From the NCBI GenBank assembly GCA_949128115.1, contig OX421965.1:34901681-34965680 (forward strand): DNA of 64,000 nucleotides, given 5' to 3'. Positions 1 through 64,000 of the stretch are shown in pieces. The translations under genes were made by a program, and so were the position numbers. Position 1 is the stretch's first letter. Each line of letters begins with the position of its first letter. A model generated the notes under the pieces. The model saw only the letters and a list, made by a program, of their open reading frames with translations, did no database searches and had not been told where the DNA came from. Source of the stretch: Anaspis maculata. Its lineage: Eukaryota; Arthropoda; Insecta; Coleoptera; Scraptiidae.

Positions 1-405
1 GTCGACCAACACAGGACTTCACTGTGCTCTAGGAGCCCTAGGAACGCCTGCATTACCATTTACAATAAACTGCCGAGACGTATAAAAAACGTTGAAAAGA
101 ACAAAGAGTTTAAAACAGAATTAAAAAAGTTTCTAATTGGAAAAGCCTTTTACAGTGTAAAGGAATTTCTTAATGACAAAGACGCTGTCGCAGCCGAAAG
201 ATAAATAATTGTATTCTTTTGTTGTATTTGTTGTATATTGCCATCATATTCTAATCATCTATCCTATTTTATAGTCTTTTTTTGTACATGTTTGTTTATG
301 TTATTGTAATAGGTATGTTTACTGTATAGATATACCTAAAAGTGACTTGCTCTATCCATTGTTATTCGTGGCGACAAAGAGTGAATAAAGTATTATATTA
401 TATTA
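1..405 (+). mobile_element. Jockey-type LINE, 3' end fragment
   Basis: The first 204 bases encode the C-terminal end of a non-LTR retrotransposon ORF2. A frame reading NKLPRRIKNV then FKTELKKFLI and FYSVKEFLND ends in a stop at about 204. This NKLP / F-K-x-L-K-x-L / FYS-x-x-E-F-L pattern is the usual end of Jockey-clade ORF2 proteins. About 200 bases of 3' untranslated sequence follow, ending in gaataaagtattatattata, an AT-rich tail. The element continues upstream out of the window, so its length and 5' integrity are unknown. The same type of C-terminus occurs on the minus strand near 36.5-37.1 kb. Confidence 0.75.
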
Positions 406-592
406 AATGATTGAATGCTGAAAACTGAATAGTGTATGAAGGACAGGTTCATTTGTTTCAATTATTATACAGTTGACAACTGAATGTTATTATAAAGTTC
501 AATAAAATGTAAAAACAGAACATGTTGGGTGTGGCTAATTTGCAGGCAGAGAACCAAATCTTCGTTTTGGAAGTGAAGCGGTGAGTTGTTCT

Positions 593-1206
593 TTAGTTGG
601 AAGAACCACTAAGCTCTACGGCCTGTCGATTTGCTATGATGCTGATGGTGACGATAGCTGCTGTAGATTCTTGCTTACACCTACCTAGATGGTGGCATAT
701 GATCTCACTTCCTTCCACATCCATTTTGAAGTGTTGCTTGGAATCATTTTCTTCGCATACCTCCACGATCTGCTGCCAGTGAGGTAGTGAGCTCATATTT
801 CTTTTTCTTTGTGAAAAGAGTTAGCTGAGGCTTTTTTTTTTTCAGCTCAATTTCTGGAGGGAGGTACTACATATTTTCCTTGAATGGTTTTTAAGCCCAC
901 AACCGAAACCACAACCTTATACATACTACTACTTCTAGTTTGGGACATCGGGTTCCAGCTTTCAGCTGTGAAAAAGCAAACTGTTTCAGGTCTTGGGTCA
1001 CAAAGTTCAACGATTCCACCTACATTGAAATGATCTTCACAGCAAAAATATCCGCCGCCCAATGAGGCTGGGCTTTTGTCGCCGGTAGCTGTATGGCACT
1101 TGTTTTTCAGGGGTTGAGACTTGGGTACACTGATTACAATTTTTTGTGGGGCACTTGAAGAGGTGTTGGGATATCCCTTGAAAATGCATGTTTTCAATGA
1201 CATTAC
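593..1206 (-). pseudogene. degenerate THAP-domain sequence
   Basis: A minus-strand frame starting at 1203 reads KTCIFKGYPNTSSSAPQKI followed by SVPK and then GGYFCCEDHFNV. In insect THAP proteins the same order is C-x-x-x-G-C-x-N-T-S-x-x-A-P, then the aromatic/proline core, then C-C-E-D-H-F. The second zinc-ligand cysteine (GC) is a tyrosine (GY) here, and the stretch after the CEDHF motif has extra residues before YKVVVSVVGLKTIQGKYVVP, which resembles the domain's C-terminal strand. THAP domains bind DNA through a C2CH zinc and are found in P-element transposases and many derived host genes. A second minus-strand open stretch (593-796) lies downstream and could belong to the same unit, but I do not recognise it. 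With a ligand missing, a decayed copy is the best reading; sequence error or an exon of a host gene cannot be excluded. Confidence 0.5.
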
Positions 1207-1747
1207 TGTTTATTTGCAGAATGTACCGAACAAATAATTTCGACCTAACCACCATTCTGTCAAAAAAGACAATCAACAAGGTGGCAACAGCGTCGTTCAA
1301 ATGACCTTTTCTTGTTGCAAAGCTGCCAGATTTATAATGGACTCCCATTGCAAACACCAAGAATGATTGTTCATGCCTCAAAAATGTGTTACATTGTATC
1401 CAAAAACATACCACCTAACGTGTTGTTTTGTCGAAGTGATTTTTTTCTAAGGAATATCAAAATATTCATGCAAATCTTGACTGCCTGTCACACAATTTGG
1501 GAACAAGGCTCCAGCTATACGAACACTACGACCATCCCATTGCGCAAACTCAACTCGTCCGCCTACGTCATCAGACGTTGAAATTTAATCGGAGTTATTC
1601 CCGCCAAGATTTTCAACATTTTTTTTTTAAAAAAGGTAGAGACTTTTGAGACGAACTATTATTATTCATGTAGTAAACTCACCTTGTAGAACATTTTAAA
1701 GCAATTAAAAAAAATCGTATAAGACCCAATTGATGACAGATGAAAGA

Positions 1748-1985
1748 GCTTGTAGCAAGGTGGTTAGCGGGTCCGACTGGCATGCTGTGGGTCGTGAGTT
1801 CGATCTCCACTACTTGTGCACCTAGTACCTGGTGCAATTTCTGACGCTCTGAGCCTCTGAGGTCAATAATAACGCTTACAAAAACCAATCTTGGGCGCCC
1901 CGTGGTCGTTTGTTTTCGCAACGTGTGACACGCGGCAATTTTTCGTGGAAATGTGCACGCATTAACTTTGCGGCGCCCCAAAAGT
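1748..1985 (+). mobile_element. tRNA-derived SINE
   Basis: Bases 1750-1812 look like the head of a tRNA: an A-box-like stretch (tagcaaggtggttagcgg) is followed about 35 bases later by a B-box (gagttcgatctc). The rest, with paired gcgcccc blocks near 1899 and 1973, does not fold as a tRNA acceptor, so this is a SINE rather than a tRNA gene. The 3' limit is approximate. Expected transcription is by RNA polymerase III from the internal boxes. Confidence 0.55.
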
Positions 1986-3200
1986 TGTGTGTTGGTCGGA
2001 GTGAGTGGGTGGATGGGGCGCGCGAGCAGGGAGAGCTCAAAGTTGATTAGGACGAATCCAGATTTGTCGGAGATAGATCTTAATTTCGCCCCCGTTCGTA
2101 ATAAAGCCGCTCGCTAAGACACGAAGCGAATAATTTATGAAATAGCTCGATTTATAATCCGCCGATATTCATGAGGATGGTTCCGGAGAGGGAGAGAGCG
2201 CGCTGGCAGAGCAGAGAAAAAGAAATATTCCGGTCGGGCGTAATTGATTGTATGAAAAAGATGGCATTTGATTCCGGCAAATTATCCAGATTTATGCATT
2301 GTCTGAGGTCTGCTGCTGAAGTTTGCCCCCTACCCAGCTCGTTGTAGAGCAGTTAGCATCGTCGTCGTCGCTGCCGTGTGACGTCAGGTTGAAAGGTATT
2401 TTTGCGTCCGTCGTCGTCGGCTTAGCGCCGCCGTCGGGTTTTCACGAAATGTTTTTGTTTTGTTTGTTTTTTGTACAAGTCGCTGTTTCCGCTCTGGTAT
2501 TAACAACGCTTCACTTATTTCATGATGTTTTTACACCCCGTTTAACTGCACCGCGCTATATACCGCCAATAATGGCCGCGGGGATGGCGATGGTAAGGTG
2601 CGGTGCGGTGGTGCAAAAAATGCACTGCCAAAGTCGGAACTGTTTTTGAGATTAGGACGGTGCAGTTTTAATCACGAAAATCCCCTCTAACGATGCTGTT
2701 TCTGTCCACTAAAATAGGAAACTGTGCGAGCGGCGCCATTGTTCTGCGACGTATATTTCCTGTGAAACGGCGTGAAATTATCCCGCCGTTCGTTGTTTTC
2801 CACCAGAAATGGCGAAATTTTATTTCCATAGCAAAAATATAAACGGTCCATAATTTATCCTAATGGCTGAACAAACAGTCACACTTGAACTAAGCATTGT
2901 TTCAGTAATCAACTCAAATATATCAACTCAAGGAAAATTATGAAAAAAATTGCGGGAGATTGCAACTCTACAATTGCTGATAACTCACAGAGTTGCACAA
3001 TATCCCAGCGTTAAACTTGATAGAATGATCTCACACTTTTCATTGTTGTTTCATTCAAGTCAAGTGTCACATACATGGATGCCGGATGTCAAAATAACAG
3101 CTTGAAAGCTTTTTGCGGTAGTGGAGACATCTACGTTGATCTCGAGGTTGATCTTTGCATGCATGACTCCATTCCTGGCCAAACATTACTTTCTCTACTT
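1986..3200. other. no gene recognised
   Basis: An open frame near 2323-2649 has no recognisable motif and probably reflects local GC-rich composition, including short cgtcgtcg and gccgcc runs. I see no convincing gene, repeat or RNA in this stretch. Confidence 0.4.
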
Positions 3201-3203
3201 ATA

Positions 3204-3945
3204 CTATAGTAGGTTCACTCCTACCGTGATTCCAGTCGGCTGTGAGATTTTGTTTCTGAGTTTCCAAATTTGAAAACTCTCTAAAACTTGGCAATTGCTT
3301 GCACTGATGTTTGAAGCTCAAACTTGACGCTGTCCTTATGATTGATGATGAGAAAATTACCTAAATGGGATATGAAAACTGTGCTTGTGCCTTGAACAAT
3401 AATGTCCAGTCAGTGCCTATTTTGAAGCCCTTGAGGGTGCCATGGGGGTGCCATGAGGACTCGCTTCTGGGAGAAAATGGACGAAGTAGGTGCTGGGCAT
3501 GAACCTCATAACGTTCTGCTTTGCGGAGAGAACGTGAATTTATTTTCGAAAACCACATAAAATGGAGGCATTGTGAATTATTCCTGGTTTTTAAAAGAAG
3601 CATCCACACTTTGGAAGAGTGAGAACTGCAGGAAGCTACACCCTTCTAAATTTTAAGTGGATGGGATTCATTGACATTGATATTTGATTTCACTGCTCAG
3701 AAAATCGTACCGGAACAAGGAATTTTCGGAAATTGTGGAGGGTGAAGTACATCCACTCCATACTTGCAATTTGCAAAGTTGATTTCGTTATTTCTTCATT
3801 CTTGACAGCAACAGACAACACAACAACATAACCTATCTTGACAGCAACGCACCAATATAACCTATCTGGGACGTGAAGTCTACAATGCCAGGCTGTAAAA
3901 TTTGCCCAGCCGACTAGAATTACGGTACAAGTGAACCTACTATAG
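3204..3945. mobile_element. 742 bp inverted-repeat element flanked by TA
   Basis: The ends are inverted copies: ctatagtaggttcact at the left and its complement agtgaacctactatag (with one base difference) at the right. Similarity continues inward for about 45 bases, through the ccgtgattccagtcggctg region and its partner. Both ends are bordered by TA, the usual target duplication of Tc1/mariner-type elements. No transposase can be read inside, so it is non-autonomous. Confidence 0.65.
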
Positions 3946-3985
3946 TATTTATTCATTTATTCATCTATTTATTCATTTATTATTG
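3946..3985. repeat. AT-rich simple repeat
   Basis: Repeats of tatttattcattta directly follow the right end of the TA-flanked element. Confidence 0.7.
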
Positions 3986-4434
3986 TACTACACCCCAACA
4001 GGCAGAAGAGCCCAGTAGAAGCACAGTAAGTGAGACCAGGCAGGAAAACACTCCTTTAAAATTGAGTGCGTCTACATTCGTTCCCGAGGGTAAACACCAA
4101 CTTTCGTCAAATGCAAGATAAGTGACATTTACAGTTGAGTTTGTGAAGACATTTCCGGAATTATCGAGGAACGAGAATTGAATAGCAACCACAATAATTA
4201 TTGAACACTTAGACCGCTTTCTGCTTTCATACTTCATTCGAGTTTCAACATTTAACGTAGTACGTATCCTTGTGATGAGATTCCGGGATACTACTACTGA
4301 ATATGTTTAATAATAAAAATGCCCGTTAAAACAGGGTAGTGGAACAAAACAAACCCGAGTCTCTAGCAGCGACAAAAGGGGATTGGAAAGTAATGTTACG
4401 ATTCTCCAAAAAAAAAAGACAACACTCCACAGAA

Positions 4435-5850
4435 GCTCCGCTACACTAGGCAAAGCAATAGCCGACAAGATTTTTTACATAACAAAGTGTCTACAAAATG
4501 TCACTTATCACAGAATTGCACCATAAGTAGGAACAGCAAGGGATCACGGTGAAAATTATGGAAGAGATAACGTAATTTCCTCCCAAGTAAGAAAAGGTTA
4601 GTGAATTGAACAAGGCAGATTCATACAAACAGGTGAAACCCCCCCCCCCCCCCCCAATACGGAGTAGCGTGCAAGTCCTTCTTCCTTTCCTAGTTTCATG
4701 TACATTGTACAACCCGACCATGAAATGTGAATGAATCATGAAAAGCACTGTTTTCTCCTTAGCGGGTGATTTGGCGTAGCATAGTTTCTTCTTGTCGTCT
4801 TTTTGTTTGTTACATAACTTGTATACGTGCACAATGAACCTCGAAGACTTATTGCTGGTCCAGAACTACACTACTGTATCATTTGTACAGTTTTGGATTT
4901 TCGGCTGTCACAAGATTGATTAAGCATGAATCATCACTTTTGTGGTAATTAAATTCTGTCAACACCTGTGGCAACATTTTTTGTAATGCAACAGTGTCGG
5001 TCCATTGAAATGCAAGTTTGTATCAGTGGAAGCAACATAAAACCTTGAAGTACGCACATACAACAATGTAACTCAACCCGACGAAAGTCCCGGGTTCAAA
5101 CCTGCACTGGAACAGATGAACTTGTTTACGGGTTTCTCAGTACTGGGGCATCTACTATCGTGCGGTGATGCCCCGCGAAAAGGAATGAGGCGAGAAAGCT
5201 ATCGAAACAAAACCCCACTGATTATGCCCGCACTGTTCCAAAAATGTCTGAGTTGTTATCGTCATCGTTAACATGAAAAATGTTATATGATACGTTAACA
5301 TCGTATCGTTACTAAAAAATCGGCTAATAACCTAGTAGTTGACGGAGGACAGGAAAAAAAAGTGTAACTCCGGGACAACGTCATGAGTGCACGAAGTGCA
5401 CACTTACTAGATTTTCGGAATTTGCCATCAAAACTGAGATCATTTGGAGAGAGTAGATGAATTCACAAAATCCGAAGCAGTGGCAAGCACCTCAACTACA
5501 AAGAGCGAAAAATGGCGAGTTACACAAGCTTGTTGAGAACAAAGAGCCAGCAACTCGACCGAAACTTCGCGTTGGGTGAAATAATTGTGAAGACAAAATG
5601 TGTATCGTAATACCATGCATGATTTGGTGGATGAGTGGAAGCCAAAATTATTATAAAATATCAAATAAAAACCCATCTGGAATCGGTAAAAAAACACACA
5701 CTGGAGCGCACCACAATTCACGTGTCGTCGTCACAACAGCTGTTCATCTTCCCCCGCCGACGTGCGCGCCCAGCGCCATCTCACTCTCCCATCGGCCAAC
5801 GCCACGAACGTTCCTTGAACGACAGTATAACTACGTTGGGCGTTATGCCC
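4435..5850. mobile_element. family A repeat, diverged and interrupted copy
   Basis: Two blocks match the family A copy at 44.65-47.5 kb in the same orientation. Bases 4560-4810 match 45770-46010, including the long C tract at about 4629-4646, gattcatacaa, and the gaatgaatcat and gtcgtct landmarks. Bases 5365-5815 match 46070-46500, including cgtcatgagtgcac, atgcatgattt and gcgccatctc. About 500 bases between the blocks (roughly 4815-5345) have no counterpart and are probably a later insertion. They include a B-box-like gggttcaaacc near 5093, so a SINE is possible there. This copy is more diverged than the other two. Confidence 0.6.
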
Positions 5851-6249
5851 ACGTCAGGCGTACCGAGAGAGACAGTGAAAACAAAGGGAAAATACCAGAG
5901 TTTTGAACATAGTTTTGCAAAGGCTTCAAAATGAGCTGTCAAAAATCAAAATATTGAGTCAAAATTTCCTGTCTTTCATTGACAGTTACATTTTTTGACA
6001 GATCACGTTGAAGAGCTTATTTTCACCGGTCTGTCACAGATCCTACGCGCATACCAAATTTGGTCGAGTCGAGTGTAAAAAATTCCGTCAGCCATTGGCT
6101 GTTGCCTGAGTAATAACAGCGTATTATAGCCTTTATGGAATGTTATTTTCCAGAGAATCGCACCATTGATTATATTTCAACTGACCAGACCTCACTCACT
6201 GACATGTTACCGATCCAACTTATTGTTTCTGAAATTGAAACAATATAAT

Positions 6250-6390
6250 AACCAACGACCAGGTTCTAGGCAAAAAATGCATTTCTATTGTTGTTTTAGG
6301 CATTCGCATGAGACCTTGAAATGAATGTTAGTGTCGAAAAAACATTGCTTTTTACACCCCTTCTGTTAAGTGCATATGTCCTTATCTAAG
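6250..6390 (+). repeat. dispersed repeat flanking the BEL element, left part
   Basis: The stretch around ggttctaggcaaaa ... cgcatgagaccttgaaa ... gtgtcgaaaa is clearly related to 11575-11680 (ggattctaggcaaaa ... tgcatgggactttgaaa ... gtgttgaaaa) on the same strand. Together they suggest the BEL element between them was inserted into an older, partly tandem repeat. Confidence 0.5.
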
Positions 6391-6395
6391 TAGAT

Positions 6396-6640
6396 TGTAT
6401 AATATGAGCTGAGCACCCCCACTGCCCTTCCAGGTAGCTTGGGCGAACCCCTCACGGGATCTTACTGTATTCGCAATGCTTTGTGTGTGCTGTGCACCGC
6501 AGACGAAAGATAACCACTCACCAGGCAAGATGTGCCCTTCTGCTAATAAATTGTTATTCAGTTGTTACTATACCAATCGAAGAGTTTGATTAACCCCCCC
6601 GTGGGTGAACCCACATTTTCTGGTCCCATCGAACCGGATG
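6396..6640 (+). mobile_element. probable 5' LTR and leader start of BEL element
   Basis: This stretch lies upstream of the BEL frame and has the expected layout. It begins tgagctgagcacccccac and ends with an A/T-rich then C-rich segment. It is followed at about 6616-6640 by ttttctggtcccatcgaacc, a leader motif like those seen just after 5' LTRs of BEL/Pao elements. There is no 3' LTR to compare, because the element is cut off, so both edges are inferred. Confidence 0.35.
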
Positions 6641-6720
6641 GTTGAACCAGCGGCAGAGTAAAGCAGTTCGCGAGTGTGATTAGTGATTCTGATCACTGAA
6701 TCAAGTGATTCAAAGACAAA

Positions 6721-6863
6721 GTTTCTTCGAGACCAGCGAGTGCCAGTCCCGGAGTACCTACATCAATTCAAGCAGAGTGTGATTAAGTGATCCACCTAAG
6801 AACAATACGAATTAAGTAATTCGAGCCAGTTTCTTCGAGACCAGCGAGTGCCAGTCCCGGAGT
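6721..6863 (+). repeat. direct 35 bp repeat in BEL leader
   Basis: A 35-base sequence around gaccagcgagtgccagtccc occurs at 6721-6755 and again, identically, at 6829-6863, 108 bases apart in the untranslated leader. The intervening sequence also repeats short gatt-aagtgatt motifs. Confidence 0.8.
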
Positions 6864-7088
6864 GGTCCTTCGACGTTGCCGAAATTACAGCAGAAGGTGA
6901 GTGGGCTCAAATACTTATCCTTCGTTCACAATTTCCCTGACCTCTAATTGCGGCCAGCAGGTACATAATCACCGCTTGAGTTAGTTGTGATTCTTTATTT
7001 CACCTGATTAATTATTCAATTTGTAAGTACAAATTGTACAGTTTGTTTGTAGCAAACATTTTCGTATATTTGATCAAAATCATACATC

Positions 7089-10000
7089 ATGTCCCTCAGA
7101 CAGTTAGTGCAAAGTCGTGGTACTATTCGCGGAAAATTGACGCGGATCATGTCATTCAATGAAAGGTGTGATGCAAACACACCACTTGAGGAGATCGAGG
7201 AAAGGCTAGCCATGTTGCCAGTCATTCTCAAACAATACGAAGACACGCAAAATTCCATCCTGAGCACGGATGAAGTAACAGAAGCCGCGGTAATCGCAGA
7301 ACATGAACGGTTGCATGAAGTGTTTGAGAATGACTGGTACAAGGTCAAAGCCGCTCTGAATGAACGGAAAGGTTCACGAATTAGAGTAATTCAATCCGTG
7401 CCACCAACCAATGCGAACAATCAGCACTATAACGTCAAACTCCCTGAAATAAATTTGGTGGAGTTCAGCGGGGTTTATGCCAAGTGGCTCCCGTTCCATA
7501 ATTCCTTCAACAGTCTGATTCATGAAAATTCAAATTTGAGCAGCTGTTCAAAGTTCCATTATTTGAAATCGGCTCTTAAAGGCGATGCCCTTAAGGCCAT
7601 AGAAGCGATAGAGATTTCGGATGCAAATTATATTGTTGCGTGGAATCTTCTGAAAAGGAGATTCCAAAACAAAAGATTAATTGTCAACGATCATGTTCGA
7701 TCAATTTTGAATATCGCGGAGGTGCGCAAAGCCTCAGCCACCGCGCTATACGCACTGTTAAACGATCTAAAATGCCACCGTGAGGGTTTAAAATCATTCA
7801 ACATTCCTGTTGATGAATGGAACGCGATCATCGTACCTATAATGTCGAAAAAATTCGATTACGAAACGTTGAGGCAGTGGGAAAACACGCTGGATGACGA
7901 AGTTCCTACGCAGGACGCCCTCGTGGCCTTCCTAGAAAAAAGGTGTAGATTTTTAGAAGCGTTAAGTGACGCGAATTCTACTCCCAAAGGTATACCGCCT
8001 TTCGCACCAAACACACACCACCCTAAGATTGCTAACAATAGTAATTTTTCAAAGTTCAAATCGAGTCATGTGGCTACCGCGCAACGTGACAAGTTTCAAT
8101 GTTACTTGTGTAAAAAACCACATTCAATAGATTTTTGCCCAGAGTTTCTTCGATTAAGCATTGGCGACAGGGTTAAAAAGGCAAATTCGATGCTATTGTG
8201 CAAGAATTGCTTGCGTAAAAACCACGCAACGACCGACTGCCGGTCTCGAGCAAAGTGCTCCGAGTGCAATGAATCTGGTCACAATTATTTGCTTCATGAA
8301 GCCCATAAAAACACCAGTGTCTCCGCGACAAGTGAATCTAGCGAGAATGTCGCTACTCATTGTTTTGCCGACGCCAATGAAACCGTATTGTCCACTGCCG
8401 TGGTCCTAGTAGCCAACAATAAAGGTCAATGGATTTCGGGTAGAGCCCTGCTCGATCCTGGATCACAAATGAATTTTGCAAGCGCTGCGTTCATTAGAAA
8501 ACTCGAACTCAAGACCGCGGCAGCAAACCTCAGAATTTCGGGAATCAGTGGCGTAAACAGCGAGGCAAACCGTATGACACGCGTCAAGTTCAGGTCACGA
8601 GTCGAAGAATTCGAGGCCATGATGAGTTGCTGTGTTGTCGAGAAGATAACACAAAACCTACCGCGCGTCCCGCTCGGGAACGTTGGCGAAATCTCGCCCG
8701 AATTTCCCTTGGCTGATCCAACATTCTTCGAGACAAGCGCCATAGATTTATTGATCGGCGCGGAGTTATTTTGGCAGCTACTTCTTGATAAAAGGATAAA
8801 GATCGGCGACCCGTCGCTATTCTTGACCCATACTCGAGTGGGTTGGGTAGTTGGGGGTGCGACAAGCCTGAAGGGAAGCACGAAGTCGGCGGTCGCGACC
8901 TGCAATCACGCAGTCACGTCGCTGCAAGATGAGCAATTGAATACCACCCTGACAAGGTTTTGGGAGCAAGAGGAAATTCCTCATAAGCGAAACATTTGGA
9001 CAGCTGAAGAAATCGCGTGCGAAGAACATTTTGTGAAAAACTACCGGCGAAATGACCAAGGAAGATTTGTCGTGCGACTTCCGTTTAAAAACGAACAAAC
9101 GATTTGGAGCAATTCCTCGGAATTAGCTTTGCGCCGATTTAATTTGCTGGAAAAACGCTTTTCCAGAAACCACCAATTGAAATCTCAGTATTCCGCTGTA
9201 ATACAGGAGTATTTAGATTTGGGGCATATGGAATTAGTACCAGAAGTCGAAATCAATAATGAACGGTCGTACTATCTCCCACACCACGCTGTTTTCAAAT
9301 CTCTGTCCGAAAATTCTGTAAAAACGCGAGTGGTATTTGACGGAACCGCGGGAGGTAACAACGATTACCTTTCCCTCAATAAAACCCTGATGGTAGGCCC
9401 TGTGATACAGGATGATTTGTTGTCAATACTGCTGAGATTCCGCTCGCGTGAATACTCGTATGTATTTACTGCTGATATTAAGCACATGTACCGACAAATT
9501 CTTGTCGATCAAAGAGACACCGATTTCCAAAGAATATTTTTGAGGTTCCATGAAGATGAACCGATAAAAATTTATCGGCTGAATAGGGTCACCTTCGGTT
9601 TAAGCTCTTCGAGCTATTTGGCTGTTAGATGCATTCAACAATTGGCCCGAGACGTTGAGGATAAGTATCCCGACGCCAGTCTTGTAATACAAAGAGACGC
9701 CTACGTGGACGATATAATCGTCGCCAGTAGTAATTTACAGGAAGCTGTAAATTTGCAAAATGCAATAGAAGAAATATTTGCCCAAGGAGGTTTTGAACTG
9801 GCCAAGTGGTCTTCTAATCACCCAGTCCTTTTGGCAAATGCCGCACCAGACGATGTTGGTGCTAGCGTTGTAAATTTGAACATAAGCGGCATATCCAAAA
9901 CACTAGGTGTGTTTTGGGACCGAAACTCTGACAGTTTATTATTCAAGACAACCCCGATAGACACTTTCGGTTCAATAACAAAGAGAAAAATTCTCAGTCG

Positions 10001-11477
10001 CATTGCCGCTTTATATGACCCGATGGGTCTGATAGCACCCGTTGTACTCAAGGCCAAGCTATTGATGCAGCTTTTATGGGCTGATAAGAATTTGGGCTGG
10101 GATGACGAGGTTTCGGCAGGTATACGAGATTCCTGGAAGCAATTTGCAGAAAGTTTGCATTGTTTGAATGATCTTTCTATACCACGTCACGCTGTGATAT
10201 CAAATCCGATTGCGATTGATATTTGTTCCTTTGCGGATGCTTCCATAAAGGCCTTTGGCGCTTGCATTTATCTCAGAGCAAGTGATTCCCTCGGAAATTT
10301 CCAGTCCAGATTATTGTCATCAAAATCACGAGTCGCTCCAGTAAAGGTAATTTCCTTACCGCGATTAGAGCTATGCGGTGCTCTTTTATCTGTACAGCTA
10401 ATGCTGACAGTGCAGAACTCCTTGAGAATCCCGATAGCGAACCGGTACTTGTTTTCTGATTCCACCATTGTTTTGCATTGGATTGCATCGCCAGCCAACG
10501 TTTGGCAAACATATGTGTCAAATCGTGTCGGCGAGATCCAAAGAAACACGAATAAAGATCAATGGCATCACGTAAACACCCGTGAAAACCCGGCCGATTA
10601 TGTGAGCCGCGGTTTAGAAGCCCATCAATTAGATGGAAACGCGCTCTGGTTCAATGGGCCAAAGTGGCTTTCAAAGAACACGGAAGAATGGAATTCCACC
10701 CCGCTAACTCAAATAAGTTGCCGCGATGGACCTGAGGAACTCGCGGAAAAACGCAAGACAGTTCTTGCCGTGACGGTCCCTCCAACATTTGAAGTTTTAG
10801 AGAGATTCTCTTCCTTTGATAAACTGCAACGTGTAATCGCACATTGTTTGAGGTTCATAAACAACGCAAGAACTAAGTCCGATTCCAGAATTGTGGGACA
10901 CTTGACCGTCAAAGAACTGAGAAATGCCCATGATCGCATAATAAAACACATTCAAAATCGCGAATTCCATTCAGACCTTGCTAATTTGAACCAAGCTCGC
11001 AATTTAGCCAGAGGAAGCAAATTGACTTCCTTAGATCCGTTCATAGGAGATGACGGAATCTTGAGAGTTGGCGGTAGAATCAGGCACGCTGATATATCGT
11101 ACGATAGAAAATTCCCGATAATACTTCCGAAACATCATGTAACGGAACTTTTAATCCGAAAGGAATACGTGTCAAATTTGCACGCTGGGGCACAATCAAC
11201 TCTATCTTCACCTTCGTTCCTGCGTAAATGCCTGAAATTGGCAAAAATGGGAATTACTGTCCTAAAGAGATCTTTTTATTGCCCTGGAATAGGCCTTTCC
11301 AGTTTTTTTGTGAAAATGATTCACGATGTTTTAGAAAAATACCCATTGTTTGAATTGTTCCGTTCAAACTGTGTAGGTAAATTGATTTTAACACTAACAT
11401 TGATTTATTCGCCACAATTTATTTTAAAATCGATTCAGCCTATATTCTCTATTTCAGATCGTCACTGCTTATTTTAG
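7089..11477 (+). CDS. BEL/Pao retrotransposon Gag-Pol polyprotein, integrase truncated
   Basis: One uninterrupted frame of 1462 codons. Reading N to C: a DUF1759-type Gag region (about 115-230, LPEINLVEFSG, W..F...F); cysteine/histidine clusters at about 337-405 (CYLCKK, CKNCLRKNH, CSECNESGH); a DUF1758/aspartic protease (LDPGSQMNF near 455; many relatives have D-S-G); reverse transcriptase with the YVDD active site near 872; and the Pao/A17 RNase H-like region (FADAS near 1047, LPRLELCGALL, YLFSDSTIVLHW, ENPADYVSRG). The integrase zinc region then begins (LHAGAQSTL near 1370). From about residue 1374 the sequence leaves the family: the catalytic integrase core and 3' LTR are missing and the last 85 or so residues are read from flanking repeat DNA. 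The element would encode enzymes for reverse transcription in cytoplasmic particles but cannot integrate itself. The open frame argues that the truncation is fairly recent. Confidence 0.88.
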   Translation: MSLRQLVQSRGTIRGKLTRIMSFNERCDANTPLEEIEERLAMLPVILKQYEDTQNSILSTDEVTEAAVIAEHERLHEVFENDWYKVKAALNERKGSRIRVIQSVPPTNANNQHYNVKLPEINLVEFSGVYAKWLPFHNSFNSLIHENSNLSSCSKFHYLKSALKGDALKAIEAIEISDANYIVAWNLLKRRFQNKRLIVNDHVRSILNIAEVRKASATALYALLNDLKCHREGLKSFNIPVDEWNAIIVPIMSKKFDYETLRQWENTLDDEVPTQDALVAFLEKRCRFLEALSDANSTPKGIPPFAPNTHHPKIANNSNFSKFKSSHVATAQRDKFQCYLCKKPHSIDFCPEFLRLSIGDRVKKANSMLLCKNCLRKNHATTDCRSRAKCSECNESGHNYLLHEAHKNTSVSATSESSENVATHCFADANETVLSTAVVLVANNKGQWISGRALLDPGSQMNFASAAFIRKLELKTAAANLRISGISGVNSEANRMTRVKFRSRVEEFEAMMSCCVVEKITQNLPRVPLGNVGEISPEFPLADPTFFETSAIDLLIGAELFWQLLLDKRIKIGDPSLFLTHTRVGWVVGGATSLKGSTKSAVATCNHAVTSLQDEQLNTTLTRFWEQEEIPHKRNIWTAEEIACEEHFVKNYRRNDQGRFVVRLPFKNEQTIWSNSSELALRRFNLLEKRFSRNHQLKSQYSAVIQEYLDLGHMELVPEVEINNERSYYLPHHAVFKSLSENSVKTRVVFDGTAGGNNDYLSLNKTLMVGPVIQDDLLSILLRFRSREYSYVFTADIKHMYRQILVDQRDTDFQRIFLRFHEDEPIKIYRLNRVTFGLSSSSYLAVRCIQQLARDVEDKYPDASLVIQRDAYVDDIIVASSNLQEAVNLQNAIEEIFAQGGFELAKWSSNHPVLLANAAPDDVGASVVNLNISGISKTLGVFWDRNSDSLLFKTTPIDTFGSITKRKILSRIAALYDPMGLIAPVVLKAKLLMQLLWADKNLGWDDEVSAGIRDSWKQFAESLHCLNDLSIPRHAVISNPIAIDICSFADASIKAFGACIYLRASDSLGNFQSRLLSSKSRVAPVKVISLPRLELCGALLSVQLMLTVQNSLRIPIANRYLFSDSTIVLHWIASPANVWQTYVSNRVGEIQRNTNKDQWHHVNTRENPADYVSRGLEAHQLDGNALWFNGPKWLSKNTEEWNSTPLTQISCRDGPEELAEKRKTVLAVTVPPTFEVLERFSSFDKLQRVIAHCLRFINNARTKSDSRIVGHLTVKELRNAHDRIIKHIQNREFHSDLANLNQARNLARGSKLTSLDPFIGDDGILRVGGRIRHADISYDRKFPIILPKHHVTELLIRKEYVSNLHAGAQSTLSSPSFLRKCLKLAKMGITVLKRSFYCPGIGLSSFFVKMIHDVLEKYPLFELFRSNCVGKLILTLTLIYSPQFILKSIQPIFSISDRHCLF

Positions 11478-12100
11478 GCTGTTACGTAGAGTACCTACAG
11501 CTTTTATTCACCAAAATAATATTTCAATGTCGACTTTTTATCTTTTTAACGGTTGAAATCTAGTCTTGACGCAGGAACCGGATTCTAGGCAAAATGACTT
11601 CCGATTTTTACTCTGACCATTTGCATGGGACTTTGAAATTCATTCTAGTGTTGAAAATGATAGATTTTTCTTGGTTCTTGTCTAATTTGTAATTTGATTT
11701 TCTGTCCTAAAAGTGCTCTTCTAATGGCCTACATCAGGAGACCTATTTTCTATTTTATGTGAAAATGGTTCACAATGTTTTAAGAAACATCCGTTGCTTG
11801 ATCTGCTTTATTTAAATGTCTCATATTTATTTATTTCGGCAAGAATTGGTATTTTACGTAACAAGTGAGTACGCAAAATATCTTTAGCGGATGAATCCTA
11901 CAACAACTAGACTGCTAAATCAAAAAAGCAACGTCTTGACAGCGTCTTTCAGATACAGTACGCGAAATAGTCCAAAAATGACTATTTCAGGGACAAAATA
12001 CTGGAAAATAATGTATCTGCCCCAATACATGAGAAAAATATTTTTGGCTTATTTTGCCTATTTTAGCTCGTTACGGCCTAAAGCGTCCTAAAATAGAGCT
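11235..12100 (+). repeat. degenerate tandem repeat flanking BEL element, right part
   Basis: Bases 11250-11420 (ctgtcctaaagag ... gtgaaaatgattcacgatgtttta) and 11700-11860 (ctgtcctaaaagt ... gtgaaaatggttcacaatgtttta) are diverged copies on the same strand. Bases 11575-11680 match 6250-6345 on the other side of the BEL element. This is an old tandem or dispersed repeat without readable protein. Confidence 0.5.
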
Positions 12101-12119
12101 TTCAGTTGCCTAAACAAGT

Positions 12120-13250
12120 GTCCCAATTTTCAATTTTCAACGACCCAAAACCCGGTCTTTCATAATTACCTACCACACTCCCATCGTCACCTGTCCAACT
12201 TCAGTCGTTCCGTCCGATGGATCAATTTCACTGCGCCCCCGGGCGCAACAGAGCCAGTAGCCGAACATCGAAGCTGCGACCTGGCTTAAGCAAAGATCGC
12301 ATTGCTTCCGTTAACCCATCCATTTCATTTTGTTTGTAACCTCCTAAAGCACCATCCGCTTTATGTCCAGTTTTAAATTCACGTCTCTTTTACAAATACC
12401 TACCTCAATTCACAAGTGACAAAAAGGACTATAAATATGTGAATTTGGAAACAGTTTAGAATCGTATGCTAACGTCACGAATTTAGTTTTTGATCCCACG
12501 CTATAAGCTATTGGTAGGAGGGTACTACAGGACTGGAGCAGTCAAAATGATTCAGCCATCCTAAGCTATTTTTTATCGGCGCAGTTAAATAGTCAATAGA
12601 CCACTTCTGCCACTATAAAAAGCCCGACGAGCGTCTACGACAAGGGTTTCACCCTCTGAGAGTACGTGTACGTGTGTGTGTGTTTGGGGAGGGGGGGTCC
12701 TTGGCCGAATATTAGCTCCCAATAATTTCGACGGTGAATTACGGCCGGTCGAACAGTGGTAATAAATATCCGGGAGGCATAAGAAGCTCGATATCATGTC
12801 AACCAAGTGCTGTCATCTCCAGAATGCCGTGAGTAATGCGTTCTCCTCCTTCACCCATCCACAACGCGGGTCTGAAAGTGATGCCGGTGGTGATATCTTC
12901 ACACAACTTTGCCCCGAGATATAACACAGCCACTGTGCTGCGCCGGGAGTCTTTCGGCGGACGAGCTTTCCGAACTCGAAGCGTCCCGGCAAATCAAGCA
13001 TGTTTTACGATCATATCCGTGATTTTTACGGCTTATACGAGTCGTGTGCGACATGCGCTGACACTGTGGCGCCAGGAGTTTTATTGGAATTCGTGCACTT
13101 AATCAGTGTAAGAATATGATGGCACAATCTTCGTGAAGTGTACGAATTCTTGAGAAGCAAAAAGTATTTGATGTATTAGAATTGCATATTAGTGTGAATC
13201 TCTAATTTCTCAAATCCGTGATCAGCAATATTCCAATATTAACTGGCATA
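12120..13250. other. no gene recognised
   Basis: Open frames here are short, overlap on both strands and carry no known motif. A short (gt)n tract followed by a G-rich run occurs near 12668-12698. Nothing else is supported. Confidence 0.4.
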
Positions 13251-13254
13251 TATC

Positions 13255-13378
13255 TATCGTGTGATCAAATGAATTCTTATTTTAGGTAGGCTGTGGCCTA
13301 GCCGAACGCAGTTTCGCACCCCCGAATTCGACCAGGCCACAGCCTACCTAAAATAAGAATTCATTTGATTACACGATA
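13255..13378. repeat. near-perfect hairpin, 45 bp arms
   Basis: The arms are 13255-13299 and 13334-13378, complementary at 44 of 45 positions, around a 34-base spacer. The arm core is attcttattttaggtaggc. It may be a small foldback element. It sits immediately before the Gypsy remnant at 13.4 kb. Confidence 0.85.
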
Positions 13379-13399
13379 CATTTCCCGTACATTTGTATG

Positions 13400-14000
13400 A
13401 GTCCTTGCCCGACCTCCCTGAAAATCCTAATGTTGATCCGTACACCATGATAAAGCAAAAACTCTCACAATATTTCACTTCTAAGACAAATCCTGATTTG
13501 CTTTAAAAGTCTGTTGCCTGGTTGGCAACAACCAGCAATATACCAGCATCGTTCTATTCATCAGGTAATAACACGTCAACATCGTACAAGCCAAGAAAAA
13601 ACAGAACCTCAACAACGTTCAACAGACCAACACTCAACAAAATGGTAGACAGATCTATCCGGTGTCCAGCCAGAGCCAGCACCTATCAAAAAAGTCAAAA
13701 GTCATTTTGCAAAAGTCTGATTGTGAACAAAAAATCAGCTAAATTTTGTAGAAGAGTTCATAAAACGTCATCCACAGTCACAGTCAAAGTCCCAGTAAAC
13801 AGGAGCAAAAAAAATCCAAGAGTTTGTTGTCATGTCAAGGTGAGCAACAAGGATGTAAAATTCATTGCTCAAACGGGTGCCATGGTCAACATCATCAGTG
13901 GAGAAATTTCCAACAAATCTAAGAATCACCAGTCAAATTACGCTGAGTCCATAATACACCTGTTGACGGTACAGTTGTGAATGGACTGTTTTTTTTGTGA
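13400..14000 (+). pseudogene. decayed Ty3/Gypsy gag-protease remnant
   Basis: A frame at about 13413-13506 reads NPNVDPYTMIKQKLSQYFTS, which resembles the middle of Gag in Gypsy elements of the K02A2.6-like type. After a stop the next open stretch (13522-13980) has a basic, serine-rich segment. It then reads RVCCHVKVSNKDVKFIAQTG followed by AMVNIIS, the flap-like start of a retroviral-type aspartic protease. The catalytic aspartate of the D-T-G triad is glutamine here (QTG), so the enzyme would be dead. Stops and the lost active site mark it as a relic. Confidence 0.5.
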
Positions 14001-14359
14001 GAAATTCAGTAGTAAGCATTGAAATTTCTGATTATTTTTCAAAAAAAAAAAAATAATGCTTCATCAATGAACTGAAAAACTATGTTCATTCTCCTGATTT
14101 TTATCTACATTTAGCCACCAACCACCAAAATGATGTTTTACCGTTTGCACATTTTTAGGTAAAGTAGGGAAATCCTCAATAAAGATACTTGACATCGAGG
14201 CAGCCAAAGATCCTATAAAGTGGATATAACATAGCTATTAATTGTCTTGGTAGGAAAACCGCATGACAAAACATCAGTTTGAACGTGTTTATAGTCACGC
14301 GTGTCGCTAATAGAGCCACTAAACGAGAGCGTCATTGACCACCAATAATTGATGATTGG

Positions 14360-14480
14360 ATTGGAGCCAAGGTATTTTCGAGGCGTGATCTTGAAAATGG
14401 TTACCACCAAGTACCAGTTTCATCGGAATCGAGAAGCATCACAACATTTTCACCCATCTGCTGTAGGATGCTACGATGAG
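14360..14480 (+). pseudogene. Gypsy reverse transcriptase fragment
   Basis: A short frame reads FSRRDLENGYHQVPVSSESR then SITTFSP. This is the RT motif normally seen as F-S-K-x-D-L-x-x-G-Y-H-Q with downstream S-R-x-x-T-T-F. The frame is broken on both sides. It lies about 400 bases after the protease relic and may belong to the same decayed element. Confidence 0.55.
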
Positions 14481-14579
14481 TACGATGGGAGGTCCCGCGA
14501 CAGACATGACGACGATTTTCATCAAGTAATCGTTCATCCCGCATTCAGCCTAGGAAATCTGCTCCGTTCCCAGGAGTAG

Positions 14580-15690
14580 TAAGAGCTTCGCATTTGGCCT
14601 AGTCTAAACTGGGAATATCGGATTTCGGATTTCTCCTGTTACCTATACGACAACCAGCTTTTCAACTATAAGTTGCCTTAAGCGTCCTACTTTCGTAACT
14701 TGCTCCAGATGATCTTCATTGGTTTCAAATGTTCTCTCGAGTCAGCTTAACAAGATGTTCGTAGCGCAATTCTCTTGTTCTTCAGCTTAAGTGTGCCTTG
14801 ATCGACGTCCAAGATGAAGCCATAGATGTACTTCTCCGCAGTGTGTACTCCTCTAGCACGAAAATACAACAGCGATTTGAACCATATAATAACCTGTTGA
14901 ACCACATTTACGCTTCTAGAACTCACCCTATACAGTCATCTCCCGACAGATTAAACACTCATCAAGATCTGACCTGCTTTTATCCTAATTAACGATGCTA
15001 TAAGGGGAGCCGTTGGAAACGCTTCAAGGTGTCGGTGTCGGGGTTCCTGCAGACGCTTATAATACTTGTACTGTTTTTAATTATGCATTCAATGTTTTAA
15101 TTAGATCAAACCGCGGCCAAGGCGAGGGACCGTTTACATTAACCCAATGGAAGGAAGCCCTCTTCTGTGCTGTACCCTCTGTCGAATCGGTATCTGGAAG
15201 GCGCGCCAGCCAGCCAGTATAAGTACACACCGCCGCTACCACTACCACCAACACCGCCAACCTTATTCGAGCCGATGGCGATATTGCCTCTCTCCGGTTT
15301 TGCATGTCGGTGTAAGTACACCAGAATGCTAATGCAAATACCGCATTGCCGTTTACAGAAATATTTATAACGGCACCGAGCAAGAAACGAACTGTCTCGG
15401 AAATATTTCCAGGCAATTTATGTTATCCACAGTGATAAGGCGGCGGTAACAACGTTGTTAAAATGTCGCATGGCGCTCACGGGCTCTAATTGATGCGTTT
15501 ACTCCAATAATCGTGTTCCAACCGACGCCGATGCAGCTAAGTGATCAAAGCGTGCTTACTGCTGAAATATCAACCGTTCACTCTCATCTATTTTGTAACA
15601 CTGAAGCGTACAATCTAAGGTGGCTATGGAACCAATGACCAGTGGCCAAAAACTAAGGAAGGTATGCGGGGTTCTGATTTTTACGAAGCT
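14580..15690. other. no gene recognised
   Basis: Several short frames overlap on both strands around 15.0-15.4 kb, with an imperfect accaccgcc-rich stretch near 15228-15262. None shows a recognisable domain. Confidence 0.4.
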
Positions 15691-15694
15691 GCAT

Positions 15695-15900
15695 CAAAGG
15701 AGCTCGTGACGCAGTGGATTGACGCGTCAATCTATTAAACTCGGTGCAGGTGGGTTGTGATTGATTGCATTCTCGCCAGAAAATCTAATTTCTGATTAAG
15801 TTGGAATGCTTGCTAAATGCAAGGACGAGTTTTATGCCGCATAGCACGTGAAATTTGATGCTGCCGATTCCAAGGATGTTGGGAAGCAATTTAAATCATT
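15695..15900 (+). mobile_element. tRNA-derived SINE, diverged
   Basis: An A-box-like gcagtggattgacgcg lies near 15712, and a degraded B-box (gggttgtgattga) about 40 bases later. The body shares gttggaatgcttgctaaatg and catagcacgtgaaat with the body of the minus-strand SINE at 20.6-20.8 kb. That shared body is what identifies both as one family. Boundaries are approximate. Confidence 0.5.
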
Positions 15901-16113
15901 TGATTTTGTGTAGCAATTTGATTGATTTGAATTAAAGCAATAAGTACAGACCTTATCACTATCGGATTCAGGGATTCTCGCAGAATCCATCCCAAATTAC
16001 TAGTAGGGAATTATTTCTGCAGGTGAACCAAGATCCAGTCTGATCCCATTCTTGAACTGGATAACTTAATAGGCCGAGGTAATTTAGTTACACAGTTTCA
16101 CCAACAAAAATAA

Positions 16114-16289
16114 AGCCTGATTCATAGTCGCCAGAACCGTAAACGGAGACGCAAGCGTAACAATAATAAATAGACCACGTCACTGTCAGCTGTCAGGTTC
16201 ACTTTGGCTTCTCTCTTTTGGTCGATAGAGATTGATTTATTCTCTTACGCTTGCGTCTTCGTTTGCATTTCTGTCGACTTAATTGGGCT
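16114..16289. mobile_element. small inverted-repeat element (MITE-like)
   Basis: The left end (agcctgattcatagtcgcca ... aacggagacgcaagcgtaa) and right end (ttacgcttgcgtcttcgttt ... gggct) are inverted relatives. They are strongest over the 22 bases around gacgcaagcgtaa. It is too short to encode protein. Confidence 0.6.
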
Positions 16290-16443
16290 GAAGAGAATAC
16301 CATCAATTTCTATATCCATCTGCCCGTAAACCTAAAGGTCTAAAGCCTGAATTATAACTATATTCTCAAATAAAATTAATTTATCTACGACCACTATCGT
16401 AAGTTGCCAATAGCACATGACTAACAATCCTAGTAAGTTGATC

Positions 16444-16469
16444 TTTACACACGGATAGCCGTGTGTAAA
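16444..16469. repeat. short perfect hairpin
   Basis: tttacacacgg and ccgtgtgtaaa are separated by only a few bases. It could be a terminator-like or cruciform-prone site, but nothing ties it to a function. Confidence 0.6.
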
Positions 16470-16629
16470 GTGAGGCGATCGCACGGTTAGGGAATTTATG
16501 GTTAAAATTTGGTTCCAAAACTGTCAATGTGACGTTAACGGCAAAGCAAATTTTCAAACGCCTATATGAAAGACGCCTACTTCTCCCTACACTTAAAAAC
16601 CATCATATTGCGAAAAGTCGCACTTGCAG

Positions 16630-17545
16630 GGCCGACCGCAGTCATGTCCTACGCACCAACAACATCTGTGAGGCAACTCTCTTATATCTTTACGGGCCGC
16701 AACTCCATAAAGGTGAGATGTAAGAACGACAAAATCTTGTATAACTTTCGTTTGAAGACGGTTATTGTAATTTTATGAGTTATTTTATGATTTGCACTTA
16801 CAGAGCTTCATTATTCCTTAACTTTACTAATGTGAATGGCGCCAGCAATTTATAAATTGAATCCTGTTCGAATTCATCAGCTGCACCCCGATATGTGCTG
16901 ATATCAAGTGGGTAGGCAAGCAGCATGACGTGTCATTTTGACGGGTCGTCGGGTCATCAAGTGTCAACTACAAAAGTGCCCCCTTCGACTTTTGTTGGTT
17001 ACAATTTTCATCAGGTTTGTGAAGTGTTACCCATTTACTTACTTTCTACATTACTAATTTACTGTTTAGGGTGGGCAACAACCGCAGCCACAATGAAGAA
17101 TCTTGATAATGTAAAATCGACCACCTGTCCCAGCGCTTCGGCTTGTGATATATTGCCCAGTGTCCAGCTAAGCCATGGAGGCCTGCAAATTTCAGATTTT
17201 TGCCAGGTATGCACCTAGGTATACACTGTCGATACCCACCTAAACATTTGTGAGCAATGGGTCATTCTTATTTTTAGATTCTCAAAGAACAAACTTAACA
17301 TGAACTAAACCGGAGGAAGAAAACGTCCAGCCGATTACACGGCAAGAAGTTTCGAGAAAGCTACCGGAGCCGCCAAAGTTATCCCAGCCATCAGAACAAC
17401 ATAAACATCAATAATTTATTGTGCTTCAACTATTATTATTCGATGCCTTATGAATAGTTTTGACATTAGCATAAATTGTATCGTCTGAGGTTCCATAAAG
17501 TCTCAAGTGTAGTACCTAGTTGGATGTTCGAATAAAGTGTTACAA
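16630..17545 (+). CDS. possible small spliced transcript unit (uncertain)
   Basis: The sequence has gene-like signals but no recognisable protein. A candidate exon at about 16630-16712 follows a plausible acceptor (cgcacttgcag) and ends at a good donor (aag|gtgaga). It contains an ATG and reads MSYAPTTSVRQLSYIFTGRN. A second candidate at about 17071-17203 lies between a pyrimidine-rich acceptor (atttactgtttag) and a donor (ccag|gtatgc). A third begins after ttatttttag near 17278. A polyadenylation signal (aataaa) is at about 17531. If exons one and two are joined directly, the frame stops after nine more codons. It could be a small host gene, a noncoding transcript or chance. I cannot assign a function. 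Confidence 0.2.
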
Positions 17546-18074
17546 AAATCGACTTCCTCCAGTTTTATTCAATACATTATCTCAACATCCATTCATTCTT
17601 AGATAGTGATGGGTTCGATTTAGGTATTTTGAATATAAAATGAGATAAATATAAAGGTATTTTATAATTTAGAAGTTTTTAAGATCAGTAAATTCCTGCA
17701 CCGCTGCACTCCTCTCTAATTTATTATGAGTATTTTGTAGAAGATTAGTTTAGTAACATCTATTTAAAATTTGAGCGAAATTGGTGGTATGGTTTCAAAG
17801 TTATGACCCTAGTTATGACGAAAGAACGATTTTTCCATTCCAACTTTGGAGGGCTGTATCTCTGTCATTATGCATTCCTGAAAATGTTTTGTAAATGCAG
17901 ACTATACTTGTTTTCCGATTCTCTATTGATTGCCAAAGTTTTCGCACATAAACGCTGATCACCCTATATTTTTTTCAAATTGAACTATTGTTGCTCAGAA
18001 GCTTCATTATCTGGATATTGAAGTAACCTACGCCAAAATATAGTGAGCATCAAGGGGGGGGGTCGAAGATAAAG

Positions 18075-18211
18075 TATAGTACGGAACACGAGTAGTAAAG
18101 CAATTACGCACTCAGGGAAATACTACACTCGCTCGCTACGCTCGCTCGTGTGCAACTTTTCCCTGCGTGCGTAATATGCTACTTACTACTCTTGTTACGT
18201 AATATACTATA
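18075..18211. mobile_element. 137 bp palindromic element (MITE-like)
   Basis: tatagtacgg...agtagtaaagca...attacgca is mirrored by tgcgtaat...tactact...tactata, with imperfect arms meeting at a cgctcgctacgctcgctcg centre. It has no coding capacity. Confidence 0.6.
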
Positions 18212-18472
18212 ATCTCACGCGTATTTGGTATCTGTTCGCGCTACACTGCGATCCCGAATGAGAATACGCAACTTGCTAACAATACTGTTGCGCTCAACAA
18301 ATCATATTGCGAACCACACGTGCCTCTTCCTCGTTAGAAAACTCGAAGTCAAGCTACGAAATGAGCACTGAGATAACCGAAGATTATAAACAGGACTTAT
18401 ATCGTCGAACCGACCCATCGAGGAAACATGCTAAAGGCAATTCCACAAGAAAGTGGAGCGCCCTCTCTGACA

Positions 18473-18551
18473 ACTAACAAATGACATTTGACATGAGACA
18501 GGGCCTCATTTTGACAGGCCTGTGACAGCTGTCATCTCCTCTTTGTTAGTT
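18473..18551. repeat. short imperfect inverted repeat
   Basis: ctaacaaatgacat near 18473 pairs with atctcctctttgttag near 18551, around several tgacag and ctgtca motifs. It may be a very small foldback element. Confidence 0.35.
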
Positions 18552-18691
18552 CAACTATCTTCCGTTAGATGGTGTCTTGTGGTTCTGAAATTAGTTGGAA
18601 ATATGACTCATAGATGGCGCCCTCTTTGAGAGCTTTTTTTTAATTCGTTCATTCAACGTCGGCCTATTTCTGCAACAAGACTCAATAGTCA

Positions 18692-20558
18692 GGGGGCATA
18701 GGGTCAAAAAAAGCTTGGCCGTGTGCAGCTTCGTGAAGATATATAGGGATATGTCCTAATCGATTTCTAGGCGATCAAGGACCATGAAAAATTATGGTGG
18801 AATATTGACATCTGCTGCAGGCAAATATGGTGGAAGCGCCAAAATGGGCTTCATCTGATGATAAGAAACTGGCTGTAGCTCGTTTGTTTTTCAACGGATT
18901 TCAACATCTGAAACATCATTTTGTAGACAAAAAATTCTCTTCTTATTTCATGCCCAAGTTTACACACGTCGTTCTGGGAGACTGTCAAAATTGTCTCCAT
19001 AAGATATGCTAAATTCCGGCCTTCTTTCAAGGTTATCTGATATTTTTAAAACTTGGCAGTATTATAGATCTTGAGGTGCCCTTTCCGGATTTTTACTTTT
19101 CCACTTCGTATATTTGCCGTTTTGGCCGCCATATTGGAAAGATGACGCCCAAAAAACAGTTTTTTGTCAATATCTTCATTTCAGTCAATGTGAGGTGGAA
19201 GCGTTTGTATGCGAATGGAAGCTTATTCAATTCTCTACAATTTGATACCTTACTCGTGTACGTGCTATTTCCGGTTCTTGAGTTATGGCTTCCAGAGCTC
19301 CCTGAAGCATCAACTTTTGACATCCAATCAGCATGTCAAGTTGAGCTTAGCTCCACGTGGCAGTCAAATTAACCATAAATAATGATAAATTGTCAACCAC
19401 AGACCATTGATATACAGAAAATCAATCATGGTAACGGTTGCTATGCAACTACAGGGTAAACTCTAAGGGAAAATTAACTTTGAGAAGGTATAGCTTGAGG
19501 ACCGTAAGTCGTACATGAGTGATTAAGACGTCAAATTATAAAGAATTTAATAGACCTTCACTTTTGATATGAATTCTGAAGTTTTATGACAAATTTAAAA
19601 AAAAAAAATCGAAAATATGTTTTTTTGAGCGCCATTTTTCCAAAATTATGACCAGAACATCAAAGATACGTAGTGAAAAAGTAGATATTCTGAATGATGA
19701 CCCCAAATTTCATCATAATAATGAGTTTCGAATGTATCTGATATCCTTCAAATGCTATATTACCTTTATTTCTTTCTAAAGTCAGTTTGCTTTCACAGTT
19801 CACCCTGTAATTACACAAATAACATCACCATGATCGATTTTTCCAAATTTTCATCATCTATGGTTAATGGCCAAGAGCTATTGATGGGTTATTTGCCTAC
19901 AACATGACGGTGGTATCAATTTAACATGCTGATTGAATGCCGAAAGTTGATGTTTCCGGAAGTTCTGAAAGCTCTGACTCAAGAACCGTAAATCGCACAT
20001 TAATGACTGATATGTCAAATTGTAGAGATTGGAATGGGCTCTCCTCCGCATACACACATTTTAATCTTGAGTCAGTTGAGTTCAAGATATTGACAAAAAA
20101 CTGTTTTTTGGGCGCCATCTTTTCAATATGGCGGCCAAAACGGCAAAGAAACGAAGTGGAAAAGTAGAAATTCGAAAAGAGCACTTCGAGATCTATGATA
20201 CTGCCAGGTTTCAAAAATATTGGATAACCTTCAAAAAAGGGCGAAATTTAGCATGTCTTCTAAATACAGATTTGACAGTTTCACGAAATGACGTTTGTAA
20301 ATTTAGGTATGAAATAAGAAGAGAATTTTTTTGTCTACAGAATGACCTTCCAGATGTTGAAATTCGTTGAAAAACAAACGAGCTACAGCCAGTTTCTTAT
20401 TACCAGATGAAGCCCATTTTGGCGCCTCCACCATATTTGCCTGCAGTCGATACGAATATTCCACCATCATTTTCCATGGTCCTTGATCTCCCAGGAATCG
20501 ACTAAGACATAACTCTATATATCTTCACGAAGCTGCACACGGCACGACCTATGCCCCC
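18692..20558. mobile_element. long foldback element with about 650 bp diverged arms
   Basis: The left arm begins gggggcatagg (18692) and the right arm ends cctatgccccc (20558). Pairing runs inward through gtgcagcttcgtgaagatat, gccaaaatgggcttcatctg, gctgtagctcgtttg, tggccgccatatt and gcatgtcaa/ttaacatgc, to about 19340 and 19920. The arms are similar rather than identical. A plus-strand frame in the left arm (19076-19372) and a minus-strand frame in the right arm (19921-20214) encode related peptides sharing CRFGRHI.KM.PKKQFFVNI. This follows from the arm homology and does not by itself show a gene. Transcripts across it would form a long imperfect double strand. Confidence 0.75.
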
Positions 20559-20604
20559 ATACTACAACACCGACGCCGGTGAATCCTTTCCTCCACTATA
20601 CCGG

Positions 20605-20802
20605 AGATTTCAACGAACACCAACATCGCATGGGGTCGGCACCATCGTTCGTATTTTACGTGCTATGTCTTGTATTTAGCAAGCATTTCAACTAAACCAA
20701 GAAGCTTGTTTTCGAGGCGAAAATACGTCCCCGGCGGGGATCGAACCCGCGACTTTTGGAGTGGTAGTCGACCGCGCTGACCACCACACCACAAGCTCCT
20801 CA
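20605..20802 (-). mobile_element. tRNA-derived SINE
   Basis: Read on the minus strand, the head has an A-box-like tggtgtggtggtcagcgcgg and a textbook B-box (ggttcgatccc, plus-strand 20737-20747). The 5' and 3' ends of the tRNA-like part do not pair as an acceptor stem. The body continues with gttgaaatgcttgctaaata and catagcacgtaaaat, shared with the SINE at 15.7 kb. It is therefore a SINE, not a functional tRNA gene. Confidence 0.7.
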
Positions 20803-20835
20803 ATTTTCATCTTGTTTTCATTTAAATTTCCATTA

Positions 20836-20976
20836 TAGCTGTATTACACTACACAATTTCTTGTACAATTTCTTGTACAATCTGCCAAAATAGTGTCAAA
20901 AAACAATGAACTTGATTGTTTAACAGACAGATTGTACAAGAAGTTGTGCAAGAAATTGTGTAGTGTAATACAGCTA
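20836..20976. mobile_element. 141 bp inverted-repeat element
   Basis: The ends tagctgtattacactacaca and its complement (tgtgtagtgtaatacagcta) are perfect for about 20 bases. Similarity continues through aatttcttgtacaa. It is flanked by AT-rich sequence and is a typical non-autonomous element. Confidence 0.75.
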
Positions 20977-21209
20977 TTAGAATGAACTTTTTTTCGAATC
21001 AAATTTTTTTAGATAACGTGTTCAAAAAGTTTTCGTTCGAGAACTAATAGGTGACATATTTAACAAGTGACAGGTCTGTCAAATTCAAATTCCACGTTTC
21101 AAAATTCCCTTCAAATGCCAATAATACAAATTCAACTCTTAACGGCTGCTAAGTCACCATATTCTTTGTGTAAACAAATCAAATATCCCCAGCTATCACC
21201 TGTCAAGGT

Positions 21210-21275
21210 GACATTTATCACCAAAATGTAATTATACAATCACATTTATCACCAAAATGTAATTATACAATCAAG
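21210..21275 (+). repeat. 33 bp tandem duplication
   Basis: The unit acatttatcaccaaaatgta plus attatacaatc occurs twice in direct succession. Confidence 0.85.
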
Positions 21276-21903
21276 CATACTATTACGTCTAGTGAGAAGT
21301 TACCAGATTTGTTACCAGAAGTCATGCAAACAGACATACGGGGTGATCACAACAGAATTTACCCCATACTGGAGTTTTCCCCTTTGAAATAATTGGAAAA
21401 AAAATTTTTTTTCTGGGCCAACTTTTTTTGTAGATTTCAAAATTGGAAACAACAATATTTTACACCTGTAATATACAGGGTGCCGCAAAAGAATTTTTGT
21501 TTGATGCCTTACCCTGTATATCTGAACTGCAATCGATGTAGGTTTTTATTCCGAATACAAATGTATATAACAGTGTTGAGTTATCTTCGAAGACAAATGG
21601 TCAAAAAATCCACAAAATGTTCATAATACTGACCTGAACTTCCGTTTATTTGACTCAAAAATTTCTCAAAGTTTGTTGAATTGATTGTTCAAGGAGATAA
21701 TATCTTTAAAATCAGGAATGTAGGCCTAGCATCATTGATAAAAATTGTGGGTAAAATTTTAGAACTTTTTCAGCCAAATAAACGTAAGTTTATGTCAGTA
21801 TCATTGTTACGTCGTTTTCTGCTTCTATCTGCTTTTTAATACTTTGACCAATTGGGCCAGTTCAATACTGCCCCGCCGTTCAGTTAGTATTTGGAAGTTT
21901 GAA

Positions 21904-22773
21904 CAGGGAGCTGGTGCCTCAAAACTTACGTCATAAGGTACATGATTTCAACCCTGTAGGTCTAATGTGCGTTGATAAGGTTGTTAAAAATTCATTTGTC
22001 TTACATGTCAGACCGGGGGCTTTAGGCTGGTATAGGCTTGTCAATTTTTGAAAAATGTCAAAAATTTATGTCATAAGGTACATGAATAAAACCAACGGGC
22101 TGTTGTGTGGGAAGATCCCCTCAATTAAAAATCGGGTCATAAGACAAAATTTTTGGAAGCTCTCGGTCCATAAGACAAGTTTGAAATTTTCAAAAAAGGC
22201 CAAAATTAACCTCCTCTTGGAGACTTCTCCATTGGCATAATTTTAGGACAGAAAAACGATTCTCACATGATTTTTTACGCAGGTTCCGAATCTGCCCACA
22301 AATTTTTCTTTATGGTACATCGCTTACAGGGTGCAACATCGAAAATTTTTTCTCAAATCGTACACCCTGTATTTTAACATGGAAATTTATTCCGTTTTTC
22401 ATCCTGATTACGAATATATTTTACACTTGATGGGTTAGTCAGCAAAACGCCTGTGAAAAAGTTGATAAATTTTGGTTCTTTTTTGAAAATTTCAAACTTG
22501 TCTTATAGACCGAAAGCCCCAAAAAAATTTGTCTTACGACCAGATTTTCGGTCAAGGGGATGCTCTACACAAAATCCAGTTGGTTTCATGCATGTACCTT
22601 ATGACGTGAATTTTTGGCTATTTTTTCGAAAATCGACAGGCTCATACCAGCATAAAGCCCCCGGTCTGACATGTAAGACAAAGCAATTTTTAACAACATC
22701 ATAAACGCACATAAGACCTACAGGGTTAAGATCATGTATCTTATGACGTAAGTTTTGAGGCACCAGCTCCCTG
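21904..22773. mobile_element. 870 bp foldback element
   Basis: The left arm begins cagggagctggtgcctcaaa and the right arm ends with its complement. Pairing continues through cttacgtcataaggtacatg, gtctta-catgtcagaccggggg and cttgtc(c/t)tatagaccg, giving arms of roughly 300 bases around a 280-base centre. Short frames inside have no known domain. It is non-autonomous. Confidence 0.7.
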
Positions 22774-22789
22774 TCCAGTTCCATTGACT

Positions 22790-23225
22790 AGCTGTGGCCG
22801 TCCTGGTAAACGAATTCCGCGTGCCTTTCTCTAATTGGCTGTAGATAAATCTTGGATTAGCGCCGCGTGCCGCGTTAGTATCAAATCGACTTGTATTGTT
22901 ATCTGGCATTCTTAAAATCCGACAACAGGTACCTACCTCTTTTGAACAGATAACGTTAAAATAATTCCGGCTTGTGTTGGAGCCGAGCTTCTTTTCAGAA
23001 CGTAGTGTATCTTGTATTGTGGCAATATCATCGACTCTCAATCTCGCATATTTCATTTATTGTAGAATTAGCCAACCGGCACCTGTTCATTTTCTTTGCC
23101 TTTTGAAAATAAACTTTGTATTCGTAACTTAAACTTTGGTTCATCTTCAGTATTGTATTAATCATTGCTTGATGCTATAATCATTTTTGGGAATCCGGCT
23201 CACAATAATGTGGCGCCCCCGACCA
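22790..23225 (+). mobile_element. possible LTR edge with primer-binding-like site
   Basis: A polyadenylation-type aataaa near 23101 is followed about 100 bases later by tggcgcccccgacc (23211-23224). That site looks like the start of a primer binding site after an LTR. No second LTR is visible, and only a Gypsy RNase H relic follows at 24.4 kb. Treat this as a weak suggestion. Confidence 0.25.
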
Positions 23226-24380
23226 TCTAGAAACCCCGGCCTTTATCCTCTGCTTAGCTGGCAGGCCGTGTTCCTGAATAAGACAGACGAATGGGTAATT
23301 GGGTAAGTCGCACCGAAAAGGCACGAGGCCTTTTTGGCATGTAACAAATTGTCCGTGTACTGTTATTTTTCGTTACTGGGGTTCCTGAAGCAATTGTTCA
23401 TATTGTGGCCTGGTAGTAGACTAGAAAATCTTTTCTCCCTGTCTGATCGGCTAAAAAATATTTGTTCAGACAGTTATCATTGTACCTAGTAGAAGTTTAG
23501 TTTGATGCTGCGATTATTCACGTCACACTGTTACCACAGACAACGTGATAAAATACGAGTAAGCATTGCGCTCGATAGAAAAAAAAACCGACACGAACGG
23601 ACAATAATTTACAAAATGCAAGTTTTAAACTTGTATCCCCGCATGCTAACGTGCATTATCCCGCAAAACCAATTTGTTTTGCCGACGGTGGTGCGGCGCA
23701 ATAATATCGAGCAGGTCTCATTCCATCCGATTAAAACGGGGACAAAACCGAACCGACCAAAAAAGCAAACACTCAGATATCTCCAACGCCACGTCCCGGT
23801 AAAGTGCATGGAAACTCGAATTTACTACACATAGGTACTTTAACATGTTTACCGAACTGCACACAGATATTTCGTTCAGCAACGTTTATACACAAACACA
23901 CACACATTCACACGAATACAGCTAGCGAATCGACATTCCAACAAAGCATTCCATAATCACGCAATAACCGCCAGGCCGGGACGACGAGAGATGTGTGTAG
24001 AAATCAAAATTTAACAGCAATTTTCTGTACACTGCCATATAATTCAAAGTTAGTGAAGTTCATTGGAGTGGTTTTCAGTATGCAGCGGGTGGGAACTTCC
24101 CACTGTGTACGCTGGGAATACTGATGCCGGCTTTCTGCTTCTTTTAATCTGCATGTCCATAAAAGTATGGATGTTGCGCCGCCAATTTGAATGATTCGTA
24201 TAATACGATTCTGTTCGTGAAATACTGGTTCTTTTTTCGAATGGGAAACACAACGATATGCTACATTTAGCATTGATTTCGCAAGCTATTGTCGGAATGA
24301 AGTTGAGGTAACCAGGAGGTTAACCACTTCTTGAATTCTGAGTAAATTTAGGTATCTAGGGCGAAACCGAATAGGTGGGC
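23226..24380. other. no gene recognised
   Basis: Frames near 23502-23834 and 24004-24273 lack known motifs. A short (ca)n tract lies near 23890. I see nothing else here. Confidence 0.35.
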
Positions 24381-24383
24381 TTC

Positions 24384-24600
24384 CAGCATTTTCTTGAAGG
24401 TCGCGACTTCACTATCTTGACAGACCATAAGCAATTGGTTTATGTTTTTCACAAACGACCCAAACGTGTAGCCCTAGGCAAGTTCGTCATTGGCCATCCA
24501 GCACATAAAAGGTGCAGAAAATACACCAGCAGCTGATGTTCTGTTCAGAGTAGAACCCATCACCAGCCAGAAACAAGAGTAGCTGACAACAGCATGCAGA
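24384..24600 (+). pseudogene. Gypsy RNase H fragment
   Basis: One frame reads LEGRDFTILTDHKQLVYVF, the T-D-H-K-x-L motif of Gypsy-type RNase H. After a small frame change another reads IQHIKGAENTPAADVLFRVE, the end of the domain, which normally includes A-D-x-L-S-R. The usual serine is phenylalanine, and about 20 residues in the middle are lost or shifted. It is an isolated relic, with no integrase readable downstream. Confidence 0.65.
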
Positions 24601-24609
24601 GCCTAGCCT

Positions 24610-26300
24610 GGCACATTCAGAGGTCATAAACATGACAAAGCAGCTCGTCAAGAAGTCTACCTACCTACACAGGGATTTCTATCAAGGTTTTCATCTCATT
24701 TTCAAGTGTCACATCCGGTGTGAAGCAGAGTTTCTGGCTGGAAAAGCCGGCAACAGATCCGAAGTCACCACATAAGTGGTAAATTTCGATTTGCGAAAGA
24801 TTTGAGTGATAGATCCTCAATTTGTATCGAACATCAGTCTCTAAAAATGTACTCCACGGAACAGCCCAGAGCCTCTCGTATAAAGTGTCACCGAAGGAAT
24901 TTCTACGATTCCACGTCTGTAAGGCGACGCGCGACAACGACAAAAATTGGTAGGAATTTGATATCAGCGAGTGCTTGTGCCAAACAAGCGCTACATTTCG
25001 GGATTTTTCTTCCAATGCGTGTGGCACCAGTTATTCACCGTGTGTGTGCTGCTGCATAGGTTTTCATTTCTCTCCAACTTATGCCGCTCGTAAATTGAAA
25101 AAAGAAATATCTAGCGTTGCTAAACAACTTTGATTTATTCGGCAAAAATTCTTTTTCCTTCGATTTTTGCGGGGCTTTTCGCCCTTTCCATACCATCCTG
25201 TGTGTGTTGGTGTGTCTGTGTGTGCCCTCTCGCTTTTGCTCCGCGAAACATGTGCAAAACTGGCTATGATTATGTAAGACATCACGCATGTAGGTACCGT
25301 ACCATATTTTGCCACAAAGGATCGTATCAGGCTCCATCTCTTCTCCGTGTAGAGCCTAAATCGATGCCATAATACGTTTAATAAAATGTGTATGGAAAAA
25401 AGCTGTTAGTGTGTAAGCTGGAGGCTGTGTGTGTGGCGGCGCTGCCACTATACGTAAACAGACTTTATGGATACATAAAATGCTCCCCGTGCGGATATAT
25501 GGCCCCTTTAACTTTGCACGAATCTTACTTGCTTTATAAATCAGGGTACGTGTGGGGGCATGTGTGGTGGGGGCGCGCTCGCTGTAAGGTGGCTCTGTGA
25601 AAGTGGGAAACATATTATGCAACTTGTACAACTTGGAATTAGAAACGGGAGGGGGGCGCTACCAATCAAATCTCAAGATACACGCAGCAGCGGGAATATC
25701 GTAAATCATCCCTCTTTCTTAAGATAAAATCCTTGCATGTGGTTGGAACAGTTTGCAATATGCCTTTATGAGGGGATATTACGGTGATTTATTTTGCGCG
25801 TTCCATTGAATAAGGGTCGTTTTTCCTAGTCCATTATTTACGCGGCTGCTAAAGACAATCGAAGATTTGGAAGTTGAGGCGTGTGAGAGATATGAGGGAT
25901 GGGCTGTCTAGAAATATGGTTGCATATTATTTCCTGCGCTTCTGGTAGGTATACCTGTAAGTAAGTGAGAGCTCATGCATCATACACTCCAACCATGAAC
26001 CTGTAGGTACCTAAACTGCACTGACAATACCGTACATTGCCATGGAGTCAATAACATGCGGACATGGTTATTAGTAACCAACCATAAAGACTTTTTATCT
26101 CATAAAATTTTCATTTTGGCCAAAATGACATATTATGATTTCTACAATAATTTGCTTACTGAATGCCGCGCCACAGGTCGCAGGATGCAGCTCGCTTGAA
26201 GCATGCTACTTACGAAACAACACAAACACGATGTAGTGAAATATCACACGAATACTTCCCTTTTGTTTCTATCGTATTCTTGCTTCGCGTCCAGTGACCT
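24610..26300. other. no gene recognised
   Basis: Open frames on both strands overlap and have no motif I can identify. There is a (gt)n-rich stretch near 25199-25226. Confidence 0.35.
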
Positions 26301-26307
26301 GCTGTGG

Positions 26308-28265
26308 TATTCCCCCTTTGTTTTGCTTGTACGTTGGTACCTGAAGTAGGTACGGCCGTTGACGTTCGTAGCGTTTGCCGATGGGGGAGGGAGATGGCGC
26401 TAGCGCATGAGCGGCAGCCGCGGGCAGACGGAGAAGAGAATCAGCTGTAGTGAACAACACGTGATTTTCAGTGCAACGAGTGTACGTCGGTTTCTCCGAA
26501 TTTGAGGTCGGTCTTTCTTTGTTTATTGTATCGTTATTCTGGCTTCCACCCACTCACCAAATCATGCATTTCGATACCTATTTTGTCCGCGGAATTACCT
26601 ATTGTACATAACACAAAATTCTTTGTTCTCTTTGTTCTCAACGGGCTTGCATAACCCGCAGTTTTCCCCCTTTGAAATCAAGGTGCTTTGTACTGCTTTG
26701 AATTTTGTGTAGTTTCATCTACTCCCAAATGATCTCAATATTGATGGCAAAGGCCGTAATCTAGTGGGTGTGCACTTTGCGCACTCATGACGTGGCCTCC
26801 GAACTGCGCTGTCGCGCGTATTTCGGGGTTTCATTATTTGTTTCTTTTCCATAAGTTACGTCACAAACAGTAAGACAAAAAAAAAATCTCTACTACGCTG
26901 AAATCAGCCGCTAAGTAGAGAGCAGTTCTTTTGATGATTCATTCACATTTCATTGTTCATTGTCGGGTTATACCTGAAAGTAACGGAAGGAAAGGAGACT
27001 TGCACGCTTCTCCGTGTCCTGGGGGGGGAGTCCACCACTAGTATAAATCTGCCTTGTTGAGTCTACAAACCTTCTCTTATTGGGGGGGGGGGGAATTATG
27101 TAAAACGACGAAGAGAGGGCCACAGGTTGGTTCGAGTCGATTTTCTTGTATTTACTGTATGCGATTACTGTTCACTTACCATTGTTCTGTTTTGTCTGTA
27201 AGTATGTATCTGTGGGGTTTTTGATGGGTAACTTCTGGGGAATTTCGGGCGAATGCGTTATAGATACTTCTTCTTACCGTTTGCTTACAAAGAGTATGAC
27301 CAACTTCAACTTCTCTACTTATTTATCTTTCACCTGTCTCTTGTTTATTTATCTACCTATTCATCTCGCTTTTTTTTTTGTTGATTCTCACACCATTACT
27401 TATAGTTTGTTTCTTGTTCATTTATCTACATCATTACCTGTGATTTGTTGCTTGCTGATTTATGTATTTGTTTACCGATCATTTCTTTATTGTCCAATAA
27501 TCTATCAATTTGACTTCTTTTGTTTGTGAAGTGAAAAACTGATTGCTCAGCGTGAAGTTTTCTCAAAAGCGTAAGCGAGAGAGTTTCCTTTTGTTGTTAT
27601 GTAAATAACTTGTAAACGAAACAAACTTTCAAAGAGGTTCAAGCACCGATTCACGCTGACTTGATCACTGCATTACTGGAGTGACTTCTCTGTCATTTCA
27701 TCATGACTCATTCACACTAGACTTTTGTTCAGATCATTTGGGAAGAAATTTTTCAGCAACCAACCAGGCAATACGCAGGGGTTTCTTTGACGTGTTCTTC
27801 CCATGTGTGCCTGTCAGCGAATACGTCACTTTTCCTTTGCGATCAAATTGACAGTTTAACATGTTTCATGATTTCTTGTTTTGCTTCGTCAATCTGATTT
27901 TGTGTTTATTTTATTCTTGTAAATTCCTGCATTGTCTAAATAATTTGTGATGATTTTTATTGCTAGTATTTTGTTGTTCTTTATTCTTGTTGTGTCATTT
28001 TATAACTGTCAATTTCTTGTTGTGAGGTGTTTTGAGAAAAGAAACAAATTCATTTAAAACTTTGAAATTGATTTTCAATAAAAGTTCATTTTGCTTGTGA
28101 TTCATCCGCGTTTCATTCAAGAATCAAACCTCATCCCCAACGACTCATTCTTATCTAGAGTAAGAACTCAACACAACGTAGGAAAAAGGTGAACGACGTG
28201 GGAAAAGGAAGGAACAACGACGATCACTGCCAACATCGAAAACGGGGTTATACTACAGGAATGGT
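26308..28265 (-). mobile_element. family A repeat, full-length copy
   Basis: This about 1.95 kb unit is the reverse complement of 44.65-47.5 kb (minus the insertion there). One end reads ctgtggtattccccctttgt. The other reads acggggttatactacag, so the two ends form an imperfect inverted repeat. Shared internal landmarks include a homopolymer C/G run (27064-27074 here), cgacgaagagagggccacag, and a stretch of diverged roughly 40-base repeats rich in tttgtttcttgtt and tatctac at 27300-27480. The open frame over that stretch (27146-27529) is low complexity and differs in the other copy. No transposase is readable. Confidence 0.7.
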
Positions 28266-28529
28266 GCCGCTGGACCAGGATATACCACACTGCAGTCACT
28301 GTTTCTTATTGTTTCTGCTTGCCGCACCACGTTGCATTGTTCTCTTCCATACCAAATCACAGATCATGTATGATCAATAAATTCAGTCATGAATGACCAA
28401 TAACTATATCATTATTGAAAAAAATATAAAACAGTGATTTCGAATTAGACGCTCAAACAACAGACACAATATGAATGCGACAGCGCATAAACACAGGACA
28501 ACTTTGAACATGTACGAGATATAACGGAA

Positions 28530-28960
28530 AAAAGTTAATATAATTACTCCCTCACCCTACCAACCCTGAAAAGACCCAAGCTATCTTCTTAAACCCCTGA
28601 ATGGGTAGACAACCCATTATTCCTCAATTAATTACAACTTATTCAAATTAAATCACGTTTCCCGCTGTTGGAACCGCTTGATCGATGATCATCTAGTATT
28701 AGGACGACATGCTGTTGTGCCTTTCTTCTTATTGTTCGAGGATAGAGCTCTCGAGATTGTCGAGACAGGTCTGACTACGAGTTTGAACACAATAAGACAC
28801 AATATTAGTTTTAACACAGCATCAATCTATTGACCTCTATAAACAAGTCAAAATGGTTAAATATTGGCTCGCTCCTACACCTAGTCCTACCTCCACATTG
28901 CAGGCTAAAATATCTAGAATGTCCAAGCTATTCCCGAAGAGATAAATTGACCCAAATTAT
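28530..28960 (+). pseudogene. LINE reverse transcriptase C-terminal relic
   Basis: A broken frame reads NPEKTQAIFLKP, the N-P-x-K-T-Q motif that follows the catalytic centre in Jockey-clade RT. Weaker similarity to the downstream thumb region follows, with several stops. No start, tail or target duplication is visible. Confidence 0.3.
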
Positions 28961-28969
28961 TTCAGACGT

Positions 28970-30300
28970 CCCAACACCCCAACCCTCCGACGAACACCTG
29001 ATTCTACACCTTGACCAACATTTAATTCTGACTGGTTTTCGTGGTTCTAAGTTTTTTTTTGTGGTTCATTCAGCTCCAACATTTATGTTAGTGTTGGATG
29101 TTATGTTAGAGTTGAGCCCGGCCTCTAGACACTGAAAAAGGGGAGAGTGACTTAAACCACAAGTGCAATCCAAGATTTGTGGGCCGGTGTGTGTGTGGTA
29201 GCCCACCTTTTTGTGGCATTCTTTTCAGAGACTGTTGCTTCTTTTTGGGTCATGGTCTGTTTTATAACCGGAAATGTTGGAACGAATTTCACCCTTCATG
29301 AAACTTTCGAACTTATGGTGTGCTCGAAACAATTACTCAGGTCAAGGTACAAACTTTATTGTGGAGAACTTTTTGAACACGCTCCGTATGAAGAAACAAA
29401 ACGCAGATAATTGACTATACAGGGTGTTCGCCGAAAAACCGATGCGGAAAGGCGTCAAAATAATCCTTAACCCAACACTTAATAACCGCCGTCTACACTA
29501 ATACCTGGTCGAGCCCTAATAACAGTTCATTTTTGTACCTATCTGAACGGTGGCGTCGTTGGGTACCGTATTAAATTCATCAGTTTTGAATCAGAAACGT
29601 TTTTATTCCAGTAACAAGCTTATACATCATCTATAATTTCAGATGATTGCTGCAACAGAAATTATCATTTCCGCGACATCAAACCGTGTATTCCTCCGGT
29701 TTCCTTCTCTAAGTAACATTTCTCTTCAAGGCATCATTATTTGCCAACATGAAAATATCAGGAACTGTCGAGGCGCTGAAACAAAGCTATTTTAGTCGGT
29801 CATCGGTCGGACCGGGGGTCATCCGAATTAAGAATCGCGACTTTACGGCAGGGTCCGAACCCCGATACAAACGCGATTAGGTATATCTCATTTCAATTAC
29901 TTGATCTTTCACGTGGTTCTCAAAATTTACATTTTCCGAATAACTGGAAGCTTCAGAAACGCACAGGAGGCTCATCCGAGAGTTTCCAGATCTAACCCAC
30001 CAGGTCCGGTGCTCTGAGTGTCGCAGTCACAACGCAAAGTCCAGAGGACCCAAAGGCTCGAATACCTTTTCTGTGAAGGTATCCAATAAAGGACGAGGCT
30101 TAATAGTGGCTGTACCAAAGGCAGACAGTAGCGCAGATACCAGCACATGTAGGCAGATTCAGAACGAACGCGTAAGCCCCATAATACATTCTCCACGACA
30201 AAGCTCAATCGTGAGCACCAATCCCAACTCACCAAGACTAACCTTCCGCTCGCCAAGGTCATCACTCCGTTACAAGAGATACCGAAACGAGAGAACTTGC
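28970..30300. other. no gene recognised
   Basis: A transposon-end-like tacagggtgttcgccgaaaa occurs at about 29419, without a visible partner. Open frames at 28830-29410 carry no known motif. Confidence 0.35.
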
Positions 30301-30309
30301 TTCTATCGA

Positions 30310-30880
30310 GCCTGGATCATCTAGGGGTTCCAACTCTACATCATCAAGGTGGGTCGAAACTCTTGTCGCAGGATCGTTACTCAGCATCCTGGAGGAGGAT
30401 CGGAACACATCATCAACGGATCTCAACTCTACAACTTGAAGATGGATCAAAACTCAGCATCGGAATGACCTCAGCACAACTACATGAAGATGAGTTGAAA
30501 CATCGAAGGGTTTCAACTCGTCGCCTAGAGGCGGATCGAAACTCAACATCCAAGGGCTTCGACTGTACATCCTAGAGGTGGGTCGGAACTCAAAGAGTAG
30601 CAACTCATCGGCCTCTAGGTGGATCAAAGCTCATCCTGGAAGGATCGCAACTCAACTTTCTCAAGGGGATCAAAACACATCTCCGGAGGATTCCAACTCG
30701 ACATTCTTCAGGTGAGCTGAGACGCATCAGCCGGGGTTTCGACTCAGCATCGTCCAAGTGGACTGAGACTCATTATCAAAAGACTCCAGCTCTACAGCCT
30801 CTGAGTGGGTCGCGACGCAGCATCAACGGGCCCTGGCTCAGCTTCCTCGAAGTGGGTCGAAACTCTTTTGTAGCAGACCC
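30310..30880 (+). repeat. degenerate minisatellite, unit about 45-50 bp
   Basis: Recurring blocks combine tcaactc(t)acatc or cagcatc with gaggtgggtcgaaactc, for example near 30331, 30420, 30500, 30570, 30650 and 30850. Units are diverged and vary in length. Frames on both strands are open in places only because stops are rare in the unit. Confidence 0.6.
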
Positions 30881-31548
30881 GCAGAAGTACTCGGCAACGG
30901 ACGTGACTAGTCGGGAGCGAACGGCAGCCTAGGCGGATTGATCCAGGTACAACAGTCAATCTCAATCGGTACTCCTTTATTCCAAGCCATTCGGAATCAT
31001 TTATCACATCCAAAACTATCGCGAACAACGTATAGTCGTTAAAACAATCCCATCTACTAGCTTGATATAGAGCGCTGGTAAGGTATTAGATGTCACGACG
31101 CGCCAATACACTGGATTACTGGTGTGCGGAGCCAAGTACAGAGGTGGTGCTGTTGAATCGTGTTATAGAGAGTTGCTGAGTTCTCACGTATGAATAACAT
31201 AACTAGCGACATCTTTTAATGATCACTTGACTCTGAATATTCACATATAATTTAATTCCACGGCTTCGAACTATTTTCCTCCGGATTATTTTCGGTCCAC
31301 CAAATGCAAGTGGCTTCAATCTTGAGGATCATCTTCTAGGACTATCAGAAGCATGAGATGGCCTCTCTTAAGTTGCTAACAACAACTTGATAAAAACCAG
31401 GCCTCACAGCTTCAGCGAGAGCTAAAATAAGCGAGAAAGCCTTAAACTTTTTTTCGTGCAATTGACGTTACGGTCTTCAAATTTTCATCATTGGTTTATA
31501 ATATTGTTATAATACAGGCTTTGTGAAGCTCAATCGGTCATCGGCTTC

Positions 31549-31974
31549 GTGTTGCACATTTTTTGTAAGGCACAGGTACATAACAGAATCTACAACATTT
31601 TTCGATGCAACTTGAGAATTTTCCGTAGGTTTTTGAAAACTCCTCTTATGTTAGCTACCATGGTAGCGTTCATATCGGAAATACTTATTGTTCGGCCTAG
31701 TACTGCGATCAGTAGTCCATTTTTAGACACAGGTCCAATGTCCATTGCTCGAACTCAGGGAGAAATAAGTCAAATCACATTAAAAAATATCGGACCACAA
31801 CTATTACCAGAGCTAGAACTTCAAGAATTGATGCTCGGAGCAACACAAAATCTTTGGGATCTCATCGATCTGCAGCACAGGAATAAAGACCTGTCTTTGT
31901 TTACCTACTCGACTTTAATCCACAAGGTTTGGAGCTTTTTTTTATTGCACGAGCAAAAAACAGGGCAAAGGTGA
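31549..31974 (+). CDS. unrecognised open frame, possible exon
   Basis: The first ATG is at 31648. The peptide starts MLATMVAFISEILIVRPSTA, a moderately hydrophobic stretch that could be a weak signal peptide, and is then acidic and leucine-rich (LLPELELQELMLG). A tttccgtag acceptor-like site lies just upstream, and aag|gtttgg could be a donor near 31929. I recognise no family. It may equally be chance. Confidence 0.15.
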   Translation: MLHIFCKAQVHNRIYNIFRCNLRIFRRFLKTPLMLATMVAFISEILIVRPSTAISSPFLDTGPMSIARTQGEISQITLKNIGPQLLPELELQELMLGATQNLWDLIDLQHRNKDLSLFTYSTLIHKVWSFFLLHEQKTGQR

Positions 31975-31979
31975 ATTCC

Positions 31980-33130
31980 AAATGACCCGCAAAAAAATTT
32001 GCCTCTGCTCTTTTGTTGGTCGGGAGGACTCTCATGAAAAGGCGCTCGATCGAGGGCCTTTTTCAAGGGGTGGGTTTTAATAACACGACATTGCGGCTAT
32101 CGAGGGTCCGCCGCCGGGGTATTTAACTGCGGGGGTTTAACAAGAAGGCCAGACCATCAGGACAACCGACCAGGACGACGCAGGCAGGTAGCTAGCTCCT
32201 GCCTAGCCAGCCAGCTATATGGGGGCTAGCTGCGGGGATGTCCGCAGGAAGAGTGGTGTGCAGGATAACACAGCTGTTTTATGAGGCAGCTAATTGGGAT
32301 TCATTACGCCGGCCAGGGTCCTGCGGGTTCGGTGCATTTGGCGATTACGCGCGACTTATTCATCTCACTAACTGTGATTTATAAACTTTATTAGGGTAGC
32401 TTTTGAATTGGAGAACTGCTCATTTCTAAGGATTATTTATAGCTGTGGCTGCCTGCCTGCCTGCACGGCTCTTCTACCTGAGCTTGCCTTCTGCTGCTGC
32501 CGTTGCTGCTGCTACGTATTTAATATTCGCCAGTTCGTTCCTCCTCGCATTTACATATTTGAATAAGTGCCTCTTCATTATTCCTCCGGAATGTTATATA
32601 ATTAAAAAGTCGCTCAGGGTAACCGCAAACACTTAAGAATGAAATCAACGATCAATACCTTGCCTACCATTCACCCTTGCATTTACCTCTAGGTAGGTAG
32701 GTAGGTAGGTAGGTACATAATAGGAAACAAGTGGATTAGGTGGAGTGCATTATGTTATCCAGGAACATCAATTAGGTGTTGACCAAAGTCACTCGTGATT
32801 ATGCTTTGGCGTTTTCTTTGGACAAGCGCAGGAAATTCACTCCTATCCTGCAAGCAGAAGAAGTATAACAACGGTATAACTGGACAAAAGAAAACAACAC
32901 GTGTAGTATCAGTGGAAATAAAGGTCATTGAAACAAAGATCAGGGAATTTTGAATATAACTCTCTTGTTTGATTTCAATTTATCAATTTTACTCTTTTCT
33001 TTTGTTAGCGCGGTACATTAAGACGGCAGCCTTCCGATGAACACTGCAACTGCATTAACAAGTTCAGGGATTAGGAACGCAGCGCACGCATCAGTCAAGA
33101 AATGATAGTCACCACCACAATTTAAACTTC
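31980..33130. other. no gene recognised
   Basis: A GC-richer stretch at 32040-32300 contains gctagc palindromes, and a (gtag)n microsatellite lies at 32692-32715. No coding signal is supported. Confidence 0.4.
32692..32715 (+). repeat. (gtag)n microsatellite
   Basis: About six units of gtag (ggtaggtaggtaggta), a simple tetranucleotide repeat. Confidence 0.9.
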
Positions 33131-33132
33131 AA

Positions 33133-33440
33133 GGACGGAGTTATACCTGTATTGGTAAAATAAGCGTTGCAGAATCAATCCCTTTGGGTTTATTCCTTGG
33201 CAGAATCTTACCATTTAAGTAGGTCTCTTTCGGAAGCTACAAGGATGAACTTTGGTTTGAGCCCATTGGAATTTCCAAAATCAAGAAAAAAAATTTTTTG
33301 ATTTCTGAATTTTGAAAATGCCAATAGGCTTAAACCAAAGTACATCCTTGTAGCTTTTGAGAGAGACCCGAATGGTGGATTCTGTCAAGGAATTAACCCA
33401 CAAGGATTGATACCGCAGCGCATATTTAACCAATTCAACA
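33133..33440. mobile_element. palindromic element, copy 1 of family flanked by TTAA
   Basis: The left half starts ggacggagttatacctg, and the right half ends accaattcaaca. Long arms pair through aataagcgttgc, gggtttattccttg, gtctctttcggaagctacaa and ggtttgagcccattgg around an A/T centre. It is the same family as 34500-34812. The right end lacks the terminal ccgtcc, and the left flank is not TTAA, so this copy is slightly truncated or diverged. Confidence 0.7.
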
Positions 33441-33659
33441 ATTGATCAACAAAACAAACAAAAAGGCATGACAGTGTGGATGGCGAGCAGCTGACGCCTG
33501 ACTGGCTTGGTGGGGGTAGGCTGCGGGCGCAAAGAACGTTCTGAAAGTGAAACGTAGGTACTGCACTGAAGGTAGACGATTCCCGGATAACGGGATGGCA
33601 AATGAACGGTACGATGAACGCGCAAAAAAGGAACTTACTGGATGACGTCACGGCAATGG

Positions 33660-34480
33660 CTGCTCACCGGGCAAGGCGTGCTGTTGGCAGCGTGGCTTTG
33701 GGTTCGGGGTTGACTAGCAGCCTAGAGAATATTCCGCAAGAAATTCCACTGAAAAAACTCTCCTTTGGAAGAACTGCTGGCCAGAGTACCGTGTGTGAGC
33801 ATCCGTTATGGCGATGTAGCCAGATTATCACCAGTTGCAAGATGGCGGCCGGGCTCAGGGTTGACACATGAAGGTAGCGTAATGCTCTCACTGGATATAT
33901 TATACTGGATACACTATAATGATTAATTCACAGCCGAGTTCACAGCTCAAGGGTTGAGCTTTCACTATGAGGCCGGGGTTGAAATCGAGGACGATTGCCT
34001 TTTCGTTATTGGGTGAAAAAGTGTCGTGGTAGTGACATAAGAGTCCTAGGTAAAAGTTCATCCCTTGAACATAAAAAGTGGGCACGTGTAGCCAAAGTTC
34101 GCCAAATTGTCCAAATCGGCAGACGCTTGGTCATTTCCGCAATTGAATAGAATGAAGACAGGTTTTGCAGGATCAGCAAGGCATAGCTGCGTCACTGGCC
34201 TGATTTGGGCGGTTCGATAAATAAAAGAGGTCCGAAGCTTTGAACACGGGGCATTTGATTATTCATTGATTCGATTGATGGTCGACTGTCATTCGGTTAG
34301 CCCTCCTGGGCATTGATTCAATACGTCGTGGTTCAGTTAACTAACTGGCATGTAAGTAAAACCATTTGATATCTGTCTGAAAGTTTAACCCGTCGAGTGT
34401 CAGGTGTATAACATTTTATCATTATAATTTATAAACTCATTACATCAGCAGAATGCTTGCGTTCCCATTCACCACTTTCC
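33660..34480. other. no gene recognised
   Basis: The region lies between the two related palindromic elements. Short frames near 33602-33891 have no motif. Confidence 0.35.
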
Positions 34481-34499
34481 CGGTTTCATCTGTGCTTAA

Positions 34500-34812
34500 G
34501 GACGGAGTTGAATTGGTAAAATAAGCGTTGCCAAATCAATCCGTCTGGGTTTATTCCTTGACGGATTTTCACAATTTTTGTCTCTTTCGAAAGCTACAAG
34601 GATGTACTTTGGTTTGAGCCCATTGACATTTCCAAAATCCAAAAATGAAAAAAAAAATTGGATTTTGGAAATGCCAATGGGCTCAAACCGAAGTACATCC
34701 TTGTAGCTTTCGAAAGAGACCAAAATGGTGAAAATCCGTCAAGGGATAAACCCTCGGATAAACCCAGACGGATTGATTCCGCAACGCTTATTCCACCAAT
34801 TCAACACCGTCC
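34500..34812. mobile_element. palindromic element, copy 2, TTAA-flanked
   Basis: Ends ggacggagttgaattggt and accaattcaacaccgtcc are inverted. The arms pair over most of 150 bases around an aaaaatgaaaaaaaaaattgg centre. TTAA occurs directly outside both ends (34496-34499 and 34813-34816), the target site of piggyBac-type transposases. It has no coding capacity. Confidence 0.8.
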
Positions 34813-35259
34813 TTAAACAACAATGAAGAGCCGTAGCCCAGTCCACGAGTAGAAAAAAACTAGACCTTTTCCTATTTATGACAATATTCCCACGAATTGG
34901 CTTTGGCAACAACTGCTGAAGACTGGTAAGTGGTGATGTGGCGGTGCAGTGGATAAAATCCGTCCGCACCGTCCGTGAAACCCCAATGGCCTCTTCGCCA
35001 AGTTCGGTGCCAAGACGCTCCGAACATCGACAAGGGAAACAAGGGGGGATGTCGGGACAGAGGGATATTATGGGTTGCCTACCTCCAGTGCATAAAATCA
35101 GGAATGAACGGACGTGGAAAAAACATACTTCCCACTAAAATACCACTCGGGATTTTTAAAAGGTAAAAACGAAATAGAATAAAAATAGGTAAAGAGAAAA
35201 CGCAAACAGAATGAATAGGCACAATAAACAATTGTGCGGAGTGGAAAGATAAGAAATGC

Positions 35260-36489
35260 TGACTGTTCTAAAGGGACGAGACAGGGCGTCGCAGAACGTC
35301 TTGTCGAGTGCGGACATTCGCAACGCGACACAGTCCGTCTTTGCCGGGACAGAGTTTTGTGATTTTGCCTAGCCTCCACTTCAGAGGGGGGGTGTTTCGT
35401 CCTTGATAAGGACTAAAGACCTCAGTGCCACTAGCGTGAGTAGCAATTCGTCGCACCAACGCGCCCAGAAACGCTGATGCATGTTTTGGACCAACTGCCA
35501 TCGCGACAACCTGCTGCGCTTGAGGTGTGACAAATCTGGGTCAGATGGAGCTGTTAATGGCTCTAAAGTCAGAAAGTGTCCTGGAGTAAAAGGGCACAAA
35601 TCATTTGGATCTGTGCTCAACACTGAAAGTGGCCGTGAGATAAGCAAGGCCTTAACCTTTGTGACTAATGTACGTCAGCTCCTGGAAAGTGAGTATTTCA
35701 TCGTCGATCACACGGGACAGGTAAGTCTTAACGGCTTTTATGCCGCTTTCCTACAGTCCACCGAAGTGCAAACTTGAGGGGGGAATGAAATGCTAATTGA
35801 TGGTTTCGAATTCAACGACGAGTCGCATGGAGTCCGTCGACTGTCTGTGAGCGCCTACGAAGTTTGTGCCATTGTCACTAAACATCTTAGAGCACCACCC
35901 GCGCCGGGCAATGAATCGTCCTGACCACCAAAAGCAGCAAGAGGTCATTTCGTCCGGAAACAATTCACGCGAAGCAGGGTCAGCAGGATTATCCTATGTT
36001 GAGACATGTCTCCAACAATGAGGTGGAACCTGCTGTTGAATATGCTCAACACGGTGAGCAACAAATGTTTTATAGCGATGCGACGAGGAGCGTACTCCAC
36101 TGAGAACTGCTCCACGCAAAGATGTTATCAAACGATACGGTTCTTGAGAGTGTTGCAACGGTGAAGGCAACGAGGTAGGACATAGAAACTGCCGCACATA
36201 ATTTAAGGTGCGGAATGGTCAATAATTTAACGGAAGCCACCTTTGATTTGGTGGTCAGGAGACGAATGGTGGGAACACCATTCTGGAGATATCGCAGGAA
36301 CAGACGCACGCCTGCCCAGATTCAGACGCATCGCAGAAGACATGCAACTGGTACTTGTCTGCGGGTAACAAAAAGAATGACGCCAAATTTGTGGCCGCGA
36401 AAGTTGCGCGAGTTCGCTCTGAAAACGCGCCCATCGCCGACATACGAAATCCGGACGAGTGTCGTCCCAGTCAAGGCCAAGCTTCCATA
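35260..36489 (-). pseudogene. BEL/Pao relic, C-terminal half
   Basis: Minus-strand fragments in order: a Pao/A17 region (YQLHVFCDAS, then SKVASVKLLTIPHLKLCAAV), a very decayed integrase stretch (about 35700-36060), then the conserved BEL C-terminus. The latter has SRPLSVLSTDPNDL, FTPGHFLTLEPL, SRWQLVQNMHQRFWARW, KDETPPLKWRLGK and PGKDGLCRVANVRT. The frame breaks several times. It continues the RT fragment at 37.1-37.5 kb and is separated from it by an inserted LINE end. It differs from the element at 7-11 kb, which is on the other strand and far better preserved. Confidence 0.75.
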
Positions 36490-37098
36490 ACCGTTGGATT
36501 AGATTAGATTAGATAAGATAAGATAAGATAACTTTATTGTGCCATCAAATTATACATGGCAAAGTCCTCGGAGTAAGCATTGTATATAAAGGTACATATC
36601 GATTATATTACAATCATATTGTATAACACATTAAAAACAAGGAAAATTACAGTCAAGTTTGACGAATTTACATTTTGAAAGAAACATTTAGGAATTCATC
36701 GGGAGAATAGAAAGCGTGCTCCACAAGGAAGCTCTTCACAATCTTCTTAAACATCTGGAGGTTCATCTGCTGAACAGGAACGGGCAAATGGTTATAAAAT
36801 AAAACTTTATGGCAAGGTGTTTTGTTGCGTTCTGTGTTGTTGTCGTCAGCCTGTGGCGCACTGTACGCAGGGTGTCTCCTGTACGTGTGTAGTACTCGTG
36901 ACTGTTCCCATTTTTGATGAACTTAGTGTGGTGCTGGTGTACCCATTTCAAGCTTTCCGGTATAAAAACACTGGAGTTGGTGAGTACCTATCCTCAGGTT
37001 CTTGAAGGTAGCTCTGGCAGATTCGTGCTGTTTTAGACAGCATAAAATCTTCACCGCCTTCTTCTGCATGACCAGAACTTGAACCAGAACCAGAACTG
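36490..37098 (-). mobile_element. Jockey-type LINE 3' end inserted in BEL relic
   Basis: Read on the minus strand, ORF2's C-terminus is visible: VMQKKAVKILCC, SARATFKNLRI, then FYNHLPVPVQQMNLQMFKKI and HAFYSPDEFL, ending in a stop near 36663. A 3' untranslated region follows, with aataaag and a (gataa)n/(gatta)n tail (36495-36530). The insertion splits the BEL frame exactly between LTKHVQ and LWKLGLDWDD. No target duplication is obvious. Confidence 0.7.
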
Positions 37099-37099
37099 C

Positions 37100-37515
37100 A
37101 CATGCTTGGTTAAGAATGAGACTGGACACAGGAAGCCGAGCGGGTCGTGAATCCGGGCAACCTCTGGCAAGATGGATCGTTTTGTCGACTCTGAGCCGCA
37201 AAGCAAATCGTCTACGTACAATTGACGATGGATAGCCTCTGGAGCCAGTGGGAACTCCGAGGCGCCTTGCTTAGCCAAGTGCAGCAAGGTGAGAGCTGCT
37301 AAGAACGGTGCCGAAGAAGCACCATATGTGATGGTGTTCAGTTGGTAGGTTTCAACAGGTCTATCGGGAGAAAAGCGAAAACTAATCAATTGGTAATGGC
37401 GGTGTTCTGGCGAGACAGGAATTTGCCGGTACATCTGCCGGATGTCACATGTAAATACTACGGGTTGACATCGAAACTGCAGTAGCAAGGCTGCTATATC
37501 AAATCTTATTGCAGC
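37100..37515 (-). pseudogene. BEL/Pao relic, reverse transcriptase part
   Basis: The minus-strand frame reads FTCDIRQMYRQIPVS, TITYGASSAPFLA and QLYVDDLLCGSES, the BEL RT palm with a conserved YVDD. It then reads ARIHDPLGFLCPVSFLTKH before the LINE insertion. It is cut off upstream near 37515, so Gag and protease are absent. About 30 codons between GSES and ILPE are missing compared with usual RT spacing, which adds to the signs of decay. Confidence 0.78.
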
Positions 37516-38637
37516 TGAAGACCAACAAGAAGAGTCTCGTTGAGAGACGAGTGACTTGGTGCTTGTGCCGACGCATCAAAAACAACACAATTTTTTTGCA
37601 TTTCGCCCTCAACTTTGACAATTGGGTGGTGTGGTATTCCATATTGAATGTCAAAAAGCCGGCTAGCTCAACAGTTAGTGTGGATGTAGAGCCACACTTT
37701 CATTATTATAGGAGTCGAATGGATTCCAAACAGATTGTTTAAATTTTTTCTATGTGAAACTTCCAAGAAGATTATATAATTATGTATTATGCCGTTCACG
37801 TTTTAAATCCAGTGGAACGGCTTTTTGGAGAAAGAATAAAGTGACAAGCTGAAGGGCTACGGATAGCTCACATAACCAACTGAGAATTAACCTAGGAAAT
37901 GAAGACGATTATATTTAGAAAAAATACAGCGTACTACACTCTACATAAAATTAAATACCACACCTACAGAAATCCAAATGACAGGACTTTGGAAGTCGTC
38001 ATAAAAAACGTGCAAACATCCCTTTCAACTGAAGAAATAAAAAATCACCTCCTAACACTCGAGTTTCTGGTAAAATCAGTTACAAGACTTCAAAATAGAA
38101 GTGAAATACAATTACCTATATGCGCCATCTCGCTTCCAAGAAATGAAAAAGCTACTGATATCTTCAAACTCGACAAACTGTTCTATTCAATAGTATCTGT
38201 TGAACCAAGAAGAAAAACAGGAGAAACGCCTCAATGCCATCGCTGTCAATTATTTGGTCGTACTAAGAATTACTGCCAATTACAACCAAAATGCGTAAAG
38301 TGCTCAGGACAACACTCCTACAAAGACTGTAAAAAAACAGAAGACACCCCACTCACATGCTCAAATTGTGGAGAACATCATCCAGCAAACTACAGAGGAT
38401 GCAAAGCTTTCACAGAATACAAACGAAAGCAAGAGTCCCACAAATACTCTCGTCGAAGTCAAAATCTTGATGCCAACACCCGCTCAGAGAAAATGATTAC
38501 CGCTCGAACTGCAATAACAGCCAATAACATTTCCCGAACATCTTATTCTGATGCTACTAGAGAATATCAATACCAAAGATCCTCTACCACCAATACTACC
38601 CATCCTCTAAACTAGTTATCACAATCCCTAGTAGACA

Positions 38638-41503
38638 GCGTACATGACAACTTGACGCGGGACAACTTGACGCCGGGAATTTCAAAGTGGCCGACTTGAC
38701 GCCGGGACAACTTGACGCCAGGACAACTTGACGCGGGACAACTTGACGCCGGGACAACTTGACGCCGGACAACTTGACGCCAGGAATTTTAAAGTGACCG
38801 ATAGCCGACTTAGCGTCGGGACAACTTAACACCAGTTGGAGCTATAGGACCCCGAGTATTACATGAAGGCACAAAGGTGCTAAACTAAAGATACGAAAGC
38901 AAGGGGAAAACGCAAGGGGAGCCGGTAGACCTTCGAATACCAAAAAAGGCACAAGAGTGCTAACTAAATGTGAATGGAAAAAATGCAAGGGAGCTCAGCA
39001 GGGGTTCAAACACCATTAATTATTGGAGACACAATGGGGTCCAATGGGGCTATGAACAATACATGAAAGCAAAAGAGAGCTTTTTCGGCATATGAGGACA
39101 CAAGCGGACCAAGTAGGGCTTTAAATACAAGACGAAAACACAAGCGTGCTTTCGATTGCTTGAAAGCCTTTGAGACACGGAAAATTGCAAGGGGCAAGGG
39201 GGCTTATCAGGACTTCAAAAGACATTGAAGGCACAAGGGGGCTCAATAGTGCTTTGAATTACACAAGAAGGCAAAAGGGGCTCACAGGAATCCTACACAC
39301 GTGAAAAAACATAGAGAGACTCACCAGGGCTTCAAACGGTACTTAAGGTTGAGGACACACGGGGGCGCCAAATGTTACACGAAGGCACAAATGTGTTTAC
39401 TAAAGCTTCAAAAGCGACAGAAAAATGTAAGGGGACTCAGCAGGGCTTCAATCGACATTGAAGAAACAAGGGGGCCAGAAGGGCTTTAAGAATCAAAGAA
39501 GGCACAAGGCGGCTTATTACTGAAACTCTGGAGGGGCGAAAAATTATGGGGGGCTTAAAACAAAAGTGTCCAATTGGGCTCTGAATAAGGGTGCTTACAA
39601 CAACATATGCAGACATAAAGGGTTGATACTACGATTTCGAAAGCAACATGAACACTCAAGGGGGCTTATCAGGGCTCAAAATGACATATAAATACACAAA
39701 AGGATCCACTGGAATTTGGAGCTAACAAACTCAAGATAAAATGAGAGCCGCTTGACCTTCAAAACATAGGAAGACACTAGGGGGCTTCTCAGAACTCCGA
39801 GCACCTCAAGTGAACACAAGACGATTCATCGGGGCTCGAAACGACACAAAAAGACACGGGGGCTCATCGGGGTTCCGATTGCCAAAGAAGAAATCAAGAA
39901 ATACAAAATCTGAGAAAATAGATTGTGGCTCGATAGAGTTCCAAAAGCAACATGAAGACACAATAAGGGGGCTCGTCAAGGCTTGAAGCGACACATCAAA
40001 TTGTCCACGCGTTAGATTGTCCTGGCGTCAAGTTGTCCCGCGTCATGATGGCCGGCGTCAAGCTGTCCTGCTTCGACCAACTTGACGCCGGGATAACTTG
40101 ACGCCGGACGATTTGCGCCAGGGATTTTGTGAGAACAGAGTAAGGAAACATTCGAAGAAAATGACAAAACGCGACTCACCGGGAGTCGAAACGACACATA
40201 AAGATACAAGGGAGTTCACTGGGGCTCCGAATTACTCAGCAAAACACAATGGGGGCCTCTAGATCTTCAAAACACAAGAAGACATGAGCGGGCTCGCTTA
40301 GACTTCCGAAGACCTTGAGAAAACATCAAAGGGTTCATTGGGGACTCGAAACGACACAAAAGAACACAATGGGGGCCAGTAAGGCTCCAAAGTGGAGAAA
40401 AAAATACAAAGGGGCTCGATAGTGTTCCGAAACTGCCAAAAAAAAAATACAAAGAAGTCGTCGGGGCACAATACGGTACCTGAAGACACAAGGGGGGCTC
40501 CAATTGACACAGCAAGACATAATGGGTCGCTAGAACTCCAAAACATGAGAAAAATGAGCACGAGGGGGCTCGCGTTTTCCGAAAACCACAGAGAACATGA
40601 GGGGGCTCATCGTCAAAATGACACATAAAGACACAAAAAGGCCTATTGAAGCTACGATTGACAAAGCAAGGCATAATGTGGTATGGCGCCCTCTGAGGGC
40701 GCCATATAGGACTAGAAACATAAGAAGATACAAGGGGGTTCATCAGGGCCTCACACAGCACCACATGAAGACACGAGGAAGATTATCAGGTTTCAAAATG
40801 ACAAATACAGACAAAGAGGGTCCGTTGGATCTCCGATAAACGTAGCAAGACACAACAAGGACCCCTAGGATTCCACGACAAAATAGAAATTATTGCGGGG
40901 CTGGAAGCGTCACCATAGACACATGGCTCAGATTGACCCAGCAAGAAAGAATGGGGGCCGGCAGGGTTCCAAAGCACAAGAAGATACAGGGGGGCTCGAT
41001 AGAATTTAGAGCTTCACATGGAAACACAAGAAAGTCATCGGAGGGGTTATCAGGGTTCTTAAAAACACTATGGAAAAACAAAGTTGCTCCAGTGAAGTTT
41101 CGAAAACAACACGAAGACACAAGTAGGGGGCTCATCAGGGCTTGAAATGACACATGAAGTCGCATGGGGGCTGTGACTTCGAGTTATACAAACTTAGGTA
41201 ATTGGGACTCAAAAACATAAGACACAATATGTAGGCATAAGGGGCTTGCTAGTTCCGAAAAACCACAGGAAAACTCAAGGGGGCCAGTTGGGGGACAAAA
41301 AGACACAAACTGGCCAACTAGAGTCCCAAAATTATAATAACTCCTATAGTAAGTTGTTCTGGCGTCAAGTTGTCCCGCGTCAAATTGTCCTGGCGTCAAG
41401 TTGTCCCGCGTCAAGTTGTCCTGGCGTCAAGTTGTCCCGCGGCAAGTTGTCCCGCGTCAAGTTGGCCGGCGTCAAGTCGGCGGCGTCAAGTTGTCCTGCT
41501 TCG
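38638..41503. mobile_element. foldback-like element, two back-to-back units
   Basis: Both ends consist of short tandem repeats of a 14-16 base unit (gggacaacttgacgcc). At the left (38645-38830) it reads ggacaacttgacgcc, and at the right (41350-41500) ggcgtcaagttgtcc, so the ends are inverted. An exact 8-base duplication AGTAGACA lies outside both ends (38630-38637, 41504-41511). In the middle, at 40012-40115, a right-type end (gtcctgcttcg, to 40075) directly abuts a left-type end (ccaacttgacgccggg). This splits the insert into units of about 1438 and 1428 bases. The interior is a degenerate minisatellite. No transposase can be read. The architecture is that of FB/Galileo-like foldback elements; the superfamily cannot be fixed from this copy. 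Confidence 0.82.
38850..41335 (+). repeat. degenerate minisatellite forming foldback interior
   Basis: Units of roughly 40-60 bases follow the theme gaagacacaagggggctcat, cagggcttcaaaa, cgacacat, repeated dozens of times with heavy divergence. The pattern is broken only by the terminal-type repeats at 40012-40115. Strong strand asymmetry (A and G rich on the plus strand) leaves meaningless open frames on both strands. Confidence 0.75.
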
Positions 41504-41601
41504 AGTAGACACCATCCTGAAAGTCGTTATGGACCTCATAAAGCCACATCTTGAACAAATCAAAAACTCCCTTTTGACAAACCTACTTCCTATCCTTTTA
41601 A

Positions 41602-44287
41602 ATGGCAAATAATCTCGACCATACAATTAACAACATTAAGTTTCTCAACTTTAACGCCAATGGAGTAAATCGACAGCCCTCATCAATAATAATTTTTTTG
41701 AATCGTCACAACATCGATCTAGCATGCATCAGTGAGACTCACTTACATGAACAAGAAACTCTGAGAATACCTGGATATTCCATCTACAGATCGGATAGAG
41801 ACGCACCTACAGCCTCAGGGGATGTAGTCATCGTAATAAAAAGAAAAATTCCACATTATTCTATAGGAGAACTGAATCTGAACAGTCTAGAAGCAGTAGG
41901 AGTGATAATAACCGTACAGAGAGGAGTGAAAATCAAGATCATTGCTGCTTATAAGCAGCCTAACAAAAGATTACATAATGCCGATTTTGCTACAATATTC
42001 AGCAACCAGACACCGACTTTACTTATTGGCGACCTTAATTCAAAAAGTCAAACTTGGGGCTGTCGCGCCAACAACCCAGATGGAACTGTCCTGAACCATA
42101 CTGCAACAACACATGCCCTCGGAATTGATGCGCCGACAGAACACACATATGCACCATACTAACAAGACCGACTCTCAGATATCTTAGACATAGTGGTACA
42201 CAAAAATTTCACATTCCCGATACAGCAAGAGGTCTTACCAGAACTTGACTCTGATTATCTACCGGTGATCATAGCATTCACCAACATGACATACAAACCA
42301 CCAAGAGCAACAAAGCTAATACATGGCATAACTGACTGGGAACTTTCTAAAAGAAAACTAGACAACAAAATAAGATATCCTGAAATTCTACAAACTACTG
42401 AACACATTGATAAAGCCATAGAACATTCCACTTATTGTTTTGGAAACAGTATAAAAGAAGCCACAGTCAAGTGCGAAAATAGAAAACAGAAATACCCAAA
42501 AACACCCACAGCCATTCTTACCATGATAAAAGAGAAAAGTCGTATAAGAAGAGAGTGGCAAACGACCAGACAGCAAGCAACCAAGACACACTTGAACAAC
42601 TTGGGCCATCGTATCAAATACGAACTTGACAAATTGAACGTCGCTAGTTACAAAAAATTTATTGAAGATATGAGGCCCAACGACCCAGGACTATGGCGAA
42701 CAACAAGAAGAATCCTGCAGGAAGAAACCATTACACCACCCCTCATTAAAGACGTAGATATGAAGTACTGTTCGGACCAAGAAAAATGTAACATATTCTC
42801 CAAGCAGCTGGAGAAGACGTTCACACCTCACACCTCACATGCCTGGCTTCCACGCCCAAGTGGTAAAGTATGTTGAAAACCATACGCCTTCTGCAGACAA
42901 AATCGAGCCTACATCCCAACAAGAACTGATAACTGTCATAAAAAATCTACCGACCAAAAAATCACCTGGACCAGGCGGAATCCCCAATACTGTTCTTGAA
43001 AATGTGTCAAAAAAATTCCTAGCATTTTTAGCATCCACATTTAATGCTTGTCTGAGAATGGGATATTTCCCTGATGAATGGAAATATGCCCACATCTTGA
43101 TGTTTCTCAAGCCCGGCAAGGACAAAGCAAGACCGGAGAGCTTCAGGCCTATAAGCTTGCTAAACACACTGTCGAAGCTGCTGGAAAAGATCATCAAAAT
43201 ACGCCTGCATAGAGAATCACAGGGTCGCAGTATTATACCATCCATTCAATTCGGGTTCAGAAAAGGACACTCAACCAATCACCAACTTGCCAGAATAGTG
43301 GGAATCATCGAGCGAGGATTCGAGGAGAAAAAATACATCGTGGTAGCATTTTTGAACGTTTCTCAGGCCTTCGATCGAGTCTGGATTGACGGTCTGAAGT
43401 ATAAGCTAATCAAACTAAATCTACCCAAATATCTCCAAGCCATCCTGTTCTTGTTCTTGGACAATCGAACTTACCGGTTAAAGTGCAAAACGAGCTATCG
43501 ATATCGAGACAAATAGCAAGTGTCGCCCAAGGCAGTATACTTGGCCCAGATTTATTTAATATCTTCGTCCACGACATACCCAGCCAAGACAACATCGCTA
43601 TGTTCGCTAATGACACCGCAGTTATTTCTTACAACCCCGACTTGGACACTGCGATAGAGATGCTTCAGGACAGCGTGAACGAGGTGACCAATTGGTGCAA
43701 GAGATGGAGAATCGAACTAAATCCTACCAAGTGCGAGGCCAAATTTTCCACCCTAAGAAGAATTCGCAATCCACCTCACCTCTACGTATGCGGAAATGTT
43801 GTCCGATGGAGTCAAGAAGCAATCAAATACCTTGGCGTTCACTTGGATACCAAGCTGACTTGGGCTACCACATCAACAAAAAAATCAATAAAGGATACGC
43901 AAGATTACAAAAACTCCACCCGCTCTTGAATAAAAAGTCCTTTCTTCGTGTTGACTGCGGTCTGCTGATCTACAAATCCGTCATACGACCACTACTGACA
44001 TATGGCTGTTGCATTTGGAGCAATGCATCACAAATCAACATACGAAAACTCCAAATACTTCAGAACAAGATTCTACGAATAATCCTCGGCCCGCCATGGT
44101 ACATCAGGAATCAGCAGATCCATCACGAACCGGGTATTGACACGATCAAGAGACCAACGACCAACTTCCATAAGACCCTGACCTGAGCAACTGCCAGGGA
44201 GCCGTCCAGTTCAATTTTCGAGAAAGGGACATACACCGCAGACTCCGACGCGCACTCCCTCAAGACACACTCGACCCCAATGATTAG
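41602..44287 (+). pseudogene. LINE ORF2: endonuclease and reverse transcriptase, inactivated
   Basis: The start ATG at 41602 overlaps the end of ORF1 (ATGGCAAATAA). The apurinic-like endonuclease is readable (LNFNANGVNRQ, ISETHL, LLIGDLNSKSQTWGC). A stop at 42160-42162 interrupts it, and the frame resumes with SDILDIVV and SDYLPV. Reverse transcriptase follows in three frames: KKSPGPGGIPN, FRPISLLNTLSKLLEKII, FGFRKGHSTNHQL, FLNVSQAFDRVW, then AQGSILGPDLFNIFVHDIP and MFANDTAVIS, then LLTYGCCIWSNAS. Frame changes fall near 42850, 43490 and 43690-43930. Active-site residues are altered: FLN for the usual F-L-D, FAND for F-A-D-D, and SDY for S-D-H. The copy cannot encode active enzyme. Confidence 0.85.
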
Positions 44288-44584
44288 TCATCTTTTGCTT
44301 TCACTGCTACAAAAATTTAATTCTTTTTTTGGCCTTATTTGCTTGACGCTATTCAATTTTGTCATGTTTTACTGATTAGTCATAGATGCTATGAATAACA
44401 TATAATATGTTGAGCTGGCAATAAACAGATATAAAAAAAGGGCTACGGCTACGACTGATGGCACCTGCAAAGTTTTGGAGCGAAACTATCGACGGCCATC
44501 AGCCGTATCCTTTTAGCCCTTCAGCTTGTCACTTCATTTTTGCTTCAAAAAGTCATTTTAGTGGAAATAAAAAGTGGACGGGAT

Positions 44585-44655
44585 ATAGTGTAGTGTAACC
44601 CCGGTCACGTGGCATCAATTCTGTAGTATATCCTGGTCACGGCACCATATCTGTA
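44585..44655. repeat. short tandem repeat at family A edge
   Basis: gtagtgtaaccccggtcacg, then gtagtatatcctggtcacgg, then gtagtgtaacccc: a unit of about 40-45 bases partly repeated, just outside the family A inverted end. A single related unit adjoins the 28265 end of the other copy. Confidence 0.5.
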
Positions 44656-47517
44656 GTGTAACCCCCTTTTGATGTTTGGCTATGATCGTCGTTGTCCCTT
44701 CCCTTCTTGACGTTGTTTACCTCTCACCTACGTTGTGTTGAGTTCTTACTCGAGATGAGAATGTGTCGTTGGGGATGAGGTTTGATTCTTGAATGAAACG
44801 CGAATGAATCACAAGCAAAATGAATGTTTATTGGGAATCAACAGCAAAGTTTAAAATGAATTTGTTTCTTTTCTCAAAACACCTTACAACAAGAAATTGA
44901 CAGTGATAAAATGACACAACATGGATAAAGAACAGCAAAACACAAACAAGAATGATCATCACAAATTATTTGACAATGCAGGAATTCACAACAATATAAT
45001 GAACTCAAAATCAGATTAGCAAAACAAAAACAAGAAATCATGAAACATGTTCAACTGTCAATTTGATCGCAAAGGAAAAGTGACGTATTCGCTGACAGGC
45101 ACACATGGGAAGAACACGTCAAAGAAACCCCTGCGTATAGCCTGGTTAGTTGCTGAAAAATCCCTTCCCAAATGATCTGAACAAAAGTCAAGTGTGAATG
45201 AGTCATGATGAAATGACAGAGAAGTCACTCCAGTTATGCATTGATCAAGTCAGCGTGAATCAGTGCTTGAGCCTCTTTGAAACGTTTACTTCGTTCACAA
45301 GTTATTTACGTAACAACAAAAGGAAACTTCACGCTCAGCAATTAATTTCACATTTTACAAACAAAAGAAGTCAAATTGATAGATAAGCAAAGAATAATAA
45401 AACGATCTATGAACAAGTAAATAAATCAGCCAGAAACAAATGACAGATAATGGTGTAGATAAATGAACAAGAAACAAACGATAAGTAATGGTGTGGGTAG
45501 ATAAACAAAAAACAAATGATAAGTAAGAGATAAAAAAAAGTAGAGAAGTTGAGGTTGGTCATACTATTTGTAAGCAACTGGAAGGAAGAAGTATCTTTAA
45601 CACATTCTCCCGAAATTTCCCAGAAGTTCCCCATCACAAACTCTACAGATACATACCTACATTCAAAACAGAACAATGGTTAGTAAACAGTAATCACATA
45701 CAAGAAATAACAGTAAATACAAGAAAATCGACTCGAGCCAACCTGTGGCCCTCTCTTCGTCGTTTACATAATTCCCCCAAAATAAGAAAAGGTTAGTAGA
45801 CTCCACAAGGCAGATTCATACAAGTGGTGGACCCCCCCCCCCCCCCCCAGGACACGGAGAAGCGGCAAGTCTCTCTTTCCTTCTTTTACTTTCGTGTATA
45901 ACCCGACAATGAACAATGAAATGTGGATGAATCATAAAAAGTACTATCCTCTACTTAGCGGCTGGTTTTGTCGTAGCAGAGTTTCTTTTTGTCGTCTTAC
46001 TGTTAGTGACGTCTCTTGTGGGAAAGAAGCAATAATTAAACCTCGAAATACGCGCGACAGCGCAGTTCTGAGGCCACGTCATGAGTGCACAAAGTGCGCA
46101 CCCACTAGACTACGGCCTTTGCCGTCAATATAAAGATCATTTGGGAGTAGATTAATTACACAAAATTCAAAACAGTGCAAAGCACCTTGATTTCAAAGGA
46201 GAGAAAACTGCGGGTTATGCAAACCCGTTAAAAACAAAGAGAACAAAGAATTTCGTGTTAGGAACAATAATTTTGCGGACAAAATAGGTATCGAGATGCA
46301 TGATTTGGTAAGTGGGTGGAGGCCAAAATTACGATACAATAATCAAAGAAAGGCCGGCCTTAAATACGTGAAATCGACGCACTCAGGAGCACTAAAAATC
46401 ACGTGTTCTTCACCACAGCTGATTCTCTCCTCTCTGTCTGCCCGCGGCTGCCGCTCGACCGGCTTGCCTAGCGCAGCGCCATCTCCCTCACCCAGTGGCG
46501 GGCTGAGAGAATTGGGGGCCCTGGGCGGAACTGTTAGATGGGGCGTCTAAAGAGTAAAAGTTGAAAATATGGAGGGGGGCCGACAGAATTTTGATCCGCC
46601 CTGCCCCGCCGTGATTGAGCAAAAGCCTAAGAAACAAAAAATGAGCTGTTAACTTGACTATAAAACACACAGTGGTGTAGTCAGAATTTGAGGGCGGAGA
46701 GGGCAAAGCGAGGGGCAAAGGCAATGAGAGGGTGCAAGTCGGCGAGAGGTAGCGCCGCAAGCGAAATTTCTTGAGCATGATAATAATAATGCTGACGATA
46801 ATCGGTATATTCCATGCGTTTCGCGATTTTGCTTTTTGACGCTTTTACCAAAATTACTTGATAATCAAACTTCTCTTCAGAAAATTTTCGACAGAAATAA
46901 TTTTTTCTGTATCGGTTTAGTGTGCGATGAAGTGCCATGGGCGAAGGTGGGAGAGTGGCTATGGCTATGCCACTGACCATCAGTACCTACAAGAAGTTTT
47001 CGGTTCCATCTTTGGATGTTGAATTGGATTTGGACTGCTGACTCATATACAACATTAGGAATAATATGAATCTACTACCTGCAGCACAGACAAGATAATT
47101 TTATTATTTTGTCTTTACCTTCTTTGAATAAGAAATAATAAAACACAAAATTTCAAAGGCTTAAAGGCCCCTGGTACTCGGACATTCCTAAAGCCTGAAG
47201 TGAAAATAATTGTTAGAAATTCCGTGATACAGACACATCTCTATTGCCTGTGTGTAGGCCTCCAAACCTGTTGTCGTGGGGCCTGCTAAGGTAACTTTAA
47301 AATGAAAAAAAAAGAAAAACAATGTTACTCACCTAATATACGAAAAAAATTACCATTGAGGGAAAAAATTGAAACGAGGTCCAGGGCGGACCGCCCCCTC
47401 CGCCCTCCTCTTAGTCCGCCACTGCCCTCACCCATCGGCAAACGCTACGAACGTCAACGACTGTACCTACTCCAGGTACCAACGTACAAACAAAACAAAG
47501 GGGGAATACCACAATAG
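44650..47517 (+). mobile_element. family A repeat, copy with hAT-type insertion
   Basis: This is the reverse complement of the copy at 26.3-28.27 kb, interrupted at 46493-47424. One end is ctgtagtgtaaccccctttt and the other is caaagggggaataccaca, an imperfect inverted repeat. A C tract (45834-45849) sits at the same internal position as the homopolymer in both other copies. No transposase frame is readable. The superfamily is unknown; I saw no clear target duplication. Confidence 0.7.
46493..47424. mobile_element. 932 bp hAT-type non-autonomous element
   Basis: The ends cagtggcgggctgagag and ctcttagtccgccactg are inverted (15 of 17 match). An exact 8-base duplication CCCTCACC borders it (46485-46492, 47425-47432). 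Both features are typical of hAT elements. The uninterrupted family A copy at 26.3 kb supplies the empty site, which confirms the edges. No hAT transposase is readable inside. Confidence 0.9.
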
Positions 47518-47519
47518 GT

Positions 47520-48780
47520 CCTCTGTTGAATCATAGGTAGTTACTGAGGAGTGAACCACCCAGATGGAAATCACTCTACATTTCCTTGAAAATACCTCGG
47601 AATACCCGAAAACACTTGAAAATACCTTGGAATTTTGACAGGTGTTTCCAGGGTATTTTCAGGTATTTTCTGGAAATACTTGAGAATCTCTGTACATATT
47701 TTCAACAGGTGTTGACCCCTCGGTAATTACTTTTTCCATCTAAGTACCCGTCCAAAACCAATCGAGTTTTTGACTTGCACCTACTCATAAAACAACATCA
47801 TCGACCCATTCCACGGTTCCTCCACTTGTAACGCAAAATTAAGGCCAGATAATTGTGAATAATGGAGCACCAAGATATTATAATGAAGACCGCCGGCAAA
47901 GAGCGGCATGTTCGCCCACCAGAGAGGTCGCATGAATATGAATGTGTGCATGCAGAAGAACGGCAGCCAAACCGAGCAGAAAATCAAGCACTAGTCGAAA
48001 CGGCCACCTAGAGAGGAAGAATAATGCACAAGCGACGGCTCTCATTTTCATACATTACGTCATTTCCGGCATCAAAACTCCATCTCAATCCGCAGAAATA
48101 AACTTATATTGTATACGTATATACCCGCACACGGCCCACCACCACCACCACCGCCAACTTTCTGGACCTTTCTCTGGCGAATGTCTAGTTCAAGCTTGAA
48201 TTATGGAAACAATAACTGTGTATAACTTCAGAACGGGACTTTCCTCCACTATTATTACGTACCACTCGCTGTACACTCCACCGCCGCCGCCGCCGTGAAT
48301 TAATAACATTACCCTGGATGATGATGCTCGAATGTTGACGTAGATCTTTCCGCCGGCTTCAAACAATAACACAGAGTTTAATTGAAATGATGGCTCTGTA
48401 GGAATGGAGGCATTTCTGTTGGGGTTTTTTTCCGCTTTTGTGGATGTAATAAGTTCGCTATGTGAAAACTCTTGCCATTGTTACTTGGTTACGAAACTGA
48501 CTGGTTTACTCTTGATAGTTGTTGATGGGTTTGAAAGAACCGGAACCGAGAAAACCCTTAGGAGAGGGTGGTTTTTAAAAGTGAAGGATATTTTTAGTTG
48601 ATTTTGAATAGATGAAAGAGAGACCTTTGTCAAATGATAGTGTTGCCATATCCACTAGAGACTCCGACCTGAGGATAAGCCTCGGGATAAGCTACAAATC
48701 CGTATCATTGGCGGAGGAGCCGTTCGATAAGTTGCTAGGGACTTTCCTAGCCCTTCGTATTCAGACTAGCTTTGAGTCCA
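47520..48780. other. no gene recognised
   Basis: A cluster of related gaaaatacc/ggtattttc motifs (47582-47700) forms imperfect inverted repeats. A short (ccg)n run is at 48281-48295. Frames near 48190-48824 carry no recognisable domain. Confidence 0.4.
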
Positions 48781-48787
48781 TGGTCAT

Positions 48788-48850
48788 CACCCGTCATTCT
48801 ATAGTACGTTTAATACGAGTGTGATTCTAGTGAGCAGCTTCAGCTCCATC
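48788..48850 (+). repeat. 63 bp segment repeated at 53248-53310
   Basis: cacccgtcattctatagtac ... tctagtgag(c/t)agcttcag occurs at both places with about three differences. The two copies bracket the hAT-like insertions and the large palindrome. Confidence 0.85.
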
Positions 48851-48890
48851 GTTTTTATAGGTTTAGGTTTATTTCCAACAGGCATATTAC

Positions 48891-50342
48891 CATAGACAAG
48901 GACAAAAGTAGAAGAGGCAAGATACCTGCGCGGCTGTGTAATTTGTAGGCCGGCCATTTTGATTACATAACGGTTTTTCCTGGCGGCAATTTTAATTATG
49001 ACAGGTGGGTGACAGTACTGACAGTGTATTTGATGACAGCTACGAAGTTTTAGGTTAGACTGATTTGTTGTGATCGAACTTTTCTCGGCGCCGATATTTG
49101 GTTTTGTGTAAAAGATAACAATAGAATTGAATGTTGAGTGTTATTCAGTGTTCGTTTCCACGAATTCTACTTCATAACCAGATATTATATTCCTGGGATG
49201 CATTGCATAAATAATGCATTGTCGAGTGCATTGTACTTGATGAATTATTGTCAAGAAATGGAGAATGATGTCCGCAGTTTTATCTCCACTTAAAAGCTGT
49301 GAAACAGATATCGAGGCCTCTGTGTGAAGTGTTCGTTTTGCGATTTTCCCTGTGTAATAAAGTTTGATCGGACCTGATCGAACTTAGCAAATGCATCAAT
49401 ACAAGGTGTCTTGTTATACTTATCAAAATTTGCAAGAACATCAAGCAACTGATGAACCCAGAGATGAGAAGATATCCTTTCATACGTGACGCTGAATTTA
49501 AATAATCAAATTTCACTCCGGTAACTAAATTTTCTTTTTAGTTTTCCACGGGGTGATGGGCTTCGATTGTGGCTCGAGACAATTGGAATGATGAAGAGAT
49601 AGCTTGGAAACGTCTTATCTGAAAGGCTCAGTGCTGCTGATTTGTTCGAGGCATTTCGAAGTAATGTAAATAAAATTTTCTCCAGACTCCCAGGACCTGA
49701 GCCAGAACCTCGTTTCGGACAATGACATTTTGGAACACCACAATTTTATCTTAATGGAAAGTGCTCTCAAGATGCTATTTGAAAATAAGATTAGGTGCAC
49801 AATCTAGCAAAAACGTAAAGCGAAGAGCTGATTCAGTGTAATGTTCAACAAACACTTTCCAAACTTGTATTATTTTATCTCAAGTAAAACATTGAATATT
49901 TTTCTTGAAATTTTATTCTGTAGCTCAAATTAAGCACATGTCGTGGGCCTTATGCCCATACGTCTATGGTCCATACTCACAGTCGGTCTCCGATTTAAGC
50001 ACAATTCAACTATGGCAACAATTGTTATAATTGTCCGAAGGACTTGAGAGATGCGAAGTCGGAGATCGAGCGAAGTATTGACTATGAGTATGAGGATTAG
50101 TCAAGGCCGTGAGCAGAAATTCTTGAGTTATTTGTTTCGTTCACAAAATATAACCTACAAATTGTCTCATGACTGTCATCTGTTTTGACGTATGTCTATG
50201 ATTTTGACTCGCGCGTACTCCCCCCATTCAAATTGCCACCTTGGAAAAGCCGTTATGACCTCAAAATGGCGGACCCCATGCGATATCGGCTGAAATGGAT
50301 GCGCAGTGGTTCTTCCTTCTTCTACTTTTGTCCTTGTCTATG
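48891..50342. mobile_element. hAT-like non-autonomous element, copy 1
   Basis: The ends catagacaaggacaaaagta and tacttttgtccttgtctatg are perfect inverted repeats, about 24 bases in all. An 8-base duplication CATATTAC flanks the element (48883-48890, 50343-50350). It is 1452 bases long and highly similar to copy 2 immediately downstream. Minus-strand frames here (49280-49516) have a counterpart in copy 2 but no known domain and are not intact. The 8-base target size suggests hAT, though the terminal sequence is not the usual CAG start. Confidence 0.85.
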
Positions 50343-51053
50343 CATATTACAAACAACCCACCATAGACAAGGACAAAAGTAGAAGAGGCAAGATACCTGC
50401 GCGGCTGTGTGATTTGTAGGCCGGCCATTTTGATTACATAACGGTTTTTCCTGGCGGCAATTTTAATTATGACAGGTGGGTGACAGTACTGACAGTGTAC
50501 TTGATGACAGCTACGAAGTTTTAGGTTAGACTGATTTGTTGTGATCGAACTTTTCTCGGCGCCGATATTTGGTTTTGTGTAAAACATAACAATAGAATTG
50601 AATGTTGAGTGTTATTCAGTGTTCGTTTCCACGAATTCTACTTTATGACCGGATATCATATTCCTGGGATGCATTGCATAAATATTGCATTGTCGAGTGC
50701 ATTGTACTTGATGAATTATTGTCAAGAAATGGAGAATGGGGTCCGCAGTTTCATCTCCACTTAGAAGCCGTGAAACAGATATCGAGGCCTCTGTGTGAAG
50801 TGTTCGTTTGCGATTTTCCCTGTGTAATAAAGTTTGATCGAACCTGATCGAACTTAGCAAATGTATCAATACAGGAAGTCTTGTTATACCTATCGAAATT
50901 TGCAAGAACCTCAAGCGATTGATGAACCCAGAGATGAGAAGATATCCTTTCATACGTAACGCTGAATTTAAATAATCAAATTTCACTCCGGTAACTAAGT
51001 TTTGTTTTTAGTTTTCCACGAGGTGATGGGCTTCGAATGTGGCTCGAGACAAT

Positions 51054-51330
51054 GGGGCCTTGCACTGCCACTTTCACACACCGAGGGCGCCACGACCGTT
51101 GGGGGCAAATTCGACAATTTTGACGGCGTTGACGCTTCAGCGACCAACGTCCGTCATTTTATGTCTTGATTTGAAATTTGAATAACCTCTGTTTCTTGCT
51201 TGACGTCTCCAGTCACTGTCAGTTACTGGTCAAACTACTCAAACTCCCATGTTTTTCCCGTGGTTCATCGAAGTAGGCGCCCCCTACAGTAGTGGCGACC
51301 TCACGTTGAGTTTTTCAATTACAAGGCCCC
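51054..51330. mobile_element. 277 bp insertion with GGGGCCTTG ends
   Basis: Ends ggggccttg and caaggcccc are inverted, flanked by AT on both sides. Copy 1 shows the empty site (gagacaattggaatg near 49580) where copy 2 reads gagacaat[insert]attggaatg. The edges and the 2-base duplication are therefore directly visible. No open frame of note. Confidence 0.85.
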
Positions 51331-51615
51331 ATTGGAATGATGAAGGAATAACTTGGAAACGTCTTATGAGAAAGGCTCAGTGCTGCTGATTTGTTCGAGG
51401 CATTTCGAAGTAATGTAAATAAAATTTTCTCCACACTACTCCCAGGACCCGAGTCAGAACCTCGTTTTGGACAATGACATTTTGGAACACCACAATTTTA
51501 TCTTAATGGAAAGTGCTCGTAAGATGCTATTTGAAAATAAGATTAGGTGCACAATCTAGCAAAAACGTAAAGCGAAGAGCTGATTAAGTGTAATGTTCAA
51601 CAAACACTTTCCAAA

Positions 51616-52380
51616 CTTGTATTATTTTATCTCAAGTAAAACATTGAATATTTTTCTTGAAATTTTATTCTGTAGCTGAAATTAAGCACATGTCGTGGGC
51701 CTTATGCCCATACGTCTATGGCCCATACTCACAGTCGGTCTCCGATTTAAGCACAATCCGACTATGGCAAAAATTGTTATAATTGTCCCAAGGACTTGAG
51801 ACATGCGAAGTCGTAGATCGAGCGAAGTATTGACTATGAGTATGAGGATTAGTCAAGGCCGTGAGCAGAACTTGTATTATTTTATCTCAAGTAAAACATT
51901 GAATATTTTTCTTGAAATTTTATTCTGTAGCTGAAATTAAGCACATGTCGTGGGCCTTATGCCCATACGTCTATGGCCCATACTCACAGTCGGTCTCCGA
52001 TTTAAGCACAATCCGACTATGGCAAAAATTGTTATAATTGTCCCAAGGACTTGAGACATGCGAAGTCGTAGATCGAGCGAAGTATTGACTATGAGTATGA
52101 GGATTAGTCAAGGCCGTGAGCAGAACTTGTATTATTTTATCTCAAGTAAAACATTGAATATTTTTCTTGAAATTTTATTCTGTAGCTGAAATTAAGCACA
52201 TGTCGTGGGCCTTATGCCCATACGTCTATGGCCCATACTCACAGTCGGTCTCCGATTTAAGCACAATCCGACTATGGCAAAAATTGTTATAATTGTCCCA
52301 AGGACTTGAGACATGCGAAGTCGTAGATCGAGCGAAGTATTGACTATGAGTATGAGGATTAGTCAAGGCCGTGAGCAGAA
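51616..52380 (+). repeat. three tandem copies of a 255 bp unit
   Basis: Units start at 51616, 51871 and 52126 (cttgtattattttatctcaa) and are virtually identical. Copy 1 of the element has a single unit (about 49863-50117). The amplification happened after the two elements diverged, or was lost from copy 1. Confidence 0.95.
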
Positions 52381-52678
52381 ATTCTTGAGTTATTTGTTTC
52401 GTTTACAAAGTATAACCTACAAATTGTCTCATGTGCTCATGACTGTCATCTGTTTTGACGTCTGTCTATGATTTTGATTCGCGCGTACTCCCCGCATTTA
52501 AATTGCCGCCTTGGAAAAGCCGTTATGACCTAAAAATGGCGGACCCCATGCGATATCGGCTGAAATGGATGCGCAGTGGTTCTTCCTTCTTCTACTTTTG
52601 TCCTTGTCTATGCAACCCACTCACAGGAAACAGAGACTTACAAACAATATGAGTATAATACAAACATAGTGAACAAAC

Positions 52679-52986
52679 CGATGGGTCCTAATAAGACTAG
52701 CTTTATTCGCAGAGCCGGATGTGAAGTAACGTTTCTCGCAGGGCATCTTTGTAACTAGCGCTATTGAAAAGAGGTCGTTGTAACTGGCGCATCTCAAATG
52801 AACGCAAGTGAACTGGCGCAACTTCTATGTACGCGAATAGAAGTTGCGCCAGTTCACTTGCGTTCATTTGAGATGCGCCAGTTACAACGACCTCTTTTCA
52901 ATAGCGCTAGTTACAAAGATGCCCTGCGAGAAACGTTACTTCACATCCGGCTCTGCGAATAAAGCTAGTCTTATTAGGACCCATCG
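52679..52986. repeat. perfect palindrome, 150 bp arms, 8 bp loop
   Basis: The left arm 52679-52828 and right arm 52837-52986 are exact reverse complements by eye at all 150 positions, around gtacgcga. Outer bases read cgatgggtcctaataagac. AAAC occurs just outside both ends (52675-52678, 52987-52990), a possible 4-base target duplication. It is either a very young foldback element or a sequencing or assembly artefact. Confidence 0.9.
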
Positions 52987-53118
52987 AAACATTAACATTT
53001 TAAAACTGACATTTTTCTCTTGAACACGGATTTCGTGTCATAATTAATGTCCACATCGGACGATTGTTGATTTAATAGCGCGCAGGCCGCATAAAGTGGG
53101 GATGTCATGAGCTGAGTA

Positions 53119-53439
53119 GTTTTGCAACACTACTCAGGATAGGGTGTGCCACTTTCCCAAATAACAGTCAATAGTTTTCAATTCACGCTAAAAGCTAAAT
53201 CCTGCAACGGATTTGCAAATTCTGTAGCACCGCAAAATACATATTTGCACCCGTCATTCTATAGTACGTTTAACACGAGTGTGATTCTAGTGAGTAGCTT
53301 CAGCTCAATCGTTTTGCAACACTACTCACGATAGGGTGTGCCACTCTCCTAAATAACAGTAAATAGTTTTCAATTCACGCTAAAAGCAAAATCCTGCAAC
53401 GGATTTGCAAATTCTGTAGCACCGCAAAATACATATTTG
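53119..53439 (+). repeat. 129 bp direct duplication with 63 bp spacer
   Basis: 53119-53247 and 53311-53439 (gttttgcaacactactca ... gcaccgcaaaatacatattt) differ at only a few positions. The spacer is the 63-base segment also present at 48788-48850. Confidence 0.9.
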
Positions 53440-54580
53440 ATTTCAATACATTTTAATGACACAGCCTCGGTCATCGTCGGTCAATCACTGAACAACACTC
53501 TGCTTTGAGTTTGTTTATTATAAATTGACAAAGCCTGCCGGATCACGTTCCGTGGCCCCGGTATACTATATCCGCTCTGCAAATCCTTTAGCGTAATTAT
53601 TAACGGGCATTTTGGCGCCAGAATAAACTGGCTTATCCATTGGAGGAATCGCCGCACATCTCCGTAATACCGCTGCTGTTGGAACTGGAAGTTGAGGCTT
53701 GTGGTGGCAGCCTTTTTCTGCTCCGGGCACACCCCTTTGGAAAGCCGCGACGTTGACAAAGGACCTTATTATACGGATTAACTGTGCAACGTCTGCGGCT
53801 GCAATACTCCAATTTTACTCTCCTCATCTGATATGCAACAGTATAATGGATAATCCACCTGTCCGACGACGTGCGGCCATTTATCGGCTCTATTACACCC
53901 ATTACTCGCACATCCGACACTTGCCGATCATAAAGTACTCAGAGCTTAACCTGCTGAATAATAAAATCAACATTCATCAAGTCATAAATTGATGGAAATC
54001 TTCCTATAATAAAATCTGCAACGGTGCGCTATGCGGCAGGACGAATCAGTATTGGTTCAAAGTTTAACGCTGGGTACGGGCGTAATGAAATTTAATAATT
54101 TCATTGATTTCTTTCGTGCCAGTTGTTAGTGCCTACATATCCAGTGACGTAGGTGCAGGTTGCCGCAAATCCTATGAAATATTATTATTATACCTACGGC
54201 TCATTATGCGGGGTATATGTATGTATACGTGTACACTTGGAAGAATGCACTAAATAGGAATTAAAGTTGCGGTGGTAGAAGAAGTTGATGCGCTTCAAGC
54301 ACGCTATGCGAAATGAATCTGAAAAGTTGCGGGGCGTCAATTGATACTGGTAATGATTTACACAACTGCCTATATATCTGAAGAATCCGTAAAGGCATAC
54401 TATTGTTACGTATTTCGCGTTTAGGTTCGTTTATAATTGAGACGATCGTTTTAAAACACACACTGTTTTATCACTGCCTACTACAATAAATACACGCCAA
54501 GAATTACTGCTTGGGAATATCGCTGATTGCTACTCGTTTTCTATCCGCTCACTACCGCTTTGGATCCAATACTACTGTGT
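53440..54580. other. no gene recognised
   Basis: Open frames on both strands at 53481-53992 overlap and show no domain. The rest is AT-rich without obvious repeats. Confidence 0.35.
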
Positions 54581-54589
54581 AGGTATTTG

Positions 54590-55030
54590 TGGTGCTTCTG
54601 GATTCTGGATTAAGTGGGGGAATGATGGAACATAGTTCCATCCGGCACGGAGGCCTCACTTTTGGGCCCATCGTACATCTCCCCAATGTTGGCCCCCCCA
54701 CAGGTCAGTCGTCGAGCCAGCCAAGCCGTTTGACATACTCTAAGACACGGCCAGGTACGGTGCCATACTAGGCTAGAGGTCCCCCAGTATGGATCCTCTC
54801 AGTAAGGAAAGTACTGGGCAGAGACAGAGCACATGTTCAGCTGTTTCATCCTCTTCTTCACAGCCTCGAGATGCAGGGTAATGTTTTATTCCTATCTTGT
54901 GCATGAGGTAGTTTAGCCTGCAATGCCCAGTCAAGATCCCCAGAAGCTTCCTGAGTTTCACCCTAGACAATGGAGTACTTGCCAATGAAACAGATTTGAC
55001 TGAAAATACTTTCACTGACAATCAACATAG
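54590..55030 (-). pseudogene. LINE ORF2 C-terminal fragment
   Basis: A minus-strand frame reads TGHCRLNYLMHKIGI then CEEEDETAEHVLCLCPVL and LRGSILGDLY. H-C-x-L-N-x-x-L-x-x-x-G followed by C-E-E-E-x-E-T-A-x-H-x-L-x-x-C-P-x-L is the C-terminal zinc-like region of LINEs that carry an RNase H domain (I, R1 and related clades). It is a different lineage from the Jockey-type fragments elsewhere in the window. No RT is readable upstream. Confidence 0.6.
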
Positions 55031-55405
55031 TAACTGATCCATTTCAGACTTCTACGAGGTAGGTAACGTATGTGTTCCATCTCTTGGGCAGAAAAACCCA
55101 GCCTTCTATAATCGCTGGTCTTTGACGTGATTGCGTGCAAAAATTGCATCCACATGACACTTGACAGACCGCTGTTTGTTTCGTCCCAGGTTATGTTTTG
55201 GCGTGATTTTATTCAAAAAAATAATAATTCCCACAAAGCTGAAATTTGGTATACAGGCCTTGTAAGATCTCAGGAATAACATATCAAAATACTCGGTGAC
55301 ACACCCTTATGCGTCATTGATTGTGAGGGAGGAGGGTAGATATTGCCATTTTAAATGCGTAAAAATGACACCCTGTAGCTTATATAGGGTAACTCGGGGA
55401 GTGAT

Positions 55406-55649
55406 TGTTACGATCCCGTCATGAATAAGATTAGTTTTGCTTACTTAGCACCCTGCTGTTTATATATACGACTTCATGCAGTTAGCGCATATCACAATCA
55501 CAATTTTCTGTATCATGACCGAGTGCACGTCGCACGCATAAATTGTTGATCCGTTATTACGTTCTAAACTTGTACGAATTAAATTATTTTCACAGTTTAA
55601 TAAAATTAATATTTTTTAAAAAGGCTTTTTCAAAAACAAACACGTAAAA
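55406..55649 (+). repeat. 5' LTR
   Basis: Starts tgttacgatcccgtcatgaa and ends cacgtaaaa. Short inverted ends (TGTTACG / CGTAAAA) are present. A TATA-like tatatata lies near 55461, with an initiator-like cagtta about 20 bases later, and aataaa is near 55599. It is identical to the 3' LTR except for one base. Confidence 0.93.
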
Positions 55650-55650
55650 A

Positions 55651-55668
55651 TGGCGCAGTCGGTAGGAT
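55651..55668 (+). other. primer binding site, tRNA-Ser type
   Basis: tggcgcagtcggtaggat lies one base after the 5' LTR. It complements the 3' end of a serine tRNA (…CCTACCGACTGCGCCA), the primer known for the 17.6/297 group of errantiviruses. Confidence 0.8.
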
Positions 55669-55831
55669 GTTAGGCCCATTTGGCACAAATAATTTTTGAA
55701 AATTTTATACGTAAAAAAGTGTTAAGTGGTGTGCTCCAGCACTTCAGCCTAGCAGCCTACATCTGTAATCAAACCAAGGAAGCTCCAGCGGAACCTGTCC
55801 TGAAGTTCTCCGACGGCAACGATTTCCATCA

Positions 55832-55841
55832 AGTAGTAAGT
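55832..55841 (+). promoter_or_regulatory. candidate env splice donor
   Basis: caagta|gtaagt in the leader, before gag, matches a consensus 5' splice site. It could join the acceptor at about 60790 to make a spliced env message, as in gypsy-type errantiviruses. The pairing is inferred. Confidence 0.4.
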
Positions 55842-55956
55842 CTACTTATTTTTATAATCATCATTGTTTGTTTCGGGGTATTCCCCTTTCCATTTTATAT
55901 CCTTTTTATCTTGTTTAGTGTATTGATATTATATTATTTACCTGTGATAATTCGAA

Positions 55957-56922
55957 ATGGCTGAAGGTGATAACGAAATTCAACTCTCTTTGAGAGATCT
56001 TAAAGATTTAATTCCCTCATTCGATGGCGAACAAGCCTTACTGAATGATTTTATAGAAGCATGTAATTTTGCAACGGAAAACATCGAAGAAGGACAAGAA
56101 AATGTCCTTGTTTTTCTAATTAAATCCAAACTAACTGGAAAAGCTAAAACTTTCATATCCTCGAGGAATCTAACAACCTGGGAAGCAATAAGGCCCCTTT
56201 TAATAGGCCACTTTGGCGATTGTAGGGATACCGAAGCTCTCGTCAGAGACCTCACAAATTCTTTCCAAAAAACGACTGAAACAGCGCGAAGCTTCGTAAC
56301 AAAAATAGAAAATTTATTAACAAAATTAAGGTCGAGTGTTCGACTCGACGACGAAATTGACCCATTACATAAAAACACCTTAATCGAGTCACACGAAAAG
56401 ATCGGACTGAAAACTTTATTAGCCGGATTAAATGACCCCTTAGGTCAATTAATAAGAGCACAAAAACCATTATCCATTAGCGAAGCCGCCCAACTAATAC
56501 TTGAGGAAGAAAATATTGCATACCTAAGATCAACGCGCAGCAGTCAAAACAATACGAAAACATTTAAAAGCTTTCCACGACAAAATTACCATAACCAACA
56601 TGTTTCACCTCAAGCAGGACCGAGCAATTATGCTCATAATCCAAATCCACGACCAGACGCGAAATTCTGCAATTACTGCAAAAAACCTGGTCATTTAATA
56701 GTAAATTGTTTCAGAAGAATAAATAATTCGAGTCACAATAATGCAAATCCTCAAAATAGAAATTTTTCAGGTCAAAGTAATTTTCAAAATCGACCAAACA
56801 ATAATTTTTCAAACAATCCCACTCCTCGCGTAAATTATCTAAAAAACGAAGATGCGGAGCTGGATTCCCCGGACGTCCAGTCTCCTATAACCCAGACGCA
56901 CGTGAGCGAGTCCGAAATGTAA
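55957..56922 (+). CDS. gag: Gag polyprotein
   Basis: A 321-residue structural protein of the retrovirus-like particle. Residues 1-190 are mostly helical and fit the capsid region of Gypsy Gag (retrotrans_gag-like: LLNDFIEACNFA, LTGKAKTFISSR). An asparagine- and serine-rich C-terminal part carries a single CCHC zinc knuckle (CNYCKKPGHLIVNC, residues 238-251) for RNA packaging. The frame is intact, and the start ATG is the first in the frame. The end overlaps the pol frame, which lies one base back; a slippery AAAAAAC sits at 56841. Its integrity supports recent activity of the element. Confidence 0.9.
   Translation: MAEGDNEIQLSLRDLKDLIPSFDGEQALLNDFIEACNFATENIEEGQENVLVFLIKSKLTGKAKTFISSRNLTTWEAIRPLLIGHFGDCRDTEALVRDLTNSFQKTTETARSFVTKIENLLTKLRSSVRLDDEIDPLHKNTLIESHEKIGLKTLLAGLNDPLGQLIRAQKPLSISEAAQLILEEENIAYLRSTRSSQNNTKTFKSFPRQNYHNQHVSPQAGPSNYAHNPNPRPDAKFCNYCKKPGHLIVNCFRRINNSSHNNANPQNRNFSGQSNFQNRPNNNFSNNPTPRVNYLKNEDAELDSPDVQSPITQTHVSESEM
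56841..56847 (+). promoter_or_regulatory. candidate -1 ribosomal frameshift site
   Basis: In the gag frame the codons read CTA AAA AAC, so the heptamer is A-AAA-AAC, a classic -1 slippery sequence. The -1 frame stays open from here through the gag stop (56920) into pol, giving an in-phase Gag-Pol fusion. I did not identify a downstream pseudoknot. Confidence 0.65.
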
Positions 56923-56957
56923 TTTTAAATGCAAAGTCCCATGATAGCCAACACAAA

Positions 56958-59900
56958 ATGTTTTATATTCTAGACACAAAAAATAATTTTAAACTTCTTT
57001 TAGACAGTGGTGCCTCTATCAGTTTGATTCACCCAAATATTATTTCACCCGAAAGTAAAATCCAAAGCAAAGATATTCATATAACCGGGATTGAAAATAT
57101 TCCCGTACTTTCCAGTCATGTTTACGAATACCAAGTCGGTAAATTCAATTCGCACACAATGCATGTTGCACCTATCGACTTTGGATTATTCGACGGAATT
57201 TTGGGTATGGATTTTATTTTAAATTTCAATTGTGTTATCGATTTTCCTAAAAGAAAACTATTTTGTTCAATTCAAGACTATCCTGAAATTCAATTATTTT
57301 CCTATGCAAGGAACGGTGATACTTCTCTCACTACTTTAAATCATTGTGAATCCATTAATAAAAATAATACAAGAAACCCGGTACATAAACCGCGTATAAT
57401 CAACGAAGAAAATCGACAATTTCATACTCCCTCTGTGGATCTTAGAATTGCTAAAAAAGCAATAGAACCAAAGTGTTCAATCCAAGTCGATACTAATTCC
57501 TTTAAAAAATCAAATACTTCCTTCGGGAACCATTCGAGCTCCGCCGTGAGTCTCTCTAATAATAATAATCCTATAAATGGATCTTCTAATAAAAATACTT
57601 CTCTCAAAGTAGAGAATCAAAGAATAAATATTTCCGAGGCAAATAATAGCCTTAGGGTCGATTCAGATAAGAATCATTTAAATACTTCCTTCGGGAATTC
57701 TTCGAACTCCGCCGTGAGTTTCTCTAATAATAATCCAATAAATGGATTTTCTAATCAATTTTCAATCGAATTCATAAGAGGTGACATTTTAGATGCACCC
57801 AATAACATTCCAATTGGGCACGCAGTGTCTCAAGATTTTAAAATGGGCCAAGGCTTAGCAAGAAAAATTGCAATAAAATATCCACACAATACCGACGAGC
57901 TGCTAGCTCAGCAAAAGATAGTAGGACAAGTTGCTTATTCCTTTTTCTCGAGCGTAAATGAAACGCGAGAAATTTTTCATCTTATCACGAAGGAACGCTT
58001 TCAAGATAAACCCACGTACAATTCTATCAACACAGCATTAATGAACTTGCGGGTTATATGCGAAGAAAATCAAATCGCTGAATTAGCACTGCCAAAGCTC
58101 GGATGCGGTCTTGATAACTTTAACTGGAAGCACGTTCTTTCTATGATAAAAGAAATTTTTAATAATAGTCGGATTAAAATTTATATCTATGAGTTCGAAG
58201 AACCAAATACTACTTTGAAGAAAATTTTTCATATATCGCCTAGAACGATCGAGGTAGTTCAACTACCAGTAAAAATGAATTCATTCTCAAACAATAATGC
58301 TGATTCAACCTTTATATGTCCTGAACTAGAGATCAATGGAGTAAAGATTCCTAATTCCATCGTAAAGATAAATGATAACCAAATTATTACTACAATGTTG
58401 AACTCAAGCAATGAAATCAAGGAAGTTGAACTTCCTGAAATAATTCTTGAACCTTTCGAAACCTTTAACGTGAATAACTACAACGTCACTACTAATCACT
58501 CAAATAATATCGATCGAGAACAAAATATTTTAAACCAATTAAGGCTCGATCATCCTCATTTAGAAGAAAACGAGATCATTCACAAAGCTGGGAAATTAAA
58601 TAAAAATGCTGATGCACTTTCGCGTATCAGAATAAATCCAATCACAGCAAATCCATCTTCATCTCCAGATGAAGAAGACGAGTCAATAATCAATCGTAAC
58701 GAGACACCAGACTTAATTGATTTTGATGCAAATCCAGACTACGAATTCGAAATCGAATATAACAGATTTATTAACGAACAACCTTCAATAAATTTTGATT
58801 TAATAAAAGAGACAAACGACTATGTGACACTTGCTTACCACAAAAATATAATAGCATTCATTCCCAATAATGAAAATGAGGATACACCCCATATTGCAAC
58901 CTATGTCGCAGATACATGTACTACAGAAAGAAATTTGAATCTAACTGAAACGTTGACTATCAAAAATAGCTTAAAGGTCACTAATCGAAAATACTATTTC
59001 ATCAAATTGCCCGTAGACAATTTATCAAGACTTTCTCAAAAAGATTTATTCAGACTTCTCTACGAGATCAAAGAAAATTTAGAACCTAAAGAATATCATT
59101 TGAACAAGGTCAATCACCTACCATTGAAAAGAATTTTGAGTCATTTATTCAACGCTGATACTTTCAAATTCCATATTTGCCATGATATAATCAAATTGCA
59201 AAAAGACCTAACGCCTGAAGAAAAGAACGAAATAATGTCGAAATGGCATTCCTCAAAGAATAATTTACATAAAGGTATCAATGAAACATTTCGAAGAATA
59301 CGTGAACAACATTTATGGCCCAATATGAAAACAGATATAGAAGAATTTGTAAAACGGTGTCAGACTTGTAATCAATCGAAGATTAATAGGCAAAACACAG
59401 ATTTTCCCCTCGTAATTACAAAAACACCAGAACGACCATTTCAACACATAAACATGGACACACTAGACGTACATCCCCAGTTACATCTTCTGACAATTGT
59501 TGATAACTTTTCAAAATATGCACAGGCTTATCCAATTCCTAACAAACAAGCAAGAAGCGTTACTGATAAATTATTATTGTACTTCCAACACTACCCTGTA
59601 CCACAACGAATTCATGTAGATGCCGGAAGCGAATTTATGAACCAATCGTTCAAAAATCTAATCGAATTGTACGACATTAGACTAACTGTCAGTCCCACTG
59701 ATCATCCCCAATCTAATGGGCAAGTGGAACGTTTTCACGCCACATTGATGGATTCTATTAGAAGTTTCCACATCGATTATCCTCATAAACCTGTAGTTGA
59801 CGCACTACCTTTCGCTATAAAAACATATAACCTTAGTAAGTCAGCTTCAACCAAATTCACCCCTCAGGAAATTGTTTTTGGACATATTGATCCATCTAGA

Positions 59901-60278
59901 GATAATATTTTTACCAATGAAGCAGAACTTCAAGATGATTACCAGAGACTCATGAGAAATTACGCACAATATGTTAACAAAAAAGTCATTTCCAATATCG
60001 ATAGTTCCAAACAAAAATCAAAGGAACGTTTTGACAAACATGTAAAAGAAAATAGACCTCAGTACAAACTTGGTCAATCAGTGTTTTTAAGAAAACCATC
60101 AAGACAATCCAAATTGTCCCCCACATATCTTGGTCCCTACAAAATAACCAGACTCTTACCTCCGAATTGCGTAGAGCTACTAACTTCCAATAATAAATAT
60201 ATGACTGTCAACTTTGACCGGATAAAACCGTCAAATATAGAATTAGACGAAGACCAAGACCCAAATACCTCAGACTAG
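56958..60278 (+). CDS. pol: Pol polyprotein: protease, macrodomain, integrase; RT and RNase H deleted
   Basis: Numbering from the first ATG (the frame is open upstream and probably entered by -1 shift). Aspartic protease: LLLDSGASISLIH at 13-25, GILGMDF at 80-86. A polar linker at 115-267 contains a 27-residue repeat. A macrodomain spans 268-415. The usual pre-RT linker is at 425-535 (ISPRTIEVVQLPV, LPEIILEPFETFNV, QLRLDHPHLEENE). This passes straight into the RNase H tail GKLNKNADALSRI (545-557), so RT and most of RNase H are absent without breaking the frame. Integrase is complete: zinc motif around 764-804 (WHSSKNNLHKG, CQTCNQSK), catalytic D834, D888 and E924 (MDTLD, VDAGSEF, NGQVERFH), and a chromo-like C-terminus (YLGPYKI). 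The product could cut and integrate DNA but not make cDNA. Confidence 0.9.
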   Translation: MFYILDTKNNFKLLLDSGASISLIHPNIISPESKIQSKDIHITGIENIPVLSSHVYEYQVGKFNSHTMHVAPIDFGLFDGILGMDFILNFNCVIDFPKRKLFCSIQDYPEIQLFSYARNGDTSLTTLNHCESINKNNTRNPVHKPRIINEENRQFHTPSVDLRIAKKAIEPKCSIQVDTNSFKKSNTSFGNHSSSAVSLSNNNNPINGSSNKNTSLKVENQRINISEANNSLRVDSDKNHLNTSFGNSSNSAVSFSNNNPINGFSNQFSIEFIRGDILDAPNNIPIGHAVSQDFKMGQGLARKIAIKYPHNTDELLAQQKIVGQVAYSFFSSVNETREIFHLITKERFQDKPTYNSINTALMNLRVICEENQIAELALPKLGCGLDNFNWKHVLSMIKEIFNNSRIKIYIYEFEEPNTTLKKIFHISPRTIEVVQLPVKMNSFSNNNADSTFICPELEINGVKIPNSIVKINDNQIITTMLNSSNEIKEVELPEIILEPFETFNVNNYNVTTNHSNNIDREQNILNQLRLDHPHLEENEIIHKAGKLNKNADALSRIRINPITANPSSSPDEEDESIINRNETPDLIDFDANPDYEFEIEYNRFINEQPSINFDLIKETNDYVTLAYHKNIIAFIPNNENEDTPHIATYVADTCTTERNLNLTETLTIKNSLKVTNRKYYFIKLPVDNLSRLSQKDLFRLLYEIKENLEPKEYHLNKVNHLPLKRILSHLFNADTFKFHICHDIIKLQKDLTPEEKNEIMSKWHSSKNNLHKGINETFRRIREQHLWPNMKTDIEEFVKRCQTCNQSKINRQNTDFPLVITKTPERPFQHINMDTLDVHPQLHLLTIVDNFSKYAQAYPIPNKQARSVTDKLLLYFQHYPVPQRIHVDAGSEFMNQSFKNLIELYDIRLTVSPTDHPQSNGQVERFHATLMDSIRSFHIDYPHKPVVDALPFAIKTYNLSKSASTKFTPQEIVFGHIDPSRDNIFTNEAELQDDYQRLMRNYAQYVNKKVISNIDSSKQKSKERFDKHVKENRPQYKLGQSVFLRKPSRQSKLSPTYLGPYKITRLLPPNCVELLTSNNKYMTVNFDRIKPSNIELDEDQDPNTSD
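57510..57756 (+). repeat. direct repeat inside pol, before the macrodomain
   Basis: 57510-57589 and about 57680-57755 share aatacttccttcgggaa, ctccgccgtgag, tctctaataataat and aatggat(c/t)ttctaat. They encode NTSFGNxSxSAVSxSNNNPING twice. It is an in-frame duplication in a spacer that looks free to vary. Confidence 0.85.
57759..58202 (+). other. TARG1/OARD1-type macrodomain within Pol
   Basis: Residues 268-415 of Pol. FIRGDILDAPNNIPIGHAVS and QDFKMGQGLARKI carry the phosphate and adenosine loops. HLITKERFQDKPTY and LALPKLGCGLDNFNW carry the two residues that in human TARG1 act as nucleophile (Lys84) and resolving acid (Asp125). Here they are K345 and D386, the same 41 residues apart. TARG1 removes ADP-ribose from acidic side chains. 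A plausible role is reversing host ADP-ribosylation of element or host proteins; this is inference. The fold and the catalytic pair are seen in the sequence. Macrodomains are not a standard part of Gypsy Pol. Confidence 0.85.
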
Positions 60279-60780
60279 GTATTTAACAAATAATCCCTGC
60301 TGTTTTGGGACCTTTAAGAATAAAGCAGACGTAAATCCAAATGCGTGTCGTAAAAGGCGACTAAATAGGACTTAATACAAGAATTTTTGAAAAACTCTGA
60401 CGACGTTTGGCAGACGTCAACCATTATGTTCAAAGAACACCTTTTTCCCCATAATTATGATTATATACGCATAATTCTATTCCCTGTAAAACTGCTGGGT
60501 TTATTAACCGCCAAACCCCCGCCTCACGGAAAACATTTTAATTTTTTATTGCGGTCAAATTCAGATTTGCCCTGATATACAATTTTGGAAGTCACCAAAT
60601 TGTCCCTGTCATCTGAATAACATCTTAGGATTCAGACTGTAAAATCCTTCGGCTTTACCGAAAATTCAATTATAGTACGAATTTAGTAGTGTTAGCGATA
60701 ATTCCTAGGTTGGTTTATCGTATCAGCTAATTTCATAATTAAGAACTTTATTGTTTTATCTAGTCATCTGTGAACAAATA

Positions 60781-60790
60781 ATTGTTACAG
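60781..60790 (+). promoter_or_regulatory. candidate env splice acceptor
   Basis: attgttacag lies seven bases before the env ATG. It fits a 3' splice site for a subgenomic env message. Confidence 0.45.
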
Positions 60791-60797
60791 ATCCATC

Positions 60798-62750
60798 ATG
60801 GACAAGACTCCATCTAAAATCTTTATTTTCCTATTCCTCATTAATTTTTCTTATTCCAATATCCAAATCAAAGACCTAAACAATACCATAGGACTATTTT
60901 ACGAAAAAGAGAGAGAAATAAAAATAACTTCAGATATTTGGAAACTAGTAGTGTATAAAGACATTAATCACTTACAAGAAACGTACGAACATAATTTGCA
61001 AATTTTAAATACCCTAACAACTGTACTTTTGAAAGATGAACACGATGAAAATGTAAGATTTCGAACTTTTTCCCTTACGATAAAACCCCATCTTGATATT
61101 CTAAAAGCGATTTCAAATAAAATCGATAATATGTTAACAGAAATTAAATTCGAAACAATCCGAGTAAGACGAGGACTTGCAAACGGTGTTGGAACCGTAT
61201 GGAAATTTATAACAGGAAATCTAGATGCCTCCGACGGAGAATATTTTAGCAAATGTATAGACAAATTAGAAAGAGACGATTCAGAAATTCAAAACTTAAT
61301 TAAAGACCAAATTAAAGTCACAACAAGTACCATTCGAAATTTTAACGAAACGATTAGAAAATTACAAATTGACGAACAAACATTCAACGAAGATATGAAA
61401 GTAATAGAAAACGAAATTAAAACCCTTTTTGGGAGTCAAAAATATTTTGAGCATCAATTAAAATTGATGAATAATTGTGAACAACTTCTAGAATCATTCA
61501 CATTAATTTCAGAAGAACTTACTGATATAGTCAATAGTTTAACCTTTGCGAAATTAAAAGTAATCCACCCATCGATAATTAAACCTAGAAATTTACTCAG
61601 CGAATTGATAGACATCAATAGACATCTAACGCGAAATAACTTACCATTCAAACCCACTTTGGAAAATCTTCCCCAGCTATTAAATCTTTTTAAACTTCAA
61701 GCATTTCAGACAAAAAACAGGTTAATATTTGTAATAGTAATACCTTTAATAAATCAGGATACCTTCGACCTTTACCATCTCTACTCTGTACCAACCAAAG
61801 ATCCTTCTACAAACCTTTTCCATACTATCATCCCCGAATCAAAGATGATAGCATTATCAAAAGATAAGAGAACTTACATCAAGATCCATGACCTCGACAC
61901 TTGCCAAGAAATGGACGACAGAACCGCCATATGTCAAGATTTAATTCCTCTTGACTCGACCCAAGGACCATGTGAGGTCATCCTCATCACGACACTCCAA
62001 AACTCCGACAAATGCAAGCCACTAATTATGAATGTAATCAACCATAACATTCAGTACATCGGCAAGAACCAATGGTTACTAGTCTTACCATCAAAGTTGG
62101 CAATTACCTACACCTGCCCTAATCAAGGTACAACCACCAAACTTCTGGAGGGCAACAAACTCATCACGTTACAAAAACGGTGTAATGCATATACTGGCAT
62201 TTATCAACTATATGCTAAAGAAGAACGAACTTCCAACTATACAGAAGAGAACTTCATCCCTCAAATTCCATTCGAATGCTGCGAGGAACAAACATCAAAA
62301 GAAGAGTTCCATTTAAAACCACTTAAAATCAACCAGTTCAACTTGGACGACTTAAATGTCGCCGCTCACAAACTTGGCGAGCTTGAAGAAGAACTCAAAA
62401 CGTTAAATCAAGAGCCCTTCGCAACAAAGTACCTCAGCGCATCCACCATCTGGACCCTGACCATCTTTGTTATAATAATTGTAACAGTCATCTGCTGTGA
62501 ATGTGGCTGTTGCCGCCACTTCATTGGCTACATGAAAAGTTCACCTTCTAACAACCCCAGACCTGACGACAGGGGTTGCTGTGCAAAAATCTATAACTTT
62601 TGCAATATCAATCCAAAACCACACCGTAGAACATCTATTCACCAGTGGAACATCGAGTTGCAACCGACACTCGAACTACAAACTGAAGAGACGCCTCTGG
62701 AAGCCGCAGCCGTCTCAAGAAATACGAGGCAGCAAAGAAAAGCCTTGTGA
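60798..62750 (+). CDS. env: errantivirus-type envelope fusion glycoprotein
   Basis: An intact 650-residue frame. A signal peptide is likely at 1-20 (KIFIFLFLINFSYS). A furin-type site RVRR ends at residue 125, followed by GLANGVGTVWKFITG, the fusion-peptide region. Long helical heptad-like segments (about 150-240) and a cysteine-containing ectodomain follow. A transmembrane segment is at about 548-566 (TIWTLTIFVIIIVTVIC), with an 84-residue cytoplasmic tail rich in cysteine near the membrane. This order is that of the gypsy Env / baculovirus F family of class I fusion proteins, which sit on the particle or cell surface. It has no start codon in phase with gag or pol and is probably made from a spliced message. 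No break is visible. Whether it is functional cannot be judged from sequence. Confidence 0.85.
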   Translation: MDKTPSKIFIFLFLINFSYSNIQIKDLNNTIGLFYEKEREIKITSDIWKLVVYKDINHLQETYEHNLQILNTLTTVLLKDEHDENVRFRTFSLTIKPHLDILKAISNKIDNMLTEIKFETIRVRRGLANGVGTVWKFITGNLDASDGEYFSKCIDKLERDDSEIQNLIKDQIKVTTSTIRNFNETIRKLQIDEQTFNEDMKVIENEIKTLFGSQKYFEHQLKLMNNCEQLLESFTLISEELTDIVNSLTFAKLKVIHPSIIKPRNLLSELIDINRHLTRNNLPFKPTLENLPQLLNLFKLQAFQTKNRLIFVIVIPLINQDTFDLYHLYSVPTKDPSTNLFHTIIPESKMIALSKDKRTYIKIHDLDTCQEMDDRTAICQDLIPLDSTQGPCEVILITTLQNSDKCKPLIMNVINHNIQYIGKNQWLLVLPSKLAITYTCPNQGTTTKLLEGNKLITLQKRCNAYTGIYQLYAKEERTSNYTEENFIPQIPFECCEEQTSKEEFHLKPLKINQFNLDDLNVAAHKLGELEEELKTLNQEPFATKYLSASTIWTLTIFVIIIVTVICCECGCCRHFIGYMKSSPSNNPRPDDRGCCAKIYNFCNINPKPHRRTSIHQWNIELQPTLELQTEETPLEAAAVSRNTRQQRKAL

Positions 62751-62992
62751 ACAAACTTTGCAGTGCGCGAAGTGTTTAAAAGCAGAGCTTATACGAAGTG
62801 AAAAGTGTTCGTGACCCTAAAAGACACTTTCTTTTAATTTGTAATCTTTTAATTTTAAGTCTTTAGTACTTAACGATTTTGTTATTTCAGTTTTTAGCTT
62901 ACTTACCTTTTATGTCAATAATTTTATATTTTTAGAATTTTAAAAAATTTACCTCTATTTTTATTTTCAGTTCATTTTATAAAATTCTATCT

Positions 62993-63004
62993 AAAAGGGG
63001 GAGG
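62993..63004 (+). other. polypurine tract
   Basis: aaaagggggagg directly precedes the 3' LTR. This is where plus-strand DNA synthesis would be primed. Confidence 0.85.
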
Positions 63005-63248
63005 TGTTACGATCCCGTCATGAATGAGATTAGTTTTGCTTACTTAGCACCCTGCTGTTTATATATACGACTTCATGCAGTTAGCGCATATCACAATCAC
63101 AATTTTCTGTATCATGACCGAGTGCACGTCGCACGCATAAATTGTTGATCCGTTATTACGTTCTAAACTTGTACGAATTAAATTATTTTCACAGTTTAAT
63201 AAAATTAATATTTTTTAAAAAGGCTTTTTCAAAAACAAACACGTAAAA
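63005..63248 (+). repeat. 3' LTR
   Basis: 244 bases, matching the 5' LTR except for one position (atgaatgagatt here, atgaataagatt in the 5' copy). Followed by the TGAT target duplication. Confidence 0.93.
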
Positions 63249-64000
63249 TGATGGTGAATGTAGGTGAGATGGTGAATTGAGTTTTTTTCTATATGCAATC
63301 CACAAGGGCATGGTCGTGTGCATGCCTGCATCCTACAAAAGCAGCCTGTCAAAGGTACTAGTGCAAAGTTGTGGAGAATCCTCCGAAAATCTAGTAAATC
63401 ACGGAAGACGGCTGTGCGGAGTGCCGTGGTCGACCCTGAAGCAACAAGTCACAAAACACTGCCTAGAAAAAAAACCTTTTGGTCTAGGGTCTGTATTAGG
63501 AATCAAGAATGAAAGGGAAGTATTAGGAAACTTGTGCTGTATATCAAAAAGCTGCAGAAACATGGTTTCACGCGAGCAATGACAGCATTCACCAACTCGC
63601 CCAAAGGGTGTGGGTGAGATGGTGAATCAGACTTGTTTTTAAGAATTGCAATATTTAGTTTATTATCACAAATATTATACTTTCTTATTCTATATCTGTT
63701 AGTCATATGCACATATAAAACTTTGTAAAGTTTATACTGTTCAATTAAATTTCTTTGTAAAACTAGAGGCCTCTAATGTTTTCTTCACCATCACTCCCCG
63801 AGTTACCCTAAATAAAAAAAATCATATTTAGATGCCTCAATGTTTCATAATATTTGCTTGACGTTTGAATTGTTGAAAGTAGTTTGGGTTGCCTGGAAAA
63901 AAAAGAAGATCGGCAAAATTTATTTTGTTTTTCTCTCAAAAACCTCGAATTGATATCGGCAAGTGTGGTATCGTTTCCAACTAAATTTTGGCATCTGATA

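What the first reader, a model, noticed from the sequence alone, without database searches (positions are those of the whole stretch)
57759..58202. Catalytically complete TARG1-type macrodomain inside a Gypsy/errantivirus Pol
Pol residues 268-415 form a macrodomain with the TARG1/OARD1 signature order (GD, HxVSxDxxMGxG, LITK, KPTY, GCGLD). Both residues of the TARG1 mechanism are present (K345, D386), 41 residues apart as in the human enzyme. The domain lies in phase between protease and the pre-RT linker of an element whose gag, protease, integrase and env frames are all open. A retroelement carrying its own ADP-ribosyl-protein hydrolase would be a direct counter to PARP-type defence or a means to regulate its own modification. 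I know of macrodomains in several RNA viruses but not as a recognised part of Gypsy Pol.
Basis: partly seen in the sequence, partly recalled or inferred. Interest (0 to 1): 0.92.

Follow-up and report, generated by a model that had tools for sequence, protein, structure and literature searches.

The report
ADP-ribose eraser inside insect retroelements
A retrovirus-like mobile element in this genome, like many relatives in several insect groups, carries inside its replication protein a copy of the enzyme type that removes ADP-ribose marks, which suggests that these elements repeatedly acquired a way to undo a host modification.

Summary

Two corrections. This copy lacks RT and most of RNase H: a 1317-bp in-frame deletion, shared by 12 of 40 fetched sister copies; 18 of the 40 match RT. 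And the domain is no single-locus oddity. This genome holds at least seven macro-carrying Gypsy families, at three Pol positions. Of 120 listed homologous Pol proteins 70 carry it, named hosts being beetles, sawflies, an aphid and Lepidoptera; a fourth position is C-terminal to integrase. On an RT tree of 114 rows, presence and position need at least 15 changes. Synonymous/nonsynonymous counts indicate purifying selection.

Best reading: a recurrently acquired TARG1-type hydrolase, probably erasing ADP-ribose from the element's own proteins or nascent DNA. Activity and target are inferred. Nine literature searches brought up fish retroviruses with macro domains, but no insect Gypsy case.

The parts
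55402..55405 (.). target site duplication TGAT, left (right copy 63249-63252)
55406..55649 (+). 5' LTR, 244 bp
   Evidence: one difference from the 3' LTR
55651..55668 (+). primer binding site TGGCGCAGTCGGTAGGAT (tRNA-Ser type: recalled)
   Evidence: tRNA assignment from memory
55957..56922 (+). gag ORF, 321 aa
   Evidence: Retrotrans_gag E 0.0025, below cut-off
56958..60278 (+). pol ORF, 1106 aa, RT-less in this copy
56985..57218 (+). aspartic protease
   Evidence: gag-asp_proteas E 3.5e-4 (below cut-off), DSG motif
57512..57734 (+). low-complexity linker with a 55-nt unit repeated at 57512 and 57680, 91% alike
57759..58202 (+). TARG1-type macrodomain; catalytic K345 codon 57990-57992, D386 codon 58113-58115
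58203..58571 (+). pre-RT linker
   Evidence: 98% identical to an RT-bearing family A copy
58572..58579 (+). deletion junction: 1317 bp (439 codons, RT plus most of RNase H) missing, 8-bp near-repeat
58580..58628 (+). C-terminal remnant of RNase H (HKAGKLNKNADALSRI); motif recognised from memory and by its place in RT-bearing copies
58629..59216 (+). RNase H-integrase spacer; about 58842-59186 is probably a decayed second macrodomain
   Evidence: hhalign score 28.2, 0 of 120 shuffles reach it; structure model uninformative
59214..59708 (+). integrase zinc-binding (59214-59384) and core (59430-59708) domains
60798..62750 (+). env ORF, 650 aa, Baculo_F family
   Evidence: E 1.7e-48
63005..63248 (+). 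3' LTR, 244 bp

Best explanation
The domain is a genuine TARG1-type ADP-ribosyl hydrolase carried inside the Pol polyprotein of insect Ty3/Gypsy (errantivirus-like) elements, acquired or moved several times and kept by selection. It is made with Pol, so it should be packaged in the element's particles beside RT and integrase, released or tethered by protease cleavage, and remove ADP-ribose that host PARP-type transferases put on the element's own Pol/Gag proteins or on its single-stranded or unligated cDNA, so that reverse transcription and integration can proceed. Shown: homology, predicted fold, catalytic residues, multi-family and multi-species distribution, signs of purifying selection. 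Inferred: enzymatic activity, packaging, substrate, benefit. In this RT-less subfamily the domain stays open in most copies and would ride on, and could serve, RT-bearing sister copies.
Against: No activity, cleavage site, packaging or substrate was tested. Near relatives often lack the domain (50 of 120 listed proteins), so it is dispensable in some settings. Variant counts in family A are small, and the macrodomain is less constrained than RT/RNase H there (shared ratio 0.18 in 41 copies against 0.04 in 14 RT-bearing copies; 0.30 for the macrodomain in those same 14). Families A and F have the lowest identity to TARG1 of those compared (37%, against 45-51% in B, C, D, E), and family F has AAGSD in place of GCGLD. 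The gypsy-PARP link from the fly paper is statistically weak.
Confidence: 0.66

Rival explanations
1. Reader, not eraser: the domain binds ADP-ribose (or is a structural tether) and steers the integration complex to PARylated chromatin or DNA breaks, as chromodomains do for chromoviruses (comparison recalled).
For: 28 of 49 macrodomains of the RNase H-integrase class end 4-11 residues before the integrase match, and 11 of 120 proteins carry the domain C-terminal to integrase. Versions with changed catalytic motifs persist next to integrase, e.g. P0081 and P0109, and second copies in P0010 and P0014. A dUTPase-related protein of bovine immunodeficiency virus without dUTPase activity is still needed (PMC4261571, title and abstract start in listing).
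Against: Catalytic K and D are kept in 58 of 70, which a pure reader would not need. In families A, D, F and G the domain is far from integrase.
Confidence: 0.2
2. Passenger: a host TARG1 fragment was captured and amplified by hitchhiking, with no use to the element.
For: Host gene capture by ERVs is known (PMC4299795, passages); the window's subfamily is itself a deletion derivative.
Against: Several lineages and four positions, catalytic residues kept, low dN against saturated dS between D and G.
Confidence: 0.1
3. Assembly or annotation artefact joining a host gene to a retroelement.
For: None found.
Against: 70 rows of this family on nine contigs, target duplication on both sides of the window copy, the same kind of fusion in other species and sources.
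Confidence: 0.01

Closest known systems
Human TARG1 (OARD1, C6orf130)
   Same: Fold, best PDB match, K84/D125-type pair 41 apart (D125 recalled; K84 in PMC8501950), 37-51% identity
   Different: Free-standing host enzyme (recalled); here a domain within Pol
DarG macrodomain of the DarTG toxin-antitoxin system
   Same: Second-best structural match; DNA ADP-ribose eraser
   Different: NCBIfam DarG cut-off of 250 bits not reached (59 bits)
Teleost fish epsilon-like endogenous retroviruses with macro domain ORFs (Basta et al. 2009, doi 10.1128/JVI.02546-08)
   Same: Macro domain captured by an LTR retroelement
   Different: Vertebrate retroviruses; a review describes additional open reading frames (PMC4977317 passage). 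The original paper is not held and was not read
dUTPase of retroviruses and ERVs
   Same: Accessory enzyme whose presence and place in Pro/Pol vary between lineages (PMC4299795 passages)
   Different: Different enzyme and substrate
Lampyris noctiluca errantivirus 1 and TED-like errantiviruses
   Same: Its Pol carries a TARG1-like domain at 472-612
   Different: The passages seen of the describing paper report RT/RNase H and integrase from HHpred for this ORF (PMC7093385); the domain lies between RNase H and integrase, not between protease and RT. TED itself was not examined
Macrodomains of RNA viruses (alphaviruses, insect virga-like viruses, Kadipiro virus VP8)
   Same: Viral macrodomain; Kadipiro VP8 is the top BFVD match

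Membership tests
TARG1-type macrodomain | Sequence closer to TARG1 than to other macrodomains of known structure | tested here: met
   TARG1 chains first in all seven searches
TARG1-type macrodomain | Macrodomain fold | tested here: met
TARG1-type macrodomain | Catalytic lysine and aspartate in register | tested here: met
   K345 and D386; 40 of 40 copies
TARG1-type macrodomain | ADP-ribosyl hydrolase activity | not testable with these tools
   needs recombinant protein
Ty3/Gypsy errantivirus | LTRs, short target duplication, tRNA primer site | tested here: met
Ty3/Gypsy errantivirus | PR-RT-RNaseH-INT Pol | tested here: not met
   Window copy lacks RT and most of RNase H; family sisters L009-L011 have them, so the family meets it and this copy is a deletion derivative
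Ty3/Gypsy errantivirus | Baculovirus F-like env | tested here: met
DarG antitoxin | Reaches the NCBIfam DarG equivalog cut-off | tested here: not met
   59 bits against 250
Fish ERV macro domain class | Retroviral RT and location of the macro ORF | not tested
   original paper not held (one search tried a wrong, guessed DOI)

The most novel reading that the evidence does not exclude
ADP-ribose reversal is a long-running front between insects and their errantiviruses. An integrase-adjacent TARG1-type macrodomain is ancestral to a large errantivirus lineage, decayed in many members to the nameless RNase H-integrase spacer, and was replaced again and again by a fresh catalytic domain at new Pol positions (family A keeps both relic and replacement). 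Its substrate is ADP-ribose on the element's own replicating cDNA.
Probability: 0.25. Interest if true: 0.96.

Novelty: new variant of a known kind. Interest (0 to 1): 0.87.

Why it matters
It would add an ADP-ribose eraser to the short list of accessory enzymes carried in LTR-retroelement Pol, with repeated acquisition or relocation like dUTPase in vertebrate retroviruses. It makes a question testable: do insect PARP-type enzymes restrict retroelements by modifying their proteins or cDNA, and do the elements answer? Of five database Pols scanned, Pfam's Macro model misses the domain in two (P0048, P0009) and stays under its cut-off in a third (P0053), which may be why it was overlooked.

Tried and rejected
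Single-locus accident: rejected. The window's Pol as query found nothing in the protein database (387 candidates, none at E 0.001), nor did the domain alone (11 candidates), nor scans of viral and prokaryote contigs with the window's domain; only family B's RNase H-macro piece opened the database. Viral-contig loci found with the family alignment (80 loci) encode no RT or integrase like ours by tblastn at E 1e-3; what viruses they are was not examined.

Idea that the RNase H-integrase spacer of classical errantiviruses in general is a decayed macrodomain: not supported. An iterated profile added none of the 50 macro-less proteins; hhalign on seven spacer clades gave at most 5% probability, no better than reversed controls (up to 6.6%); 49 single spacers scored at most 19.6; spacers of P0005, P0007, P0009, P0013, a group of seven with P0048 and family B gave nothing. 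It holds for P0010 and P0014 (second HMM hits 3.7e-14 and 1.6e-8) and is likely for the window's own spacer (score 28.2; 0 of 120 shuffles reach it, maximum 17.6; 33 of 34 real control pieces at most 17.9, the 34th contains its own macrodomain). But the probability there is only 26-37% against three profiles, adding P0012 lowered it to 3-15%, and the AlphaFold model is uninformative (pLDDT 44.6). The high score of the five-row group is driven by P0010 and P0014 and is no evidence for the window.

Host TARG1 gene: human TARG1 as query returned 150 scored places of 476; many coincide with places, not all were checked, and a host gene split by introns was not singled out. Host species not identified. 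The upstream-linker selection test failed (only one row passed the filter). Limits of the history: the RT tree is a quick one; its rows were found with a macro-containing query, which favours carriers; 13 of 120 proteins with an RT match under 350 residues were dropped; P0053, with no integrase match, was given a label of its own by hand, which is one of the 15 changes, and proteins with the domain after RNase H but no integrase match were counted with the RNase H-integrase class.

Full report
Observation. The window is part of a 758-Mb assembly of unnamed species. At 55406-63248 lies a 7843-bp LTR element with 244-bp LTRs (one difference), TGAT on both flanks and a primer site directly after the 5' LTR. 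It has gag, pol and env frames; env is of the Baculo_F family (E 1.7e-48), which with the layout makes it errantivirus-like. Residues 265-415 of the 1106-residue Pol frame are a macrodomain: phmmer against all PDB sequences lists human TARG1 first at E 6.3e-27, with 37% identity over 139 columns.

Between 58203 and 59201 there is no Pfam match at E 10, so no RT or RNase H. Comparison with an RT-bearing sister copy (L010) shows a 1317-bp deletion, 439 codons, in frame, at an 8-bp near-repeat. Of 40 family A copies fetched (the rows after the window's own, best-scoring first, so biased toward the window's type; 70 rows in all), 18 match RT and 22 do not within the 2.45 kb fetched; 12 of the 22 share the window's junction with at most two mismatches in 42 bases. 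The window copy is thus one of an RT-less subfamily that spread, presumably with the machinery of RT-bearing sisters (inference). In RT-bearing copies L009-L011 the order is protease, macrodomain, RT, RNase H, integrase.

More families in the same genome. Search with the domain found 150 scored places out of 422 candidates; a family D query gave 150 of 476. At least seven families can be told apart among the loci fetched. A and F: protease-macro-RT. B, C and E: RNase H-macro-integrase. D and G: macro-protease-RT (the proteases of F and G by Pfam). Frames of 1341 to 1653 aa without stops in the domain are listed for A, B, C, D and G, and frames of 1482 aa for places that look like family E by their scores but could not be fetched, so many copies are young. 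RT of A and B are 61% identical while their macrodomains are 38% identical and sit in different places, so the domain was probably moved or acquired anew since A and B split.

Other species. A piece of family B Pol covering the end of RNase H and the macrodomain matched 1468 proteins at E 1e-5; 120 are listed. A profile of our macrodomains plus human TARG1 finds the domain in 70 of these 120 (E 1e-3), K and D both kept in 58 of 70 at the aligned columns, some of these with an otherwise altered motif. Named carriers: Harmonia axyridis, Rhynchophorus ferrugineus, Photinus pyralis and Lampyris noctiluca errantivirus 1 (beetles), Athalia rosae and Neodiprion virginianus (sawflies), Uroleucon formosanum (aphid), Plutella xylostella, Parnassius mnemosyne and Arctia plantaginis (Lepidoptera; in these three and in Photinus the GCGLD motif is lost). 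The names come, the groups from memory. One is labelled as a Brevinema MAG and is probably a misbinned animal sequence (inference). By position: 49 between RNase H and integrase, 9 after RNase H with no integrase match, 11 after integrase, 1 before RT (P0011, before its protease motif), 50 without. Two pieces checked independently against the PDB give TARG1 first, at E 8.6e-20 (Lampyris errantivirus) and 3.6e-40 (an after-integrase case, P0036).

History. On an RT tree of 114 rows (107 of 120 proteins plus seven families; quick search, SH-aLRT support only), position and presence together need at least 15 changes and presence alone at least 8; the sister of family A (support 96) is P0012, whose macrodomain lies between RNase H and integrase. 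Gains and losses cannot be told apart by these counts. The macrodomain tree has few columns and many open forks; human TARG1 falls among the element domains, so a single origin is neither shown nor excluded. Within the RNase H-integrase class, 28 of 49 end 4-11 residues before the integrase match, 17 of 49 start 3-82 residues after the RNase H match and are separated from integrase by at least 130 residues, and 4 lie between. P0010 and P0014 carry two domains, the integrase-side copy decayed. The window's own integrase-side spacer resembles the same profile more than all 120 shuffles and the 33 valid controls, but the probability reported by hhalign is 26-37%, it falls when P0012 is added, and the predicted structure is uninformative; I hold it likely but unproven that family A carries a relic plus a complete domain.

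Selection. In 41 family A copies the domain has 7 nonsynonymous and 10 synonymous shared variants, and 16 and 14 singletons plus 2 stops; site-normalised ratios 0.18 and 0.30; all 47 variants without stops together p 7e-6 to 6e-4 depending on transition weight. In the 13 RT-less copies of the window's junction type the shared counts are 2 and 7, compatible with constraint after loss of RT or with exchange among copies. RT/RNase H is more constrained (shared ratio 0.04, 14 copies). Families D and G have 57% identical macrodomains with dN 0.35 and dS beyond estimation, while the RT/RNase H piece is 87% identical: the domain is under purifying selection yet evolves faster than RT, as do protease (63%) and linker (59%) there.

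How it may work. TARG1 has a catalytic lysine 84, is shown with a lysyl-ADP-ribose linkage, removes ADP-ribose from Glu/Asp and, like DarG, from thymidine of DNA; the K84A mutant cannot rescue (PMC8501950 passages). PARP1-dependent DNA ADP-ribosylation occurs at single-stranded and unligated telomere DNA and is removed by TARG1 (PMC11102865 abstract). A Pol-borne TARG1 domain would be delivered where nascent cDNA and Pol proteins are. In flies lacking PARP-1, five of eight significantly misregulated mobile elements rise; ten more rise without passing the false-discovery threshold, nine of them gypsy-superfamily (PMC7712786 passages). That link is weak. Steps from packaging to benefit are inference.

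Known and new. They, and term searches in the main text of PMC12992720 and PMC13172572 on insect ERVs (no occurrence of 'macro'), brought up no macrodomain in Gypsy Pol. A review states that some fish epsilon-like sequences include ORFs for macro domain proteins (PMC4977317 passage), citing Basta et al. 2009, which is not held. The passages seen of the paper on Lampyris noctiluca errantivirus 1 name only RT/RNase H and integrase in the ORF. dUTPase is the precedent for an accessory enzyme that changes place in retroviral Pol (PMC4299795 passages). The library holds only open-licence papers, so prior mention elsewhere is possible.

Verdict. The window copy is a non-autonomous deletion derivative. 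Function as an ADP-ribose eraser is the best reading and untested.

Noticed in passing
window 7089-11477 (+): Open frame of 1462 aa with DUF1759, Pao-type peptidase (Peptidase_A17 E 2.4e-48) and RVT_1: a BEL/Pao element; no Macro match listed.
   Followed up: partly
window 37899-44186: Pieces of what looks like a non-LTR retrotransposon (PRE_C2HC, endonuclease, RVT_1) with 15/31-bp tandem repeats of the same motif in opposite orientation at 38646-38785 and 41351-41496.
   Followed up: no
window 52679-52986: Perfect inverted repeat, 150-nt arms with 8 nt between: hairpin-type element or assembly artefact.
   Followed up: no
window 51614-52383: Three identical 255-bp tandem units, with related units from 50000 on.
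   Followed up: no
window 57512-57734: The protease-macro linker holds a duplicated 55-nt unit, 168 nt apart; macro start in longer open frames of the family is at residue 315, 317 or 373, a step of 56 codons = 168 nt, so linker length seems to vary by this unit.
   Followed up: partly
P0035: Protein labelled as from a Brevinema MAG has RT plus two macrodomains (484-622 and 660-786).
   Followed up: no
L149 against L021: Macrodomain diverges much faster than RT between families D and G (57% against 87%), as do protease and linker.
   Followed up: partly
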